A DNA stretch of 64,000 bases, taken from NCBI RefSeq assembly GCF_008065115.1, contig NZ_CP042913.1:780338-844337 (forward strand), written 5' to 3'. How positions within the stretch are numbered: the stretch's first letter is position 1; the number at the start of each line of letters is the position of its first letter. Below the pieces are notes generated by a model. That model worked only from the letters and a program-made list of their open reading frames with translations. It made no database searches and was not told the origin of the DNA. A program made the translations under genes and the position numbers. Below, in pieces: positions 1 to 64,000 of the stretch. This DNA comes from Bythopirellula goksoeyrii. Its GTDB lineage: Bacteria > Planctomycetota > Planctomycetia > Pirellulales > Lacipirellulaceae.

Positions 1-1
1 G

Positions 2-190
2 CTCAGCTACCGTGAACGCGAAATCATCAAGCTTCGCTACGGATTGGGCGACGGCTACAGCTACACCTTGGAAGAAGTGGGCCACATTTTCAAAGTGACC
101 CGCGAGCGTATCCGCCAGATCGAAGCCAAGGCGGTCCGCAAACTGCAGCAACCCAGTCGCAGCCAAGAGCTTTCGGGCTTCTTGGATTAA
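2..190 (+). CDS. RNA polymerase sigma-70 family factor, C-terminal fragment
   Basis: The reading frame enters from the left edge and encodes the last 62 residues of a sigma factor. Visible are the region 4 pattern [16 protein letters not shown], then TLEEVG and [17 protein letters not shown], the region 4.2 helix-turn-helix that reads the -35 promoter element. The [15 protein letters not shown]-like block is typical of primary (RpoD/SigA) or closely related group 2 sigma factors, so this may be the housekeeping factor, but regions 1-3 lie outside the window. It ends with TAA and is followed at once by a strong hairpin terminator. Partial at the 5' end because of the window edge. Confidence 0.93.
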
Positions 191-215
191 GACGAGGTAG
201 AATTCGAATCCTGGA

Positions 216-249
216 CCCCGCGGTGTGCATTGCATCGCGGGGTTTTTTT
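216..249 (+). terminator. Rho-independent terminator after sigma factor gene
   Basis: CCCCGCG (216-222) pairs perfectly with CGCGGGG (236-242), and a run of seven T follows at 243-249. It lies 26 bases after the sigma factor stop codon and insulates the toxin-antitoxin pair downstream. Confidence 0.9.
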
Positions 250-277
250 GTTGATGCGGCGAATCGAGGAATTCGAC

Positions 278-283
278 TATAAT
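278..283 (+). promoter_or_regulatory. candidate -10 element for hicBA
   Basis: A perfect TATAAT lies 37 bases before the hicB start codon. No good -35 hexamer is found at 16-18 bases spacing; TTGATG at 251-256 is 21 bases away, which is too far for a canonical promoter. A second TATAAT at 311-316 is too close to the ATG to serve as a normal promoter. Confidence 0.35.
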
Positions 284-319
284 AAAACCTCAGCACAACA
301 TTCATTGAGGTATAATCTG

Positions 320-553
320 ATGCCCGTGACCATCGAAATAATCTCAGACCCGGATCAGGGTGGGTTTACCGCACGTCTGCCTGACATTCCTGCCTACGGC
401 GAGGGCGAAACAGAGGAAGAAGCGATCAAGGATTTGAAAGAAGCGCTCGCTGGATACTTGGAAACCTATGGACTGGACGATGCTGAGAGTAGAATTTGCC
501 AACCGGCGTTACGGACGATTGATTTGGAACTGACGGAACTGGCTGGTGGCTAA
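320..553 (+). CDS. hicB: HicB-family antitoxin
   Basis: A 77-residue protein with the HicB partial RNase H-like fold: MPVTIEIISDPDQGGFTARL, then LPDIPAYGEGETEEEAI and KDLKEALAGYLE. HicB antitoxins bind and neutralise the HicA mRNA interferase and usually repress their own operon. Longer in-frame starts exist upstream, but ATG at 320 has GAGG 11 bases before it and matches the usual HicB N-terminus. There is no obvious C-terminal DNA-binding domain, as in short HicB forms. The order hicB-hicA is the reverse of the classic Escherichia coli order but common in other phyla. The gene following is its toxin partner. Confidence 0.85.
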   Translation: MPVTIEIISDPDQGGFTARLPDIPAYGEGETEEEAIKDLKEALAGYLETYGLDDAESRICQPALRTIDLELTELAGG

Positions 554-576
554 ACTCCTCGCATCACTGTGTTGAG

Positions 577-774
577 ATGGTGCGATTTCTCGAACGAGAG
601 GGATTTGAAGTTGTACGTGTTCGCGGGAGTCATCATTTTCTTCAGCGCGAAGAACTGCGAACTTCGGTGCCCGTGCATCAAGGCAAAGATCTAAAGATAG
701 GAACACTGCGGAGTATTCTGCGAGATATCCAGATGTCTCCTGAAGAGTTTGCAAGAAGATTGAGAAATCCGTAG
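577..774 (+). CDS. hicA: HicA-family mRNA interferase toxin, probably N-terminally disrupted
   Basis: The 65 residues contain the core of HicA: MVRFLEREGFEVVRVRGSHH, with the catalytic His in GSHHFL, then VPVHQGKDLKIGTLRSILRD. HicA is a small double-stranded-RNA-binding-fold ribonuclease that cuts mRNAs. Family members normally begin about ten residues earlier with a pattern like KLPRITGxEMVRFLE. That pattern is present upstream (546-576) but spread over three frames, as if one C near 557 and one G near 569 were missing. The annotated ATG is therefore only the first in-frame start left. The gene may be inactivated, may start here, or the two missing bases may be homopolymer sequencing errors. 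hicB stops 23 bases upstream. Confidence 0.7.
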   Translation: MVRFLEREGFEVVRVRGSHHFLQREELRTSVPVHQGKDLKIGTLRSILRDIQMSPEEFARRLRNP

Positions 775-799
775 ACGTCATCTCTTCAGATTTGTTTCC

Positions 800-1066
800 T
801 CATGCTGCCGATACGGACTCGATGTCCCATCCAGGGAAAACCAGAACCGCTGGATGGCAACGCAGTGCTCGAGCGATGGTTTTGGCACGCTCGACTCCCA
901 GATTGACGCGGTCGTTTTCGATGGCCGAGATCGTGGATTGAGGAATGCCTGTCAACTCCGACAAGCCGTTCTGGCTTAGTTCCTGTAGTTCGCGGATGAT
1001 GCGGACCGACTCGCCGACAGATACGTCGACCGTCTTACGTGCCAAAAGGAATTCTTTGCGGTTCAT
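800..1066 (-). CDS. XRE-family helix-turn-helix transcriptional regulator
   Basis: An 88-residue protein with a Cro/CI-type helix-turn-helix at about residues 20-75: IRELQELSQNGLSELTGIPQ then STISAIENDRVNLGVERAKT. The start at 1066 is chosen because GGAGGTAA precedes it at correct spacing; an upstream in-frame ATG at 1090 lies before that ribosome binding site. It is convergent with hicBA. The C-terminus (VLVFPGWDIESVSAA) is short and carries no second domain. Proteins of this size act as antitoxins or local repressors; no toxin gene is adjacent on the same strand, so its target is unknown. Confidence 0.8.
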   Translation of the reverse strand: MNRKEFLLARKTVDVSVGESVRIIRELQELSQNGLSELTGIPQSTISAIENDRVNLGVERAKTIARALRCHPAVLVFPGWDIESVSAA

Positions 1067-1178
1067 CGTGTTACCTCCTTCGATAATCATGCGGGGTCAA
1101 CTCCACTACCAAGACCCACATTTTGTCACCTATGATCGGTCTAATACCATGATCGCCATTTTCTGGTATTATGCGTAC

Positions 1179-2351
1179 ATGAGATACGCTCAAATTATGC
1201 TTTTTGTCGCCGGTCTTTTGTTTATCGCAAAAACTTCGTCCCATGCGCAGGTGGTGACGCTCATTCGTGGCCGGGCTTTTTCGGAACCCGTTGCGGCAGA
1301 GAAACTCGCTAAGCTTGGCGAGTCATACAACAATCAAAGGGAGTGGCAGGCTCGCGCGGAGATGCTTCGAGCCGGAATCCGGAAAGGGCTGCAACTGGAA
1401 AAGCTCCCTCCGACTTGCGAGTTGAAACCGATTTGCCACAGTAAGCGTGAGATGGATGGATACACGGTTGAGAATGTCGCGTTCGAGAGTTTGCCAGGAT
1501 TTTGGGTCACGGGAAATCTCTACCTACCGTCCAAGATCGAGGGGAAGATCCCCGGGATTCTGAATCCCCACGGCCATTTTAAAAATGCCCGCCTCACCGA
1601 GTCAAATCAAACTCGTTGCGCCGCTCAGGCTCGGATGGGTGCGGCAGCATTTGCGTATGACATGGTTGGCTATGGTGAATCTACTCAATGTGAGCATCGC
1701 CGCTTTCAGGTGCAGCGCTTGCAGACTTTCAACAGCATGCGAGCGCTCGATTATTTGTTGTCGCTCGGTTTTATCGACGAGGATCGACTCGCTGTGACCG
1801 GGGCATCGGGAGGTGGCACGCAGAGTTTCTTGCTTTCTGCGATTGATGATCGGATTGATCTTTCGATGCCCGTGGTGATGGTCTCGGCCTATTTCTTCGG
1901 TGGCTGTGAATGCGAGAGTGCGATGCCGATTCACAAGACGGAAGAATACGAAACCAACAATGTCGAGATCGCAGCCCTGGTGGCTCCCAAACCACTGCTG
2001 CTCGTTTCTGATGGCGGGGATTGGACGGCAAACACACCGAGCGTTGAGTACCCGCACATCCAACGAATTTACTCGTTCTTTGGTGCCGAAGAGAATGTTG
2101 AAAATGAACATTTTCCCGACGAGGGCCACGACTACGGACCCTCGAAACGGGCCGCCACGTATCCCTTTCTAGCAAAGCATTTTGGGTTAAATCTCGCCGC
2201 AGTCGAGAACTCAGCAGGCGAAATCGACGAGAGTTTCTTCCAGGCGATTCCCGAGGATGAATTGCGCGTCTTCAATGCGGAGCATTCACGGCCCGACTAT
2301 GCGCATCAGGGTTGCGATGAAGTGCTGAGGTTGTTGAATAAGGGGGGGTGA
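1179..2351 (+). CDS. secreted alpha/beta hydrolase, acetyl-xylan-esterase-like
   Basis: About 390 residues with a signal peptide at 1-23 (MRYAQIMLFVAGLLF, cleavage after SHA). The alpha/beta-hydrolase core follows: GILNPHGH near residue 126, AFAYDMVGYGES near 157, and the nucleophile elbow GASGGG with Ser210. The acid is probably the Asp in LLLVSDGGDW and the catalytic His lies in DEGHDYG. This layout matches the dienelactone hydrolase / acetyl xylan esterase / prolyl oligopeptidase group, which hydrolyses ester or peptide bonds outside the cytoplasm. The substrate is not predictable. The start at 1179 gives a clean signal peptide; ATG at 1149 is an alternative. It is monocistronic and runs towards the minus-strand DUF2442 gene. 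Confidence 0.75.
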   Translation: MRYAQIMLFVAGLLFIAKTSSHAQVVTLIRGRAFSEPVAAEKLAKLGESYNNQREWQARAEMLRAGIRKGLQLEKLPPTCELKPICHSKREMDGYTVENVAFESLPGFWVTGNLYLPSKIEGKIPGILNPHGHFKNARLTESNQTRCAAQARMGAAAFAYDMVGYGESTQCEHRRFQVQRLQTFNSMRALDYLLSLGFIDEDRLAVTGASGGGTQSFLLSAIDDRIDLSMPVVMVSAYFFGGCECESAMPIHKTEEYETNNVEIAALVAPKPLLLVSDGGDWTANTPSVEYPHIQRIYSFFGAEENVENEHFPDEGHDYGPSKRAATYPFLAKHFGLNLAAVENSAGEIDESFFQAIPEDELRVFNAEHSRPDYAHQGCDEVLRLLNKGG

Positions 2352-2358
2352 CACGCTC

Positions 2359-2616
2359 CTACAACGAATTCATATCGGCACCTGCCATGAGTCCCGCCAC
2401 TGAAATATCCTCGTCAATATCTTCCCAATGCAGACTAATGCCTCCCCCACCAATTTCGTATTTCTTTCGCTGCTCGGAGGTAGCATCGCGGAGAAGCGGA
2501 AACCACAGGATCGGTACGCTGATCACTCTTCCGTCTATCAAAGTGACGTGCATCATCGAATCGTCGAATGCTACCGACTTGGCGAGCGCAGAAGTAGGTA
2601 GCTGGCCACGCAACAT
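2359..2616 (-). CDS. DUF2442 domain-containing protein
   Basis: An 85-residue protein showing the DUF2442 pattern: a variable N-terminus, MMHVTLIDGRVISVPILWFP, LLRDATSEQRKKYEIGGGG, then LHWEDIDEDISVAGLMAG. Members of this family often sit next to a DUF4160 gene and have been suggested to be part of small toxin-antitoxin-like or regulatory pairs; the function is not established. No DUF4160 partner is visible here: the neighbour upstream on the same strand is the DUF4261 gene, 39 bases away. It ends seven bases from the convergent hydrolase gene. Confidence 0.75.
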   Translation of the reverse strand: MLRGQLPTSALAKSVAFDDSMMHVTLIDGRVISVPILWFPLLRDATSEQRKKYEIGGGGISLHWEDIDEDISVAGLMAGADMNSL

Positions 2617-2655
2617 TGTTCGCTCTTGCTAGACAGAGGTACTCAATACAACTCA

Positions 2656-3510
2656 CTACAAACCAACACGAATCACCATTGTAGTATTGTCTCGAACTGA
2701 CGGAACATGTTTAGTTGGAATCTTCATATTGCCATCGTTGTCAAATCCAACCGTATCGCCATCGGTGATTCTGTCGCCCCGAAGGCATATATATGCTAGA
2801 CCAATCGCTAAATCCAAAATCTTCTCGGCAGATTGTTCTGAGTCAATTATCTCAATGTTCATACAATCGAAGTATTCCAAACCCTCTGTTACCAAGCTTA
2901 GGGCATTGTTTGAAGATTTGAAGCGATGAAAGTTGACCCATAAGAGAACCGGAGGTTCTTCGACGCTCGCAGCCGCTGCCATCTCGTGTATAAGTTCCGG
3001 GCTAAGGACGACATTGCCGTGACCCCAATATGTCCCCGTACCTGAAAACGAAGTCGTCATCGCTGACAGTAATTTGGTCAAAAGTACATTTCGCTCTAAA
3101 TGAGTGCCATTTTTACCTGTAAGAACAACTACAAGATGAGACTTGTGTTTCTTCAAAACGGTCGTTGCTTCAGGCCAAATCCATGATGATGCACACGGCC
3201 CTTCGAGGTCTTTCCACGGAATGGGGAACTTCATGTCAGTAACGATCACTTCGTACCCATTTACCGAAAATGTTGCACCATCATTATCTACTTCTATCTT
3301 GTCAATATGTGACCCATCGGGCAATACAGCACTAATGTCTGAGCGAATTTGCTCAACAGAAGGAAGTATCAATTTGTCGATTGTCACGAATGCAAAAACA
3401 GGCTTACCATCTTTCCCCAAGGACTCGCCTGCAATTGAGTTGTTCATAAAACAGTATCCTCCAAGGCACACTACTATTAGGGATAAATGTAGAATAACTA
3501 TACGCTTCAT
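2656..3510 (-). CDS. DUF4261 domain protein with export signal
   Basis: 284 residues. The N-terminal 28 residues (MKRIVILHLSLIVVCLGGYC onwards) form a hydrophobic signal peptide or membrane anchor. The remainder has the DUF4261 arrangement: IPWKDLEGPCASSWIWPEA, SHLVVVLTGKNGTHLERNVL, GTGTYWGHGNVVLSPELIHE, PPVLLWVNFHRF, and YICLRGDRITDGDTVGF near the C-terminus. The function of this domain is unknown; most members I know of appear cytoplasmic, so the export signal is notable. GAGGA seven bases before ATG at 3510 supports the start. It may be cotranscribed with the DUF2442 gene downstream. Confidence 0.7.
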   Translation of the reverse strand: MKRIVILHLSLIVVCLGGYCFMNNSIAGESLGKDGKPVFAFVTIDKLILPSVEQIRSDISAVLPDGSHIDKIEVDNDGATFSVNGYEVIVTDMKFPIPWKDLEGPCASSWIWPEATTVLKKHKSHLVVVLTGKNGTHLERNVLLTKLLSAMTTSFSGTGTYWGHGNVVLSPELIHEMAAAASVEEPPVLLWVNFHRFKSSNNALSLVTEGLEYFDCMNIEIIDSEQSAEKILDLAIGLAYICLRGDRITDGDTVGFDNDGNMKIPTKHVPSVRDNTTMVIRVGL

Positions 3511-3639
3511 CTTGAGTCCTCGTTCTGGCGACGGGATATCGCACTATTCTCATTATCGCCTTAGATTGCAGCCTAATTGAGCTTGAACTATAGTTCACCC
3601 AGTCTCAAGTATACCATGCTTCGGATATGACTCCCCCCT

Positions 3640-3668
3640 TTGACATCCCCCCTCCCCGCCGCTAGACT
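3640..3668 (+). promoter_or_regulatory. promoter upstream of cobalamin riboswitch
   Basis: TTGACA at 3640-3645 (perfect -35) and TAGACT at 3663-3668 (4 of 6 matches to -10) are separated by exactly 17 bases. The expected transcription start near 3675 lies about a dozen bases before the riboswitch P1 stem. Confidence 0.65.
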
Positions 3669-3686
3669 GCCCTCTGTATTGATCGT

Positions 3687-3880
3687 GTGTTGGTGATCGG
3701 CTAGTGAGGATGTTGCCTCAGCCGACGAACAGGGAACACCGGTGCGAATCCGGGACGGCCCCGCCGCTGTGACCAGGCATTATCAAGCGAATTTTTCTTT
3801 AGAGCCATTGATCGCCATGTTTTGTCGTGATCGAGAAGGCCCGTTCGCTTGAGCTTGGGAGTCAGAAGACCTACCAACGC
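3687..3880 (+). ncRNA. cobalamin (B12) riboswitch
   Basis: A closing P1 stem is formed by GTGTTGGT (3687-3694) and ACCAACGC (3873-3880). Inside are conserved cobalamin-aptamer blocks in the right order: GGGAACACCGGTGCGAATCC (3732-3751), GGACGGCCCCGCCGCTGTGA (about 3753-3772), and the B12 box GAGTCAGAAGACCTACC (about 3859-3875). The 194-nt span is normal for this class. It lies in the leader of the DUF1559/PEP-CTERM operon starting at 4025. A weak hairpin (AAACTC/GAGTTT at 3926-3941) follows; no strong terminator is seen, so the expression platform could act on translation. Confidence 0.93.
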
Positions 3881-4024
3881 GTTGTATGTGGACCGCTGCG
3901 AGGGACAGCGACCGCGTAAACAATGAAACTCTGCTGAGTTTTGCACTTTTTGCCTGCAGATGGTCCGCTTTCTGGCTGCGACCGCGCATGGCATTGCAGT
4001 TTGCAGAACTCTCGAAAGCAGCGT

Positions 4025-4903
4025 ATGAGTAGTGTCAAACCAATGCGGCAGCGCTCCCTGCGGCGATCCGGCTTCACCTTGGTAGAGCTATTGGTCGTGA
4101 TCGCCATAATTGGCGTGCTAGTCGCACTGCTGCTTCCTGCTGTACAAGCGGCGCGCGAAGCCGCGCGGCGTTCGCAGTGCCAGAACAATCTGCGGCAACT
4201 TGGTCTGGCAGCGCTCAACTACGAACATCAACATCAACAGCTTCCAGTAGGCTGCATCGGGTACGGTTTACAGGACGGCAAGCAACTCTTAATTTCTTGG
4301 AACGTACAATTGCTCCCTTTCTTGGAGCAGGAAGCACTTGCGGAACGCTTCGATTTTGCGGTCGCCTCCTATAAGGAGCCGAATCGACAGTTGGGTGCGA
4401 CCTTAATGCCAATGTTTCTATGTCCCAGCACTCCAGAGGAGCAGCTGTTTAGCCCTATTTCTTTATGGCGCGGCCAGGCGTTTACTGACTACGCAGGCGT
4501 CTACGGTGTGGAAGGCCCCGGGCGAGACCACCCCGACTTCGGCAATCCCCATGCCCTCCATCCCCCCCTGCAAACGGTCAACGATGAGTCCCTGGGAGTC
4601 ATGGTCTACGACGTTCCTGTATCTCTCAAACAAATTCAGGATGGAACTGCACAAACTGCGATCTTCGCCGAAGTACTTGTTCGTCGAGTTTCCAGCATGG
4701 AGTGGGCAAATGGACACAATATTCTGGCCCAGCACGAATCGATCCCTATCAATGGCGAGTTGGGTTACGACGAGATTGGGAGCCCCCATCCAGGTGGGGC
4801 ATTGGTCACGTTCTGCGATGGACATGCGTCGTTTCTCCACGATGAACTAGAGCAAAACGCTCTCAACGCCTTGCTGACTCGCAGTGGAGGTGAAGCGCTA
4901 TGA
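4025..4903 (+). CDS. DUF1559 pseudopilin-like protein under cobalamin riboswitch
   Basis: 292 residues. A type IV prepilin / type II pseudopilin N-terminus is present ([20 protein letters not shown]) with a prepilin peptidase site before FTLVE and the planctomycete signature [18 protein letters not shown]. The rest is the beta-rich DUF1559 domain, ending in the conserved [19 protein letters not shown] motif. Planctomycetes encode many such proteins; they are thought to be cell-surface or secretion-related pseudopilins. This copy is first in an operon led by a cobalamin riboswitch, so a role in corrinoid acquisition is a reasonable inference. It overlaps the next gene by four bases (ATGA). The start at 4025 lies close before the pilin signal and is preceded by only a weak GAAAGCAG ribosome site. 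Confidence 0.9.
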
Positions 4904-5856
4904 ATGACAAATGGTGCCCGACAACAAGAAGCTTCCAGATCAGCGTGTTGCTTGCCGTGCTTCTCATGGGTTTTGCTTCACCCAATGTATTGTCAGCGAG
5001 CGGCTTTGACCTCGATGATATTCTTTTCTGGGCAGGCACCGGGGACAACGAATCAGCTCTGGTAATTGACTGGAATGGCGCAAGCGCGGATGACAGTTCA
5101 CTGGTATGGGGGTATCGGTGGGGCGGAGATACCAAGACGATCGACATGCTCACCGCCATTGTTGCTTCCGACGAGCGACTCTACGCCAAGATAGGACCGA
5201 TCAGTGGTTTCGGCGTCGGCGTGATCGGAATTGGCTACGACGCCAATAACGATGGACTCTTTGCCCTCGATGATGAAACTTGGTTCAACGAAAATGGAAT
5301 CTCAGATCTTGTACCCTCGGAAGGTGCGCAATCCGTGGATCCGGACGATTGGTACCAAGAAGGTTGGGGTACTGGCGAGACCCCGGAGGAACGCGTCTTC
5401 TGGAACTTCGGCATCGCCGACGCGAGTCCTTTCGATGGAGCGTCCTGGGAGCGATCCGGTATGGGTGTGTCGAGTCGCACCCTTGCCGACGGCAGTTGGG
5501 ACAGCTTTGCATTCGGCCAAACCAATCAGGTTTATTTCGCTGCCAATCCACTGGCCGCTGAGCCTTACGCTAATGCCGATTTCGATAACGATGGCAATGT
5601 CGATGGTCGTGACTTTGTCCTTTGGCAACGCGGATTTGGAATCACCGGCGGGGCAATTCCCATCGATGGCGACGCCGACAAGAACGGCGTAGTTAATTCC
5701 ATGGATCTTGCCTTCTGGTCCCAGCAATACGGCGACTCATCTTCAGCAATTCTTTCAGGAATCCCCCTGATCATCCCCGAACCATCAACAGGCCTGTTTT
5801 CGATGGCATTTTTGCTTCTTGTACCCCTTGTTCTGAACTTTAGCAGGAGAAATTGA
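4900..5856 (+). CDS. PEP-CTERM surface protein with dockerin-type repeats
   Basis: 318 residues: signal peptide (1-33), a globular region (about 35-220), two EF-hand-like dockerin repeats ([19 protein letters not shown] at 228-246 and [20 protein letters not shown] at 258-277), then a PEP-CTERM anchor (IPEPSTGLF, hydrophobic helix, FSRRN end). PEP-CTERM tails are processed by exosortase-type transpeptidases and place proteins on the outer surface. The globular region with [18 protein letters not shown] and DMLTAIVA resembles a surface-protein module I associate with cobalamin-regulated loci, but that link is from memory. GGAGGTG precedes the ATG, which overlaps the previous stop codon, so translation is probably coupled. 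Confidence 0.82.
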
Positions 5857-5860
5857 ACTC

Positions 5861-6691
5861 ATGAACTCACACCTTAGAAAATCTTGTTTCGCCTGTCTGG
5901 CAATGTTGGTCCTGGCAGCTCCAAGCAATGCACTGGCACAACATGCCGTAGAAGTCCTGTCCTACGACTCCGGCAGCACACCTGCGTCGGGCTTTACTAG
6001 TTCGTCCGCTGCGCTTGGAATACCGGAGCGAGACACAGGCGAAGGCGTCTTTCCCGGTGAAGTGACTCTCTTCAATCCCCCCTGGCTCGATAGCGAAATC
6101 GTATCAATCGGCGAAGGCGGATTTCTGGAGTTGCGACTCTCGAACTATGTGCTGGCTGATCCCACTGGGCCTGAACTTGGCGTGTTTACGAATGTCGGAT
6201 TCATCGACGTCGATTTTCCCAATGGACAGATAGGCTCACCTCCCGGCATTTTTGGCGCAGATTCAGCAGAAGTTTCTGTGAGCGAAGATGGACTTACCTG
6301 GTTCAACTTAGGAGAAATTCTGTTCGACTTACCAACTCAAGGCTATGCCGACACTTCGGGAACCATACCTTTAGATTTCCAGCAGCCGTTCACGGGAGTA
6401 TTGGCGGACTTCGCAGGCTTGCCGTTTGAGAATGCAGTGAATCCGGACGCTCTCGAATTGCTGGCTGGTTCAGGAGGGGGAACCTGGCTCGACATTTCCG
6501 GCGCGCCGTTCTCTCAGATCGGGTACGTCCGCTTTGCCGTTGCCGACGACCTCGATTCGAATACGTCACTGAATTTCGAACTTGACGGCGTATCGATTTC
6601 GACTTCAGCGATGGGTGGACCAGTCCCCGAACCAGGCACTTGTCTCCTACTGGCTGGGGCTCTGTCGATGGCGAGTTTTCGGCGTAGATAA
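5861..6691 (+). CDS. PEP-CTERM cell-surface protein, third gene of B12-regulated operon
   Basis: 276 residues: signal peptide (1-26, ending NALAQ), a beta-rich extracellular domain beginning AVEVLSYDSGSTPASGFTSS, and a C-terminal PEP-CTERM sorting signal (VPEPGTCLLLAGALSMASF, end RRR). The opening pattern VxSYxxGxxPAxGFTxxxxALG is one I associate with surface proteins placed beside B12-uptake genes in other Gram-negative bacteria; this is recall, not a search result. The gene starts five bases after the previous stop with AGGAGAAAT before its ATG, so it belongs to the same transcript. Possible roles are capture of corrinoids at the surface or a B12-independent function switched on by B12 shortage. 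Confidence 0.8.
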   Translation: MNSHLRKSCFACLAMLVLAAPSNALAQHAVEVLSYDSGSTPASGFTSSSAALGIPERDTGEGVFPGEVTLFNPPWLDSEIVSIGEGGFLELRLSNYVLADPTGPELGVFTNVGFIDVDFPNGQIGSPPGIFGADSAEVSVSEDGLTWFNLGEILFDLPTQGYADTSGTIPLDFQQPFTGVLADFAGLPFENAVNPDALELLAGSGGGTWLDISGAPFSQIGYVRFAVADDLDSNTSLNFELDGVSISTSAMGGPVPEPGTCLLLAGALSMASFRRR

Positions 6692-6779
6692 ACAAGTTGC
6701 CGCGTGACATCTGGCCCGTGGAATGGTTCAATGGATGGCCCCATTGTTTTTCTCGCCGAACCATTCCGCGGGCTCTTTT

Positions 6780-7580
6780 ATGCCTGAACACTCACAAGAA
6801 ACTACCCACAACGCCCGTGCATGGGATAAGTTAGCTCGCCAGCAAGTCCCCTTGGCCCAACCGGCGACCGATGCGGACCTGATTGACCCATTGGCCAAGG
6901 TCGATCCACTGGGTTGGTTGGACAGCAATATTCGTGATAAGCAAGTGCTCTGCCTCGCAGCAGGCGGGGGGCGACATGGAGCACTTTATGCCGCTGCAGG
7001 CGCCAAGGTTACCGTCGTTGATATCAGCGGCGAGATGCTCGCGCTTGATCGGGCTGTTGCTGCCGAGCGACAGTTCGACATTCGCACGGTACAGACTTCG
7101 ATGGACAATCTTTCGATGTTTGCCGATCGTGAATTTGAAATCGTGATTCACCCTGTAAGTACCTGTTACGTCTCAGACGTGTCGCGAGTGTTTGCCGAAG
7201 TGGCGCGTGTGTTGAAGCCTTATGGACTTTACATCAGCCAGCACAAATCACCGGTCAGTCTACAGACTGAGATTCGTTCTCGCGATGACACGTATCGAAT
7301 CACCGAACCGTACTATCGCAAGGGCCCCTTGCCTCTGGTGGAGCCATGCCGAGTACGCGAATCGGGGACACTCGAGTTTTTGCATCGCTGGGAACAACTG
7401 GTCGGTGGCCTATGTCGCGCAGGATTCGTCATCGAGGATTTGGTTGAGCCGCAGCATGCAGACCCTGATGCGGATCGCGGCAGCTTCGGACATCGATCAC
7501 AATTCGTGGCGCCCTATGTGCGGATCAAGGCGCGACGAATCAATTCATCTCCATCAACGAGCGTGATCGAGTTGGCTTGA
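6780..7580 (+). CDS. class I SAM-dependent methyltransferase
   Basis: About 266 residues. The SAM-binding motif I is VLCLAAGGGRHGALYAAAGA, followed by VTVVDISGEMLALDR (acidic residue binding ribose), and motif IV region FEIVIHPVSTCYVSDVSRVF. A VLKPYGLYISQHKSP block completes the Rossmann core. The substrate is unknown. ATG at 6780 starts directly before the conserved part; ATG at 6723 is possible but adds a poorly conserved tail. It begins 88 bases after the PEP-CTERM gene with no terminator between them, so it could also be read from the cobalamin-regulated transcript; this is inference. A hairpin follows the stop codon. Confidence 0.8.
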   Translation: MPEHSQETTHNARAWDKLARQQVPLAQPATDADLIDPLAKVDPLGWLDSNIRDKQVLCLAAGGGRHGALYAAAGAKVTVVDISGEMLALDRAVAAERQFDIRTVQTSMDNLSMFADREFEIVIHPVSTCYVSDVSRVFAEVARVLKPYGLYISQHKSPVSLQTEIRSRDDTYRITEPYYRKGPLPLVEPCRVRESGTLEFLHRWEQLVGGLCRAGFVIEDLVEPQHADPDADRGSFGHRSQFVAPYVRIKARRINSSPSTSVIELA

Positions 7581-7600
7581 AATATGTGAAAACTGCCTTC

Positions 7601-7636
7601 GGCCAAAGTCGTAACGACACTTTGGCCTTCGCTTTT
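7601..7636. terminator. bidirectional hairpin between convergent genes
   Basis: GGCCAAAG (7601-7608) pairs with CTTTGGCC (7620-7627), extended inside by TCG/CGA. A T-rich stretch follows on the plus strand, and the reverse strand also ends in TTTT. It lies between the methyltransferase and the convergent DUF1569 gene. Confidence 0.5.
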
Positions 7637-7717
7637 GAATTCGAGAATCGCACTGCCCTTTCCTAATTCGGCATCGTCGGGGTGGGGGTAATTACCAGTA
7701 AGTCGAGCGTCATGCAA

Positions 7718-8191
7718 TCAAGACTCCGCGATAAAGCTCATGTGAAGTTCGGCGTGGCGACGATTGATTGCCCGGGCTTGATCTGCGGTCAGGTCGCCGA
7801 AAAAAGCGTGGTCGACATGGTGATCGAGCTGCTTGAGCCGTTCTACCGCGGTGCGTAAGTGCGCCAGTGCCGGCAGGACGTCGGTTTCCTTCGGCATGAT
7901 CTTCTGCGCGACCGATTTTGAAGGTTTGAATCCCGAAGGCATGCCGTTCTTGAGAAATCGCTCAAACATCACATTTCTGCTGATGAATCGAACGAACCAG
8001 TTCACGTTCATGGGAAAGCCGTCGATCGTCATCTCCATCACGCTAGCGACGTGATCGAGAATTTGCCCCTTCGACCAGTTCCCCGTGGTGGGGGCATCGG
8101 CGGCGACGAGCCGCTCGGCGTCGGCCACCAACTCATCGAGCGAGGTGTATTCAATCTTTCTTCGAAGGCAAGTCTTGGTATTTACCGGCAT
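7718..8191 (-). CDS. DUF1569 (DinB-like) protein
   Basis: 157 residues with the DUF1569/DinB-superfamily helical pattern: a start at CLRRKIEYTSLDELVADAER, WSKGQILDHVASVMEMTIDG (His of the putative metal site), then VDHAFFGDLTADQARAINRR and HAELHMSFI with two further His. DinB-fold proteins are four-helix bundles, often metal-binding thiol-dependent enzymes; DUF1569 itself is uncharacterised. The start MPVNTK at 8191 is preferred, since the 13 extra residues from 8230 are not family-like. Transcribed towards the methyltransferase gene. Confidence 0.75.
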   Translation of the reverse strand: MPVNTKTCLRRKIEYTSLDELVADAERLVAADAPTTGNWSKGQILDHVASVMEMTIDGFPMNVNWFVRFISRNVMFERFLKNGMPSGFKPSKSVAQKIMPKETDVLPALAHLRTAVERLKQLDHHVDHAFFGDLTADQARAINRRHAELHMSFIAES

Positions 8192-8309
8192 AATCAGTTC
8201 CAAAGAGAGTGGACTGGAAAGGGTAGTCATCCATGGTCACGCAGTGTTCCCATGGTGTCAAGATTCGTCCAGAATCGGAAGCGACACCGCGGAACGAGTC
8301 TATTGCGAT

Positions 8310-8343
8310 GCCATAGGCTACGGTGAAACAAGGCCGTCGGCCA
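8310..8343. repeat. 34-nt dispersed repeat, copy 1
   Basis: The segment begins GCCATAGGCTACGGTGAAAC and ends with the palindrome GGCCGTCGGCC plus A. It matches 9639-9672 at about 28 of 34 positions. The two copies are direct repeats lying on either side of the carrier gene at 8407-9645. Confidence 0.7.
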
Positions 8344-8406
8344 GTCATCCGTGGCTTCCAGAAGGCAAGCTCGAATTATTCTCAAGAGCCGGTATGATGT
8401 TCCTCT

Positions 8407-9645
8407 ATGAGATTTCGGCTACTTGTTTCCTGGATCTGGTTTTTTCTGGTGCTATTCTCATACTACGTGCTCAAGCCGGTCCGCGATGCGCTGGTGACTG
8501 AGACGCGCCTCTACGGGCCGTTGTATTTGGCGACGTTTCTGGCTGTGTGTGTCGCGCTGCCGTTGTACTGGCGAATCGTGGCGCGGACGACGCGGCAACA
8601 GCTTGTGTTCGGGGTGTATCAGTTTTTCGTGGTTTGCCTGGTCGTGTTTGCCGTGCTTGTGGCGCGCGGGCATGCCGAAACGGCCTGGCTCCGCAACGCG
8701 TTCTTCGTGTGGGTGAGCGTGTTCAATCTGTATGTCGTGGCCGTGTTTTGGAGCGTGATGGCCGACCTGTTTTCGGCTGAGGAGGGGAAGACCTGGTTTG
8801 GCGCCATGGCTGCGGCGGGGACGACGGGTTCGATCGTCGCGTCACTCGTAGGAGGCTTCGTGGCTCAGCGATTGGGCGTAGCCTGGCTCATGGTAGCTGC
8901 GATTCTCGCGTTGGAGTTGTCGATCCTGCTGGCGTGGTTGGCCTTGCGATTCGAGCCGCGCGGTAGTGGTGAGGCACCCCCCTCCAGTGGTTCGATCCGC
9001 GAGGGGCTGCGCACGGTTCTGGCGTCGCGATACTTGTTGATGATCTGCGCGTTCACGGCCATCGGCAAGTTCGCTGCGACATTCGTATACAACAACTTTC
9101 AGCACGCATTGCGGGACGAGGGGTTGGGGGTCGAAGCTCGCACCCAGTTGTTTTCGACGATGAACTTCTATTCCCAAAGCGGCACGCTCGTGTTCCAGGC
9201 CATCTTGGCGGCAGCACTGATGCGGCTTGCCGGCGTGGGCGCGACGCTGGCCACTGCTTGCGGAGTGATCGTCGGCCTGTTTGCGTGGCTTGCGTTTGAC
9301 GCGAGTCTTTGGCCGCTGATGGTCGCAAAAGTGGTCCAGGAGATCGTGGGTTATGGCCTGCTGGTTCCCGCGCAGCAAGTGCTGTTCACGGTGGTGAGCC
9401 GCGCAGAAAAATACGAGTCGAAGGCGTTCGTCGACACGGTGGTGTTCCGGGGGAGCGACGTGGTCGCATCGCACGTCTGCGACGCCCTGGGACGGTTCTC
9501 AGTCAGCGCGGCCGCGATGGCGATTCTACCCCTCACCGGAGCTTGGATGATACTGGGAGGATGGCTGGGGCGCGAGCAGGCCGCGCGATCCCAATTAGAT
9601 GACTCCAAGAAGAGTTCGGCAATCGAACCCAGCTCATTGCCATAA
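8407..9645 (+). CDS. ATP/ADP-carrier-type (NTT-like) MFS transporter
   Basis: 412 residues and about twelve hydrophobic membrane segments. The N-terminus shows the hallmark of the TLC/NTP:NDP exchange branch of the major facilitator superfamily: FFLVLFSYYVLKPVRDALVT, and FWSVMADLFSAEEGKTWFGA then AAGTTGSIVASLVGGF in the first half. Family members in intracellular bacteria and plastids exchange ATP for ADP; free-living bacterial relatives have unproven substrates, so nucleotide exchange should not be assumed. The gene has its own intergenic regions and is bracketed by two copies of a 34-nt repeat. ATG at 8407 gives the first membrane helix directly. Confidence 0.82.
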   Translation: MRFRLLVSWIWFFLVLFSYYVLKPVRDALVTETRLYGPLYLATFLAVCVALPLYWRIVARTTRQQLVFGVYQFFVVCLVVFAVLVARGHAETAWLRNAFFVWVSVFNLYVVAVFWSVMADLFSAEEGKTWFGAMAAAGTTGSIVASLVGGFVAQRLGVAWLMVAAILALELSILLAWLALRFEPRGSGEAPPSSGSIREGLRTVLASRYLLMICAFTAIGKFAATFVYNNFQHALRDEGLGVEARTQLFSTMNFYSQSGTLVFQAILAAALMRLAGVGATLATACGVIVGLFAWLAFDASLWPLMVAKVVQEIVGYGLLVPAQQVLFTVVSRAEKYESKAFVDTVVFRGSDVVASHVCDALGRFSVSAAAMAILPLTGAWMILGGWLGREQAARSQLDDSKKSSAIEPSSLP

Positions 9646-9672
9646 GCTACCCTGAAAGAAGGACGTTGGCCA
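9639..9672. repeat. 34-nt dispersed repeat, copy 2
   Basis: The segment begins GCCATAAGCTACCCTGAAAG and ends GGACGTTGGCCA, matching 8310-8343 in the same orientation with about six mismatches. Its first bases overlap the end of the carrier gene. Confidence 0.7.
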
Positions 9673-9681
9673 TCTTCACCC

Positions 9682-10635
9682 TCACTCGTCGGATTTGTCA
9701 TCAACCGGCCGCATTCGCCACCAGATTGCCAGTACGCTGCCGATGAGTGAGTGGACTACAGCCGAGATGGCACACGGTACTGCGGCTAAGCAGATTTGGG
9801 TCTGCGGGTTAGTGAAATGCTTGGTGGCCAGAACTGTGCCGAGGCCTGAGTTTTGCATGCCGACTTCAATCGACACCGTGCGGCGTATGAGTTCGTCGTA
9901 ACCGAACAAGTGGGCGGCGAGGTACCCCATCGCAAACCCACCTGCGTGGAGCGCCCCCACGGCGAGCACGAGCTGTCCGCCATAGGCAAACACGAGGTCT
10001 GCATTTCTACCGATGATGTTGGCGCAGATGAGCGCGATCATGATCACACTGACGAGGGGGGCAACCGGCGTGATGCGATGAACCAACCGCGGCAGCAAGT
10101 GATGCAAAACCAGACCGGCGAGCACTGGGAGCAAAACTACCTGTACCGTTGAGATCAACAACCCCCAGGCGTCTACTGGCAACCGTTCCCCGACCAACCA
10201 TTTGGTCAGCAGCGGTGTGAGCAGAATCGCACCGAACGTGGAGCACATCGTCATCAAGAGTGACAAGGCGAGGTTAGCACGGGCGATGTAGGTCACCACG
10301 TTCGAGGCCGTTCCGCCCGGACAACAAGAGACCAAGATGATTCCCACGGCAAGTTCTGTCGGCAGGCCGAATGTGGTAGCGATGGTCCACCCCAGCAATG
10401 GCATGATCGAGAACTGGGCCACAAACCCCAACAGAATTGGTTGGGGCATTATCAGCACACGAGCAAAGTCGCTTGCCGAGAGCGTGATCCCCATGCCAAG
10501 CATGATCACCCCCAGCCCGAACACGATATACGGCCCGAACCACTCGAATAACGACGGCTCCCAAAGTGCTGCAGCGCAGCACACCAGCACCCAAAGGGGA
10601 AAAAGATTCGCGAGTAGATTTAGAAGTCGGGCCAC
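9682..10635 (-). CDS. bile acid:sodium symporter family protein
   Basis: 317 residues with about nine to ten hydrophobic helices. Typical BASS family signatures are visible: GLGVIMLGMGITLSASDFAR, the helix-break motif VSCCPGGTASNVVTYIARAN, and VSIEVGMQNSGLGTVLATKH, which form the sodium and substrate sites in characterised members. Bacterial relatives import small organic anions with sodium. ATG at 10635 begins just before the first helix. The gene is convergent with the carrier gene; no linked metabolic genes indicate the substrate. Confidence 0.88.
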   Translation of the reverse strand: MARLLNLLANLFPLWVLVCCAAALWEPSLFEWFGPYIVFGLGVIMLGMGITLSASDFARVLIMPQPILLGFVAQFSIMPLLGWTIATTFGLPTELAVGIILVSCCPGGTASNVVTYIARANLALSLLMTMCSTFGAILLTPLLTKWLVGERLPVDAWGLLISTVQVVLLPVLAGLVLHHLLPRLVHRITPVAPLVSVIMIALICANIIGRNADLVFAYGGQLVLAVGALHAGGFAMGYLAAHLFGYDELIRRTVSIEVGMQNSGLGTVLATKHFTNPQTQICLAAVPCAISAVVHSLIGSVLAIWWRMRPVDDKSDE

Positions 10636-10727
10636 GGCCGCATTGTAGCAGACGCTTCGTAAGCAGGTGAAGCTAGACTGAGCGAGGAGCTGTCAAGAAA
10701 GTGCTTGCCGGAATTCGCCAAAGCAGT

Positions 10728-11276
10728 CTAGAACAAATCTTTCACAGCACACGAAAATCCCGGCAAAACGATATCGTCCGACATACTTTCACCAGCGGCG
10801 TTGACTTGAATATCGCGATGAGGATGATGAGTCGTCACGGTTTCGAGCTTCGGATCTACAATCCAGACAGCTACACAGCCTGCCTTGAGCCAAGCGTCGA
10901 TTTTCTCGTTGACTTCCCCTGTCCGATCACTCGGCGAGAGAACCTCAACCGCCAGGTCAGGCGCACCCGGCCAAAACCCTTCGTCAAGCAATTTCACTGG
11001 CACGTTTTCCTTGGCAACAAATGCAATATCGGGAGCACGCACTGTGTCGGGATCTGACGACAAACGAAAGCCTGTCTCAGCACCGAACATCATGCCGAGG
11101 TTGTTGGCGTCAACATAAGCTGCAAGTCTTACATGAAGCTTGCTCACGATGCTTCCATGGTGCCAACCGGTGGGTGACATAGTTCGCAGTTCTCCTAAGA
11201 CTAGTTCGTAGCGTACCCCCATACCTCTTGGCAAAGCCAGGAGTTCGTCGGCAGTTGTTAGCGTGTGTGTACTCAT
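10728..11276 (-). CDS. Uma2 family (DUF820) putative restriction-endonuclease-fold protein
   Basis: 182 residues with the Uma2 pattern: a start like LTTADELLALPRGMGVRYEL, VLGELRTMSPTGWHHGSIVS, AETGFRLSSDPDTVRAPDIA, FWPGAPDLAVEVLSPSDRTG, and CVAVWIVDPKLETVTTH. The acidic residues in RAPDIAFV and DLAVEVLSP form the PD-(D/E)XK-type site. Such genes are very abundant in planctomycetes and cyanobacteria; their biological role is unknown. The start at 11276 is preferred over 11303 because the family motif begins there. Confidence 0.88.
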   Translation of the reverse strand: MSTHTLTTADELLALPRGMGVRYELVLGELRTMSPTGWHHGSIVSKLHVRLAAYVDANNLGMMFGAETGFRLSSDPDTVRAPDIAFVAKENVPVKLLDEGFWPGAPDLAVEVLSPSDRTGEVNEKIDAWLKAGCVAVWIVDPKLETVTTHHPHRDIQVNAAGESMSDDIVLPGFSCAVKDLF

Positions 11277-11327
11277 GTAGATAATTATAGCAGATGGAAG
11301 CACGATAGCAGAGAGATTTCAGACTCA

Positions 11328-11726
11328 CTACTCAGATACCTCAAATGCTTCGCGTTCGAACGGATTATCCCGATAGGGGTCCAAACCACGCAAAGCAGCA
11401 ACGGCCGACGCAGCCAGATAGAGCGGAATAAACAGCGGTCCCCAACGCTCGTATTGGCGGACATGTACTCGTTCGTGTTCGCGAGTTGAATCGAGACACT
11501 GCTGGTCACAGCCCCAAACGACGTGCCCCAGCGTGACGGCGGCACCGGCCCCGACCCAGGGTAGCCCGATCTGCAAGAGCTTCGTAATGATGCCACCTTG
11601 TGCCTCGACCACGCCGTCAACAACGGTTGCCTTTCCACCTTGTGTGAGTGCAAAAGGAATCATTGATATTCCTAGCAACGACGCAGGGGAAGCCCAGAGA
11701 TAAAGGAGAGGCTTAGGCAAACGCAC
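11328..11726 (-). CDS. small membrane protein with HExxH-like motif
   Basis: 132 residues, start GTG at 11726 with GAGGAAAA before it. Two hydrophobic stretches are present near residues 6-28 and 95-115. A conserved-looking block STREHERVHVRQYERWGPLF has two His spaced as in short zinc-metallopeptidase motifs, but a full peptidase domain is absent. Similar small proteins are known to me only as conserved hypothetical. It may bind a metal; that is inference. Confidence 0.6.
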   Translation of the reverse strand: MRLPKPLLYLWASPASLLGISMIPFALTQGGKATVVDGVVEAQGGIITKLLQIGLPWVGAGAAVTLGHVVWGCDQQCLDSTREHERVHVRQYERWGPLFIPLYLAASAVAALRGLDPYRDNPFEREAFEVSE

Positions 11727-11780
11727 AGTTTTCCTCGGATGTTCGATTTGACATGACGAGCAGGTACATTCTCTGGGCGA

Positions 11781-12659
11781 TTACGCTTCCGCCTCGCCTA
11801 AGGTCTCATCATTTGACTCTTGCTCCTTTGGATTGTAAATCGCAAGCGACTCGCGACTTGCATTGGTTACCGCTCGCCGCTCTCCCATGACCTCGTCCAT
11901 GCGCATCACAGCCCACCAGGCGGTGATGTAGGTGATCTGTGTGATAGCCATAGCGAATGCCCAGGAGGGGAGTGGGCCACGATCGTAGAGTCGCGCTACG
12001 CCGTATAGTAGCAGTGCAAACAAGTAGGCGACCATCAATCGCAAAAGTCTTGTACCCGGTGGCAAGGGTTTAAAGAACACCAACACCAGAGCTAGGGGAA
12101 TCAACACGGCACACATCAACCAGATCCACCACAGTTCTTGATAGAGGAGATCAAAGTTGGCGAAGCGAACCGCAAAGATGCTGAAGTCGGCGTAGCGGAC
12201 CGCGAATGCCCAGAAAGCGACAACAATGGACCAACCGAAGATTTCGACCAGCGAGAATTGAAATTTGTTCTGTTCATCTCCGACAGGCTCAGAGAGTTCC
12301 GATGCCCAGCCCAACTTCTTCAGAATGACACAACCGGCAAGCACGATCGAAAGCTGCATGAAACAGAAGGCTATGAGCTCGCCTCGATACTCCGACTCAA
12401 TGACCCACCAGGTGAGTATCAGGAGCATTCCCCCGGCGAGCGTCAGCCAAGCCCCCTTAGTCAGTCGATGTACACGGCTCAGCACAGCCCAGATAGCCAA
12501 GACGCTGATTTGAGCTGGCAAGCCATAGTTGTAAACGAAGAAAGCCAACCCTTCGCTTACCCGGACGCCTGAGTTGCTGCTAGCTCCGACAATCAGGGCC
12601 AAATCGACGCACAGAGTCGCAATAATGAACAGCCAGGTTAGTGGTCGAGTGCGAAACAT
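11781..12659 (-). CDS. hypothetical multi-pass membrane protein
   Basis: 292 residues with about eight hydrophobic segments spread along the whole length, for example LTWLFIIATLCVDLALIVGA at the N-terminus and LWWIWLMCAVLIPLALVLVF in the middle. The hydrophilic C-terminal tail is acidic. I do not recognise a family. Related proteins of this size in planctomycetes are annotated only as membrane proteins. No operon partner is evident; the neighbour at 11328-11726 lies 54 bases downstream on the same strand. Confidence 0.65.
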   Translation of the reverse strand: MFRTRPLTWLFIIATLCVDLALIVGASSNSGVRVSEGLAFFVYNYGLPAQISVLAIWAVLSRVHRLTKGAWLTLAGGMLLILTWWVIESEYRGELIAFCFMQLSIVLAGCVILKKLGWASELSEPVGDEQNKFQFSLVEIFGWSIVVAFWAFAVRYADFSIFAVRFANFDLLYQELWWIWLMCAVLIPLALVLVFFKPLPPGTRLLRLMVAYLFALLLYGVARLYDRGPLPSWAFAMAITQITYITAWWAVMRMDEVMGERRAVTNASRESLAIYNPKEQESNDETLGEAEA

Positions 12660-13109
12660 GAACTCTGCGATTTGTGGAGGGCGGAACTAGCTCGACAGTT
12701 GAAGTCGAGGTTTCTTTCTTATGAAGATTCTGAGAGGAGCGTGACGTTTTTCATGCCGACTCGGAGAGTCGGCGGACGATGCCTGAAATCGTGTTTCTCG
12801 TTCCGTCCTATTCTATGCTCAAAGTGAAAACAGCTGCCGACCAAGTTGCTTAAATCCAAGGTGTTTAGTGCTTCAAGCTTTTAGCCAGAAAAAAAGCCAA
12901 ACTGCGGCAATCTCTGGCTAGATGCTAATTGCTAACGGCTAACAGCTTTCACTTTTAGTACTATACCATGTTGGCAAGAATTCGCCCTGGAGTGCGAATT
13001 CAACAGGCGTTGAAATTCAGGCCATCGGCGGTCAGAATGGAGGATTCTTACGAGTATACCGCCACCGGCATTCGAGCTGCGTCTTTCAAAAGCGATCGGA
13101 ATTGAAATC
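12660..13109. other. 450-nt intergenic region with short repeats
   Basis: No convincing gene. The region holds an inverted repeat TAGCCAGA/TCTGGCTA (12882-12889, 12913-12920), a 7-nt tandem array GCTAATT-GCTAACG-GCTAACA-GCT (12924-12947), and a perfect inverted repeat GAATTCGC/GCGAATTC (12978-12985, 12994-13001). It separates the divergent membrane-protein gene and aroE-like gene, so promoters for both must lie here, but none stands out. Confidence 0.5.
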
Positions 13110-13964
13110 TTGACTAGAGAGCCTCAGCAAGACGTCTGCTGCCTGATGGGTGAACCGATCGCGGGGAATCCGACCCAGTACATGCTGGAAAAAGCCTTTG
13201 AGGCAGCGCGCCTCGACTGGCGGTTCCTCACGTTTGAAGTTCCGGCGCTCGATTTTGAAGGGGCCCTTCGCGGGGCACGCATATTTGGTTTCCATGGAAT
13301 CATGCTCGCCCCTCCGCACCGCAGCAGTGTGATTCCTTACCTGCAAGAAATCGGCGAGGCGGCCCGCATCAGCGGACAGGTCAATTGCATCAAGCAGAAC
13401 GAAGGCCGATTCTCTGGCTACAACACCGAAGGCCGCGCGCTGCGACAGTTGCTGGAGCAAACGGGTGCTGTGAAGGGATTGCGAGTGACTATCGTCGGGG
13501 CGGGACGGATCGCACGGGCGATTGCTGCGGAATTGGCAATCGTTGGCGCGGGAGAGATTTGTTTCCTCTGCCGCAGGCCGGAGAAGATCGAACAATTGAC
13601 CAAAACATTGGTGGAACAAACTCCCCTGACAAGTTGTCGGGCAGAGGAATTGGCTGCCGATAGCCTCTTTGCCATCGACAATGCTCAGGTACTGATCAAT
13701 GCCACTCCCGTCGGTCCGAACCAACCTAACGAACATTTGCCCTTGGATTTCGATGGACTGGAAAAACATACCATCGTGGCCGACGTTGCCTTTAATCCGC
13801 CTCAAACCCACCTAGTAAAGCAAGCCCAAGCGTGTGGTTGTCGCACAGTTGATGGTCTCACGTTATTGATCGAACAGGCCGCTCTGGCGTTTGAAATCTG
13901 GACCGGTGCAAACGCAGACCGCCAAGCCATGCGCGAAGCCGTCGAAGAATTTTTAGTTTTGTGA
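13110..13964 (+). CDS. shikimate dehydrogenase family protein with altered active site
   Basis: 284 residues with the two-domain AroE layout: N-terminal substrate domain (CLMGEPIAG near 11-19), VNCI at 91-94, NTEG at 105-108, and an NADP-binding Rossmann domain with GAGRIARAIAAEL at 130-142, then LINATPVG and a C-terminal DGLTLLIEQAALAFEIWTG. Classic AroE enzymes use a Lys in NVTxPxK and an Asp in NTDG; here the corresponding residues are Arg71 and Glu107, and the shikimate-binding Ser pair near residue 20 is also replaced. It is probably a paralogue acting on another substrate, or a divergent enzyme. The start is TTG at 13110; ATG at 13146 would cut into the first strand. bioD follows. Confidence 0.78.
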   Translation: MTREPQQDVCCLMGEPIAGNPTQYMLEKAFEAARLDWRFLTFEVPALDFEGALRGARIFGFHGIMLAPPHRSSVIPYLQEIGEAARISGQVNCIKQNEGRFSGYNTEGRALRQLLEQTGAVKGLRVTIVGAGRIARAIAAELAIVGAGEICFLCRRPEKIEQLTKTLVEQTPLTSCRAEELAADSLFAIDNAQVLINATPVGPNQPNEHLPLDFDGLEKHTIVADVAFNPPQTHLVKQAQACGCRTVDGLTLLIEQAALAFEIWTGANADRQAMREAVEEFLVL

Positions 13965-13982
13965 TTGGTCCGTTGTCATTGG

Positions 13983-14033
13983 TCCGTAGTCCGTTGGATT
14001 TGTGGCCAAGCAACTGAAACAACGGACTACGGA
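13983..14033. repeat. 14-bp inverted repeat upstream of bioD
   Basis: TCCGTAGTCCGTTG (13983-13996) and CAACGGACTACGGA (14020-14033) are perfect reverse complements around a 23-base loop. The outer bases continue imperfectly (GTCCGTTGTC before, CAACGGAC after). It lies between the aroE-like gene and bioD and could be a transcript hairpin or a dispersed intergenic repeat. Confidence 0.7.
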
Positions 14034-14049
14034 CAACGGACAAGAGACA

Positions 14050-14733
14050 ATGACTCGCGGACTATTTATTACAGGTACGAACACCAGTGTCGGTAAGACG
14101 CAAGTAAGCGCATTAATCGCTCAATCCTTGGTGGCTGCAGGGCATCGCGTTGGCGTTTACAAACCTGTGGCAAGCGGCTGCAAGCGTGAAGGAACCGAAC
14201 TGATTGCGGAAGATGCTGTGAAGCTCTGGGAGGCTGCCGGTCGCCCTGGCACATTGGAAGAAGTGTGCCCCCAGCGGTTTGCGGCCCCACTGATGCCTTC
14301 GCTGGCGGCAGAGGTTGAAGGACGGGCAGTCGACCCCGAACTGTTGCGAACTGGACTGCAAGTCTGGCGAGAACGGAGTGATATCATTCTCGTAGAAGGT
14401 GCCGGTGGACTGATGTCTCCGTTGAGCGACGAAGACTACAACGCCAATCTGGCGAAAGAATTTGGTTTTCCACTGTTGATCGTCGCCGTCAACGAATTGG
14501 GAACAATCAACGACACGCTTCAAACACTTATCACTGCCGAGGCGGTGGTTCCCCAGCTCCCCATTGCGGGTATCGTACTCAACCGCATCGCACTCTCAAC
14601 CGACGACGAAAGCACCGCTTGGAATGCCCAGGAGATCACTCGCCGAGCAAGTGCTCCTCTACTTACGACGGTCAATTACGGCCAACAGCAAATAAATTCT
14701 GAGGTGGATTGGTTTGCACTGGCAGGTGGGTGA
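14050..14733 (+). CDS. bioD: dethiobiotin synthetase
   Basis: 227 residues. It carboxylates 7,8-diaminopelargonate with ATP and CO2 to close the ureido ring, the step before biotin synthase. The P-loop GTNTSVGKT is at residues 9-17, the VYKPVASGC block (substrate Lys and Ser) follows, then the conserved VEGAGGLMSPL and ELGTINDTLQT motifs. These are diagnostic for BioD. ATG at 14050 is just before the P-loop strand; an upstream in-frame ATG at 14002 would run through the inverted repeat and is unlikely. No other biotin gene is within the window. Confidence 0.93.
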   Translation: MTRGLFITGTNTSVGKTQVSALIAQSLVAAGHRVGVYKPVASGCKREGTELIAEDAVKLWEAAGRPGTLEEVCPQRFAAPLMPSLAAEVEGRAVDPELLRTGLQVWRERSDIILVEGAGGLMSPLSDEDYNANLAKEFGFPLLIVAVNELGTINDTLQTLITAEAVVPQLPIAGIVLNRIALSTDDESTAWNAQEITRRASAPLLTTVNYGQQQINSEVDWFALAGG

Positions 14734-14924
14734 AATATCCAATTGTTCTCGATCAATTCATCTGTCCTGAAAAACTTTGTAATGTATTTCTCAATGTGAA
14801 TTATCTTCGTGCAACCAAAAATGGGCGCTGATGTTCGCTAATATTTAGGAGATAAAATGACTCCGAGGCCCGGCAAATCGGCCAGTCCGTTTTCGCAAGA
14901 GGGCTATTTGCTGATGGGGGCAGG

Positions 14925-14996
14925 TCAAGTGACTACAGCCTGTCCACTGGCCTGATGTTTTCGATAATTGGACACATGATTGTTCGACCAAGACAT
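14925..14996 (-). pseudogene. N-terminal remnant of a tyrosine recombinase/integrase
   Basis: ATG at 14996 has AAAGGAGA upstream and opens a 23-codon frame, MSWSNNHVSNYRKHQASGQA then VVT, before TGA. The pattern YRxHxxSGQAVVT is one I recognise as the start of a planctomycete integrase family, which normally continues LNGRDFYLG and to about 400 residues. Here the similarity stops. An imperfect palindrome CACAAACGGT/ACCGCTTGTG (15021-15044) sits just upstream and may belong to its old promoter. It is best read as a broken mobile-element gene next to the IS cluster. Confidence 0.45.
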
Positions 14997-15169
14997 GATG
15001 CGGTTCTCCTTTGCTAATCTCACAAACGGTATGTACCGCTTGTGAAGCTTGGAAAAAGCCGCACTGTCGAACTTCGTCGGTAGTGTCCGTCAAGATGCGC
15101 ACATTTGTTTTTAGGGTTTAGCCCTGTCGGTAGGTCCGCCCCCAACTCCGTAGCTGCGTAGCAGCGGAG

Positions 15170-17171
15170 GTGCGCTGGGCATGGTCGAGCGATTGAGGGT
15201 GGAAGTCCCCTGTGGATCCTAACGGAGGTAACCACGAGGTGAAAGCAACTGCACGAGACGGAGTTTGGACATTGGACAATCGAAGTCTATCCCGCGAGGG
15301 CGTGTGGGGAGGAAGCCGTAGCCGAACTGCAGCACCGAACGTAAGTGAACCCTCAAACGGGCTTCTCGGACCTGGGTTAGCGTGCCTTCCAGCGCGACGC
15401 CCGATATCCGTTGGTGGCCGAGGAGTAGTGAGGGCGGAGGCGGCAGGACATTGTTCGATCTTACCCCAGGAGATCTCTGCGGGTCCGCCTATCGGTATTC
15501 CGGAAGAAGGCAACGACGACCGGTTGATGCCCGCAGAGAAGTCGGATCGCCCCATAGTAGTGCTGAAGCTGGGTAATGCCGGTGGAGCGAAGGGGGCGAC
15601 AAGTTGTTAAGTGCTGGAACATGCCAACTGGCTTTCGCGTTTGCCGACAGCCCGCATGGGGGCAAGGACGAGAGAACCTCGGACGAATCCAAGGGAAAGT
15701 CGCACCTGCTGCTCAGAGCGAATACCAAGGAGGTAGATCATCCAGCCACCTGGGTAGCCGACGACACAAGTCGGTCACTGGAACAAGTAGCCTCGGTGTC
15801 TAATTTGGCCCGGGCGTTGCTTAACGTCGCGCGCAATAAAGGTGCGGCAGGTGTGGACGGACGTGGTGTACGGGAAGTGGTTGAGGCTTCGCCCCAACTG
15901 CTTGCTCAGCTACGCCGTGAATTGCTTTCGGGTACCTACCTGCCTGGCGACATTCGCCGGGTCTGGATTCCCAAGTCCGGTGGCGGGCATCGGGGCCTAG
16001 GTATTCCGAATGTCGTGGACCGCTGGGTTCAGCAGGCCGTACTCCAAGTTTTGGAGCCGATCTTCGAGCCGACGTTTCACGACAGCAGTCACGGATTCCG
16101 TCCGAGGCGTGGTGCACAAACGGCCATTGCTGCGGCCAAGCAATATCTGGCAGAAGGATATGCCTGGACGGTCGATATTGACCTTTCAAAGTTCTTCGAT
16201 CGTGTTCACCACCAGCGGCTATTAAACCGCTTGGCGAACCACGTAAAGGATGGGCGTCTCCTAAAGCTAGTGCATGGCATGCTCAAGGCGAAGGTTGTGT
16301 TGCCCGATGGCACACGAACGGCCACGACCGAAGGCGCACCGCAAGGTGGTCCGCTTTCTCCGCTACTTTCCAATGTAGTTCTTGACGAACTCGATTGGGA
16401 ACTGGCACGTCGTGGACTTCGGTTCGTGCGTTACGCCGACGACTTCAGCGTGTTCGTGAAAAGCGAACGTGCCGGTCGTCGGGTGATGGACTCCGTCAGT
16501 AAATTCATTGATAGACGCTTGCGTCTGCTGGTCAATGAAGACAAGAGTTCCGTCACGGGTCCGAATTATCTAACTTTCCTCGGCTTTCAACTCGGCAAGA
16601 ATGCCGAGGGCCAAGTCATGGTGGCAATCTCTCGCCGAACTAAGGAGCGAATGGATGCCCGTATTCGTGAGCTAACGCCACGAGTCTGGGGTCAATCGCT
16701 GTCGACGTGCTTCGAGAGAACCGAACGCTACCTGCGAGGATGGATTGGATACTTTCGGTTGTGTACCGAAGATTCCCTGCGACCGCTCCACAAGTTCGAC
16801 GCCCACATTCGGCGTCGTATTCGGGCGATTATCATTCGTCAGAAGAAGCGGGACCGGTATCTGTTCCGCCACCTGCAAACACGTGGCGTTTCTCGGAAGT
16901 CGGCGGCTAAGACCGCCTTCACTCGTGCTGGCGTTTGGAGACGCAGTGTCAGCTATGGCATCCATCAGGCGTATTCCAACGCCTGGTTCGCCGAACGATT
17001 GATGCCGCTCACCGACCGTTGGCATGCCTTGAACCCTTCCCGACAGGTCTTCATCAAACAGCAACGACTGTTTGAAACCTAAGGCAGCAACTTGAAGAGC
17101 CGGATGCGTGACCCGCAAGTCCGGTTCTGTGAGAGGCTTGGGGGAGAGATCCCCCGGGCCTACTCGACGAG
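15170..17171 (+). mobile_element. group II intron, copy 1
   Basis: The 5' end GTGCG at 15170 fits the group II consensus GUGYG. A long structured leader precedes the reverse-transcriptase gene. Domain V is at 17096-17129, a 34-nt hairpin beginning AGAGCCGGATGCG and ending TCCGGTTCTG with the AGC catalytic triad. Domain VI and the CCTACTCGAC end follow. By convention the intron might end at 17168; the extra GAG to 17171 is included because it makes the interrupted hairpin perfect. The 2002-bp unit is repeated without a gap from 17172. A candidate exon-binding site CTCTGC (15475-15480) could pair with the upstream exon GCGGAG using one G-T pair. Confidence 0.88.
15604..17082 (+). CDS. ltrA: group II intron reverse transcriptase/maturase, copy 1
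   Basis: 492 residues. The reverse-transcriptase palm and fingers run from about 60 to 340, with WIPKSGGGHRGLGIPNVVDR, GFRPRRGAQTAI, DIDLSKFFDRVHH, APQGGPLSPLLSNVVLDELD and the catalytic YADD at 277-280. The maturase (GIIM) domain follows at about 360-450 with RYLRGWIGYFRLC. No HNH endonuclease domain is present after it. The protein splices its own intron RNA and reverse-transcribes it into new sites. The annotated start is TTG at 15604; the first 50 residues are not conserved-looking, so the true start may be later. Identical to the second copy. Confidence 0.93.
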   Translation: MLSAGTCQLAFAFADSPHGGKDERTSDESKGKSHLLLRANTKEVDHPATWVADDTSRSLEQVASVSNLARALLNVARNKGAAGVDGRGVREVVEASPQLLAQLRRELLSGTYLPGDIRRVWIPKSGGGHRGLGIPNVVDRWVQQAVLQVLEPIFEPTFHDSSHGFRPRRGAQTAIAAAKQYLAEGYAWTVDIDLSKFFDRVHHQRLLNRLANHVKDGRLLKLVHGMLKAKVVLPDGTRTATTEGAPQGGPLSPLLSNVVLDELDWELARRGLRFVRYADDFSVFVKSERAGRRVMDSVSKFIDRRLRLLVNEDKSSVTGPNYLTFLGFQLGKNAEGQVMVAISRRTKERMDARIRELTPRVWGQSLSTCFERTERYLRGWIGYFRLCTEDSLRPLHKFDAHIRRRIRAIIIRQKKRDRYLFRHLQTRGVSRKSAAKTAFTRAGVWRRSVSYGIHQAYSNAWFAERLMPLTDRWHALNPSRQVFIKQQRLFET

Positions 17172-19173
17172 GTGCGCTGGGCATGGTCGAGCGATTGAGG
17201 GTGGAAGTCCCCTGTGGATCCTAACGGAGGTAACCACGAGGTGAAAGCAACTGCACGAGACGGAGTTTGGACATTGGACAATCGAAGTCTATCCCGCGAG
17301 GGCGTGTGGGGAGGAAGCCGTAGCCGAACTGCAGCACCGAACGTAAGTGAACCCTCAAACGGGCTTCTCGGACCTGGGTTAGCGTGCCTTCCAGCGCGAC
17401 GCCCGATATCCGTTGGTGGCCGAGGAGTAGTGAGGGCGGAGGCGGCAGGACATTGTTCGATCTTACCCCAGGAGATCTCTGCGGGTCCGCCTATCGGTAT
17501 TCCGGAAGAAGGCAACGACGACCGGTTGATGCCCGCAGAGAAGTCGGATCGCCCCATAGTAGTGCTGAAGCTGGGTAATGCCGGTGGAGCGAAGGGGGCG
17601 ACAAGTTGTTAAGTGCTGGAACATGCCAACTGGCTTTCGCGTTTGCCGACAGCCCGCATGGGGGCAAGGACGAGAGAACCTCGGACGAATCCAAGGGAAA
17701 GTCGCACCTGCTGCTCAGAGCGAATACCAAGGAGGTAGATCATCCAGCCACCTGGGTAGCCGACGACACAAGTCGGTCACTGGAACAAGTAGCCTCGGTG
17801 TCTAATTTGGCCCGGGCGTTGCTTAACGTCGCGCGCAATAAAGGTGCGGCAGGTGTGGACGGACGTGGTGTACGGGAAGTGGTTGAGGCTTCGCCCCAAC
17901 TGCTTGCTCAGCTACGCCGTGAATTGCTTTCGGGTACCTACCTGCCTGGCGACATTCGCCGGGTCTGGATTCCCAAGTCCGGTGGCGGGCATCGGGGCCT
18001 AGGTATTCCGAATGTCGTGGACCGCTGGGTTCAGCAGGCCGTACTCCAAGTTTTGGAGCCGATCTTCGAGCCGACGTTTCACGACAGCAGTCACGGATTC
18101 CGTCCGAGGCGTGGTGCACAAACGGCCATTGCTGCGGCCAAGCAATATCTGGCAGAAGGATATGCCTGGACGGTCGATATTGACCTTTCAAAGTTCTTCG
18201 ATCGTGTTCACCACCAGCGGCTATTAAACCGCTTGGCGAACCACGTAAAGGATGGGCGTCTCCTAAAGCTAGTGCATGGCATGCTCAAGGCGAAGGTTGT
18301 GTTGCCCGATGGCACACGAACGGCCACGACCGAAGGCGCACCGCAAGGTGGTCCGCTTTCTCCGCTACTTTCCAATGTAGTTCTTGACGAACTCGATTGG
18401 GAACTGGCACGTCGTGGACTTCGGTTCGTGCGTTACGCCGACGACTTCAGCGTGTTCGTGAAAAGCGAACGTGCCGGTCGTCGGGTGATGGACTCCGTCA
18501 GTAAATTCATTGATAGACGCTTGCGTCTGCTGGTCAATGAAGACAAGAGTTCCGTCACGGGTCCGAATTATCTAACTTTCCTCGGCTTTCAACTCGGCAA
18601 GAATGCCGAGGGCCAAGTCATGGTGGCAATCTCTCGCCGAACTAAGGAGCGAATGGATGCCCGTATTCGTGAGCTAACGCCACGAGTCTGGGGTCAATCG
18701 CTGTCGACGTGCTTCGAGAGAACCGAACGCTACCTGCGAGGATGGATTGGATACTTTCGGTTGTGTACCGAAGATTCCCTGCGACCGCTCCACAAGTTCG
18801 ACGCCCACATTCGGCGTCGTATTCGGGCGATTATCATTCGTCAGAAGAAGCGGGACCGGTATCTGTTCCGCCACCTGCAAACACGTGGCGTTTCTCGGAA
18901 GTCGGCGGCTAAGACCGCCTTCACTCGTGCTGGCGTTTGGAGACGCAGTGTCAGCTATGGCATCCATCAGGCGTATTCCAACGCCTGGTTCGCCGAACGA
19001 TTGATGCCGCTCACCGACCGTTGGCATGCCTTGAACCCTTCCCGACAGGTCTTCATCAAACAGCAACGACTGTTTGAAACCTAAGGCAGCAACTTGAAGA
19101 GCCGGATGCGTGACCCGCAAGTCCGGTTCTGTGAGAGGCTTGGGGGAGAGATCCCCCGGGCCTACTCGACGAG
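17172..19173 (+). mobile_element. group II intron, copy 2 (tandem)
   Basis: An exact head-to-tail copy of the preceding unit: every feature recurs at +2002 bases, with 5' GTGCG at 17172, domain V at 19098-19131 and the CCTACTCGAC end at 19161-19170. I saw no base differences between the copies in the stretches compared, and the encoded proteins are identical, which means a very recent duplication or an assembly duplication. The following exon begins TTGGGGGCG at 19174. Confidence 0.88.
17606..19084 (+). CDS. ltrA: group II intron reverse transcriptase/maturase, copy 2
   Basis: Identical in sequence and length (492 residues) to the protein encoded at 15604-17082, with YADD at 277-280, the GIIM maturase domain and no endonuclease domain. 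Two intact copies in direct tandem are unusual, because an occupied site normally resists a second insertion. The gene runs convergent with the IS256 transposase. Confidence 0.92.
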   Translation: MLSAGTCQLAFAFADSPHGGKDERTSDESKGKSHLLLRANTKEVDHPATWVADDTSRSLEQVASVSNLARALLNVARNKGAAGVDGRGVREVVEASPQLLAQLRRELLSGTYLPGDIRRVWIPKSGGGHRGLGIPNVVDRWVQQAVLQVLEPIFEPTFHDSSHGFRPRRGAQTAIAAAKQYLAEGYAWTVDIDLSKFFDRVHHQRLLNRLANHVKDGRLLKLVHGMLKAKVVLPDGTRTATTEGAPQGGPLSPLLSNVVLDELDWELARRGLRFVRYADDFSVFVKSERAGRRVMDSVSKFIDRRLRLLVNEDKSSVTGPNYLTFLGFQLGKNAEGQVMVAISRRTKERMDARIRELTPRVWGQSLSTCFERTERYLRGWIGYFRLCTEDSLRPLHKFDAHIRRRIRAIIIRQKKRDRYLFRHLQTRGVSRKSAAKTAFTRAGVWRRSVSYGIHQAYSNAWFAERLMPLTDRWHALNPSRQVFIKQQRLFET

Positions 19174-19190
19174 TTGGGGGCGTGCGCGGC

Positions 19191-20405
19191 CTACGAGGCC
19201 ACTCCGCTGGTCTCCTTCGTTGTCTCTTGCAATCGCTCCATATCGAGGTACTTGCGCGTGCCCCATTTGGTACCAGCGACGTGTCGCAGTCTTGCGGATA
19301 CCAGCATCAATGCGCTGTTGCCGTCCGGGAAGGCACCCACGACGCGCGTCCGCCGGCGGACTTCGCGCATCAATCGCTCCAAAGCGTTGTTCGTGCGAAT
19401 CCGCGTCCAATGCTCGCGAGGATAGGACATGTACCGCAACGTCTCGCCCACGCCCTCCTCGACCACCTTGGCTGCCTTGGTGAGCTTCATCGCTCGCAGC
19501 TTCTCCACAACGTCGCCCGCCTTCTTCTTGGCCGCCTCGCGGTCTTCCTGCGCGTGAATTGCCTTGAGCATCGCCATCACCTCCTTCATTCGATGACGAG
19601 GAACTTCCGAGCCGACGTTGCGATACCAGTGGACCACACACCGTTGCCAGTCTGCCTCCGGATAAAACTCGCCCAAGGCTTCTACCAACCCTAAACACTT
19701 GTCGCTGGTCACCAGGCGAACTCCCTTCAGGCCACGCTCCTTGAGATGCCGGAGGAACTTCCGCCAACTCTCGGTATCTTCCTTCGTCCCTTCGCAAACA
19801 CCCAGAACCTGCCGATAGCCGTCCTGGTCGACGCCCACGGCAACCAATACCGCCACGTTCTTCACCTCGCCGCCCCACGACCGTTTCAGCCAAATACCAT
19901 CCAGGGCCACGTAGGCAAAATCGCCCTCGATCGGCTGGTTTCGCCAGGCTTCGATCCGCTCGTAGAGCTGCTGATTCAGCTCGCTCACCGTGCTCGGAGA
20001 AACTCGTGTTCCCCACAACGCCTCGGTGATGTCCTCCACCCGGCGAACGCTCACCCCGGCGAGGTACATCTCCATTAGCGCCTCTTCGACCGACGACTCC
20101 CGTCGTCGGTATCGTTCGATAATCTGCGTCTCAAATGGCAGGCTTCGCAGCCTGGGGACCTTAAGCTTTACCTGGCCCGCCTTCGTCTGTAATCCTCGTT
20201 CGTAAGAACCAGCTCGTGTATCCACGCGGTCGGGGCTCCGCTCGTAACGCTTCGCTCCACAGAGTTGATCAGCTTCGGCCTCCAACAGTCCATTGAGCGT
20301 CTCCTCGACGCTCTTGCGAACCACCTCGTCGACGTGCCCTCGAATCTGAGCCTCGTCGATCTGAACCATGCTTCCGTTTTCAGTACTTCCTGTTAAACTC
20401 GCCAT
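19191..20405 (-). CDS. IS256 family transposase
   Basis: 404 residues from the ATG at 20405, which has AAGGAG about ten bases upstream (ATG at 20450 is in frame but lacks this). The mutator/IS256 layout is present: N-terminal DVVRKSVEETLNGLLEAEA-like helix, RTRAGSYERGL-type cysteine-poor linker region, then the DDE catalytic core with the first Asp in YVALDGIWLK, the second in LVTSDKCLGLVEA and Glu in the C-terminal NALERLMREVRRRTRVVGAF block. Full length and unbroken, so the element may still be active. The stop codon lies eight bases from the hairpin that hosts the introns. Confidence 0.93.
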   Translation of the reverse strand: MASLTGSTENGSMVQIDEAQIRGHVDEVVRKSVEETLNGLLEAEADQLCGAKRYERSPDRVDTRAGSYERGLQTKAGQVKLKVPRLRSLPFETQIIERYRRRESSVEEALMEMYLAGVSVRRVEDITEALWGTRVSPSTVSELNQQLYERIEAWRNQPIEGDFAYVALDGIWLKRSWGGEVKNVAVLVAVGVDQDGYRQVLGVCEGTKEDTESWRKFLRHLKERGLKGVRLVTSDKCLGLVEALGEFYPEADWQRCVVHWYRNVGSEVPRHRMKEVMAMLKAIHAQEDREAAKKKAGDVVEKLRAMKLTKAAKVVEEGVGETLRYMSYPREHWTRIRTNNALERLMREVRRRTRVVGAFPDGNSALMLVSARLRHVAGTKWGTRKYLDMERLQETTKETSGVAS

Positions 20406-20503
20406 CGTGGCAGTCTCCTTCGCTTGGGGGAATGAATCGTAACAATCCAATTCCTACCAAGCAGGGGCTGCCCAAACAATCTGCGCAATAATATAGGACG
20501 TTA

Positions 20504-20563
20504 TCATTCCTGTTGCCAAATCGCGAACGCGATCTGCTCCTCTGTAAAACGTTTTCGTGACAT
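20504..20563 (-). pseudogene. IS3-family orfA transposase remnant
   Basis: From ATG at 20563 the frame reads MSRKRFTEEQIAFAIWQQE and then stops. This is the characteristic beginning of IS3-group OrfA helix-turn-helix proteins, which continue for about 90 residues. Similarity ends exactly where the IS256 right end is predicted, so IS256 insertion probably truncated it. No orfB is present. The remaining bases to the next gene (20564-20636) may hold the outer end of the IS3 element. Confidence 0.75.
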
Positions 20564-20636
20564 GGTTCCCTGGTCTCCTTTCACTGCTCGGGCTGACATC
20601 ATAGAGACCCAGTTTCAGGTTGTGATTACCACCTGA

Positions 20637-21512
20637 CTATTCTTCAATCACTGCATTTTTTAATGGCAAGAGTTCCCAGCGACGGACGAGGATTTCTGCC
20701 AATTCAGCTTGCAATTGAAGTTTCCCCTCGGCTGGAACGGCATCGAACGCCTCGTTAACCAAGGATCCGTTGACAAAGACCTGTATGTGCCCACCTCTGC
20801 AAACCACTTCTAAGCGAGTCCATTCGTCGGTTGGACTCTCTCGATCATTCTTACCGCGAAATCCTAGGACATCCTCCCAGTCAGGATCGCGATCACACCA
20901 GTTGATCCGCGTTCTATTTGATAAATCAAATGTCTCTGCGATGCCATCTTTATTCCACACGACTTCTCCGTCACGATCTCGCCCTACTTCGGATGTAAGA
21001 GAAAGCGGTACGGGCTGGCCATCCTTACCTTCTCCCACAACGAGAATAAAATCTCCAACTCCACCTTCGATAATGTTGACTTCGATTCCAGGCATCCACA
21101 CCCCTCCTACTCCCCCGTCTATGCCTGTGCTGTGAATGAATAGCCCTGAGTCTCGGGCGCGATTTCGCCTTTCGTGCCACGTTCTGGGGCCCCATTTGTA
21201 TTCAAGGATCATATCGTAGTCTCGGTATCGCTCCTTGGTTATGATTGAACCCCAGCCATCACCGGTAATATGAAGTATCTGATCCTTAACGTAAAACACC
21301 TCCTTCGGATCCTTGTACTTGGTATTTTGTAACCATGTATAGAGGCCATCCAAATTCTTACCGTTGAAGAGTTTGATCGCTTTCTTCTGCGGAGAGATCG
21401 CCTCAAACGCCTGAGAAGTGCCCTTTTCTTCAGCTCCATGCGATACAGAGTCCTGGTGTGAGAAGAACACAATAATAAGGACAAGCAATAGTTGGAAACT
21501 GCGAATAAGCAT
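20637..21512 (-). CDS. DUF1080 (3-keto-disaccharide hydrolase-like) secreted protein
   Basis: 291 residues with a signal peptide (LIRSFQLLLVLIIVFFSHQD) and a concanavalin-like DUF1080 domain: KLFNGKNLDGLYTWLQN, GWGSIITKERYRDYDMILEY, DSGLFIHSTG, GIEVNIIEGG and WTRLEVVCRGGHIQVFVNGS. The family has been linked to hydrolysis of 3-keto-glucosides made by Gfo/Idh/MocA oxidoreductases; whether this member does so is inference. ATG at 21512 follows CGAGGAA at correct spacing. It is the last gene of a minus-strand run that begins with the 862-residue surface protein at 32195. Confidence 0.85.
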   Translation of the reverse strand: MLIRSFQLLLVLIIVFFSHQDSVSHGAEEKGTSQAFEAISPQKKAIKLFNGKNLDGLYTWLQNTKYKDPKEVFYVKDQILHITGDGWGSIITKERYRDYDMILEYKWGPRTWHERRNRARDSGLFIHSTGIDGGVGGVWMPGIEVNIIEGGVGDFILVVGEGKDGQPVPLSLTSEVGRDRDGEVVWNKDGIAETFDLSNRTRINWCDRDPDWEDVLGFRGKNDRESPTDEWTRLEVVCRGGHIQVFVNGSLVNEAFDAVPAEGKLQLQAELAEILVRRWELLPLKNAVIEE

Positions 21513-21639
21513 CAAAAATTCCTCGATTGTTTTGTTTGGGAATTCCTACTCACTGAATTACAAGTCATATTATTAAAGTCCCTAACGCAAATTAAATAAG
21601 TCACTCAGTTCAATTTACGAGCCTCTTATCTATGTTCGT

Positions 21640-23127
21640 TCATGCCAGTATGTCCGCTACGACTTTTGCCGGCTTTACGCCAGTGAGCTTTTGATTCAAT
21701 CCTTGATATGGATAGTGCAGTCTATCGTGATCAAGGCCAAGTTGGTGGAGAATAGTTGCGTGAAAATCCCGCAACAGCACAGGGTTTTCAACCACTGAAT
21801 AGCCCATAGGGTCGGTTTCACCGAAGGTGATTCCCGGTTTAATTCCCCCCCCTGCTGCCCATAGTGTGAATGCCTCGGGGTTGTGATCGCGACCGAGGTA
21901 AGGGCTCTCCACGCCAACTTTTGTCTCACGCATTGGCGTACGTCCAAACTCCCCGCTCCAGATCACCAAAGTATCCTCAAGCATTCCTCGTTGGCTTAGA
22001 TCGGTCAGTAAAGCTGACATGGGCCGATCGACCTCGCGACATTTGTCTTGAAAACCCAGATTGATCGCTGTCTCACTTGAAGTTCCGTGCGAGTCCCACC
22101 CCCAATCGTAAAGTTGGATAAATCGCACGCCTCGCTCAGCAAGCCGTCTCGCTAGCAAACAATTGTTGGCGAAGGACTCCTTTCCAGGTTCGGTTCCATA
22201 GAGTTGGTGTATGTGCTCCGGTTCATCCGCAATGTCCATCACACCTGGTACTTCCATTTGCATTCGAAATGCCAACTCATACTGAGCAATTCGTGTTAGC
22301 GTCTCAGGATTGCCAAAAGCCTGATAAGATTCTTGGTTCAAGCGTGATAGCGAGTCTAGGGCTGTACGTCTCAGGTCGCGACTTACTCCCTCCGGATTGG
22401 CGATATTCAAGAGTGGATCACCTTGAGATCGGCACTGTACTCCTTGATAGACCGAGGGAAGCATTCCGCTACTCCATAAGGCCTTTCCTACCCTGGGCGC
22501 GCTCCCTCCCGACATCAAAACGATAAAACCGGGTAGATTCTGATTCTCTGTACCCAGTCCCCAAGCAACCCAAGAGCCCATACTAGGGTATCCCATTCGC
22601 GCTTGGCCCGTATGAACCATGAGTTGGGCCGGGCCATGATTGAATTGATCGGTTTGCATGGATTTTACAAAGCAGACCCGATCAACATGTTCTGCAAAGT
22701 GCGGCAAGCGATCTGAAACCCAAGCACCTGATTCCCCATACTGCTTGAATGGATACTGGGGACCAAGCATATTGGGAGTCCCTTTGAGAAATGCAAACCG
22801 TTTCCCTTCGAGAAACTCTTGGGGACAGGGTAGGCCATCATGGCGGCGAAGCTCTGGTTTGAAATCGAACAGGTCAAGTTGACTCGGAGCGCCAACCATG
22901 TGCAGAAAAATGACCCGCTTTGCTGCTGGAGCGAAATGGGGAGCAGTTCTACTTAGTGGTTCGTTCGATGAGTGCTGCGGGAACGAACTCTCGGCGCCGA
23001 ATGCCCCATGATCTGCCCCGCACCATACGGCACCCAATCCTGCCGCGCAATCCACCAAAAACTGACGGCGAGATGCATATTCGAGGGAAGCCAAGCGAGC
23101 CTCATCAAGTAATGATCGCTTTCTCAC
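21640..23127 (-). CDS. DUF1501 domain-containing protein, Tat-exported
   Basis: 495 residues, start GTG at 23127 with GGGAG upstream. The twin-arginine signal SRRQFLVDCAAGLGAVWCG is preceded by a charged N-terminus. The DUF1501 domain (sulfatase/alkaline-phosphatase fold) shows RVIFLHMVGAPSQLDLFDFK near the start, KSMQTDQFNHGPAQLMVHTG, and WSGEFGRTPMRE with GRDHNPEAFTLWAAGGGIKP towards the end. DUF1501 genes are almost always paired with DUF1549/DUF1553 cytochrome genes in planctomycetes, as here, 18 bases downstream of its partner. The joint function is unknown; a role in extracellular degradation has been suggested. Confidence 0.92.
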   Translation of the reverse strand: MRKRSLLDEARLASLEYASRRQFLVDCAAGLGAVWCGADHGAFGAESSFPQHSSNEPLSRTAPHFAPAAKRVIFLHMVGAPSQLDLFDFKPELRRHDGLPCPQEFLEGKRFAFLKGTPNMLGPQYPFKQYGESGAWVSDRLPHFAEHVDRVCFVKSMQTDQFNHGPAQLMVHTGQARMGYPSMGSWVAWGLGTENQNLPGFIVLMSGGSAPRVGKALWSSGMLPSVYQGVQCRSQGDPLLNIANPEGVSRDLRRTALDSLSRLNQESYQAFGNPETLTRIAQYELAFRMQMEVPGVMDIADEPEHIHQLYGTEPGKESFANNCLLARRLAERGVRFIQLYDWGWDSHGTSSETAINLGFQDKCREVDRPMSALLTDLSQRGMLEDTLVIWSGEFGRTPMRETKVGVESPYLGRDHNPEAFTLWAAGGGIKPGITFGETDPMGYSVVENPVLLRDFHATILHQLGLDHDRLHYPYQGLNQKLTGVKPAKVVADILA

Positions 23128-23145
23128 ATTCTTTCTCCCATCCCC

Positions 23146-26112
23146 CTATTTCATCATGATTTCATCGAGGTTTAACAAGACCGTTGCAACTTGCGTCAAT
23201 GCTTGCAAACGTTTTTCGTCACCCCCACTATTGCTATAAAGACTTACGAGTTCATCCAATTCCGTAGGCGTAGGGTTCCGACTTGTGGCAAGCTCAAAGC
23301 CATAGAAAAACTGCTCTTCAAGAGTCAAACCGGCTTGATCCATGCGTCCAGCGAGTGACTCTGCACATTCAACCAGCACCTCATCATTGAGCATTGTCAG
23401 TGCTTGCAGTGGAGAGTTTGACCTCAAACGCCGCGGAGTACAAAACTCACGTGAAGGCGCATCGAACACTGCGGCCATTGGATAGGGAATACTCCGTTTG
23501 ACGTAGGTGTAAATTGATCGGCGATACCGATCTTCTTCGCCTCGAGCCGCTGTTTTCCACTCCTCCTTATCAAATGGAGTCCAAACGCCATCCGGAATGG
23601 GCGGTTGCACGGGCGGTCCATAGAGCTTGGAACTCAGCAATCCTGAAATAGAAAGTGCCTGATCGCGGACCATCTCTGCCGAAAGAGGACTACGAGGTCC
23701 GCGAGCGAGCAATCGATTGTTAGGATCTTTCTCAAGGAGTTCTCTCGTTACAGTAGCCGATTGACGGTAGGTATTTGAAAGGACAATCTGCCTCAACAGT
23801 TTCTTGATGCTCCATTGGTGTGTTTGCTGAAATTGTAGAGCGAGTAGGTCAAGAAGTTCCGGATGCGAAGGCCGTTCCCCCGACGACCCGAAATCCTCTT
23901 CCGTGGCGACTAGGCCTGTCCCGAACAACCGAGCCCATAAGCGATTGACTGCTACGCGTGCAGTCAGTGGATTCTTAGGACTGACAAGCCACTGGGCTAA
24001 TGCCAATCGGTTGAGACCTTCGGAATCATCAAAGGCAGGCAATGCTTGGGGTACACCGGGACCAACCTGCTCACCCTTGGTTAGAAACAGTCCACGATCG
24101 AACACATGCGTAATGCGAGAGAGATGTTCAGGGATCTCCCTCATGATGGGTAGTTCAGTTGTTTGGAACTCGGAAAGATCCTTCTTAAGCTGCTCCAGAC
24201 GATCGTAATTTGCATCTGACACTAGAGTGCCTAGGGTAGGATCATCAGAAATTTCTACGTGACCACGTCGAGGAACCAACGCAAATCCCGCAGAGATAGC
24301 GTTGTTTTTCAACCGGAGTCTGAGCCAACTTCCAGATGGAACTTCGCACTGAGTCTCTAATACGAACGCAGCCTGACGAGAGTGATAAATGCGGCTTGGT
24401 GCGGAGAATCCTTCCTTTGAATCTGGATTGAGACTTTCATTTGGATCGTAGATTGGTACTGGCTCATCGGTGATGACTCGCTTGAAGACTAGTTTCCGAA
24501 TAGTTTCGATTCCGGGAATAAATAGCTCAGCGTCGACATGAGATAGAACAAATCCCCATTCCGAGTCACTTATCGCACGCTCTGCATGAAGCGGTGAGAT
24601 TGTTACTCTCACTGCGGCGATAGGGTCGCAGTGCTCGGGGAGAGGTGCCTCGAGAGTAAATTCTGTTTCATCTGCCAGTGCGTCTGTCGCGATGAATTCA
24701 CTAATGCCCTCATTCTCTCGCACCTCTATGCCCGTCACTGTGTTGGATTTCGCATGTAAGAGTTTCAAGGGGTGCCAAGCCACGTCATAAGTTAGAAAAC
24801 TATGATCTTTCTTCCACAAATCATTCTGCAAATTTGCATTTTGTTGGAATAGTGATTCATACGATTCGTACTCAGATATGTCCTCTGGCACTTCAATCGC
24901 TGGTTGATGGTCGCCTAAATCGCTGTCTGCCGTATTATTAAAAAAAGCGGCGAATTGATAGTATTCTTTGTGTCGAAAAGGATCGTAGGGATGATTGTGG
25001 CATTGAGTGCAGCCGAAAGTTAAGCCTTGCCATGCTTGCCATGTCGTATCGACGCGATCAAGAACCGCGGCAATTCTAAACTCTTCATCATCAGTGCCAG
25101 CTTCGTTATTCGATTGGGTTAGTCGATGAGCCCCTGTTGCGATCAGATCCCTTATTCCAGGATCAGGTAGTAAATCCCCAGCGAGTTGCTTGATGGTAAA
25201 TTCATCATAAGGCATATCACTATTGAGTGCCTCAATGACCCAATCTCTATATTTCCATACATTGGCTCGGGCATCTACTCCAAGTCCATCGGAGTCGGCG
25301 TATCGAATAAGATCGAGCCACACACTCGCCCAGCGTTCGCCAAAATGAGGAGACGCCAGCAAGCGATCAACTTCAGCAGCGTAGGCTGCTTCGCCTCGAT
25401 TTTTGACAGCATCGGTGAGACTACGTACCTCGGAAGGTGTCGGGGGTAATCCTATAAGATCGAGACTAACCCTGCGCAGCCAGAGATTTGGGGAAGCGGC
25501 CTCGCTAGGCTGCAATCCTTCAGCTTCCAAGCGAGCAAGAACGAATCGGTCCACATCGTTGAGAATCCATTCACGGTTCTTTATCTTCGGAGGGAATCTG
25601 GGCTGAGGCGGGCGAAATGCCCAATGCTCTTGCCACTGAGCACCTTCGGCAATCCATTGGCGAAGTAAATCACAATCCTCCTTGGATAGTGCAGGTCCAT
25701 GGTCGGGAGGAGGCATCCTCAGATCGGGATCCTGCGACGTCACTCGCTCCAAGAGAATGGATTCCTCGGGGTTACCTGGCTCGATTACCCAACCGTTTGG
25801 AGGAAGAACTTGATCACGATAAACGAAGGATATATCGCCAGCTTGCTTTACACCACCATGGCAAGCGACGCAATGCTTATTAAGTACCGGTCGGATGTGA
25901 CGATCAAAGCTGACGCGAGTTGGTTTATTACTATCGTTAGCATAAAGAGTGCCTGCGCAGGACATGATGAATAAAAAGGCACTCCCCCAGCAAACCAATA
26001 GACTGGGCATGCATTTGTTACTCAGCAGCTTGACCAGCCCAAACTTGTTGGTGGTTTCATGACATATCGTGTGAATTCTCATACTAGATGATAAAAAGCA
26101 AATTAGAATCAT
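23146..26112 (-). CDS. PSCyt1/DUF1549/DUF1553 cytochrome-type protein
   Basis: 988 residues. After an N-terminal hydrophobic region comes the planctomycete cytochrome c domain with the heme motif CVACH at residues 81-85, then DUF1549 (from WILNDVDRFVLARLEAEGLQ, with LIRYADSDGLGVD and GCTQCHNHPYDPFRHKEYYQ), an inserted beta domain, and DUF1553 (from LALAQWLVSPKNPLTARVAV through SRNPTPTELDEL). Note that CTQCH gives a second possible heme site. The ATG at 26112 overlaps the stop of the preceding gene (ATGA); starts at 26082 or 26010 would give a cleaner signal peptide. Probably a multidomain envelope redox protein working with DUF1501. Confidence 0.9.
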   Translation of the reverse strand: MILICFLSSSMRIHTICHETTNKFGLVKLLSNKCMPSLLVCWGSAFLFIMSCAGTLYANDSNKPTRVSFDRHIRPVLNKHCVACHGGVKQAGDISFVYRDQVLPPNGWVIEPGNPEESILLERVTSQDPDLRMPPPDHGPALSKEDCDLLRQWIAEGAQWQEHWAFRPPQPRFPPKIKNREWILNDVDRFVLARLEAEGLQPSEAASPNLWLRRVSLDLIGLPPTPSEVRSLTDAVKNRGEAAYAAEVDRLLASPHFGERWASVWLDLIRYADSDGLGVDARANVWKYRDWVIEALNSDMPYDEFTIKQLAGDLLPDPGIRDLIATGAHRLTQSNNEAGTDDEEFRIAAVLDRVDTTWQAWQGLTFGCTQCHNHPYDPFRHKEYYQFAAFFNNTADSDLGDHQPAIEVPEDISEYESYESLFQQNANLQNDLWKKDHSFLTYDVAWHPLKLLHAKSNTVTGIEVRENEGISEFIATDALADETEFTLEAPLPEHCDPIAAVRVTISPLHAERAISDSEWGFVLSHVDAELFIPGIETIRKLVFKRVITDEPVPIYDPNESLNPDSKEGFSAPSRIYHSRQAAFVLETQCEVPSGSWLRLRLKNNAISAGFALVPRRGHVEISDDPTLGTLVSDANYDRLEQLKKDLSEFQTTELPIMREIPEHLSRITHVFDRGLFLTKGEQVGPGVPQALPAFDDSEGLNRLALAQWLVSPKNPLTARVAVNRLWARLFGTGLVATEEDFGSSGERPSHPELLDLLALQFQQTHQWSIKKLLRQIVLSNTYRQSATVTRELLEKDPNNRLLARGPRSPLSAEMVRDQALSISGLLSSKLYGPPVQPPIPDGVWTPFDKEEWKTAARGEEDRYRRSIYTYVKRSIPYPMAAVFDAPSREFCTPRRLRSNSPLQALTMLNDEVLVECAESLAGRMDQAGLTLEEQFFYGFELATSRNPTPTELDELVSLYSNSGGDEKRLQALTQVATVLLNLDEIMMK

Positions 26113-27479
26113 TGGACTACCAGAGAACCTTCTTGGTTCATCTGACCGCTGTCTTCAGGTTCATAAGTCACACCTGTAGAACCCTGAGCGTAGATCCGAC
26201 CTCCGTTGTCAGCTACCATTCGATCGCTTGAATCAGGTCGTGGGCTCGAGGCTGCTATATCCAAGATGATCTCGGAGCCGCTGTCGGCATATGCAAATGC
26301 TCCCTGGGGCAGTTTTGTGAAATAATAGTCATTCAGTTCCACAGCTTTCCCGAAGATTTCTCCGCCAGCGACTGCATAGAATCCAAAGTCTCCCTTGATA
26401 TTTCGAAGCTTGGACTGGTAGATATTCACAAGCGATCTTGCCCCAGCGAAGTAGACAGACTTGTGAGCAACTGCGTAGCCTTTCCAGAGTTCCAACGTAG
26501 TATTTACTGCTGAGGCGTCGCAATTCGTAGCAGTGTGGAAGGGAATATTGATTACACCTCCGCTCTCGCCTGAAGCAACAACCTGGCAATCGATGACTTC
26601 TGCTCCGCGAGCTTCGATTCGTGCTCCACCTCCATTGGCAACGAATGCAATATTGGCTCCTTGAATTGTGCAATTGTAATCCATCCAAGCAGAGCTATCG
26701 TGACAAATCATTCCGTACTGTGCGTTCGGCACATAAGCCTGGAAACTGTGATTCATTGCAAAGTTACTTCGATACTGGCTGTTTGAACTCAGGTGCATCG
26801 GGCCACCATTGTAATGGTAGGCGAAGAATAGATCGCTCTTGTTGACTACTCGGCACCCCACCGAATTGATACCCCATACGCCGCCGATAATCGCTACTTT
26901 GCCTAAACGAATGGACGCGCTGGTTTCACTTGTTTCCCAAGAATGGTGCAAGCCACACGAAATCGTATATCTCGTGGGGCCATCGCCATAGGTGTCACGG
27001 TTGATGATCGCCACGTTGTCGAGACCACCAAGACCATAGGGCAAGGCAAGTCCATGTATTTTATTACCACGGATTTCAATCCACGCCCCGAACTTCGACT
27101 TTATGAAATCGATATCCGCCGCCTTCTGCCCCGTCATGTCCGCAACACGTGGCATATCGCCCTCGAGCTGTGGTCCTGTTATGAAAACGCTCCTAGCATT
27201 CATGTTTCGGAAGTCATAGTTCTGGAGAATGTGTTCCCCAGCAGCAAGTGAAATCGTGAGACTGCCGCCATTGATGAATACTCGCTTGCTTGACCATTCG
27301 AAGGCCGCTTCCAACGTTTTAAACGCTTGCTGTGGTCCAACCGTCACAGTGATGTTTTCGTTGCTCCATATCAATGCACTATTTTCGTTGGGAGATTCTG
27401 TAGGAGCTGCACCAGTGAGAAATAATACAGCGAGACACAGAAGTATTCCGGAGATGAATCCAATTACACGCTCGTACAC
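26109..27479 (-). CDS. secreted beta-helix protein
   Basis: 456 residues from GTG at 27479, chosen because AAAGGA stands six bases before it (TTG at 27485 is too close). A signal peptide covers about 1-28 (VIGFISGILLCLAVLFLTGA). An opening like FKTLEAAFEWSSKRVFINGG resembles the first coil of pectate-lyase-like right-handed beta-helices, and the long repetitive body is rich in short beta strands and Asn/Gly turns. No catalytic motif of a named polysaccharide lyase family is recognised, and structural, phage-tail-spike-like or adhesive roles are possible. Translationally overlaps the downstream DUF1553 gene. Confidence 0.6.
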   Translation of the reverse strand: MYERVIGFISGILLCLAVLFLTGAAPTESPNENSALIWSNENITVTVGPQQAFKTLEAAFEWSSKRVFINGGSLTISLAAGEHILQNYDFRNMNARSVFITGPQLEGDMPRVADMTGQKAADIDFIKSKFGAWIEIRGNKIHGLALPYGLGGLDNVAIINRDTYGDGPTRYTISCGLHHSWETSETSASIRLGKVAIIGGVWGINSVGCRVVNKSDLFFAYHYNGGPMHLSSNSQYRSNFAMNHSFQAYVPNAQYGMICHDSSAWMDYNCTIQGANIAFVANGGGARIEARGAEVIDCQVVASGESGGVINIPFHTATNCDASAVNTTLELWKGYAVAHKSVYFAGARSLVNIYQSKLRNIKGDFGFYAVAGGEIFGKAVELNDYYFTKLPQGAFAYADSGSEIILDIAASSPRPDSSDRMVADNGGRIYAQGSTGVTYEPEDSGQMNQEGSLVVQ

Positions 27480-27563
27480 AGACAATCCTTTCTTGAGAGT
27501 GGGCTAGTAGGCATCACTCCAATTGCTTGACAATAATAGAGTTCTGCGAAATCCGCATCACAA

Positions 27564-29435
27564 CTAGGGTTGATTATCGCTTGGAGACACCACGTCGCCT
27601 TCAACGGCATAGGACTTTATGACCGTGTTGCCCTCTTCAAGAAAAAGATGCACATAGAAATCATTCGTTTGAATTGGATCGTCTAATTCAAGCACAATTT
27701 CGCCTCGGAAATTACCATCCGTCTTTTCCTGGGCGACGAGATCAGTCCCATTGAGCGAAACTCCTATACCAATTTTGGCTGGGCTGTCATTGGCAGCTGC
27801 GTTGCCCTCCGCACGTAGCCTAGAGAGGTTGATATCCTGCGGTACCTTTAGATGTTGGACAATTTCAAGCACGCCAGGGCTATTGGCATGCAGCCCGGCC
27901 GGGGATTGGACAATCTTCCTGGGTTCCTTGATGTCCGCAGTATGGTAAATGCTCATATCCCGCAGGTCTTCTTCAAAAAGCACTTTGCCGTCATCGTTGA
28001 CCTCAAGTTCCAACACTTTCTCTTGAGGCGGGACGACATCCGCTTCCACTTCAATCGACTCAACACCTGCTAACACCTCGCCGTTAGTTTTGGCCGTTCC
28101 ACCCATCGTGTAGACCACCTGAAAATTTGTCCCTGATAAACGATCACCAGGAATCACCAAATCCATCGTTCCTTGTGGGCCAAGTGTTGCGCAACCAATT
28201 TCACTTCCCACAGAATCTCGCACTGAAAGCGAGACCGCAGCATCGGTTTCAGGCGCAATGAAAGCGGGAGCATGGACTCGCAGTTCTGAAATTGGAAATG
28301 CGCTAGCAAACGAATAAGCAACCGAGGACTCCGCAGGCCCGACTTGGCGAGGGCGCAGTTCTACAGGGGTCGAATCCCATCTCAGATCGGCAAAACCTGT
28401 AATTGCAGTATCGTTGACAAATCGCAGTGTTCGATCTTGGGCGTAGTCTTCTTGGTAGGAGGCTGAAGTATCACTTGACGAAGAGAAAGCAAGCTCGATT
28501 ATGGGGGTCTCCCACGGAACAGTATCCCAAGAACTTTTATTGGGACCTGGGTCTAACTTGGCTTCCATCGAATATTGGAGAACACGAGCGAAGGTCTGCT
28601 TGAGGCTATCGGGGGCTTGTTTTTGCCAACCCCACCACGCGCCTGGTCGCCCAAACCAGGCGAAATAGGAAGTGGGGATATTGTACTTTCGACAGACTTC
28701 CCATTGCTCTCCGAAGCGACGGGGGATATAAGGCACTGACTGCTGGCCGCCTCCTGCCCAAATAATTTGAACGATAGGTTTCTGCATGACCGTGTAGCCA
28801 CGCATCGCGCGCTCCATGTCAGGTTGGTCGAGATGATACTCGTCCGCCATCCAACCATCTGATTTTAAGTTCGGCCAACCTGTTACTCCCGGTATCGACC
28901 CATGCGAACTAGGAGAGTACCACTGATAAATTGGCACGTCATGCTTCGCCTTGATCAACTCGTACAGTCGGTTCAGATGCCGATCACGACCATTCCAAAA
29001 GATGTGTTCTTCACCCAGAGTAATTGCATAGATTTCGCTACTGTCAACCTGGGTAAAAAAATCATCCACTACAGCTGCAAGCTTTTCGATTTCTGAATCG
29101 TCCGCATCATGACTAAGATGGTGGACAGCATAGAATTCCCCATCAGCGTTTTTGGCTCGTGGAACTAGGTCTACAATGACCCGCGTTCCATTGCGACGAG
29201 CTTTTTGCAAGCTATCGTTCCATTCGGAGATATCCTGCCCTTCGCTCACGACGGCTGGCACGATGAAGTAATCGAACGGCGTATCAGCTTGCAAAAAGTA
29301 TTGATTCCATCCGCAATACAATCCGGAGTCCTTGAAAGTCAAAGGAACACGAGGGCCGGGGATTTCTTCCGCACGACACGTAAGCGTGAAATTGATTGCC
29401 AAAAGAAGACCTAAAACCGCAAATCCGTTTTTCAT
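27564..29435 (-). CDS. secreted TIM-barrel glycosidase-like protein, unanchored paralogue
   Basis: 623 residues, signal peptide 1-22, start ATG at 29435 with GAGGTG upstream. The N-terminal half looks like an (alpha/beta)8 hydrolase: LYCGWNQYF, NGTRVIVDLVPRA, YAITLGEEHIFWNGRDRH (acidic pair after a beta strand, as in glycosidases), WMADEYHLDQPDMERAMRGY and IIWAGGG. The second half is beta-sandwich-like (ELRVHAPAF, GVSLNGTDLV). I cannot place it in a named glycoside hydrolase family. It aligns over nearly its whole length with residues about 190-780 of the next gene upstream, but lacks that protein's N-terminal domain, dockerin and PEP-CTERM tail, so it should be a soluble version. Confidence 0.6.
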   Translation of the reverse strand: MKNGFAVLGLLLAINFTLTCRAEEIPGPRVPLTFKDSGLYCGWNQYFLQADTPFDYFIVPAVVSEGQDISEWNDSLQKARRNGTRVIVDLVPRAKNADGEFYAVHHLSHDADDSEIEKLAAVVDDFFTQVDSSEIYAITLGEEHIFWNGRDRHLNRLYELIKAKHDVPIYQWYSPSSHGSIPGVTGWPNLKSDGWMADEYHLDQPDMERAMRGYTVMQKPIVQIIWAGGGQQSVPYIPRRFGEQWEVCRKYNIPTSYFAWFGRPGAWWGWQKQAPDSLKQTFARVLQYSMEAKLDPGPNKSSWDTVPWETPIIELAFSSSSDTSASYQEDYAQDRTLRFVNDTAITGFADLRWDSTPVELRPRQVGPAESSVAYSFASAFPISELRVHAPAFIAPETDAAVSLSVRDSVGSEIGCATLGPQGTMDLVIPGDRLSGTNFQVVYTMGGTAKTNGEVLAGVESIEVEADVVPPQEKVLELEVNDDGKVLFEEDLRDMSIYHTADIKEPRKIVQSPAGLHANSPGVLEIVQHLKVPQDINLSRLRAEGNAAANDSPAKIGIGVSLNGTDLVAQEKTDGNFRGEIVLELDDPIQTNDFYVHLFLEEGNTVIKSYAVEGDVVSPSDNQP

Positions 29436-29606
29436 AACACACCTCACTGTTTTCTGGCAGGAAGAAAGAAGAACTAGCAGATGGATAGTAAAATTGCCTC
29501 GTTTTAGAAGTATCTTTCCTGAAATATTGAGTCAAACATTGCGTGTAGTAAAGATACACAAAACTTGTCGAACCAACATCTAATAGGGCCAGCTTGTCGA
29601 CTCACT

Positions 29607-32195
29607 TCAATTGCTTCTCTTGCGATTGAATTGGATTAGGGTCGTCAAAGCAATACTCAGTAGGAGGGCCGATGTTGGCTCCGGAACGCTTGTCTGTGTC
29701 GCACTGAATGGGCTGACACCCATGCCGTAATTGGCCTGCCAGTCCCCCAAGCTCCCCACGGCAGGGTTGCGCTGCCAGACGAGGAAATCGTTTCCGTCCA
29801 CGTCGCCATCGCCGTCGAAATCACCGTCTATCCCTGGGCCAATTCCTTCCAGAGTATAGGACTCAATCAATCCATAGCTTCCATCAAGAAGCAAGTGAAC
29901 AAAGAAGGAGTCCGACTCGATTGACTGGCTCGTTAAATCGAGCAACAACTCACCATCAAATGTTCCGGACGACGTAACCTGGTCGATAATGTTTATCCCA
30001 TCCAAAGAAATGCCGATACCTATCGTGGCTTGGAAGGAAGGATTGTCTTGATCTGCTGCACCAGTCGCGCGCAATTCGGTGAGGGTGATGTCCTCGGGCG
30101 TGGCAAATTCCTGGATCACCTCGAGTTGGCCCGGATTCTGATTGGCGAACAGGCCAGCGTTGGAATAGCCAACTTTTCCGAGATTATTAAACTCCGCAGT
30201 ATGAAAGACGCTCATGCCACTCAAATCTTCCTCAAACGATACGAGGCCCCCAGCACCGATTTCCAGATCAATGGCTTTTTGGGTGGGTATCACGACATCA
30301 GCATCGACGTCAATTGAGTCCACACCTGCCAGAACATCACCCACAGTTAGCGAGGTGCCTGTCATGGTGTAGGCGACCTGGAATTCACGCCCTGGGAAGG
30401 AGCCACCTGGTACGGTCATGCTCATCGCACCCCCAGCGGTCATGGTGGTGCTCTGCAGAAGATTGCCATCCATGTCGAGCACTGACAGGGTCACCGCCCC
30501 GTCGGTACCAGGCGTGATGAAGCCGGGAGCGTCGATCCGCAATTCGGTCAAAGGAAAGGCACTGCTAAAATTGTAAGCAACCGAAGAGGATGCTGCCCCC
30601 GTTTCGCGAGGCCGGAGTTCCACGGGAGACGAGTCCCACCGCAAATCTGCAAATCCCGTGATGTCGGTTTGATTGATAAATCGCACTACCCTGTCAGAGA
30701 TATAGTCCTCGGTATAGAAAGGAGTTACGTCGCTCTGCGAGAGGAAAGCCAACTCAATGGTCGGGATTTCCCAGGGTACCGTGTCCCAGGAGGCCGAATC
30801 AGGTGCTGGAGCCGATGCTGCAGCAATCGCTGTATTCTTTACGAGATCAAATCTGGCTGCCGTTACAGAATCCACACCTGGATCCCAGCCATACAGACCA
30901 CCAACTCCTGACCATGTGAAATAACCTGCCGCGACATCATACTTCTGATGTACAGCAATCTGTTCGTCGAAACGTTCCTGAATGAATGGGATAGAAAAAC
31001 CATCTCCACCGGCCCACAGGATATTGGTGATCGGTTTTTGCTGAATCACATATGCACGTGTGTTCTGTTCCATATTAGGTTGATCCAGAATATATTCGTC
31101 TGAAACCCAGCCATCAGAATTCAAATTGTAGAAACCAGATACCCCTGGTGCTGTCCCAATGCTACTGGGGGTGTACCACTGAAAGATTGGTAGATCAGGG
31201 TGATTAATTTTGATTTTGTCATAGAGTTTATTGAGATGATCCACTCGCCCGTCCCAAAATATATGCTCCTCGCCCAGTGTAATTCCGTATAGTTCATTCT
31301 TGTCGACTTGGGCAAAGAATTCGTCAACAACTGCAGCCAACTTGTCTATATCGGAATCCGGCGAGCTCGGTGTGAGGTCGGTAATCCCAAAGAACCCCCC
31401 CGATCCATTGGAAGCCTGCGGGATAAGATCAGCAATGATTCGCTTACCTCCGGCACGGGCTTGCTGTAGATTATCATTCCACGCCGAGTGCCCTTGAGCG
31501 TCACCTTGAGTAGCAACTGCTTGCACCACATGATGGTCAAACGGAGTCTCAGGATTGACGAAATACCCATTCCAACCCCCGTACAAACCAGAACTTTGAA
31601 ACGTCAGCGGTTCACGAGCAGGAGGAATAACTGGAAGCGGGGTCAGGTCCGCGTAGAGATTCATCTGACTGATATCTACATGCTGCGATACATGCCCCAG
31701 TCCTTTTACAACCTCCACTCCGACATGAACGCTCGTAAGACCACTGAGGGTTGCATCCCCCGTAGCATCCAAGGCCAGAGGCACATCGACTACCACTTGC
31801 CCATTGTATTCTGCCCCAATGTATGTGGAATAATCAAACGATAGAGTGGTTGTAGGTTGCGCAAATCCCATACCGATTCGACCGTCCATAATCCAAGAAC
31901 TAAATCCAGAGCCAAGCGCTTCGAGACGGATATTCGACATCGAGAAACCCGCAGGAGCGGAGATTTCTCGGAACAAGTTGTAATGCCCGGTTCCACTCGT
32001 GTTTGGATGTTCAAAACCGACTTTGGTCGGATCCCCACCCTTCTCGAATACCAACGGTAGACCCGTGTCTGACGGAACCACCGTCCATGCGCTACCGCCA
32101 TTAGTGAAATCCAGCGATTCGATAAGTACCGCACTCGCGGAGCCTGATAAAAGGAACAGTATCACTGTAAATGCGAATTGGCATATTGCTCTCAT
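29607..32195 (-). CDS. multidomain surface glycosidase-like protein with dockerin and PEP-CTERM
   Basis: 862 residues with an ideal AAGGAG ribosome site. Order: signal peptide (1-22); a ~165-residue domain starting LDFTNGGSAW and ending VSQHVDISQMNLYADL, shared with three proteins at 46-49 kb; the TIM-barrel hydrolase-like module (about 190-540, YGITLGEEHIFWDGR, WVSDEYILDQPNMEQNTRAY, ILWAGGDGF); beta-sandwich modules; a dockerin-like EF-hand (GDFDGDGDVDGNDFLVWQRN); and a PEP-CTERM anchor (VPEPTSALLLSIALTTLI, NRKRSN). This is an exported, surface-sorted enzyme candidate. It heads the minus-strand run down to 20637 and is divergent from the oxidoreductase gene at 32588. Confidence 0.72.
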   Translation of the reverse strand: MRAICQFAFTVILFLLSGSASAVLIESLDFTNGGSAWTVVPSDTGLPLVFEKGGDPTKVGFEHPNTSGTGHYNLFREISAPAGFSMSNIRLEALGSGFSSWIMDGRIGMGFAQPTTTLSFDYSTYIGAEYNGQVVVDVPLALDATGDATLSGLTSVHVGVEVVKGLGHVSQHVDISQMNLYADLTPLPVIPPAREPLTFQSSGLYGGWNGYFVNPETPFDHHVVQAVATQGDAQGHSAWNDNLQQARAGGKRIIADLIPQASNGSGGFFGITDLTPSSPDSDIDKLAAVVDEFFAQVDKNELYGITLGEEHIFWDGRVDHLNKLYDKIKINHPDLPIFQWYTPSSIGTAPGVSGFYNLNSDGWVSDEYILDQPNMEQNTRAYVIQQKPITNILWAGGDGFSIPFIQERFDEQIAVHQKYDVAAGYFTWSGVGGLYGWDPGVDSVTAARFDLVKNTAIAAASAPAPDSASWDTVPWEIPTIELAFLSQSDVTPFYTEDYISDRVVRFINQTDITGFADLRWDSSPVELRPRETGAASSSVAYNFSSAFPLTELRIDAPGFITPGTDGAVTLSVLDMDGNLLQSTTMTAGGAMSMTVPGGSFPGREFQVAYTMTGTSLTVGDVLAGVDSIDVDADVVIPTQKAIDLEIGAGGLVSFEEDLSGMSVFHTAEFNNLGKVGYSNAGLFANQNPGQLEVIQEFATPEDITLTELRATGAADQDNPSFQATIGIGISLDGINIIDQVTSSGTFDGELLLDLTSQSIESDSFFVHLLLDGSYGLIESYTLEGIGPGIDGDFDGDGDVDGNDFLVWQRNPAVGSLGDWQANYGMGVSPFSATQTSVPEPTSALLLSIALTTLIQFNRKRSN

Positions 32196-32587
32196 GAATT
32201 CTCCTTCTCTGTGCCTGTAATCAACGAAATTTCTGTCCCAGCAATATCTGAATCGTATAATACTTGAGCTCTTGATTGAAATCAGTTGAACCCGAATAGT
32301 TCATACTTTAGGAGCAGCGTGAAACCAACTTCTTTCGACTTGATTGATTCCGATTAAACTGTAGGTAGTACTCAATATTGAGATTACTCTAGGGAATTAA
32401 TTCAGGATCTAGAAAGTTTGCCGCGGCAACTGCCATACGATTGCATGTTAGTCTTAATAGGATTATCATACAAGCAAATAGTTGCTCTTTTCCTGAATTT
32501 CTTGTGGAATCGCCGAAAAAGCGGACCATTTTCACCTGTTGCTTATATTGCCATAATGCCTCGATTATTCTCGGAGAGTTTCAAATA
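32196..32587. promoter_or_regulatory. divergent intergenic region with 12-bp palindrome
   Basis: About 390 AT-rich bases between the surface protein gene (minus) and the oxidoreductase gene (plus). The perfect palindrome CTCAATATTGAG lies at 32371-32382, near the centre, and could be an operator for both directions. GTATAATA near 32257-32264 resembles a plus-strand -10 element. No open reading frame of substance is seen. Confidence 0.35.
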
Positions 32588-33874
32588 GTGGAACCTAAAT
32601 CAACACAAACCAAGGTATCGCGTCGCTCATTTTTTTGGACAACCGCCGCAGCGGCTGCGAGTATGAGCTGGACTGCAAAGAGTTATGGTCGAATTCTAGG
32701 AGCCAACGATCGAATTGGGATCGGTTTCATTGGTGCAGGCGGCATGGCTGCCAATCACATGCGGGCATACAACGACCTGAAGGAATCAAACAATCTTCTC
32801 GCACTAGCCGTAGCCGATTGTTGGAAATCGCGTGCGGATGAGGGAGCCAGCACAACTGACGCTTCCTTGGCAACCTTGAACTATCACGAGGTGCTTGACA
32901 GTAAGCAAGTCGACTATGTGGTCATTGCAACTCCTGAACATCAACACGCTCAAATGACTCTCGATGCGTTCGATGCGGGAAAGGCGGTTTACTGTGAAAA
33001 ACCGATGACACACACGATCCCCGAGGCACTATCGGTGTGGAAGAAGCAGGCCGAGACGGAATTACCTCTTCAAGTTGGTGTACAAGGGATGTCCGACGAT
33101 AGTTATTCGTCTGCTAATCAAGCGATTCAAGGCGGAGTGATTGGTCAAGTTGTCCAGGCACAAATCGAGTACGTTCGGCGGTATGGGTCTCAAGGTCTTT
33201 TCTGTGTACCGGATCTAAAAGACGACCTGCCAAAGCCGCCGGACTTGGATTGGAAAGCTTGGCTCGGTCCTGCTCCAAATGTAGAATGGAACCCTCATCA
33301 CTATTTCGAATGGCGCAATTTTTCTATGTACTCGGGCGGAATTGCTGGCGACCTATTTGTCCATCGTATTACACGCATGATCCGGGCACTCGATCTGCAC
33401 ATGCCTCGTCGAGTTGTGGGCATGGGTGGTATTTGGCAGTGGCCAGAGAATCGCGATTTGCCTGACAATTTCGAGATGATCTGCGAGTACCCAGAGGGGT
33501 TGACCGTTTATGTACTTGGCACTCAGAGCAATCGCGTTGATTTCGACCATCTCATTCGTGGATACCGAGGAACACTCTATTTCACGAATGATGGGTGGGT
33601 GGCAAAGGACAAGGACGGCAAGATTCTTGCAGAGCACAAAAAAACGGGTGGAGAAGACGTAAATCTTCATCACACAAATCTCCATAATCACATGCGAAAT
33701 GGAGAGCCATTGAATTGTCCCGTTCGCTTAGGATTTGCAGGAATGGCCGCGTCGGTGATGGCAAACGAGTCTTGGCGAACTGGCCAAATGATGGGGTGGG
33801 ACCCTGAATCAGAGAAAATGGTTCCTTGTCAGCTACTAGAACATGACCCGTATCCAGCCAAGGAACGTTCCTGA
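32588..33874 (+). CDS. Gfo/Idh/MocA family oxidoreductase, Tat-exported
   Basis: 428 residues. GTG at 32588 is preferred: GGAGAG lies ten bases upstream and the Tat signal SRRSFFWTTAAAAASMSW then falls near residue 12. The NAD(P)-binding fold shows IGIGFIGAGGMAANHMRAYN, DYVVIATPEHQHAQMTLDAF, and the family's catalytic-region motif YCEKPMTHTIPEA with Lys in EKP. The C-terminal alpha/beta domain follows. Such exported enzymes in planctomycetes are proposed to oxidise sugars or glycosides, possibly to 3-keto forms. DUF1080 and PhyH genes follow on the same strand, consistent with the oxidise-then-hydrolyse scheme. Confidence 0.9.
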   Translation: MEPKSTQTKVSRRSFFWTTAAAAASMSWTAKSYGRILGANDRIGIGFIGAGGMAANHMRAYNDLKESNNLLALAVADCWKSRADEGASTTDASLATLNYHEVLDSKQVDYVVIATPEHQHAQMTLDAFDAGKAVYCEKPMTHTIPEALSVWKKQAETELPLQVGVQGMSDDSYSSANQAIQGGVIGQVVQAQIEYVRRYGSQGLFCVPDLKDDLPKPPDLDWKAWLGPAPNVEWNPHHYFEWRNFSMYSGGIAGDLFVHRITRMIRALDLHMPRRVVGMGGIWQWPENRDLPDNFEMICEYPEGLTVYVLGTQSNRVDFDHLIRGYRGTLYFTNDGWVAKDKDGKILAEHKKTGGEDVNLHHTNLHNHMRNGEPLNCPVRLGFAGMAASVMANESWRTGQMMGWDPESEKMVPCQLLEHDPYPAKERS

Positions 33875-33931
33875 GGCACCGTTTGTATTGTAGTCTTCCG
33901 ACTCGTGCTAAATCAGTTGAAAGGAAATTGA

Positions 33932-34627
33932 ATGTGTATGAAGTTTAGTTTTGTGCCCGCCTATCTAATCGGAAGCCTTCTTGTTTTGGAATGTAATGCG
34001 ATTGCTGCCAACCAAAGTGAGACGAATAGTCCTCCTCCGGGCTTTACCTCTCTTCTAAATGGGAAGGATCTGTCCGGGTGGAAAGGTTTGGTAGGGGATC
34101 CTAAATCGCGATCCGAAATGAGTGAAGAAGATCTCTCTGCCGCACAATCCAATGCAGACGTCCGTATGCGGGAGCATTGGAAAGTAGTGGACGGGATTCT
34201 TGAGTTTGATGGCAAAGGAGACAGCTTATGTACTGTAAAGGATTACGAGAACTTCGAACTCTATGTCGATTTTAAGATTCTCCCCAAGGGGGACAGTGGT
34301 ATATATCTCCGTGGTTCGCCACAAGTTCAGATTTGGGATCCTGAGTCGAATAACATCGGTTCCGGAGGCCTTTATAACAACAAGAACCATCCGAGTGAAC
34401 CGTTGGTGATGGCTGACAATCCGGTAGGAGAATGGAATACCTTCCGCATTAAAATGGTTGGAAACCTGGTCACGGTTTGGCTCAATGGCAAGCTGGTCGT
34501 AGATGCAACTCCGTTGGAAAACTATTGGGAACCGGACAAACCCATTTATCCTACCGGACAAATTGAATTGCAGAACCACGGCAATAATCTTTACTTCCGC
34601 AATGTCTACATCAAAGAACTGCCCTAA
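33932..34627 (+). CDS. DUF1080 (3-keto-disaccharide hydrolase-like) secreted protein
   Basis: 231 residues: signal peptide about 1-26, then a compact DUF1080 domain with FTSLLNGKDLSGWKGLVGDP, WKVVDGILEFDGKGDSLCT, YENFELYVDFKILPKGDSGI, YLRGSPQVQIWD, VGEWNTFRIKMVGNLVTVWL and IELQNHGNNLYFRNVYIKEL. This is the single-domain form typical of the family. AAGGAAA precedes the ATG. It lies 57 bases behind the exported oxidoreductase gene, a pairing that suggests successive action on a glycoside; substrate unknown. Confidence 0.9.
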   Translation: MCMKFSFVPAYLIGSLLVLECNAIAANQSETNSPPPGFTSLLNGKDLSGWKGLVGDPKSRSEMSEEDLSAAQSNADVRMREHWKVVDGILEFDGKGDSLCTVKDYENFELYVDFKILPKGDSGIYLRGSPQVQIWDPESNNIGSGGLYNNKNHPSEPLVMADNPVGEWNTFRIKMVGNLVTVWLNGKLVVDATPLENYWEPDKPIYPTGQIELQNHGNNLYFRNVYIKELP

Positions 34628-34705
34628 GCAAACATCAAGACACAATCCTAGCTATTCGTAGCACAAGCATTCATTTCGCAGACAACATCTAACTAGGAGT
34701 TGAAG

Positions 34706-35428
34706 ATGGCGGATTGGGATACAGAAGCACAAGAGTATGCGACAAACGGGGTTATCCGCCTCCGAGAGTTTTTTGATATCAACCACATCAACGAGTTGCG
34801 ATCCCAGCTAAACCGCTACGTTGACGAAGTACTAGCCAACCAAGCTCAGCCGCATTGCACCTACGAAGCCGACGGGAAGACTATTAGAAACCTATGGCGA
34901 TTAGACTTGTATGATGGTTATTTCCGCCAACTAGCAAATGACGATCGTCTACTCAGTCTCGTAGGCCATCTTGTCAAAGGCGAGCCTGAACTAGTTGCAG
35001 TAGAGACTTTTAATAAGCCAGCGCGAGTTGGGTCGGGGGTTCCCTATCATCAAGACAATGCTTATTTTTGCCAATCGCCTCCTGACGTCTTGACCGTATG
35101 GATTGCCATCGATCCTGTGACTGTGGAAAACGGGGCCGTGTACTACATACAGGGGTCTCAACACCAAGGGATGTTGCCGACTAAACCATCTGGAACAGCA
35201 GGAAATTCGATTGGATTGTCAGAAGAGCCCGAAATTCCAAAATCCACCCAGTTTTGTTGCACACTAGAGCCTGGCGACATGGCAATCCATCATTGCCAAA
35301 CGATTCACCACTCTGATCCCAATACGAGTGACAAGTCTCGACTTGGGCTGCTAATGGTTTTCAAGGGATCTCATACGAAGAAGGATCATAGGTTATCAAA
35401 AGTCTACGCATCGGCTCAAACCAACTAG
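34706..35428 (+). CDS. phytanoyl-CoA dioxygenase (PhyH) family oxygenase
   Basis: 240 residues starting at ATG 34706, six bases after AGGAGT. The Fe(II)/2-oxoglutarate facial triad is visible as HxD in YHQDNAYF (His115, Asp117) and a distal His in IHHSDPNTSDKSRLGLL (about His202), with Arg212 placed to bind 2-oxoglutarate. PhyH-family enzymes hydroxylate small molecules; no export signal, so cytoplasmic. It shares the strand with the oxidoreductase and DUF1080 genes and abuts the convergent FAD oxidase gene, suggesting a joint role in modifying the imported compound; substrate unknown. Confidence 0.85.
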   Translation: MADWDTEAQEYATNGVIRLREFFDINHINELRSQLNRYVDEVLANQAQPHCTYEADGKTIRNLWRLDLYDGYFRQLANDDRLLSLVGHLVKGEPELVAVETFNKPARVGSGVPYHQDNAYFCQSPPDVLTVWIAIDPVTVENGAVYYIQGSQHQGMLPTKPSGTAGNSIGLSEEPEIPKSTQFCCTLEPGDMAIHHCQTIHHSDPNTSDKSRLGLLMVFKGSHTKKDHRLSKVYASAQTN

Positions 35429-35443
35429 TATTATTACACCTCA

Positions 35444-36640
35444 TCAGTGGCGCCTCCGAACTGCATTGAATTGGGGAACCTTGGTGGCCAAATAGTCGAT
35501 TGCCTTATCAGGATCGAATCGATCCGGAGTGAACGCGCTAATGTCGATCGAAGTTACTCCTTCTGTGACTAACTCAGCCATGAGCTGACCGGCAACTGCA
35601 TTGTAGCTAAATCCACCGGAATGGAACGACGTTGCGACGAATAGTCCAGGCATCTGTCGCACTGGGCCAAGTATTGGTTCTCCATCGCAACTGAATGAAA
35701 GAAGACCCACGGACTCGCTTTCCCACGATACGTCCTTCAGAACTGGAGCTAGCTGCGATAAATGACTTTTTGCCTGGTCGCGAATGTCGAGTCTAGTTGA
35801 CAATTCGTTCATCTCGAAGTCAGCCGTGGGAAGGTGCTCTTCGCGGTCGGGTGTCTCGACCCCCATTAAGATACGATTGCCAAAAGCGGGTCGAAGATAG
35901 CCTAGATAGGAATTTGCATTCACAGGGGGTGCTAACCAGGGTATCGGTAACGGTTTCGAGACATAGCGCTGATGGACAAAGGCCTTCATGGGAAATCGTA
36001 ATTCGAGTTTGCTTAACAGAGGTAGACTCCAAATGTGGACGGTACTTATGATATTGTCGGCTTCGATAGTACGAGCAGAAGTCATTACTCCCGAAAGGCG
36101 ATTCCTATCTTGCAAGAAGTCGACCACAGGCTCGTCTTCAAAGACTTGGACGCCGAGTTGTCGAATCCGTTTGAGAAGTGCTGCGATATACTCATCCGGT
36201 TCACTATATCCACCATATAGATCATACAGTCCGCTGTAGTTTTCAGGAGGACAAAGAGTAGGCCAGCGATAGTGAATTTCCTTCGCGTCGAGAATCTGAT
36301 AAGGAATGCCTAACTGATCGTACATCTCAAATAATTCCGCTGTAGCCTCCCATTCACTGGGGCTGACAAGGTTGAGACAACCATGTTCGTCGTGAAAAGT
36401 GTAGTCGTCCCATTCGGTAGAAAACTCGCGAAACAACTGAAAACCTAATTGTCGAGCACGGACTCCCGTCTCACTCCAAAGTAGATGGGTGCCAATGCCG
36501 GCTGCACGACTGCTCGCACCACTTCCGAGTTGTCCCTTTTCGATCAAAATAATGCGCCCTGCGTCGCGCCTCGCAAGTTGATAGGCGGTGCTGAGGCCTA
36601 TGACGCCACCTCCGACAATTACGGTAGTAGCCGAACTCAT
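35444..36640 (-). CDS. FAD-dependent oxidoreductase, D-amino acid oxidase (DAO) family
   Basis: 398 residues, GGGAG before the ATG. The N-terminal FAD-binding fold has TTVIVGGGVIGLSTAYQLAR and ILIEKGQLGSGASSRAAGIG, typical of sarcosine/glycine/D-amino-acid oxidases. Near the C-terminus, CDGEPILGPVRQMPGLFVAT and SFHSGGFSYNAVAGQLMAEL form the second FAD contact. It likely oxidises a secondary or primary amine carbon. The aminotransferase gene lies just upstream on the same strand, so both probably act on an amino compound from the locus substrate. Confidence 0.88.
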   Translation of the reverse strand: MSSATTVIVGGGVIGLSTAYQLARRDAGRIILIEKGQLGSGASSRAAGIGTHLLWSETGVRARQLGFQLFREFSTEWDDYTFHDEHGCLNLVSPSEWEATAELFEMYDQLGIPYQILDAKEIHYRWPTLCPPENYSGLYDLYGGYSEPDEYIAALLKRIRQLGVQVFEDEPVVDFLQDRNRLSGVMTSARTIEADNIISTVHIWSLPLLSKLELRFPMKAFVHQRYVSKPLPIPWLAPPVNANSYLGYLRPAFGNRILMGVETPDREEHLPTADFEMNELSTRLDIRDQAKSHLSQLAPVLKDVSWESESVGLLSFSCDGEPILGPVRQMPGLFVATSFHSGGFSYNAVAGQLMAELVTEGVTSIDISAFTPDRFDPDKAIDYLATKVPQFNAVRRRH

Positions 36641-36726
36641 ATTTCAACTCCCAGGACAAATTGAATAGAAAACGTAGATCGCCCAAGAAGGTTTCCTGCG
36701 GCTATTCTTAAAGTTTTATAGAATCT

Positions 36727-38079
36727 CTACGTCAATCGAGAAAACCCGTTGTGCTTAACGTGACCATCTAAACGATTTGAAACATCGCCTAGTCGTATCG
36801 TTTCCGCCAATTCATAAAACACGTTATCCGCTGCACTTAGAAACTGCTCGACATGGTGACTTTCGTGCGCCAAACTTGGGTAAAAACTGCTACTAACCAG
36901 AAATCCGCGTTGAATCATCCTCTTGGTCAACAACGTCGTCAGTGCGGCAGATTCGCGATGATCGAAACTAAGGTGGGTTAGGGCTGCCGGGCCAGACACA
37001 ACAACTGGGACATCATGCTCTGCTCCAAGATTTCTGACACCTCGGGAGAATAGTTCCCCAATTTGCTTAATGTGGGCAGGGACATCGACTTTTTTCATCT
37101 GCTGAATCGTAGCTAATGCAGCAGTTGGCCCAACAGCTTCTGTCCAAAAGGTACTTGAAATAAAAGTGGATTGAGAGGACTCCATCACTTGTTGTTTACC
37201 CAGGACAGCCGCTATTGGATGTCCGTTCCCAAGTGCTTTCGCAAAAACTACAATGTCGGGTTCTACTCCATACTTGAGATGGATGCCACCAAGATGAAAC
37301 CTCCAACCGCATGTAATCTCGTCAAAAACAAGGGCCGCTCCGACATGATCGCAAATCTCACGCACGCCCTCTAGAAACCCAGGTTGCGGATCTTGTGATC
37401 GGAAGGGTTCCATAACCACGGCCGCCAAAGATCTGCCGTGAGATTCTGCAATACGCTTCAATTCCTTGAGGTTGTTGTAGCGAAATGGATAGGCAGTACC
37501 TCCCAGACCCCGCGGAACACCGCTTGGAGATAGTCCAGGCAATAAATGATCGGCCAATGAGTCGGCTAGCGTCGAGTTTGCAGGATTTGGATTGGGTAGG
37601 TTGGCAGCCAAGTACCAATCGCTCCAGCCATGATAGCCACAAAAAGCGATGACATCGCGTTGGGTTGCGGCACGAGCAATGCGTACAGCGATGGCCATTG
37701 CTTCTCCACCGGTGCGACTAAAACGAACTTGATCGGCCCATGGATGCATCGCAATTAATTGCTCCGCTAGTTGAACTTCTTCAACGCCGTTGAGCGAACA
37801 CATTGAGCCTTGTTGGATGCGTTCTATGACGGCAGCATTCACAAATGGATTTGCATACCCTAGCAAACAGGAACCAATCCCTGTCGTGGTCATGTCCAAG
37901 TACTCACAACCTTCCAGGTCTGTGATCCGGCAGCCACTCGCCCTCGCGAAATATGGAGGCCAACTACCTGGAGCGTACATTTCGGGTCGCTTGCTCAGAA
38001 GTTGCGAACCCCCCGGAATCATTCGCTTGGCTCGCTGATACAGCTCTTGGGCAGGAATCTGCAATCTATCTTTACTCAT
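36727..38079 (-). CDS. class III aminotransferase (glutamate-1-semialdehyde aminomutase-like)
   Basis: 450 residues. PLP enzyme of fold type I: the MIPGGSQLLSKRPEMYAPGS start resembles GSA aminomutases, FSRTGGEAMAIAVRIARA binds phosphate, FDEITCGWR carries the PLP-nitrogen Asp, and AKALGNGHPIAAVLG carries the Schiff-base Lys281. It may transaminate an amino sugar or amino acid derivative; it is probably not the heme-pathway HemL, since that gene would not normally lie in such a locus. It follows the DUF1559 gene on the same strand and precedes the FAD oxidase gene. Confidence 0.88.
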   Translation of the reverse strand: MSKDRLQIPAQELYQRAKRMIPGGSQLLSKRPEMYAPGSWPPYFARASGCRITDLEGCEYLDMTTTGIGSCLLGYANPFVNAAVIERIQQGSMCSLNGVEEVQLAEQLIAMHPWADQVRFSRTGGEAMAIAVRIARAATQRDVIAFCGYHGWSDWYLAANLPNPNPANSTLADSLADHLLPGLSPSGVPRGLGGTAYPFRYNNLKELKRIAESHGRSLAAVVMEPFRSQDPQPGFLEGVREICDHVGAALVFDEITCGWRFHLGGIHLKYGVEPDIVVFAKALGNGHPIAAVLGKQQVMESSQSTFISSTFWTEAVGPTAALATIQQMKKVDVPAHIKQIGELFSRGVRNLGAEHDVPVVVSGPAALTHLSFDHRESAALTTLLTKRMIQRGFLVSSSFYPSLAHESHHVEQFLSAADNVFYELAETIRLGDVSNRLDGHVKHNGFSRLT

Positions 38080-38154
38080 GTCAATCTAGTCCATGTAACA
38101 CATTTTGGATAAATAAAATGGACGAGGATCGTGTAGTCGGCAAAGTATCGGCGA

Positions 38155-39213
38155 TCAAGGGTTAGGGACGACCTCACCGCCGGCGAGTGTGCCCAAAGCT
38201 CGTACTATTCCCAGGGCGGTGTCCTCAGAAAGAAACCGAGAAGCTCCATCAGCCATGGCAAAATTTGCACCTCCGGGATGCCGGCTATAGAAACCTAAAT
38301 CGATGAAATGAGTTGCAAATTGGCCCGTTTCGTCGCGTAAATTGACAGGACAATTGGCAAGTCGCCACGAACAAACAGAATGGACCCAATTGTGTCCATG
38401 AAAATTTCGACCATATACGTCCTCTCCCAGCAGCATTGTATTGCTCATTCCATCGATGATAGTTGCTGCCCTACGTGGCTTGAGATAAGTATTTGGAAAT
38501 ATGATACCATCTCCATTTCGAAACGGATGATTGTGCCAGGGGTGGTCTTCCGTTAAGCCTGGGGAGGGTCCTTCTGTGCCGGGATTGTTGTAGGGCGCTT
38601 GCCACGGGCTCATCGACCCTGCGCATCCATGATAGTTGGTGATCCCTGCCATTGTTCCGTTCGACTGCCCCTTTCCTTTCATGTAGATCGTCGTGTCTCG
38701 GTAGACTCCAACCGAACTTCCTTCGTCACTAGGGCAAAGATACAGACTAATTGCAGTTCCGGTGTTTTCGTCGCCAGAGTTTTTTATCGTGCCGGGAACT
38801 AAATCAGGGATTTCGAATTCCAGATTACTGGGGCCCTCGAGATAACCGCCGACACCGTCGCCAATTCGTGCGGCATCGTAGAGAGGCGCCTGTTCAACAT
38901 AAGGCAAAATGAAAGCCAAGAAACTCCAATTCATCGAAGTTGCTTTGTAACCTCCCCCTGGAGGCGTAGTTCCATAACCTCCATAAACTGTCTTTGGAAA
39001 ATGGCCATTCGCTTCAAGATGTAAATGTAGTCCCAAGGCGATCTGTTTAAGATTATTCGAACAATGCGCGCGTCGACTCGCTTCGCGCGCAGCCTGGACC
39101 GCCGGCAGTAGCAAGCCAACCAAGACTCCGATAATGGCAATTACGACCAGAAGTTCTACGAGGGTGAAACCATGTAGGGGTCTAGAGAAGCGATACTTTG
39201 TTGGGATTCTCAT
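38155..39213 (-). CDS. DUF1559 pseudopilin-like protein
   Basis: 352 residues. The prepilin-type N-terminus ([37 protein letters not shown]) is followed by the DUF1559 domain, with SNTMLLGEDVYGR in the middle and the C-terminal HPGGANFAMADGASRFLSED motif. Its ATG overlaps the upstream lipoprotein gene's stop by four bases, so the two products are probably made together. Together with the two lipoprotein genes upstream it forms one of three DUF1559-lipoprotein modules in the window. Confidence 0.9.
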   Translation of the reverse strand: MRIPTKYRFSRPLHGFTLVELLVVIAIIGVLVGLLLPAVQAAREASRRAHCSNNLKQIALGLHLHLEANGHFPKTVYGGYGTTPPGGGYKATSMNWSFLAFILPYVEQAPLYDAARIGDGVGGYLEGPSNLEFEIPDLVPGTIKNSGDENTGTAISLYLCPSDEGSSVGVYRDTTIYMKGKGQSNGTMAGITNYHGCAGSMSPWQAPYNNPGTEGPSPGLTEDHPWHNHPFRNGDGIIFPNTYLKPRRAATIIDGMSNTMLLGEDVYGRNFHGHNWVHSVCSWRLANCPVNLRDETGQFATHFIDLGFYSRHPGGANFAMADGASRFLSEDTALGIVRALGTLAGGEVVPNP

Positions 39214-39698
39214 GGATTCAACCTCAATACATACTCATCAGGATCTTGATTCTCCTTGACTTCGACCAGTAGATCCGTTTGATGAAAATAAAGATAACGT
39301 TGGTTGACGAGTGCTTTTGGCAGGTACCCTTCAGGAAATTCAGGCCATACAGGTGATGTTGGTGGATCGACCACACGAAAATTATCTGCAATGATGAGCA
39401 CACGATACCAACCTGGCGGTGCTCCTTCCTGGTTTGCCGAAAACAACTTATAGCGGCCATCTTCCTGGAGCATTCCGGCGGGCTGTTCCATGCTTTGATT
39501 ACCTCGCTCGGCATCAGGGCGGAATGAGACCGTTCCCGACGGGACAGGCTGACCATCCACTTGCACTTTGCCCCTTACTGGAACATGTTGAATTATGATT
39601 TCGACTTCACTGCAACCCAGAATCATCCCGATCGCAACATAGGCGACCACACCTGAGAGCGCAAATCGTAGAGACGGCATGCACAACTGTCGCATCAT
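39210..39698 (-). CDS. small lipoprotein, carboxypeptidase-regulatory-like fold
   Basis: 162 residues with GGAGG five bases before the ATG. A signal sequence ends in a lipobox-like GMILGC. The rest is a transthyretin-like beta domain: VPVRGKVQVDGQPVPSGTVS, then DGRYKLFSANQEGAPPGWYR and YVLRLNP at the end. Such planctomycete lipoproteins occur beside DUF1559 genes; their function is unknown, perhaps a scaffold or binding role at the envelope. The stop codon overlaps the DUF1559 start. Confidence 0.8.
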   Translation of the reverse strand: MMRQLCMPSLRFALSGVVAYVAIGMILGCSEVEIIIQHVPVRGKVQVDGQPVPSGTVSFRPDAERGNQSMEQPAGMLQEDGRYKLFSANQEGAPPGWYRVLIIADNFRVVDPPTSPVWPEFPEGYLPKALVNQRYLYFHQTDLLVEVKENQDPDEYVLRLNP

Positions 39699-39713
39699 CT
39701 TGCCTCCCGGGGG

Positions 39714-40151
39714 TCATTCTGAAACTTCTAAGTCGTAAGCACCTGCTTCGGGATCAGCTACCACTTCAAAAGACAAAGGAGTTTGGCCTAGCTGGCCATA
39801 TTTTGGATCAATCAGCGACTTTGGCATTGGAATTGTGCCCCCGGTAGGGGGTTCCGGATTGCCTGAATAGTTCGTCGAGGTCACCAATACTTTGTAGAAT
39901 CCTAGCGAGGCTCCTATACGCTGTCCTGTAAAAATCTCGTACTTGCCGTTGGTCACTTTGCCCGTGGCTATATAGGGACTTTGAACACCGGGGGCCCCAT
40001 CGGATCGTAATGCTACGGTCCCCGCAACCATCGGTTTGCCATCTACCGTCACTTCGCCAGTGACTGGATAGTAAGTCGGAGAGTGGCCTGAGCACCCCAA
40101 CAAAGACACAATCACTGAAAGCAGGACATTCGTTCTTAAGTGAATTGACAT
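39714..40151 (-). CDS. small lipoprotein, carboxypeptidase-regulatory-like fold
   Basis: 145 residues. Signal peptide with lipobox VSLLGC near residue 20, then YYPVTGEVTVDGKPMVAGTV, GKYEIFTGQRIGASLGFYKV and a short C-terminal strand ending AYDLEVSE. Same architecture as the neighbour at 39210-39698, 15 bases downstream, although the two sequences are clearly diverged; probably an old tandem duplication. The ribosome site is weak. Confidence 0.78.
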   Translation of the reverse strand: MSIHLRTNVLLSVIVSLLGCSGHSPTYYPVTGEVTVDGKPMVAGTVALRSDGAPGVQSPYIATGKVTNGKYEIFTGQRIGASLGFYKVLVTSTNYSGNPEPPTGGTIPMPKSLIDPKYGQLGQTPLSFEVVADPEAGAYDLEVSE

Positions 40152-40209
40152 GCGAAATAAGACTGGACTTGGAATCCTGGCAAAGTCTTCCGTTAGTAGA
40201 ACTATCGAG

Positions 40210-41166
40210 CTAGGAGGTTTGTATACAATGATCTGTTGCCAGATCCAGCAGCTCCGGAAAATGGTCCTTGCACCAGGCTCTTAATTCGATGGCATCTTGT
40301 TGGGTGGCAGATGGATAGGGTCCTCGGCTTCGCAAACTAAGCCCTAAAAATCCACTCGCGTTGGTCCCCAGGCGATCGAAAGCTGTATCAGTAAATCCTC
40401 TCGGACCGAATCGCTCGAACAAAAACTGATGAAGCGCACTGATTTTCCTATGCCATCGATCGACCTTACTCCAGCTTCTATTCTCGAGTTCTGACCACAT
40501 ATCCAGAATGATCCGCGGGTTCCAGTAAACCAAAGCACTGCAACTTCCGCGTGCGCCAAATGGACCTAGCTCCGACCACAGGCTTTCGTCGACAAACACA
40601 TTGACAATTTCTGAAAGTGCTTGGCAACCTTCCTTAGAAACTCCCAGAGTCTTCGCATTCGACTTTACCATGAGATAGTTGGGGACTGCTTCCTTGATTT
40701 GCAGATGTTGCTGGAGCGTCAGTATTCGCTTAGCCCTTGTCGTTTCATAGATCGAAAGAGGTAGCGCGTTTGAAGCAGAACTGACCGCTTGAAAAAAAGG
40801 GACAAGTTGCTTCTCATCAACTTCCATCCAGTAAGGCAGGGCGATCTGAATTGCATCGGCGCTGAGTTCGGCGGCATATTCCGCGCGCTTTATTACACCA
40901 AGTGTATAGGTAGAGGTACACCCTATCATGGCAGGTGTATTGCAAGCGTGACAGGCCTCAACCGTCGCTCTTGCTACCTGTTTGAATTCATCAAACTCCA
41001 TCGCGTAAAATTCGCCAGAAGTACCTCCACTGTACACACCAGGTATGTCAGCTTCACAACAGCGGGTCACATCAGCACGATAGGTCGCTTCATCAAAGCA
41101 GTCGTCATCGGTCCAAGCGACTGGCAAGCCGGCCCACGGCCCTACAAATGTATCTATTGTCAGCAT
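40210..41166 (-). CDS. dihydrodipicolinate synthase/N-acetylneuraminate lyase family protein
   Basis: 318 residues. Class I aldolase TIM barrel with the GTSGE phosphate/carboxylate motif at 48-52, the catalytic Tyr140 in SIYETTRAKR and the Schiff-base Lys168 in LMVKSNAK. The family includes DapA, sialic acid lyase, KDG aldolase and related 2-keto acid lyases. Given the adjacent symporter, GntR regulator and amidohydrolase, a catabolic aldolase or dehydratase for a 2-keto sugar acid is more likely than lysine synthesis; this is inference. Its start overlaps the amidohydrolase stop by seven bases. Confidence 0.88.
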   Translation of the reverse strand: MLTIDTFVGPWAGLPVAWTDDDCFDEATYRADVTRCCEADIPGVYSGGTSGEFYAMEFDEFKQVARATVEACHACNTPAMIGCTSTYTLGVIKRAEYAAELSADAIQIALPYWMEVDEKQLVPFFQAVSSASNALPLSIYETTRAKRILTLQQHLQIKEAVPNYLMVKSNAKTLGVSKEGCQALSEIVNVFVDESLWSELGPFGARGSCSALVYWNPRIILDMWSELENRSWSKVDRWHRKISALHQFLFERFGPRGFTDTAFDRLGTNASGFLGLSLRSRGPYPSATQQDAIELRAWCKDHFPELLDLATDHCIQTS

Positions 41167-41978
41167 CTTTGTGTATCACTCTCAATTAGAGAATTTGAAA
41201 ACAATTGCTCTGCGTTATCACAGAGAATACTGTATTTGTCTTCATCCGAAATCTCAGCGCTATCAATGCGAACGCGCTGCATCGCTGTAGAATACAGAGG
41301 AGTATCAGTGCCAAACAATATCTTATCAGAACCGATCTCACTCACAGCCCATTCGATGAGCCCAGGTACAATAGAGCGTGAGCTAGAGGTGTCGACCCAA
41401 ACATTGTTCTGCCGACTCTTTTGAATAGCTCGAACCTGTAAACCTGGGTCACCGCCTGCGGCCCCTCCATTGCCGAGATGTGCCAGGATAAGTTTTACAT
41501 TGGGGTACTCATTTGCCAAGGTGACAAAATGGGCGGGGTGACTATTAACATCACCTGTGTGGGCGAGAACCGTCGCATCGTGTTGAGCAGCAAACTCGAA
41601 AAGTTCATCGCCAAATTCAACGATCGGGTAGACATGTTCTTCTGGATGAATTTTGATACCCACACATTGCGGCTGGTACAGCATCTCTGCTGCTTGGTGA
41701 TAGGTTCTTGGTTGCCTAGGATGGACGATAACATATTGTTTGAGTCCTTCCGTTTGACAAACGATCTGCGCAGCTTGCTCATTGGCTTGAAATACATCCG
41801 CTTGCCCGCGTGGCATAAGACCTGCCAGAGGTGAAACAATAGTGATCTTGATGTTTGCTTCCTTCGCGCGTCTGGCAACTGTTGCCGCATCAGCCGACAA
41901 TAATTGGCCAATATCGGGTGAATAATTCTTGCCGAAGTGCCCATGTACATCAATTGCCTGGATCTTTGACGTTCTCAT
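41160..41978 (-). CDS. amidohydrolase (COG2159-type) TIM-barrel metal hydrolase
   Basis: 272 residues. Metal-binding IDVHGHFG at the N-terminus, VGIKIHPEEHVYP, a His in ATVLAHTGDVNSHP, LILAHLGNGG, and the final Asp in KILFGTDTPLYS. These match the amidohydrolase_2 group, which includes decarboxylases and lactonases. Cytoplasmic. It is coupled to the DapA-family gene and lies downstream of the symporter, so a ring-opening or lactonase step in the same pathway is plausible. Confidence 0.88.
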   Translation of the reverse strand: MRTSKIQAIDVHGHFGKNYSPDIGQLLSADAATVARRAKEANIKITIVSPLAGLMPRGQADVFQANEQAAQIVCQTEGLKQYVIVHPRQPRTYHQAAEMLYQPQCVGIKIHPEEHVYPIVEFGDELFEFAAQHDATVLAHTGDVNSHPAHFVTLANEYPNVKLILAHLGNGGAAGGDPGLQVRAIQKSRQNNVWVDTSSSRSIVPGLIEWAVSEIGSDKILFGTDTPLYSTAMQRVRIDSAEISDEDKYSILCDNAEQLFSNSLIESDTQRC

Positions 41979-42050
41979 AATTCTCTTCTCTCTTAGATTC
42001 TCCTGAATACTACTATTCTACTGATAACCAATTAAAGCTCTTGTTCTCCA

Positions 42051-43787
42051 CTACGTAGGGTTCGGGTCGCCTGATACGACTGCTTTCCATGAATAGCGGA
42101 CCGCTTTCTGGGGATCGCGAATGGGTAAGAATAATCCTAATAGTCCCGCCATCAAGAAGGTGGACGTTGCTGCTATCGGCGTTATCAAAAACGGACTCAA
42201 GCCGCGATTATTCGCTAGATGTAGCTCCAAAGAGCTGAATTCTGTATCGCCAAGAAACCACAGCAATTCGGCGTGCCAAGCACAGCAAACCGCAAGTGCA
42301 ATTCCCAGAATTGTACTAAGTACTATTGCTCTTTGTCCGACGTGGGACAGAAACATGCCGCCAGCAAACATAGCGCCTAAAGGGCCTAATGCACAATTAA
42401 ATGTGCGAAAAGTAATACCAATGATGTTGTAACTTTCGGGAATGTAGAGCAGCGCCCAGCCTGCAAAAGTACAAAAGAACCCAATAATTAGAGTTAATAT
42501 CCGTGCTAACCGAAGATCGCCCCAGCGGTAATAAGGCAAGTCCAGACGTCTAAAAACATCGATTGTCAAAACCGTGGACACCGAGTTCACTCCACTGTCC
42601 AAACTCGACATAGCCACCGCGAAGAGCGCAGCGACTAGAAGCCCCGACATACCTACGGGAAGCCCGTTGGCAATAAAATATGGAAACACTTTATCTGCTA
42701 CGAGAGGATTACGTGGATCGACAACGCCCTCGACAATCTCGACTTGAAACCGTGGATCTGAGTAATACGCCAACAAAGCCATCCCGCAAATAGAAAGCAA
42801 GATGAAGGCTACACATTCACCCATGAAATTTACAATGTTGCCACGGGCAGCTGCTTTCACAGAAGGAGTTGTAAGATATCGCTGTACCGCAACCTGATCG
42901 CCAATAAAGGTACAGCTGTACCAAAACAACATGTTAAGCATCATGAATAGAATGGTATTTCGTTCCGTAATATCCCAACTCGCCAGGGGAGGGAGTGCGT
43001 GGCCCTCAACGGCAGAACTTGTCGTGATATTCCACCAATCTATAGGGCCCGTTCCCGTATCGAGCGCCACGACTAGTAGCGTGATAATCAAACCGGACAT
43101 GAGCACGACAAACTGGATTACGTCGGTCCAAATGACGGCCTTTATACCTCCCAGCATGGTGTAGATCGTCGCCGAAATTCCCACCGCAAGAAGAACCGTA
43201 AGTGTCCATTGTTCGAGGCTGGGATGCCATGCAAATTGCTGCTCTAAGCTCGGGTAGGTGATTTGCGCTACCGCGCTCGAAGCAGTCAGCACGATCGTGG
43301 CCATCCAAAACAGTCTCAGGATCAGCGTGAATAGCCCCACCCCCAGTAAGCGAGCAACGAGACCGAATCGCCATTCGAGATATTCATAAATACTCGTTAT
43401 ATTCAACCTCATAAAGAACGGAATCCACAAGCGATTGACGACCAAGAAAGCCAACGGCAACGCCAGCCAACCGAATATCAACGTCAATCCATATCGCAGC
43501 ACTTCGCCTGGCGCTGCTAAATAGGTGGTCGTCGACATGAGCGACGCGATTAGACTAAGGCCTACCGCGAACCATGGCATGCTGCGCCCAGCGACGAAAA
43601 AGTCTTCGCCCTCATGTTGTTGTCGAGAGAAATAAATACCCGCAGCAAGAGTGCCCACAAAGTAGACTAGCACGACGATGTAGTCGACCGATTGGAGACC
43701 CCGCTGGGAGATAGATGACAAAATCGAGAAAGGGACGCTATCCATGATTGGTAGAGCAAGAAGCAGAATAGCTGTAACCCAAACCAC
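42051..43787 (-). CDS. sodium:solute symporter (SSS) family transporter
   Basis: 578 residues, start GTG at 43787 with GGAGA just upstream. About 13-14 membrane helices. Family signatures: DYIVVLVYFVGTLAAGIYFS, VAGRSMPWFAVGLSLIASLM, GGIKAVIWTDVIQFVVLMSG and LFAVAMSSLDSGVNSVSTVL (sodium site region). Relatives import sugars, sialic acids and sugar acids with sodium. Between the GntR regulator and the catabolic genes, it is the probable uptake system of the pathway. Confidence 0.92.
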   Translation of the reverse strand: MVWVTAILLLALPIMDSVPFSILSSISQRGLQSVDYIVVLVYFVGTLAAGIYFSRQQHEGEDFFVAGRSMPWFAVGLSLIASLMSTTTYLAAPGEVLRYGLTLIFGWLALPLAFLVVNRLWIPFFMRLNITSIYEYLEWRFGLVARLLGVGLFTLILRLFWMATIVLTASSAVAQITYPSLEQQFAWHPSLEQWTLTVLLAVGISATIYTMLGGIKAVIWTDVIQFVVLMSGLIITLLVVALDTGTGPIDWWNITTSSAVEGHALPPLASWDITERNTILFMMLNMLFWYSCTFIGDQVAVQRYLTTPSVKAAARGNIVNFMGECVAFILLSICGMALLAYYSDPRFQVEIVEGVVDPRNPLVADKVFPYFIANGLPVGMSGLLVAALFAVAMSSLDSGVNSVSTVLTIDVFRRLDLPYYRWGDLRLARILTLIIGFFCTFAGWALLYIPESYNIIGITFRTFNCALGPLGAMFAGGMFLSHVGQRAIVLSTILGIALAVCCAWHAELLWFLGDTEFSSLELHLANNRGLSPFLITPIAATSTFLMAGLLGLFLPIRDPQKAVRYSWKAVVSGDPNPT

Positions 43788-43832
43788 TATTCTCCGCTTT
43801 TTGCGTGGTGCAGCATCGAAAACGGAGGGGGA

Positions 43833-44612
43833 TTAATCTACTGCTTCAGCAAGCTGGCTCTCCACGGGTTGATTGACTAAGGCATGGTGTCTTAAATAGC
43901 AATGAATATGCGTTGTGATAGCGCAACGTGAGCGTTCTACATCGCGAGCTCGGATCGCGGAGACCAATTCAAAGTGCTGCTTTGCTGTAGATTCTTGTTT
44001 TTTCCTGGCACTCTTACTACTCAGGTCATTTGATGACAAATTGCGGACAGCATGTGACTCGAAAAACCTCGCAAGCACTTTATTTAAGCCGGAAACCAGC
44101 GTCGAATGGGTCATCTCCAATAGCAGAGTGTGAAATTGGAGGTCCCACTGAATCTGCTTGGCGGTTTCCATATCACTTTTGACCGCTTCAGCAAACTTCG
44201 TGGCAATACTCTCTAACTTATCAATCTGAGCGGGCGTCGCATTCGCCACTACCAATTCGATTCCTCCTACCTCCAGTACGTAGCGCAGATCAATAAGCTC
44301 ACGAAAATCGTCCTCTGAACCAGCGAGTGAGGGGACGCTTTCTGAGATCAATCGAATCAGATCCGGCCGACGAGCAACAAGGCCTTTTCCCTGGCGTCCC
44401 TCTAAAATTCCCAGGGCGCGTAGACGACTTACAGCTTCACGTACGATAGTGCGCGACACATCAAATTCAGTCGCGACCTGAGCCTCCGTCATAAAAATAT
44501 CGCCATCGCGAAAAGGCTTTGCTTGGAGCTTTCGACGAATCTTACTCGCCAACTTGTCGGCTAGTGAGTCGTTGTCATTTTGTTTTACAAGGCTTTGCAT
44601 GATTGTAATCAT
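43833..44612 (-). CDS. GntR family transcriptional regulator (FadR subfamily, FCD domain)
   Basis: 259 residues. Winged helix at about 20-85 (GDIFMTEAQVATEFDVSRTI, VREAVSRLRALGILEGRQGK) and a C-terminal helical FCD effector domain, with metal/ligand His and Asp in QIQWDLQFHTLLLEMTHS and ITTHIHCYLRHH. FadR-type regulators sense sugar acids or organic acids and usually repress nearby catabolic genes and themselves. A matching palindrome lies about 30 bases before the start. ATG at 44600 is an equally possible start. Confidence 0.92.
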   Translation of the reverse strand: MITIMQSLVKQNDNDSLADKLASKIRRKLQAKPFRDGDIFMTEAQVATEFDVSRTIVREAVSRLRALGILEGRQGKGLVARRPDLIRLISESVPSLAGSEDDFRELIDLRYVLEVGGIELVVANATPAQIDKLESIATKFAEAVKSDMETAKQIQWDLQFHTLLLEMTHSTLVSGLNKVLARFFESHAVRNLSSNDLSSKSARKKQESTAKQHFELVSAIRARDVERSRCAITTHIHCYLRHHALVNQPVESQLAEAVD

Positions 44613-44641
44613 CTTGCTTGAGTAAAATGTGTATTGCCTAC

Positions 44642-44673
44642 ATTGGGCCTAATAGTACGACTATGTTACCAAT
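44642..44673. promoter_or_regulatory. palindromic operator-like site for GntR regulator
   Basis: TAGTACGACTA (44653-44663) fits the FadR-type operator pattern TnGTnnnACnA and extends to ATAGT-n3-ACTAT. A second symmetric layer ATTGG (44642-44646) and CCAAT (44669-44673) shares nearly the same centre. Placed immediately upstream of the regulator gene, it suggests autoregulation of the regulator and symporter operon. Confidence 0.6.
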
Positions 44674-44768
44674 ATCTAGTTCAGCCACATAGAGAGTATT
44701 CTTACGACATGTTGGCAACAACATTCGAATTAGAAGAGCTGCTTATTAATTCCTCATTCCTTATCCTT

Positions 44769-46256
44769 CTAATCAGAAAACCTCAATGAATAGAGATCAG
44801 CGTCCTTCATGGCAAATCGCAATCGAACGGCGAGACCGGCCACCCTGCTCAAATCGGATCCACTATCCCAGGTGACAACACGTTCGATGTCGTCACCGTA
44901 GTGTTCAGGACAATCGGCCAATGACAGACCTTCCACCGGTTGTCCCTCTGAATTCAGCACTTCAACCTGAATCGAACCAGCTGCAGAGGTCGCAAAATTC
45001 AATATCAGACGATTCCCCTCAAAGACAATCGGACGAGTTACGAACTCGCCCGGTTGATAGCCTGCGTGGACAGAGACTATTCCATCAACTCGCAAGACAC
45101 CTCGGCGGATGTGCACGGAGTCTGTGCGGTAATGTTCTACAAAGTACAAAGACATCTCTACTGAACCCGTGGGGACTAGCCCCGGTCCTACTTCTATAGC
45201 CCGTTCGTGCCAGTTCAGTGGATCATTCCCTGGGCGGAGGAACGCTTCACCAAAGCGTCTATCCCATCGAATTCCATCACGGCTGGACATAAACACGATG
45301 TCAGAAATACCAGTGAGAGGCCATTCGTCTCCTTTGCGGTGCTCAACGAATCTTTTGGGAAACATCAACAAAATATCGGGACGGCGGTAGTAGGGGGTCG
45401 CCGCATTCTTATAAAGATGCTCATTATCCGTGCCTTGATGATTCGTAACTTCGATGAACTTTGGCGCAGTGAAATGGCGGAAGTCCTTCGTTGCCGTCCT
45501 GCGGATTCGTCGGATCGGCATCTCAGAGTGTTCTTCGAGATAGGGAGTTGCACGCATCACTTCGGTGCCATCTTCAGCTTCAAATCCCCTGGTGTAGACA
45601 ACATACTGCTCCCGAGCGGCATCCCAAAACGCAATGCTATGAGTGTCAAATTCTCCCACCGCTGGCACTACCCGTTCCTTCTGCAGCAATCGCCAGTGCA
45701 AGCCATCTGGAGACACCAGGCCTTGAAGCCCTCGCTCGAAGGCGTAACCCGTTGCCTTATAAAGCTGATCAGCATGAGCCGTAGGGCTGTCATCCTTGAA
45801 GACACATAATACGGTTGGTCCACCTTCAGGTTGAGTGTGGTCTCCAACCCACACCAAGTTATTATCCGTAGAACCTTGATATTCGATCAATCCGAGGGAA
45901 GGCTTCGTCCAATGAATACCGTCTTCGCTTTCCGCATATCCCGTGTAATAAGGAGGAGAATTGAAATTAGCCCGATACCACATCCGATACAATGAGCCAT
46001 CGAGAATGACTACTGGGTCGTAGAGCGTGCTATCTTCCCACGGCATGTCGAGCTTAATCGCAATTTCAGCACGTCGTGGGCTATTAAGCTTCAAATCGAC
46101 ATTCTGAGTCTCGTCGATGATCTTGTCGTCAAGGAAAAGTTGCAGTTGAGTGCCGATCTCAATCGGAACGGACGCGGTTTGGTTCTGCGAATCTGCAACC
46201 GCATAGCAGCAGGAACTACCGCTCAATTGCAGAAGCAAACAGAACAACAATTTCAT
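44769..46256 (-). CDS. secreted five-bladed beta-propeller glycosidase-like protein
   Basis: 495 residues from ATG at 46256, which starts a signal peptide MKLLFCLLLQLSGSSCCYAV; longer in-frame starts up to 46349 look non-coding. The body shows repeated propeller-blade motifs of GH32/GH43-like proteins: DPVVILDGSLYRMWYRANFN, GYAESEDGIHWTKPSLGLIE, LVSPDGLHWRLL and MSSRDGIRWDRRFGEAFLRP. The last 100 residues form a beta-sandwich. The usual catalytic acids of named families cannot be assigned. A paralogue lies at 56845-58551. It follows three PEP-CTERM genes on the same strand. Confidence 0.72.
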   Translation of the reverse strand: MKLLFCLLLQLSGSSCCYAVADSQNQTASVPIEIGTQLQLFLDDKIIDETQNVDLKLNSPRRAEIAIKLDMPWEDSTLYDPVVILDGSLYRMWYRANFNSPPYYTGYAESEDGIHWTKPSLGLIEYQGSTDNNLVWVGDHTQPEGGPTVLCVFKDDSPTAHADQLYKATGYAFERGLQGLVSPDGLHWRLLQKERVVPAVGEFDTHSIAFWDAAREQYVVYTRGFEAEDGTEVMRATPYLEEHSEMPIRRIRRTATKDFRHFTAPKFIEVTNHQGTDNEHLYKNAATPYYRRPDILLMFPKRFVEHRKGDEWPLTGISDIVFMSSRDGIRWDRRFGEAFLRPGNDPLNWHERAIEVGPGLVPTGSVEMSLYFVEHYRTDSVHIRRGVLRVDGIVSVHAGYQPGEFVTRPIVFEGNRLILNFATSAAGSIQVEVLNSEGQPVEGLSLADCPEHYGDDIERVVTWDSGSDLSRVAGLAVRLRFAMKDADLYSLRFSD

Positions 46257-46374
46257 GTTCGACACCATAACAATACTCGAAATTTCTCTACAACCAACTA
46301 CCAGATCTCTCATCCACTTCGAACGCCACTGCCTTGAGGATAATTTCATCTCTTATTAGGTAAGGCTTAGATCT

Positions 46375-47214
46375 TTACTGAGAATTTCTGCGGTGAAACG
46401 CAATAGAATAGACTGTCATGAATGTAACCAGCACTAGACTATTGGGTTCAGGAACTGCTCCAAGATTGACAGCCAAACTGGAAGGGTAATTAGTTTGCCA
46501 CTCAGCCAGTGCAGTAGGATCCAGAGCGGGCGCTGTAAGGCCACGTTGCCAGTCCAGAAAATCCTGGCCGTCGACGCTAAGGTCGCCGTTGAGGTCTCCA
46601 GCAGGTATTGCCGTCAGATCGGCCGTGATTACGATTTGGCTGACATCAGCGTGCTGTGAGACATGGCCAAGCAGTTTGACCACTTCTACAGAGACCCAAA
46701 TACTAGGTGTAGGAGTAAATCCAGGTTCTGGAGGGGATCCAGTACCGATGGTCGTGTCCAAGAACAAGGGGAAGTCGACCACCACCGTGCCGTTATTCCC
46801 TGGATCCCCTGGAATCGTTGGATCTTTAAAGTTGTTGGCACTTGCTCCATACTTGTACTGCAAAGGGTTCAAATTCTCTTCAAGGCCAAAACCAACTCGA
46901 CCGTCCATAATCCAAGAACTGTAACCGGATCCTAATGCCTCCAGGCGAATGTTCGTCATCGACATGCCGGCTGGGGCGAACACCTGTTGGGTTAGGCTGT
47001 AATGTCCACTTCCGTCAGTATTCGGGTGTTCGAACCCAATCTTTGTCGGATCGCCATCCTTTTCAAATACCAAAGGGATCTCGGTTGTGTGCTCGGTGAT
47101 ATTCCAGGCACTACCGTTATTAGTAAAATCCAATGCCGCGATTTGCACGGCCAATGCTGAGCCTGACTCACTAGCTAACAACATCGTGCAAACAATAATC
47201 AAAAGATTTCTCAT
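46375..47214 (-). CDS. PEP-CTERM/dockerin protein with shared LDFTN-type domain
   Basis: 279 residues, GGAG eight bases before ATG 47214. Signal peptide (1-23), then the ~165-residue domain that begins AALDFTNNGSAW and contains PLVFEKDGDPTKIGFEHPNT, APAGMSMTNIRLEALGSGYS and SWIMDGRVGFGL, closing VSQHADVSQIVITADL. Then a dockerin-like repeat (DLNGDLSVDGQDFLDWQRGL) and PEP-CTERM tail (VPEPNSLVLVTFMTVYSI, HRRNSQ). No catalytic domain. It is probably a surface binding protein; the shared domain also fronts the 862-residue hydrolase-like protein at 29607-32195. Confidence 0.75.
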   Translation of the reverse strand: MRNLLIIVCTMLLASESGSALAVQIAALDFTNNGSAWNITEHTTEIPLVFEKDGDPTKIGFEHPNTDGSGHYSLTQQVFAPAGMSMTNIRLEALGSGYSSWIMDGRVGFGLEENLNPLQYKYGASANNFKDPTIPGDPGNNGTVVVDFPLFLDTTIGTGSPPEPGFTPTPSIWVSVEVVKLLGHVSQHADVSQIVITADLTAIPAGDLNGDLSVDGQDFLDWQRGLTAPALDPTALAEWQTNYPSSLAVNLGAVPEPNSLVLVTFMTVYSIAFHRRNSQ

Positions 47215-47328
47215 GTCTTTTCTCCAGGACAAGTGGTGGTTTAAATATGTAACAATACTCTGTCAGTACAGGCGACGCTTTCTCTGTTTACTTGATTATT
47301 CACTTGCATATCCTCACAACACCCCATT

Positions 47329-48240
47329 TCAACGACAGCATCGTGTCCCTATTAGCAATCCTGCCAGGGCCAAGATTGTGAGACTAGCAGGTTCAGGGAC
47401 CGAACCAACATTAGCAGTCAATGGTGTGCTATCACCGTAGTTGTCTTGCCAAGCCATCAACTCTGTTGGACTCAATGAAGTTGGCGATTGGCCACGTTGC
47501 CACAGAAGAAAATCATTACCATCGACATCTAGATCGCCGTCAAAGTCGCCGGGCGAATTGACGACTTCCGTCAAGTCCGCGTAGAGCTTTATCTGGCTAA
47601 TGTCTACCTGCTGCGAGACATGGGCAAGGCCTTTGAGAAGTTTCACGCCAACCCAAACGCTGGTCAAACCACTGAAATCAGCGTCGCCAGTGGCATCTAA
47701 ATAGTCTTCTCCCGGTATGCCGTTATTGACCATTGGGAAATCAACCACAACCGTTCCATTGTTCCCGTTGTAGTTGTTGTCACCAAGCACGTTGCCCCAG
47801 TTGTCAGCTGACCAAGCATAGGTATCAGGCAAGAAGTTAAATGAATTGTCTTCCACTTCAATCTCTTCGGGATACATTTGATCCGACAGCCCAAAGCCAA
47901 CATAGCTGTTCATGAGCCACGAACTGAATCCTGACCCTGCGGCCTCGACGACGATATTCGACATAGTGAATCCGGTGGGTGCAAATACCTCCTGCATCAG
48001 GTGATAGTTTCCTGTACCTTGCTCCTCAACCGGAGGAAAAGTGCTCTCATGAGCAAAACCAACCTTTGTCGGATCGCCATCCTTCTCGAAGACTAGAGGT
48101 AGCCCATTGTCAAGCTCTGTCACTGTCCAAGCACTACCTCCATTCGTAAAGTCTAGGGCAGCAACCTCTACAGCCAACAAGACCGCTTGACGCTCATTGG
48201 CTAATAGTATTATGCAGACAACATAGAAGAATTTCTTCAT
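47329..48240 (-). CDS. PEP-CTERM/dockerin protein with shared LDFTN-type domain
   Basis: 303 residues from ATG 48240 with GGGGA upstream. Signal peptide, then the same domain (AALDFTNGGSAWTVTELDNG, PLVFEKDGDPTKVGFAHEST, APTGFTMSNIVVEAAGSGFS, SWLMNSYVGFGLSD, VSQQVDISQIKLYADL). It carries an insert of about 30 residues in the middle compared with its relatives. A dockerin-like repeat (GDFDGDLDVDGNDFLLWQRG) and PEP-CTERM tail (VPEPASLTILALAGLLIG) follow. Second of three tandem paralogues at 46.4-49.1 kb. Confidence 0.75.
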   Translation of the reverse strand: MKKFFYVVCIILLANERQAVLLAVEVAALDFTNGGSAWTVTELDNGLPLVFEKDGDPTKVGFAHESTFPPVEEQGTGNYHLMQEVFAPTGFTMSNIVVEAAGSGFSSWLMNSYVGFGLSDQMYPEEIEVEDNSFNFLPDTYAWSADNWGNVLGDNNYNGNNGTVVVDFPMVNNGIPGEDYLDATGDADFSGLTSVWVGVKLLKGLAHVSQQVDISQIKLYADLTEVVNSPGDFDGDLDVDGNDFLLWQRGQSPTSLSPTELMAWQDNYGDSTPLTANVGSVPEPASLTILALAGLLIGTRCCR

Positions 48241-48528
48241 GAATTCATTCCCCAATAAACAGTGGGTCAAACACTTAGTAGAATTCAAACTTAACTCGTA
48301 TACATTCACCCTCTAGCCTGCTCGCATCACTTGTCACGCTTCGTGGATCATTGTCGAATCTCGCAGTCCAGCTCGTCTGACTCTGCTGGAGGAGGCCAAA
48401 GTCCCTCCCCCTGGTTCTGCCCCTATTTACCAGGAGTCGGGAATTGGTAAGCCTCTAAGCGATCTATTAATTCAACTTAGTGATCGAGTGCAGCCGCCGA
48501 AAGACACTCGACCACCAGTTGCTCTCCA

Positions 48529-49146
48529 CTAACGTCGACGCACCAAGGCGAATAATCCGCTGAAACCCAAAAGCACAAAGCTGGCTGGCTCTGGGATCGG
48601 ATTCAGATCAGCAAAAACCTGGATATTGCGCACATTATTTGCCTGCCATACACCAGCGAGACCCTTCACTATTTCAACATTGATAAAGACACTATCTACA
48701 CCGGTGTAATCTGGGTCACCGGATGCATCTAGTGATTTGGCCGCATCCACCACTACTCCATCACCAGAGACGCCTCCGCGGCCTGAGTAATCAGAGGCCA
48801 GAGCATACTCAGGCTCATCATGCAAACCGAGTCGACCATCCATTACCCACGAGCTAAATCCTGAAGCCTCGAACGTCACCATGATGTTCGACATCGTGAA
48901 GCCGGCTGGGGCAAAAACCTCCTGAGACAACCGATATTGCCCAGAGTTAGTCGTATCCTGGGCAATACCAACATTCGTTGGATCTCCATCCAATTCATAG
49001 ACGAGAGGTAGTCCGGGATCATCCGCGATGACAGTCCAGGCACTGCCGCTATCAGTAAAATCAAGTGCTGCGACCAATGCAGCGGAGGAAACACTTGGAG
49101 CCATGGCGATAGCCAGGGCCAAGAGAGTAAATAGCATTCGTTTCAT
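48529..49146 (-). CDS. PEP-CTERM protein with shared LDFTN-type domain, minimal form
   Basis: 205 residues with AAGGAAAG upstream of the ATG. It holds only the signal peptide (1-21), the shared domain (AALDFTDSGSAWTVIADDPG, PLVYELDGDPTNVGIAQDTT, APAGFTMSNIMVTFEASGFS, SWVMDGRLGLHD, NNVRNIQVFADL) and the PEP-CTERM tail (IPEPASFVLLGFSGLFALVR). No dockerin repeat is present. It is the most diverged of the four copies and defines the limits of the domain well, about residues 22-183. Confidence 0.78.
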   Translation of the reverse strand: MKRMLFTLLALAIAMAPSVSSAALVAALDFTDSGSAWTVIADDPGLPLVYELDGDPTNVGIAQDTTNSGQYRLSQEVFAPAGFTMSNIMVTFEASGFSSWVMDGRLGLHDEPEYALASDYSGRGGVSGDGVVVDAAKSLDASGDPDYTGVDSVFINVEIVKGLAGVWQANNVRNIQVFADLNPIPEPASFVLLGFSGLFALVRRR

Positions 49147-49450
49147 GAGAACTTTCCTTTATGCAAAACAAAGTTAGTGTGATTCTCGAAAAGATAAGAA
49201 GATCAAGTTACAAACCCAACGAATTCCCCCCTTTCAGATACGTAACAATGGTGCAAGATTCAATCAGCAAAGATTATACTATCATACGATTATGTGGATT
49301 GCAATCATTTATTCGATTTTCGTGTTGAAACAGGCACGCTTCTTCCAAATTCTAGACCTCTGTCATGGCTGCTGGCAGCGTTGCTTCTTGATGCAACTTC
49401 TTATCGGATAAACAGCTTATGTCCTTCCTAACCCTGGAAGAGAGAAGTCC
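49147..49450. promoter_or_regulatory. intergenic region with -10-like element
   Basis: About 300 AT-rich bases. On the minus strand a TATAAT lies within GATTATACTATCA at 49272-49284, upstream of the PEP-CTERM gene. The same GATTRTACTA core occurs before the DUF1559 genes at 51146 and 60153. A short hairpin GTTGC/GCAAC is present near 49380-49397. No gene seen. Confidence 0.35.
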
Positions 49451-49933
49451 CTAAGGCTTAAGATCAATATCTAGCTGGTTTTCCCCATTGGTCACTGTAA
49501 CGGTCAAATTGCTCGTTTCTAGCCTTCGGTAGCGAGGCGGGATTTCTGGATACTTTCGAGGAGGCACTCTCGATAGTGATTCGCCAACGGGTGCCTCGAT
49601 CTTCGGGGTACGGAGAGCCACCCGATACTCGCCCGGGGGAAGCCCTTGCTGCCCGGCTGTGCGTACTTCATAGCTCCCACCGCTATCAAGCTCTATGATC
49701 ACATTAACTCCACCCGACACCTTACTGAAGAGAAGCTCTGCCTCTGAAAATGGCTCCCCTTGATAAGTGACCGTGCCAAAGACTCTGCCCAGCGGAGGCC
49801 TTGGAGGGGCACAACCGAGACAAAGGATTGTTGGAACAAGAATCAATCTCACGTAAAAACAGGACGCGAAGTGGAAGTTTTCCACTGAGGGATTTGAATA
49901 TTTGGCTCGATTGATATCACCGGATTGATTCAT
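49451..49933 (-). CDS. small lipoprotein, carboxypeptidase-regulatory-like fold
   Basis: 160 residues. After a long polar N-terminus, a signal helix ends in the lipobox TILCLGC (Cys near 41); a start at an internal codon is possible since the first 25 residues are unusual for a signal peptide. The beta domain follows: GRVFGTVTYQGEPFSEAELL, YEVRTAGQQGLPPGEYRVAL, then a proline-rich PPRKYPEIPPRYR and GENQLDIDLKP. It is paired with the DUF1559 gene 28 bases upstream. Confidence 0.78.
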   Translation of the reverse strand: MNQSGDINRAKYSNPSVENFHFASCFYVRLILVPTILCLGCAPPRPPLGRVFGTVTYQGEPFSEAELLFSKVSGGVNVIIELDSGGSYEVRTAGQQGLPPGEYRVALRTPKIEAPVGESLSRVPPRKYPEIPPRYRRLETSNLTVTVTNGENQLDIDLKP

Positions 49934-49961
49934 GCTAATTTGAGCTTGTCCTCATTTGGTG

Positions 49962-50939
49962 CTAGGGAATGGAGACAACGAGCCCATCGTCACGATTGGC
50001 CAGATTATAGAGAGTCTGAATGTCGGTATCGTCACTGAGAAAGTGGACGGATCCATCGCAAAAGGCAGCCAAGGCACCACTTGGATGTGCCGATTGAATT
50101 GGGGAATTCATTCCACAATTTCCTCCCACACTCAGCGCAGTGGCCGATTTTTCTCCCACGCTGTGCATAACCGTTGTCGCATTAAAAGTTCGTTCGGCTA
50201 CATCGGTATTTCCAAAACCCATGCTAAATCCGTGCTCACAGTCGGCCGTGCAGTAAACATCTTCTCCGATTTCGTCTTTGCACCAATCCGACTGCTCCAC
50301 AATGGACAAGGTGTTCGAAGTCCCATCCGTAATCTCAGCAATCGAGATATGCTCTGCGGCAACCAGGGTTCCCCCCTTAGAAACCCAACCTGGGTTGCCG
50401 TAGGGGTTGCTGCCATGATCAACTGCACTTTCGTGATTCCAGGCTCCAGAGACACCCGCATAACTGGGCAACATGCCTGCTTCGGGGCGGATTTGACTGA
50501 ACTTGATCACCGGGCTAGAAGGACAACGAATCACATCTAAGGGCACTCCCGCGAGCAATTGTCGGTTATACAGATTGCCACCGTTACCTACCCAACCAGT
50601 ATGTGGACTATGTTCACCCGTCTTGTCGAACTGCTCATAGAGATTGGATTGCTCAATGTACGCCAAGGCGATCACGAACCAGGAATGACCAAATCCTTGA
50701 AGCACACCTTTTTCCGGATTGGTGGCACTGGGAAATTCATTGAAAGATGAATGGTAGTTTTGCAGCCCGAGCTCAAGTTGCTTGAGGTGGTTTGTGCATT
50801 GCGACCGCCGGGCCGCCTCGCGGGCAGCCTGTATGGCGGGTAACAACAACGCGACCAGGACGCCGATAATCGCAATGACGACCAAGAGTTCAACTAGGGT
50901 AAAACCGCATTTTCTTGTTACTGGCTTGCATTTCGTCAT
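49962..50939 (-). CDS. DUF1559 pseudopilin-like protein
   Basis: 325 residues from ATG 50939 with GGAG upstream; the frame extends further but the prepilin signal fixes the start. [19 protein letters not shown] and [17 protein letters not shown] open it; NTLSIVEQSDWC and HPSGALAAFCDGSVHFLSDD are DUF1559 hallmarks. The intervening cysteines (WCKDEIGEDVYCTADCEHGF) are more numerous than in the neighbours and might form disulfides. It precedes the lipoprotein gene and is divergent from the oxidoreductase gene at 51290. Confidence 0.9.
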   Translation of the reverse strand: MTKCKPVTRKCGFTLVELLVVIAIIGVLVALLLPAIQAAREAARRSQCTNHLKQLELGLQNYHSSFNEFPSATNPEKGVLQGFGHSWFVIALAYIEQSNLYEQFDKTGEHSPHTGWVGNGGNLYNRQLLAGVPLDVIRCPSSPVIKFSQIRPEAGMLPSYAGVSGAWNHESAVDHGSNPYGNPGWVSKGGTLVAAEHISIAEITDGTSNTLSIVEQSDWCKDEIGEDVYCTADCEHGFSMGFGNTDVAERTFNATTVMHSVGEKSATALSVGGNCGMNSPIQSAHPSGALAAFCDGSVHFLSDDTDIQTLYNLANRDDGLVVSIP

Positions 50940-51289
50940 AACACGAACTCCAAGTAACCCACAGATAAGATGAACTACCGCGTAGTCTCGGTGTGAATAG
51001 GTTTGCCTGACAGAGCCAATCATTGATCGCTTCAAATCGGGCAAATACATAACAAGTCGGAATGGCGTTCTCACTGCGACACAACTCCCCATGCATGAGG
51101 CTAGTGGGACTAAGCAAAGTGATTCAAGGCCGCCACATTAAATCCGATTATACTACTATCTTTCTACAGTAATGCACTTTAGAATAGTAGTCAAGCTTTG
51201 ATCCTACAAATTGATCGCAATTGACTCAAAAAAGAATAATTCAGTATTTCACCGCTTGATACATGAAGTCTGGGACGAGGAGGACGAGT
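50940..51289. promoter_or_regulatory. divergent promoter region
   Basis: 350 bases between the DUF1559 gene (minus) and the oxidoreductase gene (plus). GATTATACTACTAT at 51146-51159 gives a minus-strand TATAAT; its relatives lie before two other minus-strand genes. No coding sequence is supported. Confidence 0.35.
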
Positions 51290-52594
51290 ATGAGCATATG
51301 CTCCCAGTCGAGGCGGGATTTTCTGCGCCGCGCCATCGCGGCAGGCATTTCGGTACCCTTAGCAGAAAATGCCTGCTTATCGCGGGCAGAATCAACTCGA
51401 CCCGATTCAAAGTCGCCCAATGAAAAACTCGACATAGCCGTCATCGGAGTGGATGGGCGAGGCAAGGCGAATCTTGATGGAGTAGCAAATGAGAACATCA
51501 TTGCGCTGTGCGACATTGATGACGAACGACTCCACTTTGCCGCAAAGCAGTTTCCCCATGCAAAACTCTTCAAAGACTACCGCCAGTTGCTTGATTCAAC
51601 AAAGCTCGACGCCCTCGTAGTTTCAACGCCAGACCATACTCATGCCATTCCAGTTGTCTCGGCTCTTCAGTTAGGTCTTGACGTCTACTGCGAAAAACCT
51701 CTGGCTCACAGTGTATGGGAAGTCCGGCAAATGCGAGATTGGGCTAAAAAGCAAGGCTCCGTTACGCAGATGGGAACGCAAATTCATGCAACCGATAACT
51801 ATCGGCGTGTGGTCGAGTTGATTCAAGCCGGTGCGATTGGAAAAGTCGATCGTGTTCACATCTGGCACCCGAATTCTTCGAAGCCCGGCAAACGTTCACC
51901 AAGTGGGACACCACCAGCGCATATTGATTACGATCTTTGGATTGGTCCTGCGCCCTTGCGACCCTTTGATTTGTCACATTTCCATTTTAACTGGCGTTAT
52001 TGGTGGGATTTTGGAGGCGGAACCTTGGCCGACTTGGGATGCCATTACATAGATTTGCCTTACTGGGCGTTAAAACTAGGAAACCCTGAGTCGATCAGAG
52101 CTCAAGGCGAAAAGACATATATTGGCGACAATGAAGTACCCGATAATCTCAGAGTCGATTACCAGTTCCCTGCGCGAGATAATCTATCTTCAGTTCATCT
52201 TACTTGGTATCACGGTACCTTGAGGCCGGAAGGATCGGAAGAATACGAAAAAAACGCGGCAGTTCTCTTCGAAGGAACCCAAGGTCGACTATTGGCTGAC
52301 TACAGCACGTTAAGAATCTATTCTGAACAAGACGGCGTGATCGCAACGCCAGTCGAGCCAATACCCGCCTCAATTGGCCATCATCAGGAGTGGATCGAGG
52401 CCTGCAAGATGCGCGGAGAAACAACCTGCAACTTCGACTATTCCGGTGCACTGGCTGAGACTGTTTTATTAGGAAATGTTGCTTATCGTGTAGGTCAAGA
52501 GCTTCAGTGGGAACATCAATCTCTACAAGCCACGAACTGCCCTGAAGCAGAACAGTACATTCGGCGGGAGTATCGCCAGGGCTGGGAGCTGTAG
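51290..52594 (+). CDS. Gfo/Idh/MocA family oxidoreductase, Tat-exported
   Basis: 434 residues from ATG 51290, seven bases after GAGGAGG; ATG at 51263 is upstream of that ribosome site. The Tat signal is SRRDFLRRAIAAGISVPLAE. NAD(P)-binding motifs: LDIAVIGVDGRGKANLDGVA, DALVVSTPDHTHAIPVVSAL and VYCEKPLAHSVWEVRQM with the EKP lysine. The C-terminal domain contains WWDFGGGTLADLGCHYIDLP, typical of the large planctomycete exported group. It probably oxidises an extracytoplasmic sugar or glycoside. It is monocistronic and convergent with the hydrolase gene at 52766. Confidence 0.9.
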   Translation: MSICSQSRRDFLRRAIAAGISVPLAENACLSRAESTRPDSKSPNEKLDIAVIGVDGRGKANLDGVANENIIALCDIDDERLHFAAKQFPHAKLFKDYRQLLDSTKLDALVVSTPDHTHAIPVVSALQLGLDVYCEKPLAHSVWEVRQMRDWAKKQGSVTQMGTQIHATDNYRRVVELIQAGAIGKVDRVHIWHPNSSKPGKRSPSGTPPAHIDYDLWIGPAPLRPFDLSHFHFNWRYWWDFGGGTLADLGCHYIDLPYWALKLGNPESIRAQGEKTYIGDNEVPDNLRVDYQFPARDNLSSVHLTWYHGTLRPEGSEEYEKNAAVLFEGTQGRLLADYSTLRIYSEQDGVIATPVEPIPASIGHHQEWIEACKMRGETTCNFDYSGALAETVLLGNVAYRVGQELQWEHQSLQATNCPEAEQYIRREYRQGWEL

Positions 52595-52765
52595 TCTTCT
52601 AGTACTCAGTTTGTAACGTCAAAGCTGAATAGTCGCTTGGCTCTCGGACCTCAAATGAAAAAACGCAACATGCTCAATAGTGACGGCTAGTAATGTGCGG
52701 CCTTTTTACCTTGTCGATGATTTATTGTGATGCGGAATTGTATGCGGGTCCGCAGGGCAGTCGGC

Positions 52766-53632
52766 TTACCTCTCTGGAATTGCAACGTTGTCACTCATCG
52801 CAGCGTCAAAGAAATCCACGGTTTCCGTTTGTAGATTCTTCATAATCTCATCGGAGTGCCCCATTCCTTCCACAGTGTGCAATGTGCAGGGATATTGCTT
52901 GGCATGTAAGATCGCTTCCAAAGACCTACTGTGGGCGAAGGGTACGATCTGATCGCCTGTTCCGTGAATGAGCAGCAGTGGGGTCCTGGCAAATGCGTCG
53001 GCATGGAGTATTGCCGAGTTGGCTTGAAATGTCTTTCCATTAGATGGAGACTCGCCGCCGTAGGCATCTTGCATTATGGCTCCATACGCAGGCATTTCCC
53101 TGGCCCACTTGGCAAAATCAGTCATTGGCATCACTGCACAAATGGATCGCAATGAATTAGGATGTGATGCGCCATAGGCCAGTGCGGAGCCAGCCCCCAT
53201 ACTCGTTCCCATCAGGCTGACACGGCGGCCGTCAATATTCCACTCTTTAGTCCATTGGTCGATCAATACTTCGAGTGTCTGTGATGCCTCACGATTCATC
53301 CAATGCCTTGGCCCCAAGTTAGGAACGACGACGTAATAGTTACGCTCAGCCAACAACTTTCGAAGGCGCTCGCAGGACGATGCCTGGAGATTAAACACAG
53401 TATGCGAACCGCCTGATCCATAGAGATAAACAAGAAGTGCAGGCCTCCGCTGAGAGCCTTGGTGCGGAGGGTAAATTGTGACAGGGACCTTTGATTTGGA
53501 GTCTACAATCGAGTATTCACGGACTATGGGTGACATTTCTTCCACTACCGATTGGTAGTCATCACATGTCGCGAGTTTGGAGGAAATTTGGGTAAGCAGC
53601 AGGACGTAAATTCCAATGGCAGCTTGTTTCAT
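52766..53632 (-). CDS. secreted alpha/beta hydrolase (prolyl-oligopeptidase-like)
   Basis: 288 residues with a signal peptide at the N-terminus (AAIGIYVLLLTQISSKLA). LLVYLYGSGGSHTVF carries the oxyanion strand, MGTSMGAGSALAYG the nucleophile Ser, LLLIHGTGDQIVPF the acid and VEGMGHSDEI the catalytic His, a full triad of the S9/dienelactone hydrolase type. Probably an esterase releasing acyl groups from a glycan or small ester. A GTG at 53644 with AAGG before it is an alternative start. Last gene of the run that starts beyond the right edge. Confidence 0.8.
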   Translation of the reverse strand: MKQAAIGIYVLLLTQISSKLATCDDYQSVVEEMSPIVREYSIVDSKSKVPVTIYPPHQGSQRRPALLVYLYGSGGSHTVFNLQASSCERLRKLLAERNYYVVVPNLGPRHWMNREASQTLEVLIDQWTKEWNIDGRRVSLMGTSMGAGSALAYGASHPNSLRSICAVMPMTDFAKWAREMPAYGAIMQDAYGGESPSNGKTFQANSAILHADAFARTPLLLIHGTGDQIVPFAHSRSLEAILHAKQYPCTLHTVEGMGHSDEIMKNLQTETVDFFDAAMSDNVAIPER

Positions 53633-53670
53633 AGACCGCACCACATAACCTTGAGAGATGGACTTGCCAA

Positions 53671-54543
53671 TTAGTCCTGTTGTTGAGCGGTATTTAAGAG
53701 AATCTCCATACCCCGTTCATACCATTCATCGCCACATCGATGTCCAAGGTCAGGAGTCACAAAAAAGTCAACCAGCGAACGGCTTAACCCCTTTTTCTCA
53801 TTCGCAGTATTAAGATCCAAGAAGAATTGGCAGCAACTTAAAGTACCAACCCGATCATCGTGATTCCCGATAGCCATATAGATCTTCTTTCCAGACAGAT
53901 CGTCCGCAAACTTTGAGAGTCGAAGGTCTATAATTTCCGGCTTGTCCTTCATCGGTTCGATTTCACTGAGATCTCGCCAATCGGTAACAGGAGCAAAACC
54001 TCCGCCAATATTCAGTCTTTCATCTGCAGCCATCAGCCTAAAGGCCATGTAGGCGTAGCGGGAAATACCCGTCACAACGATGCGATCCGGCTTAGCCCAT
54101 CCTTGCACAATGCAGTAATCGATTACTGCTTGGGCCTCTTCGATAAATTCCAAGGTGGGGTCAGGACCCTCAGCAGCCATCTCCCCAAAGGTTCCCAAAG
54201 ATGAGGCGACACTAGGAACACTAAGGCTAACAGCGCGATGCCCTCGTTCCAAGAAGTATTTTGCAGGAAGATCGTTTGGCGGCAGTAGATGAGTATTAGC
54301 CCCACCAATTGTAAGTAACAATAACGGGTCGGAGTGAATCTTCTCCTTCGAGGGAGAGGCAATGACCGCAGGGACCTGACGGCCGTCGACATCTACATCG
54401 AATTCAACCACCTCCAAACCTTGATCAATTAACGGCGCGTAGACATTGTCGGATTCCTTCTTCTTGTCGCTTGCCTGATCCGCATTTCCTGGTGAGATAA
54501 AGAGGAATACCAGTGGCAAGCAAAGGAGTAGTGAATAATTCAT
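53671..54543 (-). CDS. secreted alpha/beta hydrolase, atypical nucleophile elbow
   Basis: 290 residues from ATG 54543 (signal peptide MNYSLLLCLPLVFLFISPGN, then ADQ). LLLLTIGGANTHLL, RIVVTGISRYAYMAFRLMAA (Ser in GISRYAY), KKIYMAIGNHDDRVGT (acid) and TPDLGHRCGDEWYE (His) make up a triad. The elbow GxSRYAY differs from the common GxSxGG but occurs in some planctomycete hydrolases of the locus type. It neighbours a second hydrolase (52766-53632), 38 bases downstream. The substrate is unknown. Confidence 0.75.
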   Translation of the reverse strand: MNYSLLLCLPLVFLFISPGNADQASDKKKESDNVYAPLIDQGLEVVEFDVDVDGRQVPAVIASPSKEKIHSDPLLLLTIGGANTHLLPPNDLPAKYFLERGHRAVSLSVPSVASSLGTFGEMAAEGPDPTLEFIEEAQAVIDYCIVQGWAKPDRIVVTGISRYAYMAFRLMAADERLNIGGGFAPVTDWRDLSEIEPMKDKPEIIDLRLSKFADDLSGKKIYMAIGNHDDRVGTLSCCQFFLDLNTANEKKGLSRSLVDFFVTPDLGHRCGDEWYERGMEILLNTAQQQD

Positions 54544-54595
54544 AACCAAAGTTTCTTCTAGAGGTAGTTTGTAAGCAAATCTCAACATCCGCCTG

Positions 54596-55612
54596 CTAGT
54601 TTAGTTGCGAAGGAGACAATTCATTTAATAGTGGCTTTCCCTCACGGTACTTTTCAACGTTCTGGACAAAGATATCCCACACTCTCGAAGCAAAGTGGGT
54701 ACTTGAACCTGAACCAGAAACATGAGGAGTCATGATCACATTAGGAAAACGCCAGAGAGGATGGTCCGCTGGCATGGGATAATGATAATGTGCGTCGAGG
54801 GCGGCGCCTGCGATCCATTTCTCGCGCAATGCCTTGAGCAGAGCTTCCTCATCGACCAATGGGCCGCGGGCGGGGTTCAGTATATAAGCGTGCTCGGGAA
54901 GCAGACGCAGCTCTTGATGGGAAACTATCCCTCGATTGGCATCGTTGAGCGGCATGGAAAGGACAAGAAAATCGAGATTGGACAAAAACTCGTCTTTATC
55001 TTTCAGATGGAAAACTCGGTCTGGTAGGGTTCCTTCAACGTCGCCCGTCCCAGGAACTCGATAGATGTCGTCTCGCCGTTGGACACCACGACGAGTCAAT
55101 ACGTGAACTTGCAGACCCATCGACTTTGCGAGACGCGCAGTTTCGCGTCCTATACCTCCGTATCCCCAAATGCCCAGCGTTCGGCCACGTACTTCTGATT
55201 GATGTCGCGCAGATCGATCCCAGTGGCCAGCTTCTTGATTGCGAATCATTGTTCGCAAATCACGGCACAGATTGACAATCATAGAAATTGTCCACTCAGC
55301 AATTGGGACGTCGAACTCTCCTAGCCCGTTGCAAGCACGAATGCCTTTTGCAACAAGATTGAGACCCTCCAGTTGCTGGTAACCGGAAGAAGTGACCTGA
55401 ATTAATTTCAGATCATGCATTTCATCAAAGTTGGTAGGTGGAAAAGTGCAAAGCAGAATCTCCGCATCGCAAATCAGTTCAGCGGGAAGTACGCGTTGCT
55501 CCTCATTGTTTCCATATACTTCAGAAATGCATTTAACCTGAACGTCCCCGATAGCCCGGAGGCGTTCCAGTCCCTCAGTATCGATTTTTGCGTCGATTAC
55601 TACTATAGGCAT
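54596..55612 (-). CDS. D-isomer-specific 2-hydroxyacid dehydrogenase family protein
   Basis: 338 residues. NAD-binding GYGGIGRETARLAKSMGLQV, the catalytic Arg in LNPARGPLVDEEALL and His in VIMTPHVSGSG are present. The usual catalytic Glu lies in a DVFEPEP-type motif; here the segment is LDAHYHYPMPADHPLW, so that Glu is replaced. This subtype may use another acid or act on a different substrate. It begins three bases after the enolase-family gene and is surely cotranscribed, which fits reduction or oxidation of a 2-keto/2-hydroxy sugar acid. Confidence 0.85.
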   Translation of the reverse strand: MPIVVIDAKIDTEGLERLRAIGDVQVKCISEVYGNNEEQRVLPAELICDAEILLCTFPPTNFDEMHDLKLIQVTSSGYQQLEGLNLVAKGIRACNGLGEFDVPIAEWTISMIVNLCRDLRTMIRNQEAGHWDRSARHQSEVRGRTLGIWGYGGIGRETARLAKSMGLQVHVLTRRGVQRRDDIYRVPGTGDVEGTLPDRVFHLKDKDEFLSNLDFLVLSMPLNDANRGIVSHQELRLLPEHAYILNPARGPLVDEEALLKALREKWIAGAALDAHYHYPMPADHPLWRFPNVIMTPHVSGSGSSTHFASRVWDIFVQNVEKYREGKPLLNELSPSQLN

Positions 55613-55615
55613 ACC

Positions 55616-56848
55616 TTAGCTCCGCACCTTCAAGTCTTCTTCACGCAGCTTGCCGGGCACGCTCGAGATCGCTCCACTACCGGGCACGAACGGGAATCGT
55701 AGCTTAGTGTTTTCAGTAAGGATAACTCCCAGGCCAGGTGTTTCAGGAGGTAACAAGAATCCGCCTTCTGAACTTAACGAATCATTGATCAGTTCGCTGT
55801 GCAAGGGCCCGTAATCGGCAGCGACTTCCACGATAGCCGTGTTCGGACAACTGAAAGCGACATGCACATTTTGCATGAGCGATCCCCCCGCCCCCCAGGA
55901 GTGCGTGGCCATGTGGCGGCCTTGATTTTCCAATTCTTGGGCGACCCTTGCTGTCTCGCTCAAACCCGCTGTAAAAGAGGCATCGGGTTGCCCGATGTCA
56001 AACGAAGCAGCGTGTAGGTAGGGCCTCCACTCGATCAGCGAGGTCAGGCATTCCCCTCCGGCGATTTGTATGGAGGTGCTTCGACAAAGCTCGCCGTAAG
56101 CCTCGGGATCGGAATAAGGCAAAGGTTCTTCGAAGAAGAAAAGATCGTAAGGTTCACATGCAGACAGGACTGCTTTCGCAGTTTCTAGAGTCCAAGGTTG
56201 TGGATGCTCATTCATGTGACCGTCGAGCATGATTCTTACATCATCGCCCACATGACGGCGGACAAAGTCGAGTTTGTTGGATTCAAAGTGGGCGGCTTCG
56301 TCAGGTTCGCTCGAATGAACGTGTCCCGTGTGAGGCTGAAAGGATCCAGCGCCGAGCTTAATCCCGCAAAATCCGAGGGACAGATAGTGGTCGAGCTTGG
56401 CAGCCAACTTATCGAGTGGGTAGTTGCTTGGGCCTCCTGTGGCATAGTAAGGCAATCTTTCGTGGCAGCAACCAGCGCCCAAGAGTTGGTGGACCGGAAG
56501 GTTGAGAAGCTTTCCCTTGAGATCCCACAGTGCTGCCTCGATCCCCGCTAGAACGATCGCTCCTAAGCCCACGCGACACCAGAAATTACCGCAATGGTAC
56601 ATTCTGGCCCACAACTCCGGGATGTCTTCGACATCCTGGTCTACAAGAATGGGCTTAAAGAAATCGACGATGACCGGCACCATTTCAGGACAGAAATAGC
56701 CTGCATAAGTTTCCCCTAGACCAATAACATTGGCGTCGGAATGAATTTCGATAAATGCGGCGCTGCGAGTTTCGTCTGCTTCACGCAGGTAGGGGTCGTT
56801 TGTTGAAGGCCCTGTTAAGAGGACCGTTCGCACATCGGTAATTCTCAT
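55616..56848 (-). CDS. mandelate racemase/muconate lactonizing enzyme family protein
   Basis: 410 residues of the enolase superfamily. Metal ligands: Asp in IMLDGHMNEH, Glu in LFFFEEPLPYSDP and Glu in IAGGECLTSL. General bases: a Lys in GFCGIKLGAG and His in MATHSWGAGG. The N-terminal capping domain ends near 120. Many such enzymes dehydrate aldonic or aldaric acids to 2-keto-3-deoxy acids, the substrate type of the DapA-like lyase at 40210-41166, so a shared pathway is likely but unproven. Four-base overlap with the propeller gene upstream. Confidence 0.88.
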   Translation of the reverse strand: MRITDVRTVLLTGPSTNDPYLREADETRSAAFIEIHSDANVIGLGETYAGYFCPEMVPVIVDFFKPILVDQDVEDIPELWARMYHCGNFWCRVGLGAIVLAGIEAALWDLKGKLLNLPVHQLLGAGCCHERLPYYATGGPSNYPLDKLAAKLDHYLSLGFCGIKLGAGSFQPHTGHVHSSEPDEAAHFESNKLDFVRRHVGDDVRIMLDGHMNEHPQPWTLETAKAVLSACEPYDLFFFEEPLPYSDPEAYGELCRSTSIQIAGGECLTSLIEWRPYLHAASFDIGQPDASFTAGLSETARVAQELENQGRHMATHSWGAGGSLMQNVHVAFSCPNTAIVEVAADYGPLHSELINDSLSSEGGFLLPPETPGLGVILTENTKLRFPFVPGSGAISSVPGKLREEDLKVRS

Positions 56849-58551
56849 TTGGCGTTATCTCGCTTTGAGACATACAGGGCATGTATTTTGATAGCTTTTT
56901 TGTCTTCGCCTTGGTACGTGGCCTGGATTTTTACTGGTTTTGAAGAGCCTTCTATACCTTCATTCCCCTGCCACGACACATGTTGGCGAAATCCGTTGGA
57001 ATCCAATCTCGCCGCGTTCTCGCCGGAGTAGGCAGGGATTGGCCTTTCCAACTCATCGAGAAGCTCCACTTTGACCCAGGCATCTTCAGATAGTCCCGTG
57101 GCATTGAAAAACAGGTCGGAGGGTTCATCAACCTTGAGGGCGCAGGTAATAAACGCCGCTTCTTTCTCTGGATTCATCACAGAAAGCGATGAAAATCGAT
57201 CTCTGTCCAGTGTTACAAGCCCTAGACCCCCTCGAGGTTTGTAGTCTTGGCCGGTTCGAGGGTCCCAATGGCCGTAGTAGATGAAAGTTTTCTCACCGAT
57301 ATTCTCGAAGGCTTGCGACATCAAAAGCCCCCCCTGATCCCACTCTCCATCTTCACCTCGCTCAATGAAAATGTGATCGGGAATAGGTTCGCGGAAATAG
57401 AGACCGTCATTGCTCAGCAAGAGCCCCAAATCGATGGTAACGTTCTCCCACCCCACACCTCCATTCCAGAGACCATAGGTAGAGACAAGGACATTGCCCC
57501 GATCCCAGGTTGAGCTTTGATGAACTTGTGCTCCTTCGTTGCCCAATCTGGATCTGTACTCGCCCCGTGTGCCATCTCGAACAAACGATAACGTTTTTGT
57601 TCGAGACCAATTCACAAAATCTGGAGAACGAAATATTGTTAAAACGCGTCCGCAATCAGTGCCATCTGGGAGCCACATGAATGGAGTGACTTGCTGTCCC
57701 ATGAGATGATACATTCCATTCCATTTATAGAGGCCTCCCATCTCAAAATGCTCGGGTGGAATTGCGGTTTCATCACTGGCAACGGTGTAGTTCTCAAGTT
57801 TGGCATCTATGGCGATCTTCCAACGTAGGCCATCAGCACTAAAGAATGGAATGGGCGCTCCCGCTGGTCGCCCGTCGAATCGTGCTCCCATATGAAATAC
57901 CATTTTGAACCGTCTGGCAGGATCTGGGTCGTCAGGTTCATAGATTACACGACAATCAAGGCCATGGGCCGTGGAAGGATCCATAAGAAGCAGATTGTTA
58001 TTCTTGTTGCCATTCCATTCGACGAGCCCCAAGTTTGGCTTCTCCCAATCGATGCCGTCTTCACTCTCCGCATAAGCCAATTGACCACCCTTGTAGTGGA
58101 CGTCGTTGGGCATATTGCGCATATCTTCTTCATTCAGGGCAAGATACCAAAGTTTGTATTTTCCTTCGTGGTAGATCACAGATCCATAGCACTGCACCCC
58201 CCATTCATCGGGATCGCCAGATTCTCCGCGACGAAGCAGTGGGTTGTCTTGATGTTTATCAACTGGCTCCATCGACAAAACGAGGTTGGTAGTAAATGGA
58301 ATCGAAATATTGTCCATGGAGAACAAGGTGGCTTCTTCGACCGTCGTGGGGGCGGATCCTAGAACGGTAATTCCAGACTTTGTTTCCGATTCGCGGGTGG
58401 GCTGCCTTGAAGAATTGCCAGCAACACGGGGGGAAGCACTCGCTGCGAGAGACCCCGTTTGAGCAAGTGCTTCTTGAGGGCAAACAGAAATACAGGCCGT
58501 GAAAACAGCCATAAGTTTCAGAAATGAATAAAACGTACGATAATTGCTCAT
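56845..58551 (-). CDS. secreted five-bladed beta-propeller glycosidase-like protein
   Basis: 568 residues from ATG 58551 (GGAGTG upstream; signal peptide 1-31 ending ALA). Low-complexity Ser/Ala-rich linker, then propeller blades with GSVIYHEGKYKLWYLALNEE, AYAESEDGIDWEKPNLGLVE, FFSADGLRWKIAIDA and WDQGGLLMSQAFEN, and a C-terminal beta-sandwich. Homologous to 44769-46256: both have the ESEDGIxWxKPxLGLxE blade. A member of the GH32/GH43 fold group by eye; true activity uncertain. It overlaps the dehydratase-like gene, so glycan cleavage and sugar-acid breakdown may be coexpressed. Confidence 0.75.
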   Translation of the reverse strand: MSNYRTFYSFLKLMAVFTACISVCPQEALAQTGSLAASASPRVAGNSSRQPTRESETKSGITVLGSAPTTVEEATLFSMDNISIPFTTNLVLSMEPVDKHQDNPLLRRGESGDPDEWGVQCYGSVIYHEGKYKLWYLALNEEDMRNMPNDVHYKGGQLAYAESEDGIDWEKPNLGLVEWNGNKNNNLLLMDPSTAHGLDCRVIYEPDDPDPARRFKMVFHMGARFDGRPAGAPIPFFSADGLRWKIAIDAKLENYTVASDETAIPPEHFEMGGLYKWNGMYHLMGQQVTPFMWLPDGTDCGRVLTIFRSPDFVNWSRTKTLSFVRDGTRGEYRSRLGNEGAQVHQSSTWDRGNVLVSTYGLWNGGVGWENVTIDLGLLLSNDGLYFREPIPDHIFIERGEDGEWDQGGLLMSQAFENIGEKTFIYYGHWDPRTGQDYKPRGGLGLVTLDRDRFSSLSVMNPEKEAAFITCALKVDEPSDLFFNATGLSEDAWVKVELLDELERPIPAYSGENAARLDSNGFRQHVSWQGNEGIEGSSKPVKIQATYQGEDKKAIKIHALYVSKRDNAK

Positions 58552-58688
58552 AGATTTCACTCCAATTCGGGATGTTTGATTAGAAGACATGGATTGCCTT
58601 TCCTGGCATGTTCAATTCGCTTCTTGCTCTATTTCAACTCTTTTTCGAATGACTAAATACTCACGTATTCAATAAGTTCTAATTGCCT

Positions 58689-59108
58689 TTACTTAGTGGA
58701 ACTATCTCTGAGTTCAAAATTGATCTGGTCCTCACCTGTATCAACGGTAGCGGTAAGACCACTCGTACGGAACTCTCCGTAAGCTGCAGGTATTAAATCT
58801 TTACCAGGGATAATACGAGGCCTTCCCTCAGGATTTTCTTTGTCTGGTTCGCGTGAAATTATTGCCACTTTGTGGCTGCCTGGCGTTGCGTCAAGTCGAT
58901 AGTTTCCGTCCTCTTTAATATCTGAAACGGCCGTTTTACCAGAAGAATGCTGATACAGAACGCTTCCCTTTGATAGAGGTTGCCCCTGATAGCTCACATT
59001 GCCCGTGACAACGGAGGTAGCTTCCGACTCTTTTGACTTTCCACAACCCGCAACACAGAGAAAAACGATAGCAAAGTTGATGCAAGAATTGATTGGCGTT
59101 TTCTGCAC
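58689..59108 (-). CDS. small lipoprotein, carboxypeptidase-regulatory-like fold
   Basis: 139 residues. Signal peptide with lipobox LCVAGC (Cys near 22), then SVVTGNVSYQGQPLSKGSVL, DGNYRLDATPGSHKVAIISR and a C-terminal TATVDTGEDQINFELRD strand. It follows the DUF1559 gene by 27 bases, the third such module in the window. Confidence 0.82.
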   Translation of the reverse strand: MQKTPINSCINFAIVFLCVAGCGKSKESEATSVVTGNVSYQGQPLSKGSVLYQHSSGKTAVSDIKEDGNYRLDATPGSHKVAIISREPDKENPEGRPRIIPGKDLIPAAYGEFRTSGLTATVDTGEDQINFELRDSSTK

Positions 59109-59135
59109 TTTTCAGTTCGTTCCTTGAAAGGGAGT

Positions 59136-60113
59136 TTAGAGACCATCAGTAGCAAAGCCGCCATCAGCACGATCTGCCATGTTTTGGAAAATGGTGAGAT
59201 CGATCGTTTCAGAGATAAAATGCGCACTGCCGTCAGCCATTGTCACATGAACTCCTCCTGGGTGGGCACTTTTCAAGGCAGCCCGCGTCGTCGTATTTCC
59301 CAGAGGCGGTCTACATCCTACACAGGGCCAATACCAAGCAGTGTTTGGCAGATGGGCGACCGTTCGCACGGAGTAGGTCGCGGTATCGCTACCATTATGA
59401 ATCTTTTCTTTAAAGAAGTGCCCCATATTCCAAACGGTATCGTTGTCCTGTAAACCCCCGTCATCAAATTGCTGCCCGGGCGCCAAATCCGAATATTCTC
59501 CAACTATCAATGTGTGCGAGCTACCGTCCTCGATATCATTGAATCCTGTCTTGCTATCTTGGTAGAGTATTCCTTCTCCCGACGGGAAACCAATACGATC
59601 AGAGCCAGCTATGCCAACATATTCCAGAATGCCAATTTCATTAGAGTCATACCCGCTCCCTGGGGCATAGTTATAAATTGAGGAATGACCCGAGGAAGGG
59701 CAGCGGTATATCTGCAGCTCTTGCTTAAGGGCAAAAATATGATCGGGGGGGCCTCGTAGAGTTGGCCAAGAATAGCCAGGCTCTGACACGTCAACTAGAG
59801 TATAGAGATTGCTCTGCTCCAAGTACGGCAAAATCAATGTCGCCCATGGATAGCCTGAGAACGGAAAGGCGATCTCCAATTCTGGAGGATCCCAGGTCCC
59901 AGGAGGAAACACTTGGTTTGTCGACACATAGTTCTGAAGCCCCAGGCCCATCTGCTTTACATGGTTGAGGCATGTAGAACGTCGTGCCGATTCTCGCGCC
60001 GCCTGGATTGCTGGCAGCAATAGCGCAACGAGTACGCCAATGATGGCAATCACCACTAAGAGTTCAACCAACGTAAACGCTCGAAACTGATTAGTCTTGC
60101 GGATGAGTTTCAT
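59136..60113 (-). CDS. DUF1559 pseudopilin-like protein
   Basis: 325 residues from ATG 60113, with GGGAAG upstream. Prepilin-type start ([37 protein letters not shown]), then DUF1559 motifs SHTLIVGEYSDLAPGQQFDD, NTAWYWPCVGCRPPLGNTTT and HPGGVHVTMADGSAHFISET. A WYWPCVGC segment with two cysteines is distinctive. The gene is separated from the SGNH hydrolase gene upstream by about 150 bases that contain a -10-like motif at 60153. Confidence 0.9.
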   Translation of the reverse strand: MKLIRKTNQFRAFTLVELLVVIAIIGVLVALLLPAIQAARESARRSTCLNHVKQMGLGLQNYVSTNQVFPPGTWDPPELEIAFPFSGYPWATLILPYLEQSNLYTLVDVSEPGYSWPTLRGPPDHIFALKQELQIYRCPSSGHSSIYNYAPGSGYDSNEIGILEYVGIAGSDRIGFPSGEGILYQDSKTGFNDIEDGSSHTLIVGEYSDLAPGQQFDDGGLQDNDTVWNMGHFFKEKIHNGSDTATYSVRTVAHLPNTAWYWPCVGCRPPLGNTTTRAALKSAHPGGVHVTMADGSAHFISETIDLTIFQNMADRADGGFATDGL

Positions 60114-60261
60114 AGACTTCCCTTTTTCGAATAGCATACGAACCCCACGGAAGATTGTACTATAATGATATTATCTTAATGCTTAGTTTTCGGCAAGTCA
60201 AGCAATTTCCTGGTATTATATTACCCCGTAATGTCTCTCTGAAATCGGGCGATTTCCACAT

Positions 60262-61452
60262 CTAATCTCTGGAGTCAACCAATAGAGAGAGCACAGCTTG
60301 TGCGTAGATCAGGTGACCATAGTCATTGGGATGATTTAGTCCGTTTCCTGTAAGATCATAGAAACTCTTGTGTTTTAGTAACTCTTCCCAGAATGCTGTA
60401 ATATCTACCAGGACAACTCCTTCTCCTGTTAATTCGCGAAGTGCTTCACGATAAAGCGAAAACTGTTCCATAGGCATGCCCCATTCGACATTCCCAAGCA
60501 TGGTTGATACCAGGATGAATTCCACATCGCTTGTTCGTGTACGATATATATCCATAATGCCTTGGATATTGTTCTTGAACGCTTTGGCATCTTGGTTAAG
60601 GACATCGTTCATTCCAAAAGCAATGATGACCAAATCAGCATTTTCGCCTTGCGCCGGGTTGTTTTCTAGAAACTCAAGTCCTTGACTCGAATTCCATCCA
60701 TTGACTGCAAGGTTGGTAAACTCTACAGAGCTGCCGAAATGCTTGGCGAGCGCGAGCGCAACCAATTCTCCATAAGCCGGACAACCCGGGCTCGTCTTAG
60801 TGAACTTTGAAGCGTTGTATCCTGCAGAGATACTGTCGCCGCAAAGTTCTAGTTGGATGGGCTGCTTGTTTTTCAGCTTCTTAAGGGTGTTCCGCAAGAT
60901 ATTTCCTGCGTAATCTGGAGTCGGCCCCTTCCACTGTCCAGGGTTACATCGATATAGAACTTCGACTTGCAGTTGATGGTAGCCAGATTCATTGTCAAAA
61001 AACACACCACGGGTTGTATCGCCTTGCAGACGACGGTACTTAGGAGCGTCGGAAGTCATTAGAGGATACATTTGATCTACGGTTCGATAGGGTATTTTCG
61101 AACCAGCAGGTAATCGAAAGGAATTTGTGGCCTTGTCAAATTCGTAATCTGTGTCAGGGTCGAAGGCCGTATCGCGTGTGGCATTTTCAATCGAAATGAT
61201 TTCAGTGGGTCGAAAAAGTAGTGCGGCACCAGGCTGATCCGCAGAATCGGGCTGAATGAAGAACAGAGATTCTCTCTGGAGGTCTTCTCGCCAGAATGGA
61301 TGCAGTGCCCGCTCGATGAATTCAGCTTCAGGACCAGTGGAAGACTCAGCCCGTGCCTGAGTTAAAAGCGTTATCAGTGTCAGAGCAAATAGAACACCTA
61401 TGTGAAACCCTGCAAAAATGCGGGCAAGAGGGGCTAAAACACTAAAAGACAT
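60262..61452 (-). CDS. secreted SGNH/GDSL hydrolase
   Basis: 396 residues with AGGTGG before the ATG and a signal peptide (1-35, ARA end). A beta-rich N-terminal domain (about 40-190) precedes the SGNH domain: block I LELCGDSISAGYNA (Ser), block II region NLAVNGWNSSQG (Gly), block III FGMNDVLNQD (Asn) and block V GLNHPNDYGHLIY (Asp/His). A carbohydrate or acyl esterase is likely. It lies 11 bases downstream of the PVC heme protein gene. Confidence 0.88.
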   Translation of the reverse strand: MSFSVLAPLARIFAGFHIGVLFALTLITLLTQARAESSTGPEAEFIERALHPFWREDLQRESLFFIQPDSADQPGAALLFRPTEIISIENATRDTAFDPDTDYEFDKATNSFRLPAGSKIPYRTVDQMYPLMTSDAPKYRRLQGDTTRGVFFDNESGYHQLQVEVLYRCNPGQWKGPTPDYAGNILRNTLKKLKNKQPIQLELCGDSISAGYNASKFTKTSPGCPAYGELVALALAKHFGSSVEFTNLAVNGWNSSQGLEFLENNPAQGENADLVIIAFGMNDVLNQDAKAFKNNIQGIMDIYRTRTSDVEFILVSTMLGNVEWGMPMEQFSLYREALRELTGEGVVLVDITAFWEELLKHKSFYDLTGNGLNHPNDYGHLIYAQAVLSLLVDSRD

Positions 61453-61463
61453 AATTCGTCCAC

Positions 61464-64000
61464 CTACTGGCCAAGATTATTGTCGTCGGGTAATGCAATT
61501 TGGGAACGACTCATTAAGTAAGCGAACAAATTGCAAATCTGCTCCTCATCCAATTGAGTAAGAACACCATCTGGCATGAGTGAAGCATCTCGCTCTAGGA
61601 TTTCTTCAATTTCTTCTCGGTCCAAGACAAGCTCTTCGTTTTGAGTTCTGACCGTAATCGTATGAGGGGTTTGCAAAACGACAACTCCGTTTACGATTCT
61701 GCCGTCATCCAGAACAATCACGGATACTTTGTAATCCTTGCTCACAGAAGCACCGGGGTCGACAATATTCTCCAATAGGTAGCTTAAGTTATTCCTGTTT
61801 GAGCCGGTCAGATCTGGGCCAACCGATCTTCCCTGGCCGTATAAGATGTGGCAGGCGCTGCAGGTCTTTGAGAATATCTGTCGACCTTGTGAGGGATCGC
61901 TTTGAACCATCCTTTCGGGTGTGAGGACAGACTTTAGTTTTTCAATTTGTTGCTTTTTTTCTGCGGACGTCTCTCGTAATGAACCCCAGATAGTTTCCAG
62001 TTCAGTGTTGATCGACTCATCCTCAAAGCTTCGCAGTTGTCTCGCATGATACGCACTAATGACTTCCCGGTCTAAGGATCCGGATGTTACAGCACTGAGG
62101 AGTGTCTGGGCATAGGCTGGGCGCGAAGTCAATGTGTCGATAGCCAACGCCTTCCCCTCGGGGTCCAGCCATTCATATCGCCCCAAGACGAGTGTTGGGA
62201 TTTCCGGGTCATTGTAGGAGGCGAACCCTCGCACTGCTTCATTGGATAGTGCGAAATCACTGAGTAGTAGTTTCAGGACGGCGAGCACCTCCTCGCCACC
62301 TTCTGCCACCAAGGTTCGAAGCGCACTGCGTCTCGATTCAACATCTGCTTCTTTGTTGAGTGCAATTTCCCGTAACTCTGAAATGGCCAGTCCATCTCCA
62401 AACACAACTCCCAATTTTCTCACTTCATCCAGGACGGAATCTGCCGACTCGGCGGACAGGCGTTGGGAAGTCTCTTGCCAAGACTCCGGCATGGGGGCCT
62501 GTCTTCTCCCTTGTAAAGCCTGATTCATCCCTTTCAGTAGATCTAATTGGAATTCAGTGTCGTCTCGGGAAGTTGTTAGCTGTAGCAATTGATTGACTGC
62601 CGCGGTGCACGAGTCCAAATCGCTCGTGATTCGTCTTGCAATCAAACGACGCACAAGTGGGATGCGGCTAATTTCGGCTAGCCGAACGGCCCTTTCCGGA
62701 TTAGCGGGAACGGCTCCTTCAACACCATACCAGATCATTAGTGGCAAGGTAGAGTCATCGGAATCCTCTCCGTGCGTAACGAGTGCTTCTGCCATCGGCC
62801 ATCTGAGTTCGGCCGGCAAACGTTGCATTGTTGAAGCCAAGAACAACCTTACTAGTCCAGACTCTTCTGCTTTGGCCATTTTGACAAGCTGATCGAGAGT
62901 TTCGGCATCAACATTAGGTGGCTCACATAAAAAGCGAACAGCCCAGAGCCGTACATGCTCACTGGGATGGGTGAATTGCTCCCGCAAAAAGTCCTGGTTG
63001 GATTCATCAATAAGATTCAAGCACCAAAGTGCTCTTAACTGGCGAGTGTCGTCGCTCTCTTCAACAAACTGCTTTTTAAGTGCCTCCACCGCCAACGACA
63101 TGTCTTTTCCTGATGCGGCGCGTTCGTGTAAAAGGCGCCGAGATTGCCGGACATACCAATCGTTTTTGTGGAGCTGTAGCTCCACAAGCTCAAGATCAGT
63201 TAGTTCTGCCAGATTCTTAAAAGCAGGTGGATCCGGCTTTCCATAGGTGACTTTGTAAATTCGCCCGGAAGTCCTGTGAATTCCATCCTGATCATGACAT
63301 TCACCGGAATCTGACCAGTCTGTTACAAAGACGCCCCCGTCGGGACCATAGATTAAGTCAATTCCTCGGAACCAAGGGTCTTTGGCAAGAAAGAGGTCTT
63401 CGCCATGATGGCCAACGTACCCTGCGCCCTTCCTTTCCAAGAAGTCGTGATTCATGCGCCGACCATGGAAATTGAGTGTGTAAATCGAATTGCGATACGA
63501 TTCTGGCCAGTTGTCCCCTAAGTAGATCATCAATCCACTATGAGCATGGCCTCCTCCCGCTTCTAGAGTTGTATAGCTGATGCCTTTTTGAACCTCGTTC
63601 CAAGTTTCGCCAGTATCCCAATGAAAGTGGTCGGCACATTGTTCAATCAACTCATAGGTATAGGGATTCAGATCACCCCCAAACATGCGCCGATAGTGCG
63701 CCCCTGGTACGACATGCCAAAGATGGCCAATCACTGTATTGATAAAGAACATTTGTCCATGGTCATCGTAGTCGAATCCCCAGGGATTCGTTGTTCCATG
63801 GGCTACGATCTCAAATTGATCACTTGTAGGGTGATAACGCCAAATTCCACAGTTGATCTGTTTGCGTTGGGAAGGTGTGTCACCAGGTTTTCCGACTAGA
63901 GACGTTGCTAGTATGCCATGCCGTCCATAAAGCCAACCATCTGGGCCCCACTTGAGACCGTTCACAATATTATGTCGAACGACATTCTCATCCCAACCAT
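61464..64000 (-). CDS. PVC-type heme-binding membrane-bound dehydrogenase, partial
   Basis: The frame is open to the right edge, where it reads NVVRHNIVNGLKWGPDGWLY, so the gene starts outside the window; 844 codons plus the stop are seen. The beta-propeller glucose/sorbosone dehydrogenase-like domain comes first (GRHGILATS, TNPWGFDYDDHGQMFFINTV, GPDGGVFVTDWSDSGECHD), then helical HEAT-like repeats, then a C-terminal heme domain with CSACH in SKTCSACHILYGQGRSVGPD and LTGSNRNNLSYLLENIVDP. These multi-domain proteins are expanded in Planctomycetes and Verrucomicrobia and probably oxidise extracellular sugars. It begins the run that leads to the hydrolases at 53-54 kb. Confidence 0.92.
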   Translation of the reverse strand, partial: GWDENVVRHNIVNGLKWGPDGWLYGRHGILATSLVGKPGDTPSQRKQINCGIWRYHPTSDQFEIVAHGTTNPWGFDYDDHGQMFFINTVIGHLWHVVPGAHYRRMFGGDLNPYTYELIEQCADHFHWDTGETWNEVQKGISYTTLEAGGGHAHSGLMIYLGDNWPESYRNSIYTLNFHGRRMNHDFLERKGAGYVGHHGEDLFLAKDPWFRGIDLIYGPDGGVFVTDWSDSGECHDQDGIHRTSGRIYKVTYGKPDPPAFKNLAELTDLELVELQLHKNDWYVRQSRRLLHERAASGKDMSLAVEALKKQFVEESDDTRQLRALWCLNLIDESNQDFLREQFTHPSEHVRLWAVRFLCEPPNVDAETLDQLVKMAKAEESGLVRLFLASTMQRLPAELRWPMAEALVTHGEDSDDSTLPLMIWYGVEGAVPANPERAVRLAEISRIPLVRRLIARRITSDLDSCTAAVNQLLQLTTSRDDTEFQLDLLKGMNQALQGRRQAPMPESWQETSQRLSAESADSVLDEVRKLGVVFGDGLAISELREIALNKEADVESRRSALRTLVAEGGEEVLAVLKLLLSDFALSNEAVRGFASYNDPEIPTLVLGRYEWLDPEGKALAIDTLTSRPAYAQTLLSAVTSGSLDREVISAYHARQLRSFEDESINTELETIWGSLRETSAEKKQQIEKLKSVLTPERMVQSDPSQGRQIFSKTCSACHILYGQGRSVGPDLTGSNRNNLSYLLENIVDPGASVSKDYKVSVIVLDDGRIVNGVVVLQTPHTITVRTQNEELVLDREEIEEILERDASLMPDGVLTQLDEEQICNLFAYLMSRSQIALPDDNNLGQ

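Follow-up and report, generated by a model that had tools for sequence, protein, structure and literature searches.

What is the function of a domain that recurs in four exported proteins of one planctomycete locus? Three tandem genes and the front of a larger, enzyme-like protein of Bythopirellula goksoeyrii share this domain in the window studied here (the whole stretch of 64,000 nucleotides that was analysed). The question matters because it is not settled by what means planctomycetes retain polysaccharides and take them up. In the available text of a review (PMC12078418), pilus-like 'fishing rods' are a hypothesis for the uptake, and in that of a comparative study the authors state that, to their knowledge, none of the CAZyme clusters in the phylum has been functionally characterised (PMC11131199).

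Copies of the domain and sequence support

The four copies are 163-205 residues long, have 46-61% pairwise identity and are all encoded on the minus strand. The smallest carrier, a protein of 205 aa (48529..49146), has a copy of 163 residues (48592..49080) with tryptophans at positions 15, 78 and 145 of the domain. The carrier of 326 aa (47329..48309) has a copy of 205 residues (47560..48174), and the carrier of 285 aa (46375..47232) has one of 183 residues (46603..47151). The fourth copy (31632..32132) has 167 residues, with tryptophan only at 16 and 80, and is found at the front of an 862-aa protein (29607..32195). These four reading frames are as an earlier note, made from the letters alone, had given them. 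Its domain length of about 165 residues fits two copies (163 and 167), while the other two reach 183 and 205 by loop insertions. The motifs that it quoted hold as a consensus but not as literal strings in every copy: the 862-aa protein has EKGGDPT, the middle tandem gene has APTG and MNSYVG, and 46375-47232 has MTNI.

The alignment of the four copies has 53 invariant columns. Profiles made from three copies recover each fourth copy at E-values of 7.5e-51 to 4.1e-66; the best E among 1000 shuffles per copy (4000 in total) is 0.085. In a six-frame scan of the window (860 segments of at least 40 residues) the domain profile scores only the four copies, the next E being 1.3. The search of the whole genome with a profile of all four, as the note had proposed, recovers every copy and gives exactly four matches at E<=1. 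These searches confirm that one domain is common to the four proteins. With the 205-aa protein alone the genome search gives 17 rows. Five of them belong to the four domain copies; in the remaining twelve E is no better than 0.0037, and many are on the tail.

Profile searches of 43 to 397 planctomycete genomes at a time show no convincing relative of the domain outside its own genome. Four partial matches at E<=0.01 (per-genome E-values), all below 20 bits, cover 53-112 positions of the profile: G087 (0.0022), G277 (0.0066), G026 (0.0055) and G956 (0.0073). Note that about four such matches are expected by chance in each search of about 400 genomes, and two, one and one were seen. By eye, the G956 locus encodes a DJ-1/PfpI-like protein; the other three loci encode longer exported proteins of other architecture. 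Searched alone, the four loci reach E 4e-5 to 3.5e-4, which is not new evidence since they were chosen for the match. From these partial sequence matches, G087 or G026 may still be remote kin of the domain. Scanning genome contigs for sequence patterns (84,980 species, as the tool describes its set) gave 124 and 198 stretches, and a scan of viral contigs gave 58, with no relative confirmed among them; such scans demand near-exact stretches of 8-9 residues, so that distant relatives could escape. A tblastn search of plasmids with the enzyme's copy gave no match, and the listed titles and abstract openings of open-access papers hold no description of the domain.

Predicted fold

Built on the four copies, the structure model shows a beta-sandwich and is of middling confidence (pLDDT 68.4, pTM 0.66; the input is four sequences from one genome). 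Trp78 of the copy in the 205-aa protein is in a stretch with pLDDT below 50. In a Foldseek search of the PDB only two chains match this model at E<=0.001 (1.6e-4 and 4.2e-4), and both are TmCBM61 (2xom/2xon), a galactan-binding module of Thermotoga maritima. VIA aligns the model with TmCBM61 at Z 9.5 (rmsd 3.2, 129 aligned), with other carbohydrate-binding modules further down: alginate-binding 8zqf, CBM4-2, CBM15, CBM36 and hyaluronan-binding 4d0q. With the enzyme's copy in the lead, a second model has TmCBM61 at Foldseek rank 8 (5.2e-5), first among the matches that are one domain long. All seven higher ranks cover 408-578 columns; one is a phage spike and the rest are glycoside hydrolases. 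In VIA this model gives Z 10.8 with TmCBM61 (rmsd 3.1, 131 aligned). In both predicted models, then, the TmCBM61 jelly-roll superposes on nearly the whole domain. A beta-sandwich had been expected, and the model is one, with a carbohydrate-binding module as the best-ranked solved structure.

With the second model, the Z score of TmCBM61 ties with those of a gingipain adhesin (11.1), the meprin MAM domain (10.7) and ephrin receptors (up to 10.3). Cleaved adhesin and MAM are adhesion or protein-binding domains. The reading of the domain as a carbohydrate-binding module is therefore only partly borne out: in the model its fold is closest to such a module, but it is equally the fold of protein-binding domains (MAM, ephrin-receptor and cleaved adhesin). 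The likeness to cleaved adhesin (gingipain K1/K3) and MAM is in the same general beta-sandwich; unlike them, the domain has no Pfam match listed for either (limit E 10, with filters that drop most matches above 0.1).

As the note had found by reading, the domain matches no named family. Every Pfam and NCBIfam model stays below its cut-off on the domain, whether whole proteins or the cut-out domains are scanned, and PHROG offers nothing better than E 0.54. Two weak Pfam names, SpaA_2 (E 0.12) and Glyco_hydro_2_N (E 0.18), each on one copy, are at chance level and were rejected. The viral structure library gives no match at E<=0.001. Nothing above chance level comes from sequence searches of the PDB, whether the query is the domain profile, either of two single copies, the enzyme module or the C-terminal part of the enzyme; 2xom/2xon are not among the matches of the domain searches (one profile and two phmmer searches, up to E 10).

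The enzyme-like protein and its paralogue

The 862-aa protein consists of the domain, a barrel-like module, a middle part, a C-terminal beta-rich part, a dockerin-like stretch and a PEP-CTERM tail. The putative catalytic module (30801..31628, minus strand) has a low-confidence model in which strands and helices alternate like a barrel, and E309, E310, D361 and D366 (862-aa numbering) are invariant in six aligned sequences. The module, earlier labelled 'hydrolase-like', matches no Pfam family. It is plausibly a hydrolase, and the protein is probably a glycan-acting enzyme. A GH53 endo-galactanase was considered and rejected on sequence grounds: the profile PF07745 has no match in the module at E<=10 and none in the genome, and as a control it has matches in Thermotoga maritima, Bacillus subtilis and Bacteroides ihuae.

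A paralogue of 627 aa (27564..29447, minus strand) is 52% identical to the enzyme over 597 aa. It lacks the N-terminal domain (domain profile E 4.0 only), the dockerin-like stretch and the PEP-CTERM tail. In this one pair the domain is found in the tailed and not in the untailed enzyme. Four relatives of the enzyme examined in other genomes, found by a two-row profile, do not have the domain. A search with the 627-aa paralogue alone matches only its own genome among 294 genomes; in G041 the enzyme profile scores 20.3 bits in an apparently non-coding frame, and this match was dropped.

The C-terminal part of the enzyme (29841..30290, minus strand) may be a distant copy of the domain fold. In hhalign it matches the domain with P 0.0037 and a probability of 9%. 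With a five-row alignment P is 0.0044 and the probability 7.8%, and none of 100 column shuffles reaches the score. The middle part gives P 0.18. In sequence terms, homology of the C-terminal part with the domain is suggestive only.

Export, anchoring and gene neighbourhood

All four carriers have PEP-CTERM-type tails, one of them weak. In the 205-aa protein, which has a signal peptide by eye, the tail reaches 20.8 bits with the Pfam PEP-CTERM model (cut-off 20.7). With TIGR02595 (cut-off 16) it scores 18.2 bits in the protein scan and 22.6 bits in the genome scan. The 326-aa carrier is below the cut-off in the former (14.5) and above it in the latter (18.6), as is the 862-aa protein (15.7, just below, and 22.1). 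The weak tail, that of 46375-47232, has 13.2 bits in the protein scan and is absent among the genome-scan matches listed, for which 150 of 374 candidates were scored. Thus the cut-off is passed by three of the four carriers in the genome scan and by one in the protein scan. For two carriers the open reading frame probably begins too far upstream, and the start is probably Met24 (about 48240) in the 326-aa and Met7 (about 47214) in the 285-aa protein, each with a signal peptide by eye. The genome has three matches over the cut-off of the exosortase model PF09721 and at least 148 PEP-CTERM matches among the 150 scored candidates. As judged by motif, all four carriers are exported and anchored.

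The earlier account of the contexts was right about PEP-CTERM tails but not about dockerin, and the 862-aa protein has a dockerin-like stretch and a PEP-CTERM tail as well. Dockerin_1 (PF00404), whose cut-off is 22.9 bits, scores 13.7 over 19 residues in one of the three tails; the other two have no match. Such stretches in the 326-aa, 285-aa and 862-aa proteins are therefore called dockerin-like here. It is reported, in the available text of PMC6461901, that other planctomycetes have cohesin and dockerin proteins within a proposed peptide-degrading complex.

The third domain gene is followed, 25 bp downstream, by a gene for a 526-aa protein (44769..46349) that by eye is a putative glycosidase-like propeller, then by genes for a GntR/FCD regulator (43833..44612) and a sodium:solute symporter (42051..43787), all on the minus strand. 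The propeller has no Pfam family and weak glycosidase matches in the PDB (E 0.16-0.98). It resembles the product of a gene that adjoins a relative of the enzyme in another genome (24%, E 2e-17). Other sugar-catabolism-like neighbours are 3-keto-disaccharide hydrolases and Gfo/Idh/MocA proteins. A consensus scan of 43700-49600 gives 5 promoter-like sites where 6.8 are expected, and 13 terminator-like sites where 5.3 are expected (sd 2.3), several of the latter within genes; we read no operon from these sites.

Proposed role and its alternatives

We consider the domain, with a probability of roughly 0.6, to be a non-catalytic jelly-roll glycan-binding module of a family undescribed in the libraries searched, which would hold polysaccharide at the cell surface. 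In its predicted fold it looks like a novel yet ordinary kind of sugar-binding module. This reading is favoured by the beta-sandwich model with TmCBM61 as its top one-domain match in the PDB, by the modular reuse of the domain in four proteins, by the enzyme paralogue that lacks both domain and tail, and by the exosortase, the sugar-catabolism-like neighbours and the resemblance of the propeller to a product encoded next to an enzyme relative in another genome. Exported proteins that end in PEP-CTERM-type tails would display the domain at the surface. The three tandem proteins would be free-standing binding proteins beside the propeller, the regulator and the symporter, while in the 862-aa protein the domain would keep the putative catalytic module on its substrate. 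Glycan binding, surface display and coupling to uptake are what we infer. Against this reading are the middling confidence of the model, a fold common to protein-binding domains, the four enzyme relatives that do not have the domain, and two ligand tryptophans of TmCBM61 that lack an equivalent in the copy of the enzyme.

The common fold also suits a role in extracellular matrix or adhesion, in which the PEP-CTERM proteins coat the cell or hold its own exopolysaccharide or protein partners, with no nutrient capture. According to the available text of Haft et al. 2006 (PMC1569441), many PEP-CTERM proteins likely add a protein part to exopolysaccharide, and with so many PEP-CTERM matches in this genome the tail by itself is no sign of a feeding role. 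However, the front copy of the 862-aa protein is joined to a putative enzyme module, and directly downstream of the tandem genes come the glycosidase-like propeller, the GntR regulator and the symporter. We therefore hold this role to be the less probable one, though it deserves some weight. It is quite improbable that the domain has no ligand and serves exported proteins only as a structural spacer or for stability. Many of its invariant residues are glycines and hydrophobics, as a spacer might have, but invariance extends to several polar residues and to two tryptophans (15/16 and 78/80 of the domain) that lie next to strands or between them. Also, the shortest protein is almost wholly domain, signal and tail, which makes a pure spacer unlikely.

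Could the domain be a true, diverged CBM61, with beta-1,4-galactan as its ligand and a galactanase-like partner enzyme? TmCBM61 heads the one-domain fold matches in both models. Among the 50 VIA rows listed for the second model, only two are on the enzyme module, and both are endo-beta-1,4-galactanases (6gpa, Z 9.2, rmsd 5.3, 182 aligned; 2gft, Z 8.9, rmsd 4.3, 184 aligned). However, barrels are a common fold, the galactanase rmsd is large, and the GH53 profile PF07745 matches neither the enzyme (at E<=10) nor anything else in the genome. TmCBM61 contacts its ligand through three tryptophans, including Trp123 and Trp154, according to the available text of PMC12309604. For two of the three the enzyme's copy offers no equivalent, as judged from positions and not residue by residue: if its Trp80 is placed at Trp123, the alignment can have at most 122 residues, against the 131 found. 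In the copy of the 205-aa protein, by the same kind of judgement, Trp145 is near the position of Trp154. Because of the two missing tryptophans, neither CBM61 membership nor a galactan ligand follows, and we regard this identity as very unlikely. Galactan-like glycans are only a lead; the ligand itself is not predictable.

Returning to the glycan-binding module, a bolder form of it is tentative, and we would sooner doubt than assert it. The domain may be a new, lineage-confined CBM family that provides this planctomycete with surface glycan receptors displayed by exosortase, and its partner may be an undescribed family of glycoside hydrolases. A CBM is by criterion a discrete, non-catalytic module attached to a carbohydrate-active enzyme; here the attachment is to a barrel-like putative enzyme without a Pfam family. 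The minimal protein of 205 residues, which is little more than the domain, lends itself to tests, and the tethered and untethered enzyme pair would reveal what the domain adds.

Comparison with known systems

TmCBM61 is similar to the domain in size and is likewise appended to an enzyme, as the domain is to a putative one in one of its four cases; it differs in sequence, with 11-17% identity in the VIA alignments. The carriers resemble PEP-CTERM/exosortase surface proteins in the by-eye signal peptide, the PEP-CTERM-type tail in all four and the exosortase of the genome, but the tail of 46375-47232 is below cut-off. Polysaccharide utilisation loci of Bacteroidota have free-standing, surface-displayed CBM-like glycan-binding proteins near a glycosidase-like gene and a transporter. 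The locus described here differs in that no SusC or SusD is found among the window genes scanned with Pfam, and in that display would be by exosortase and not as lipoprotein. It is alike in its free-standing CBM-like carriers near a glycosidase-like gene and a transporter, all as predicted. If the bolder form is true, these free-standing receptors, together with an enzyme that is tethered to the surface while its paralogue is not, would be a planctomycete counterpart to SusD and the surface glycan-binding proteins.

A domain carried by four proteins

The host genome (6.47 Mb, one contig) is planctomycete-type in its gene content, which includes PSCyt1/DUF1549/DUF1553, DUF1501, DUF1559, and PEP-CTERM. 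Three tandem genes on the minus strand (46375-47232, 47329-48309, and 48529-49146) encode the same domain as the first part of the gene for an 862-aa putative enzyme (29607-32195). A domain shared by these four proteins had been proposed in an earlier note from the sequence, and it is real: a profile built from the other three copies finds each one at E 7.5e-51 or better, and the best E among 4000 shuffles is 0.085. The copies are 46-61% identical in pairs, and their alignment has 53 invariant columns. The copies in the enzyme and in 46375-47232 share a repeat of 196 bases (70% identical) at the DNA level.

The genome has exactly these four copies in a profile search. Such searches found no convincing copy elsewhere among 43 genomes of the family, 396 of the order, 397 of the class, and 392 of the phylum, samples that overlap and each include this genome; pattern scans, run twice on genome contigs and once on viral contigs, confirmed no relatives. 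By these searches, the domain is an orphan at the available sensitivity, multiplied inside one lineage. Four partial matches in other genomes, each below 20 bits, are no more than chance would yield and lie at loci that look different.

Each of the four carriers starts with a hydrophobic stretch (by eye) and ends in a PEP-CTERM-type tail, the TIGR02595 cut-off being passed by three of the four in a genome scan and by one in a protein scan. Exosortase is present in the genome (three matches). A genome-wide scan, in which 150 of 374 candidates were scored, gives no fewer than 148 matches to PEP-CTERM (E<=0.1), so a tail of this type is by itself unremarkable in this genome. Ahead of it, three carriers have a GDxxGDxxVDGxDFLxWQR-like stretch, which had been labeled a dockerin; Pfam rejects a type I dockerin identity.

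Predicted fold

The AlphaFold2 model of the domain, built from four rows, is a beta-sandwich (pLDDT 68.4, pTM 0.66; residues 76-79 and 90-117 at pLDDT <50). Foldseek gives two PDB matches at E<=0.001, both to TmCBM61, the galactan-binding module of Thermotoga maritima, which is also top-ranked by VIA-align (Z 9.5, rmsd 3.2, 129 residues). Its lead is narrow, since other folds score Z 7.9-8.9, among them meprin MAM, alginate-binding, GH115-appended, cleaved-adhesin, ephrin-receptor, CBM4, and CBM15 folds and two phage proteins. A second model of 444 residues, led by the enzyme's copy and including the putative catalytic module, has pLDDT 60.0 and pTM 0.47. Its best one-domain-sized Foldseek match is again TmCBM61 (5.2e-5, rank 8); the seven rows above are long alignments with rmsd 19-25, six to glycoside hydrolases (GH10 xylanase at 5.1e-7, beta-glucuronidases, GH51 arabinofuranosidase) and one to a phage spike. 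The models are not independent evidence because the same four domain rows were used in both.

The carbohydrate-binding reading of the earlier note gains support from the predicted fold, binding itself being a prediction, and it is the best available (probability about 0.58). An adhesion or matrix domain with the same fold is a less likely alternative. In the second model, TmCBM61 (VIA Z 10.8) belongs to a tied group that includes gingipain adhesin (11.1) and MAM (10.7).

The putative enzyme and its paralogue

The gene at 27564-29447 encodes a 627-aa paralogue of the 862-aa protein, with 52% identity across 597 residues; it lacks the N-terminal domain, the dockerin-like stretch, and the PEP-CTERM tail. 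The two appear to be a tethered/untethered pair, tethering being predicted from the tail. Their common module matches no Pfam family. A profile search of 396 genomes gives distant relatives of the enzyme in G710, G395, G470, and G747, all of the order (E 6.9e-18 to 4.8e-8), and in these loci, extending about 1.5 kb past the matches, no hit of the domain profile is better than E 4. By eye, the C-terminus of one relative (locus L034) carries a PEP-type tail and two repeats that resemble dockerin.

E309, E310, D361, and D366 are invariant across six aligned sequences, and strands and helices alternate in the putative catalytic module of the second model. Two of the 50 VIA rows shown fall on this module, both galactanases; GH53 is unsupported by sequence. 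The module is likely a glycoside hydrolase with a TIM barrel, and 27564-29447 and 29607-32195 are probable members of a new family of such putative enzymes. The beta-rich C-terminal part of the enzyme family (29841-30290) could be a much diverged copy of the domain (hhalign gives P 0.004 with a probability <10%).

Gene neighborhood

The tandem genes are followed, 25 bp downstream, by the gene for a glycosidase-like propeller protein of 526 aa (44769-46349) and, further on, by those for a GntR/FCD regulator and a sodium:solute symporter. In G710, the enzyme relative is followed by a gene whose product resembles the propeller (24%, E 2e-17). Nearby genes encode Gfo/Idh/MocA oxidoreductases, 3-keto-disaccharide hydrolases, a DHDPS-family protein, an enolase-superfamily protein, and a 2-hydroxyacid dehydrogenase. 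Such surroundings suit carbohydrate use but are not diagnostic of any one substrate. Terminator-like sites in 43700-49600 number 13 vs 5.3 in shuffles (sd 2.3), several within the domain genes.

The window also encodes three proteins of the DUF1559 (SBP_bac_10) type whose N-termini have prepilin-type methylation motifs (38155-39213, 49962-51092, and 59136-60137); they may belong to the pilin-like class that has been discussed in connection with polysaccharide uptake by planctomycetes. At 15604-17082 and 17606-19084 are two group II intron reverse transcriptase/maturase ORFs, equal in length and with identical Pfam scores, in a direct repeat with a spacing of about 2002 bp. Together with the Mutator-type transposase that follows (19191-20450), this repeat is a mobile-element edge adjoining the carbohydrate cluster.

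Comparison with TmCBM61

In TmCBM61, galactan is bound by three contiguous tryptophans, including Trp123 and Trp154 (PMC12309604). The enzyme's domain copy has only Trp16 and Trp80. Because placing Trp80 at Trp123 permits at most 80+42=122 aligned residues, vs 131 observed (VIA, second model), Trp123 and Trp154 are without counterpart in this copy. CBM61 identity by binding site is rejected, and galactan as ligand is therefore not transferable to the domain. The two tryptophans conserved in every copy (Trp15 and Trp78 in that of the 205-aa protein, 48529-49146) sit in the first model just ahead of a strand and between two strands, Trp78 in a low-confidence stretch; they are candidates for a binding site different from that of TmCBM61. 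The domain is undescribed, lineage-restricted, and CBM-like.
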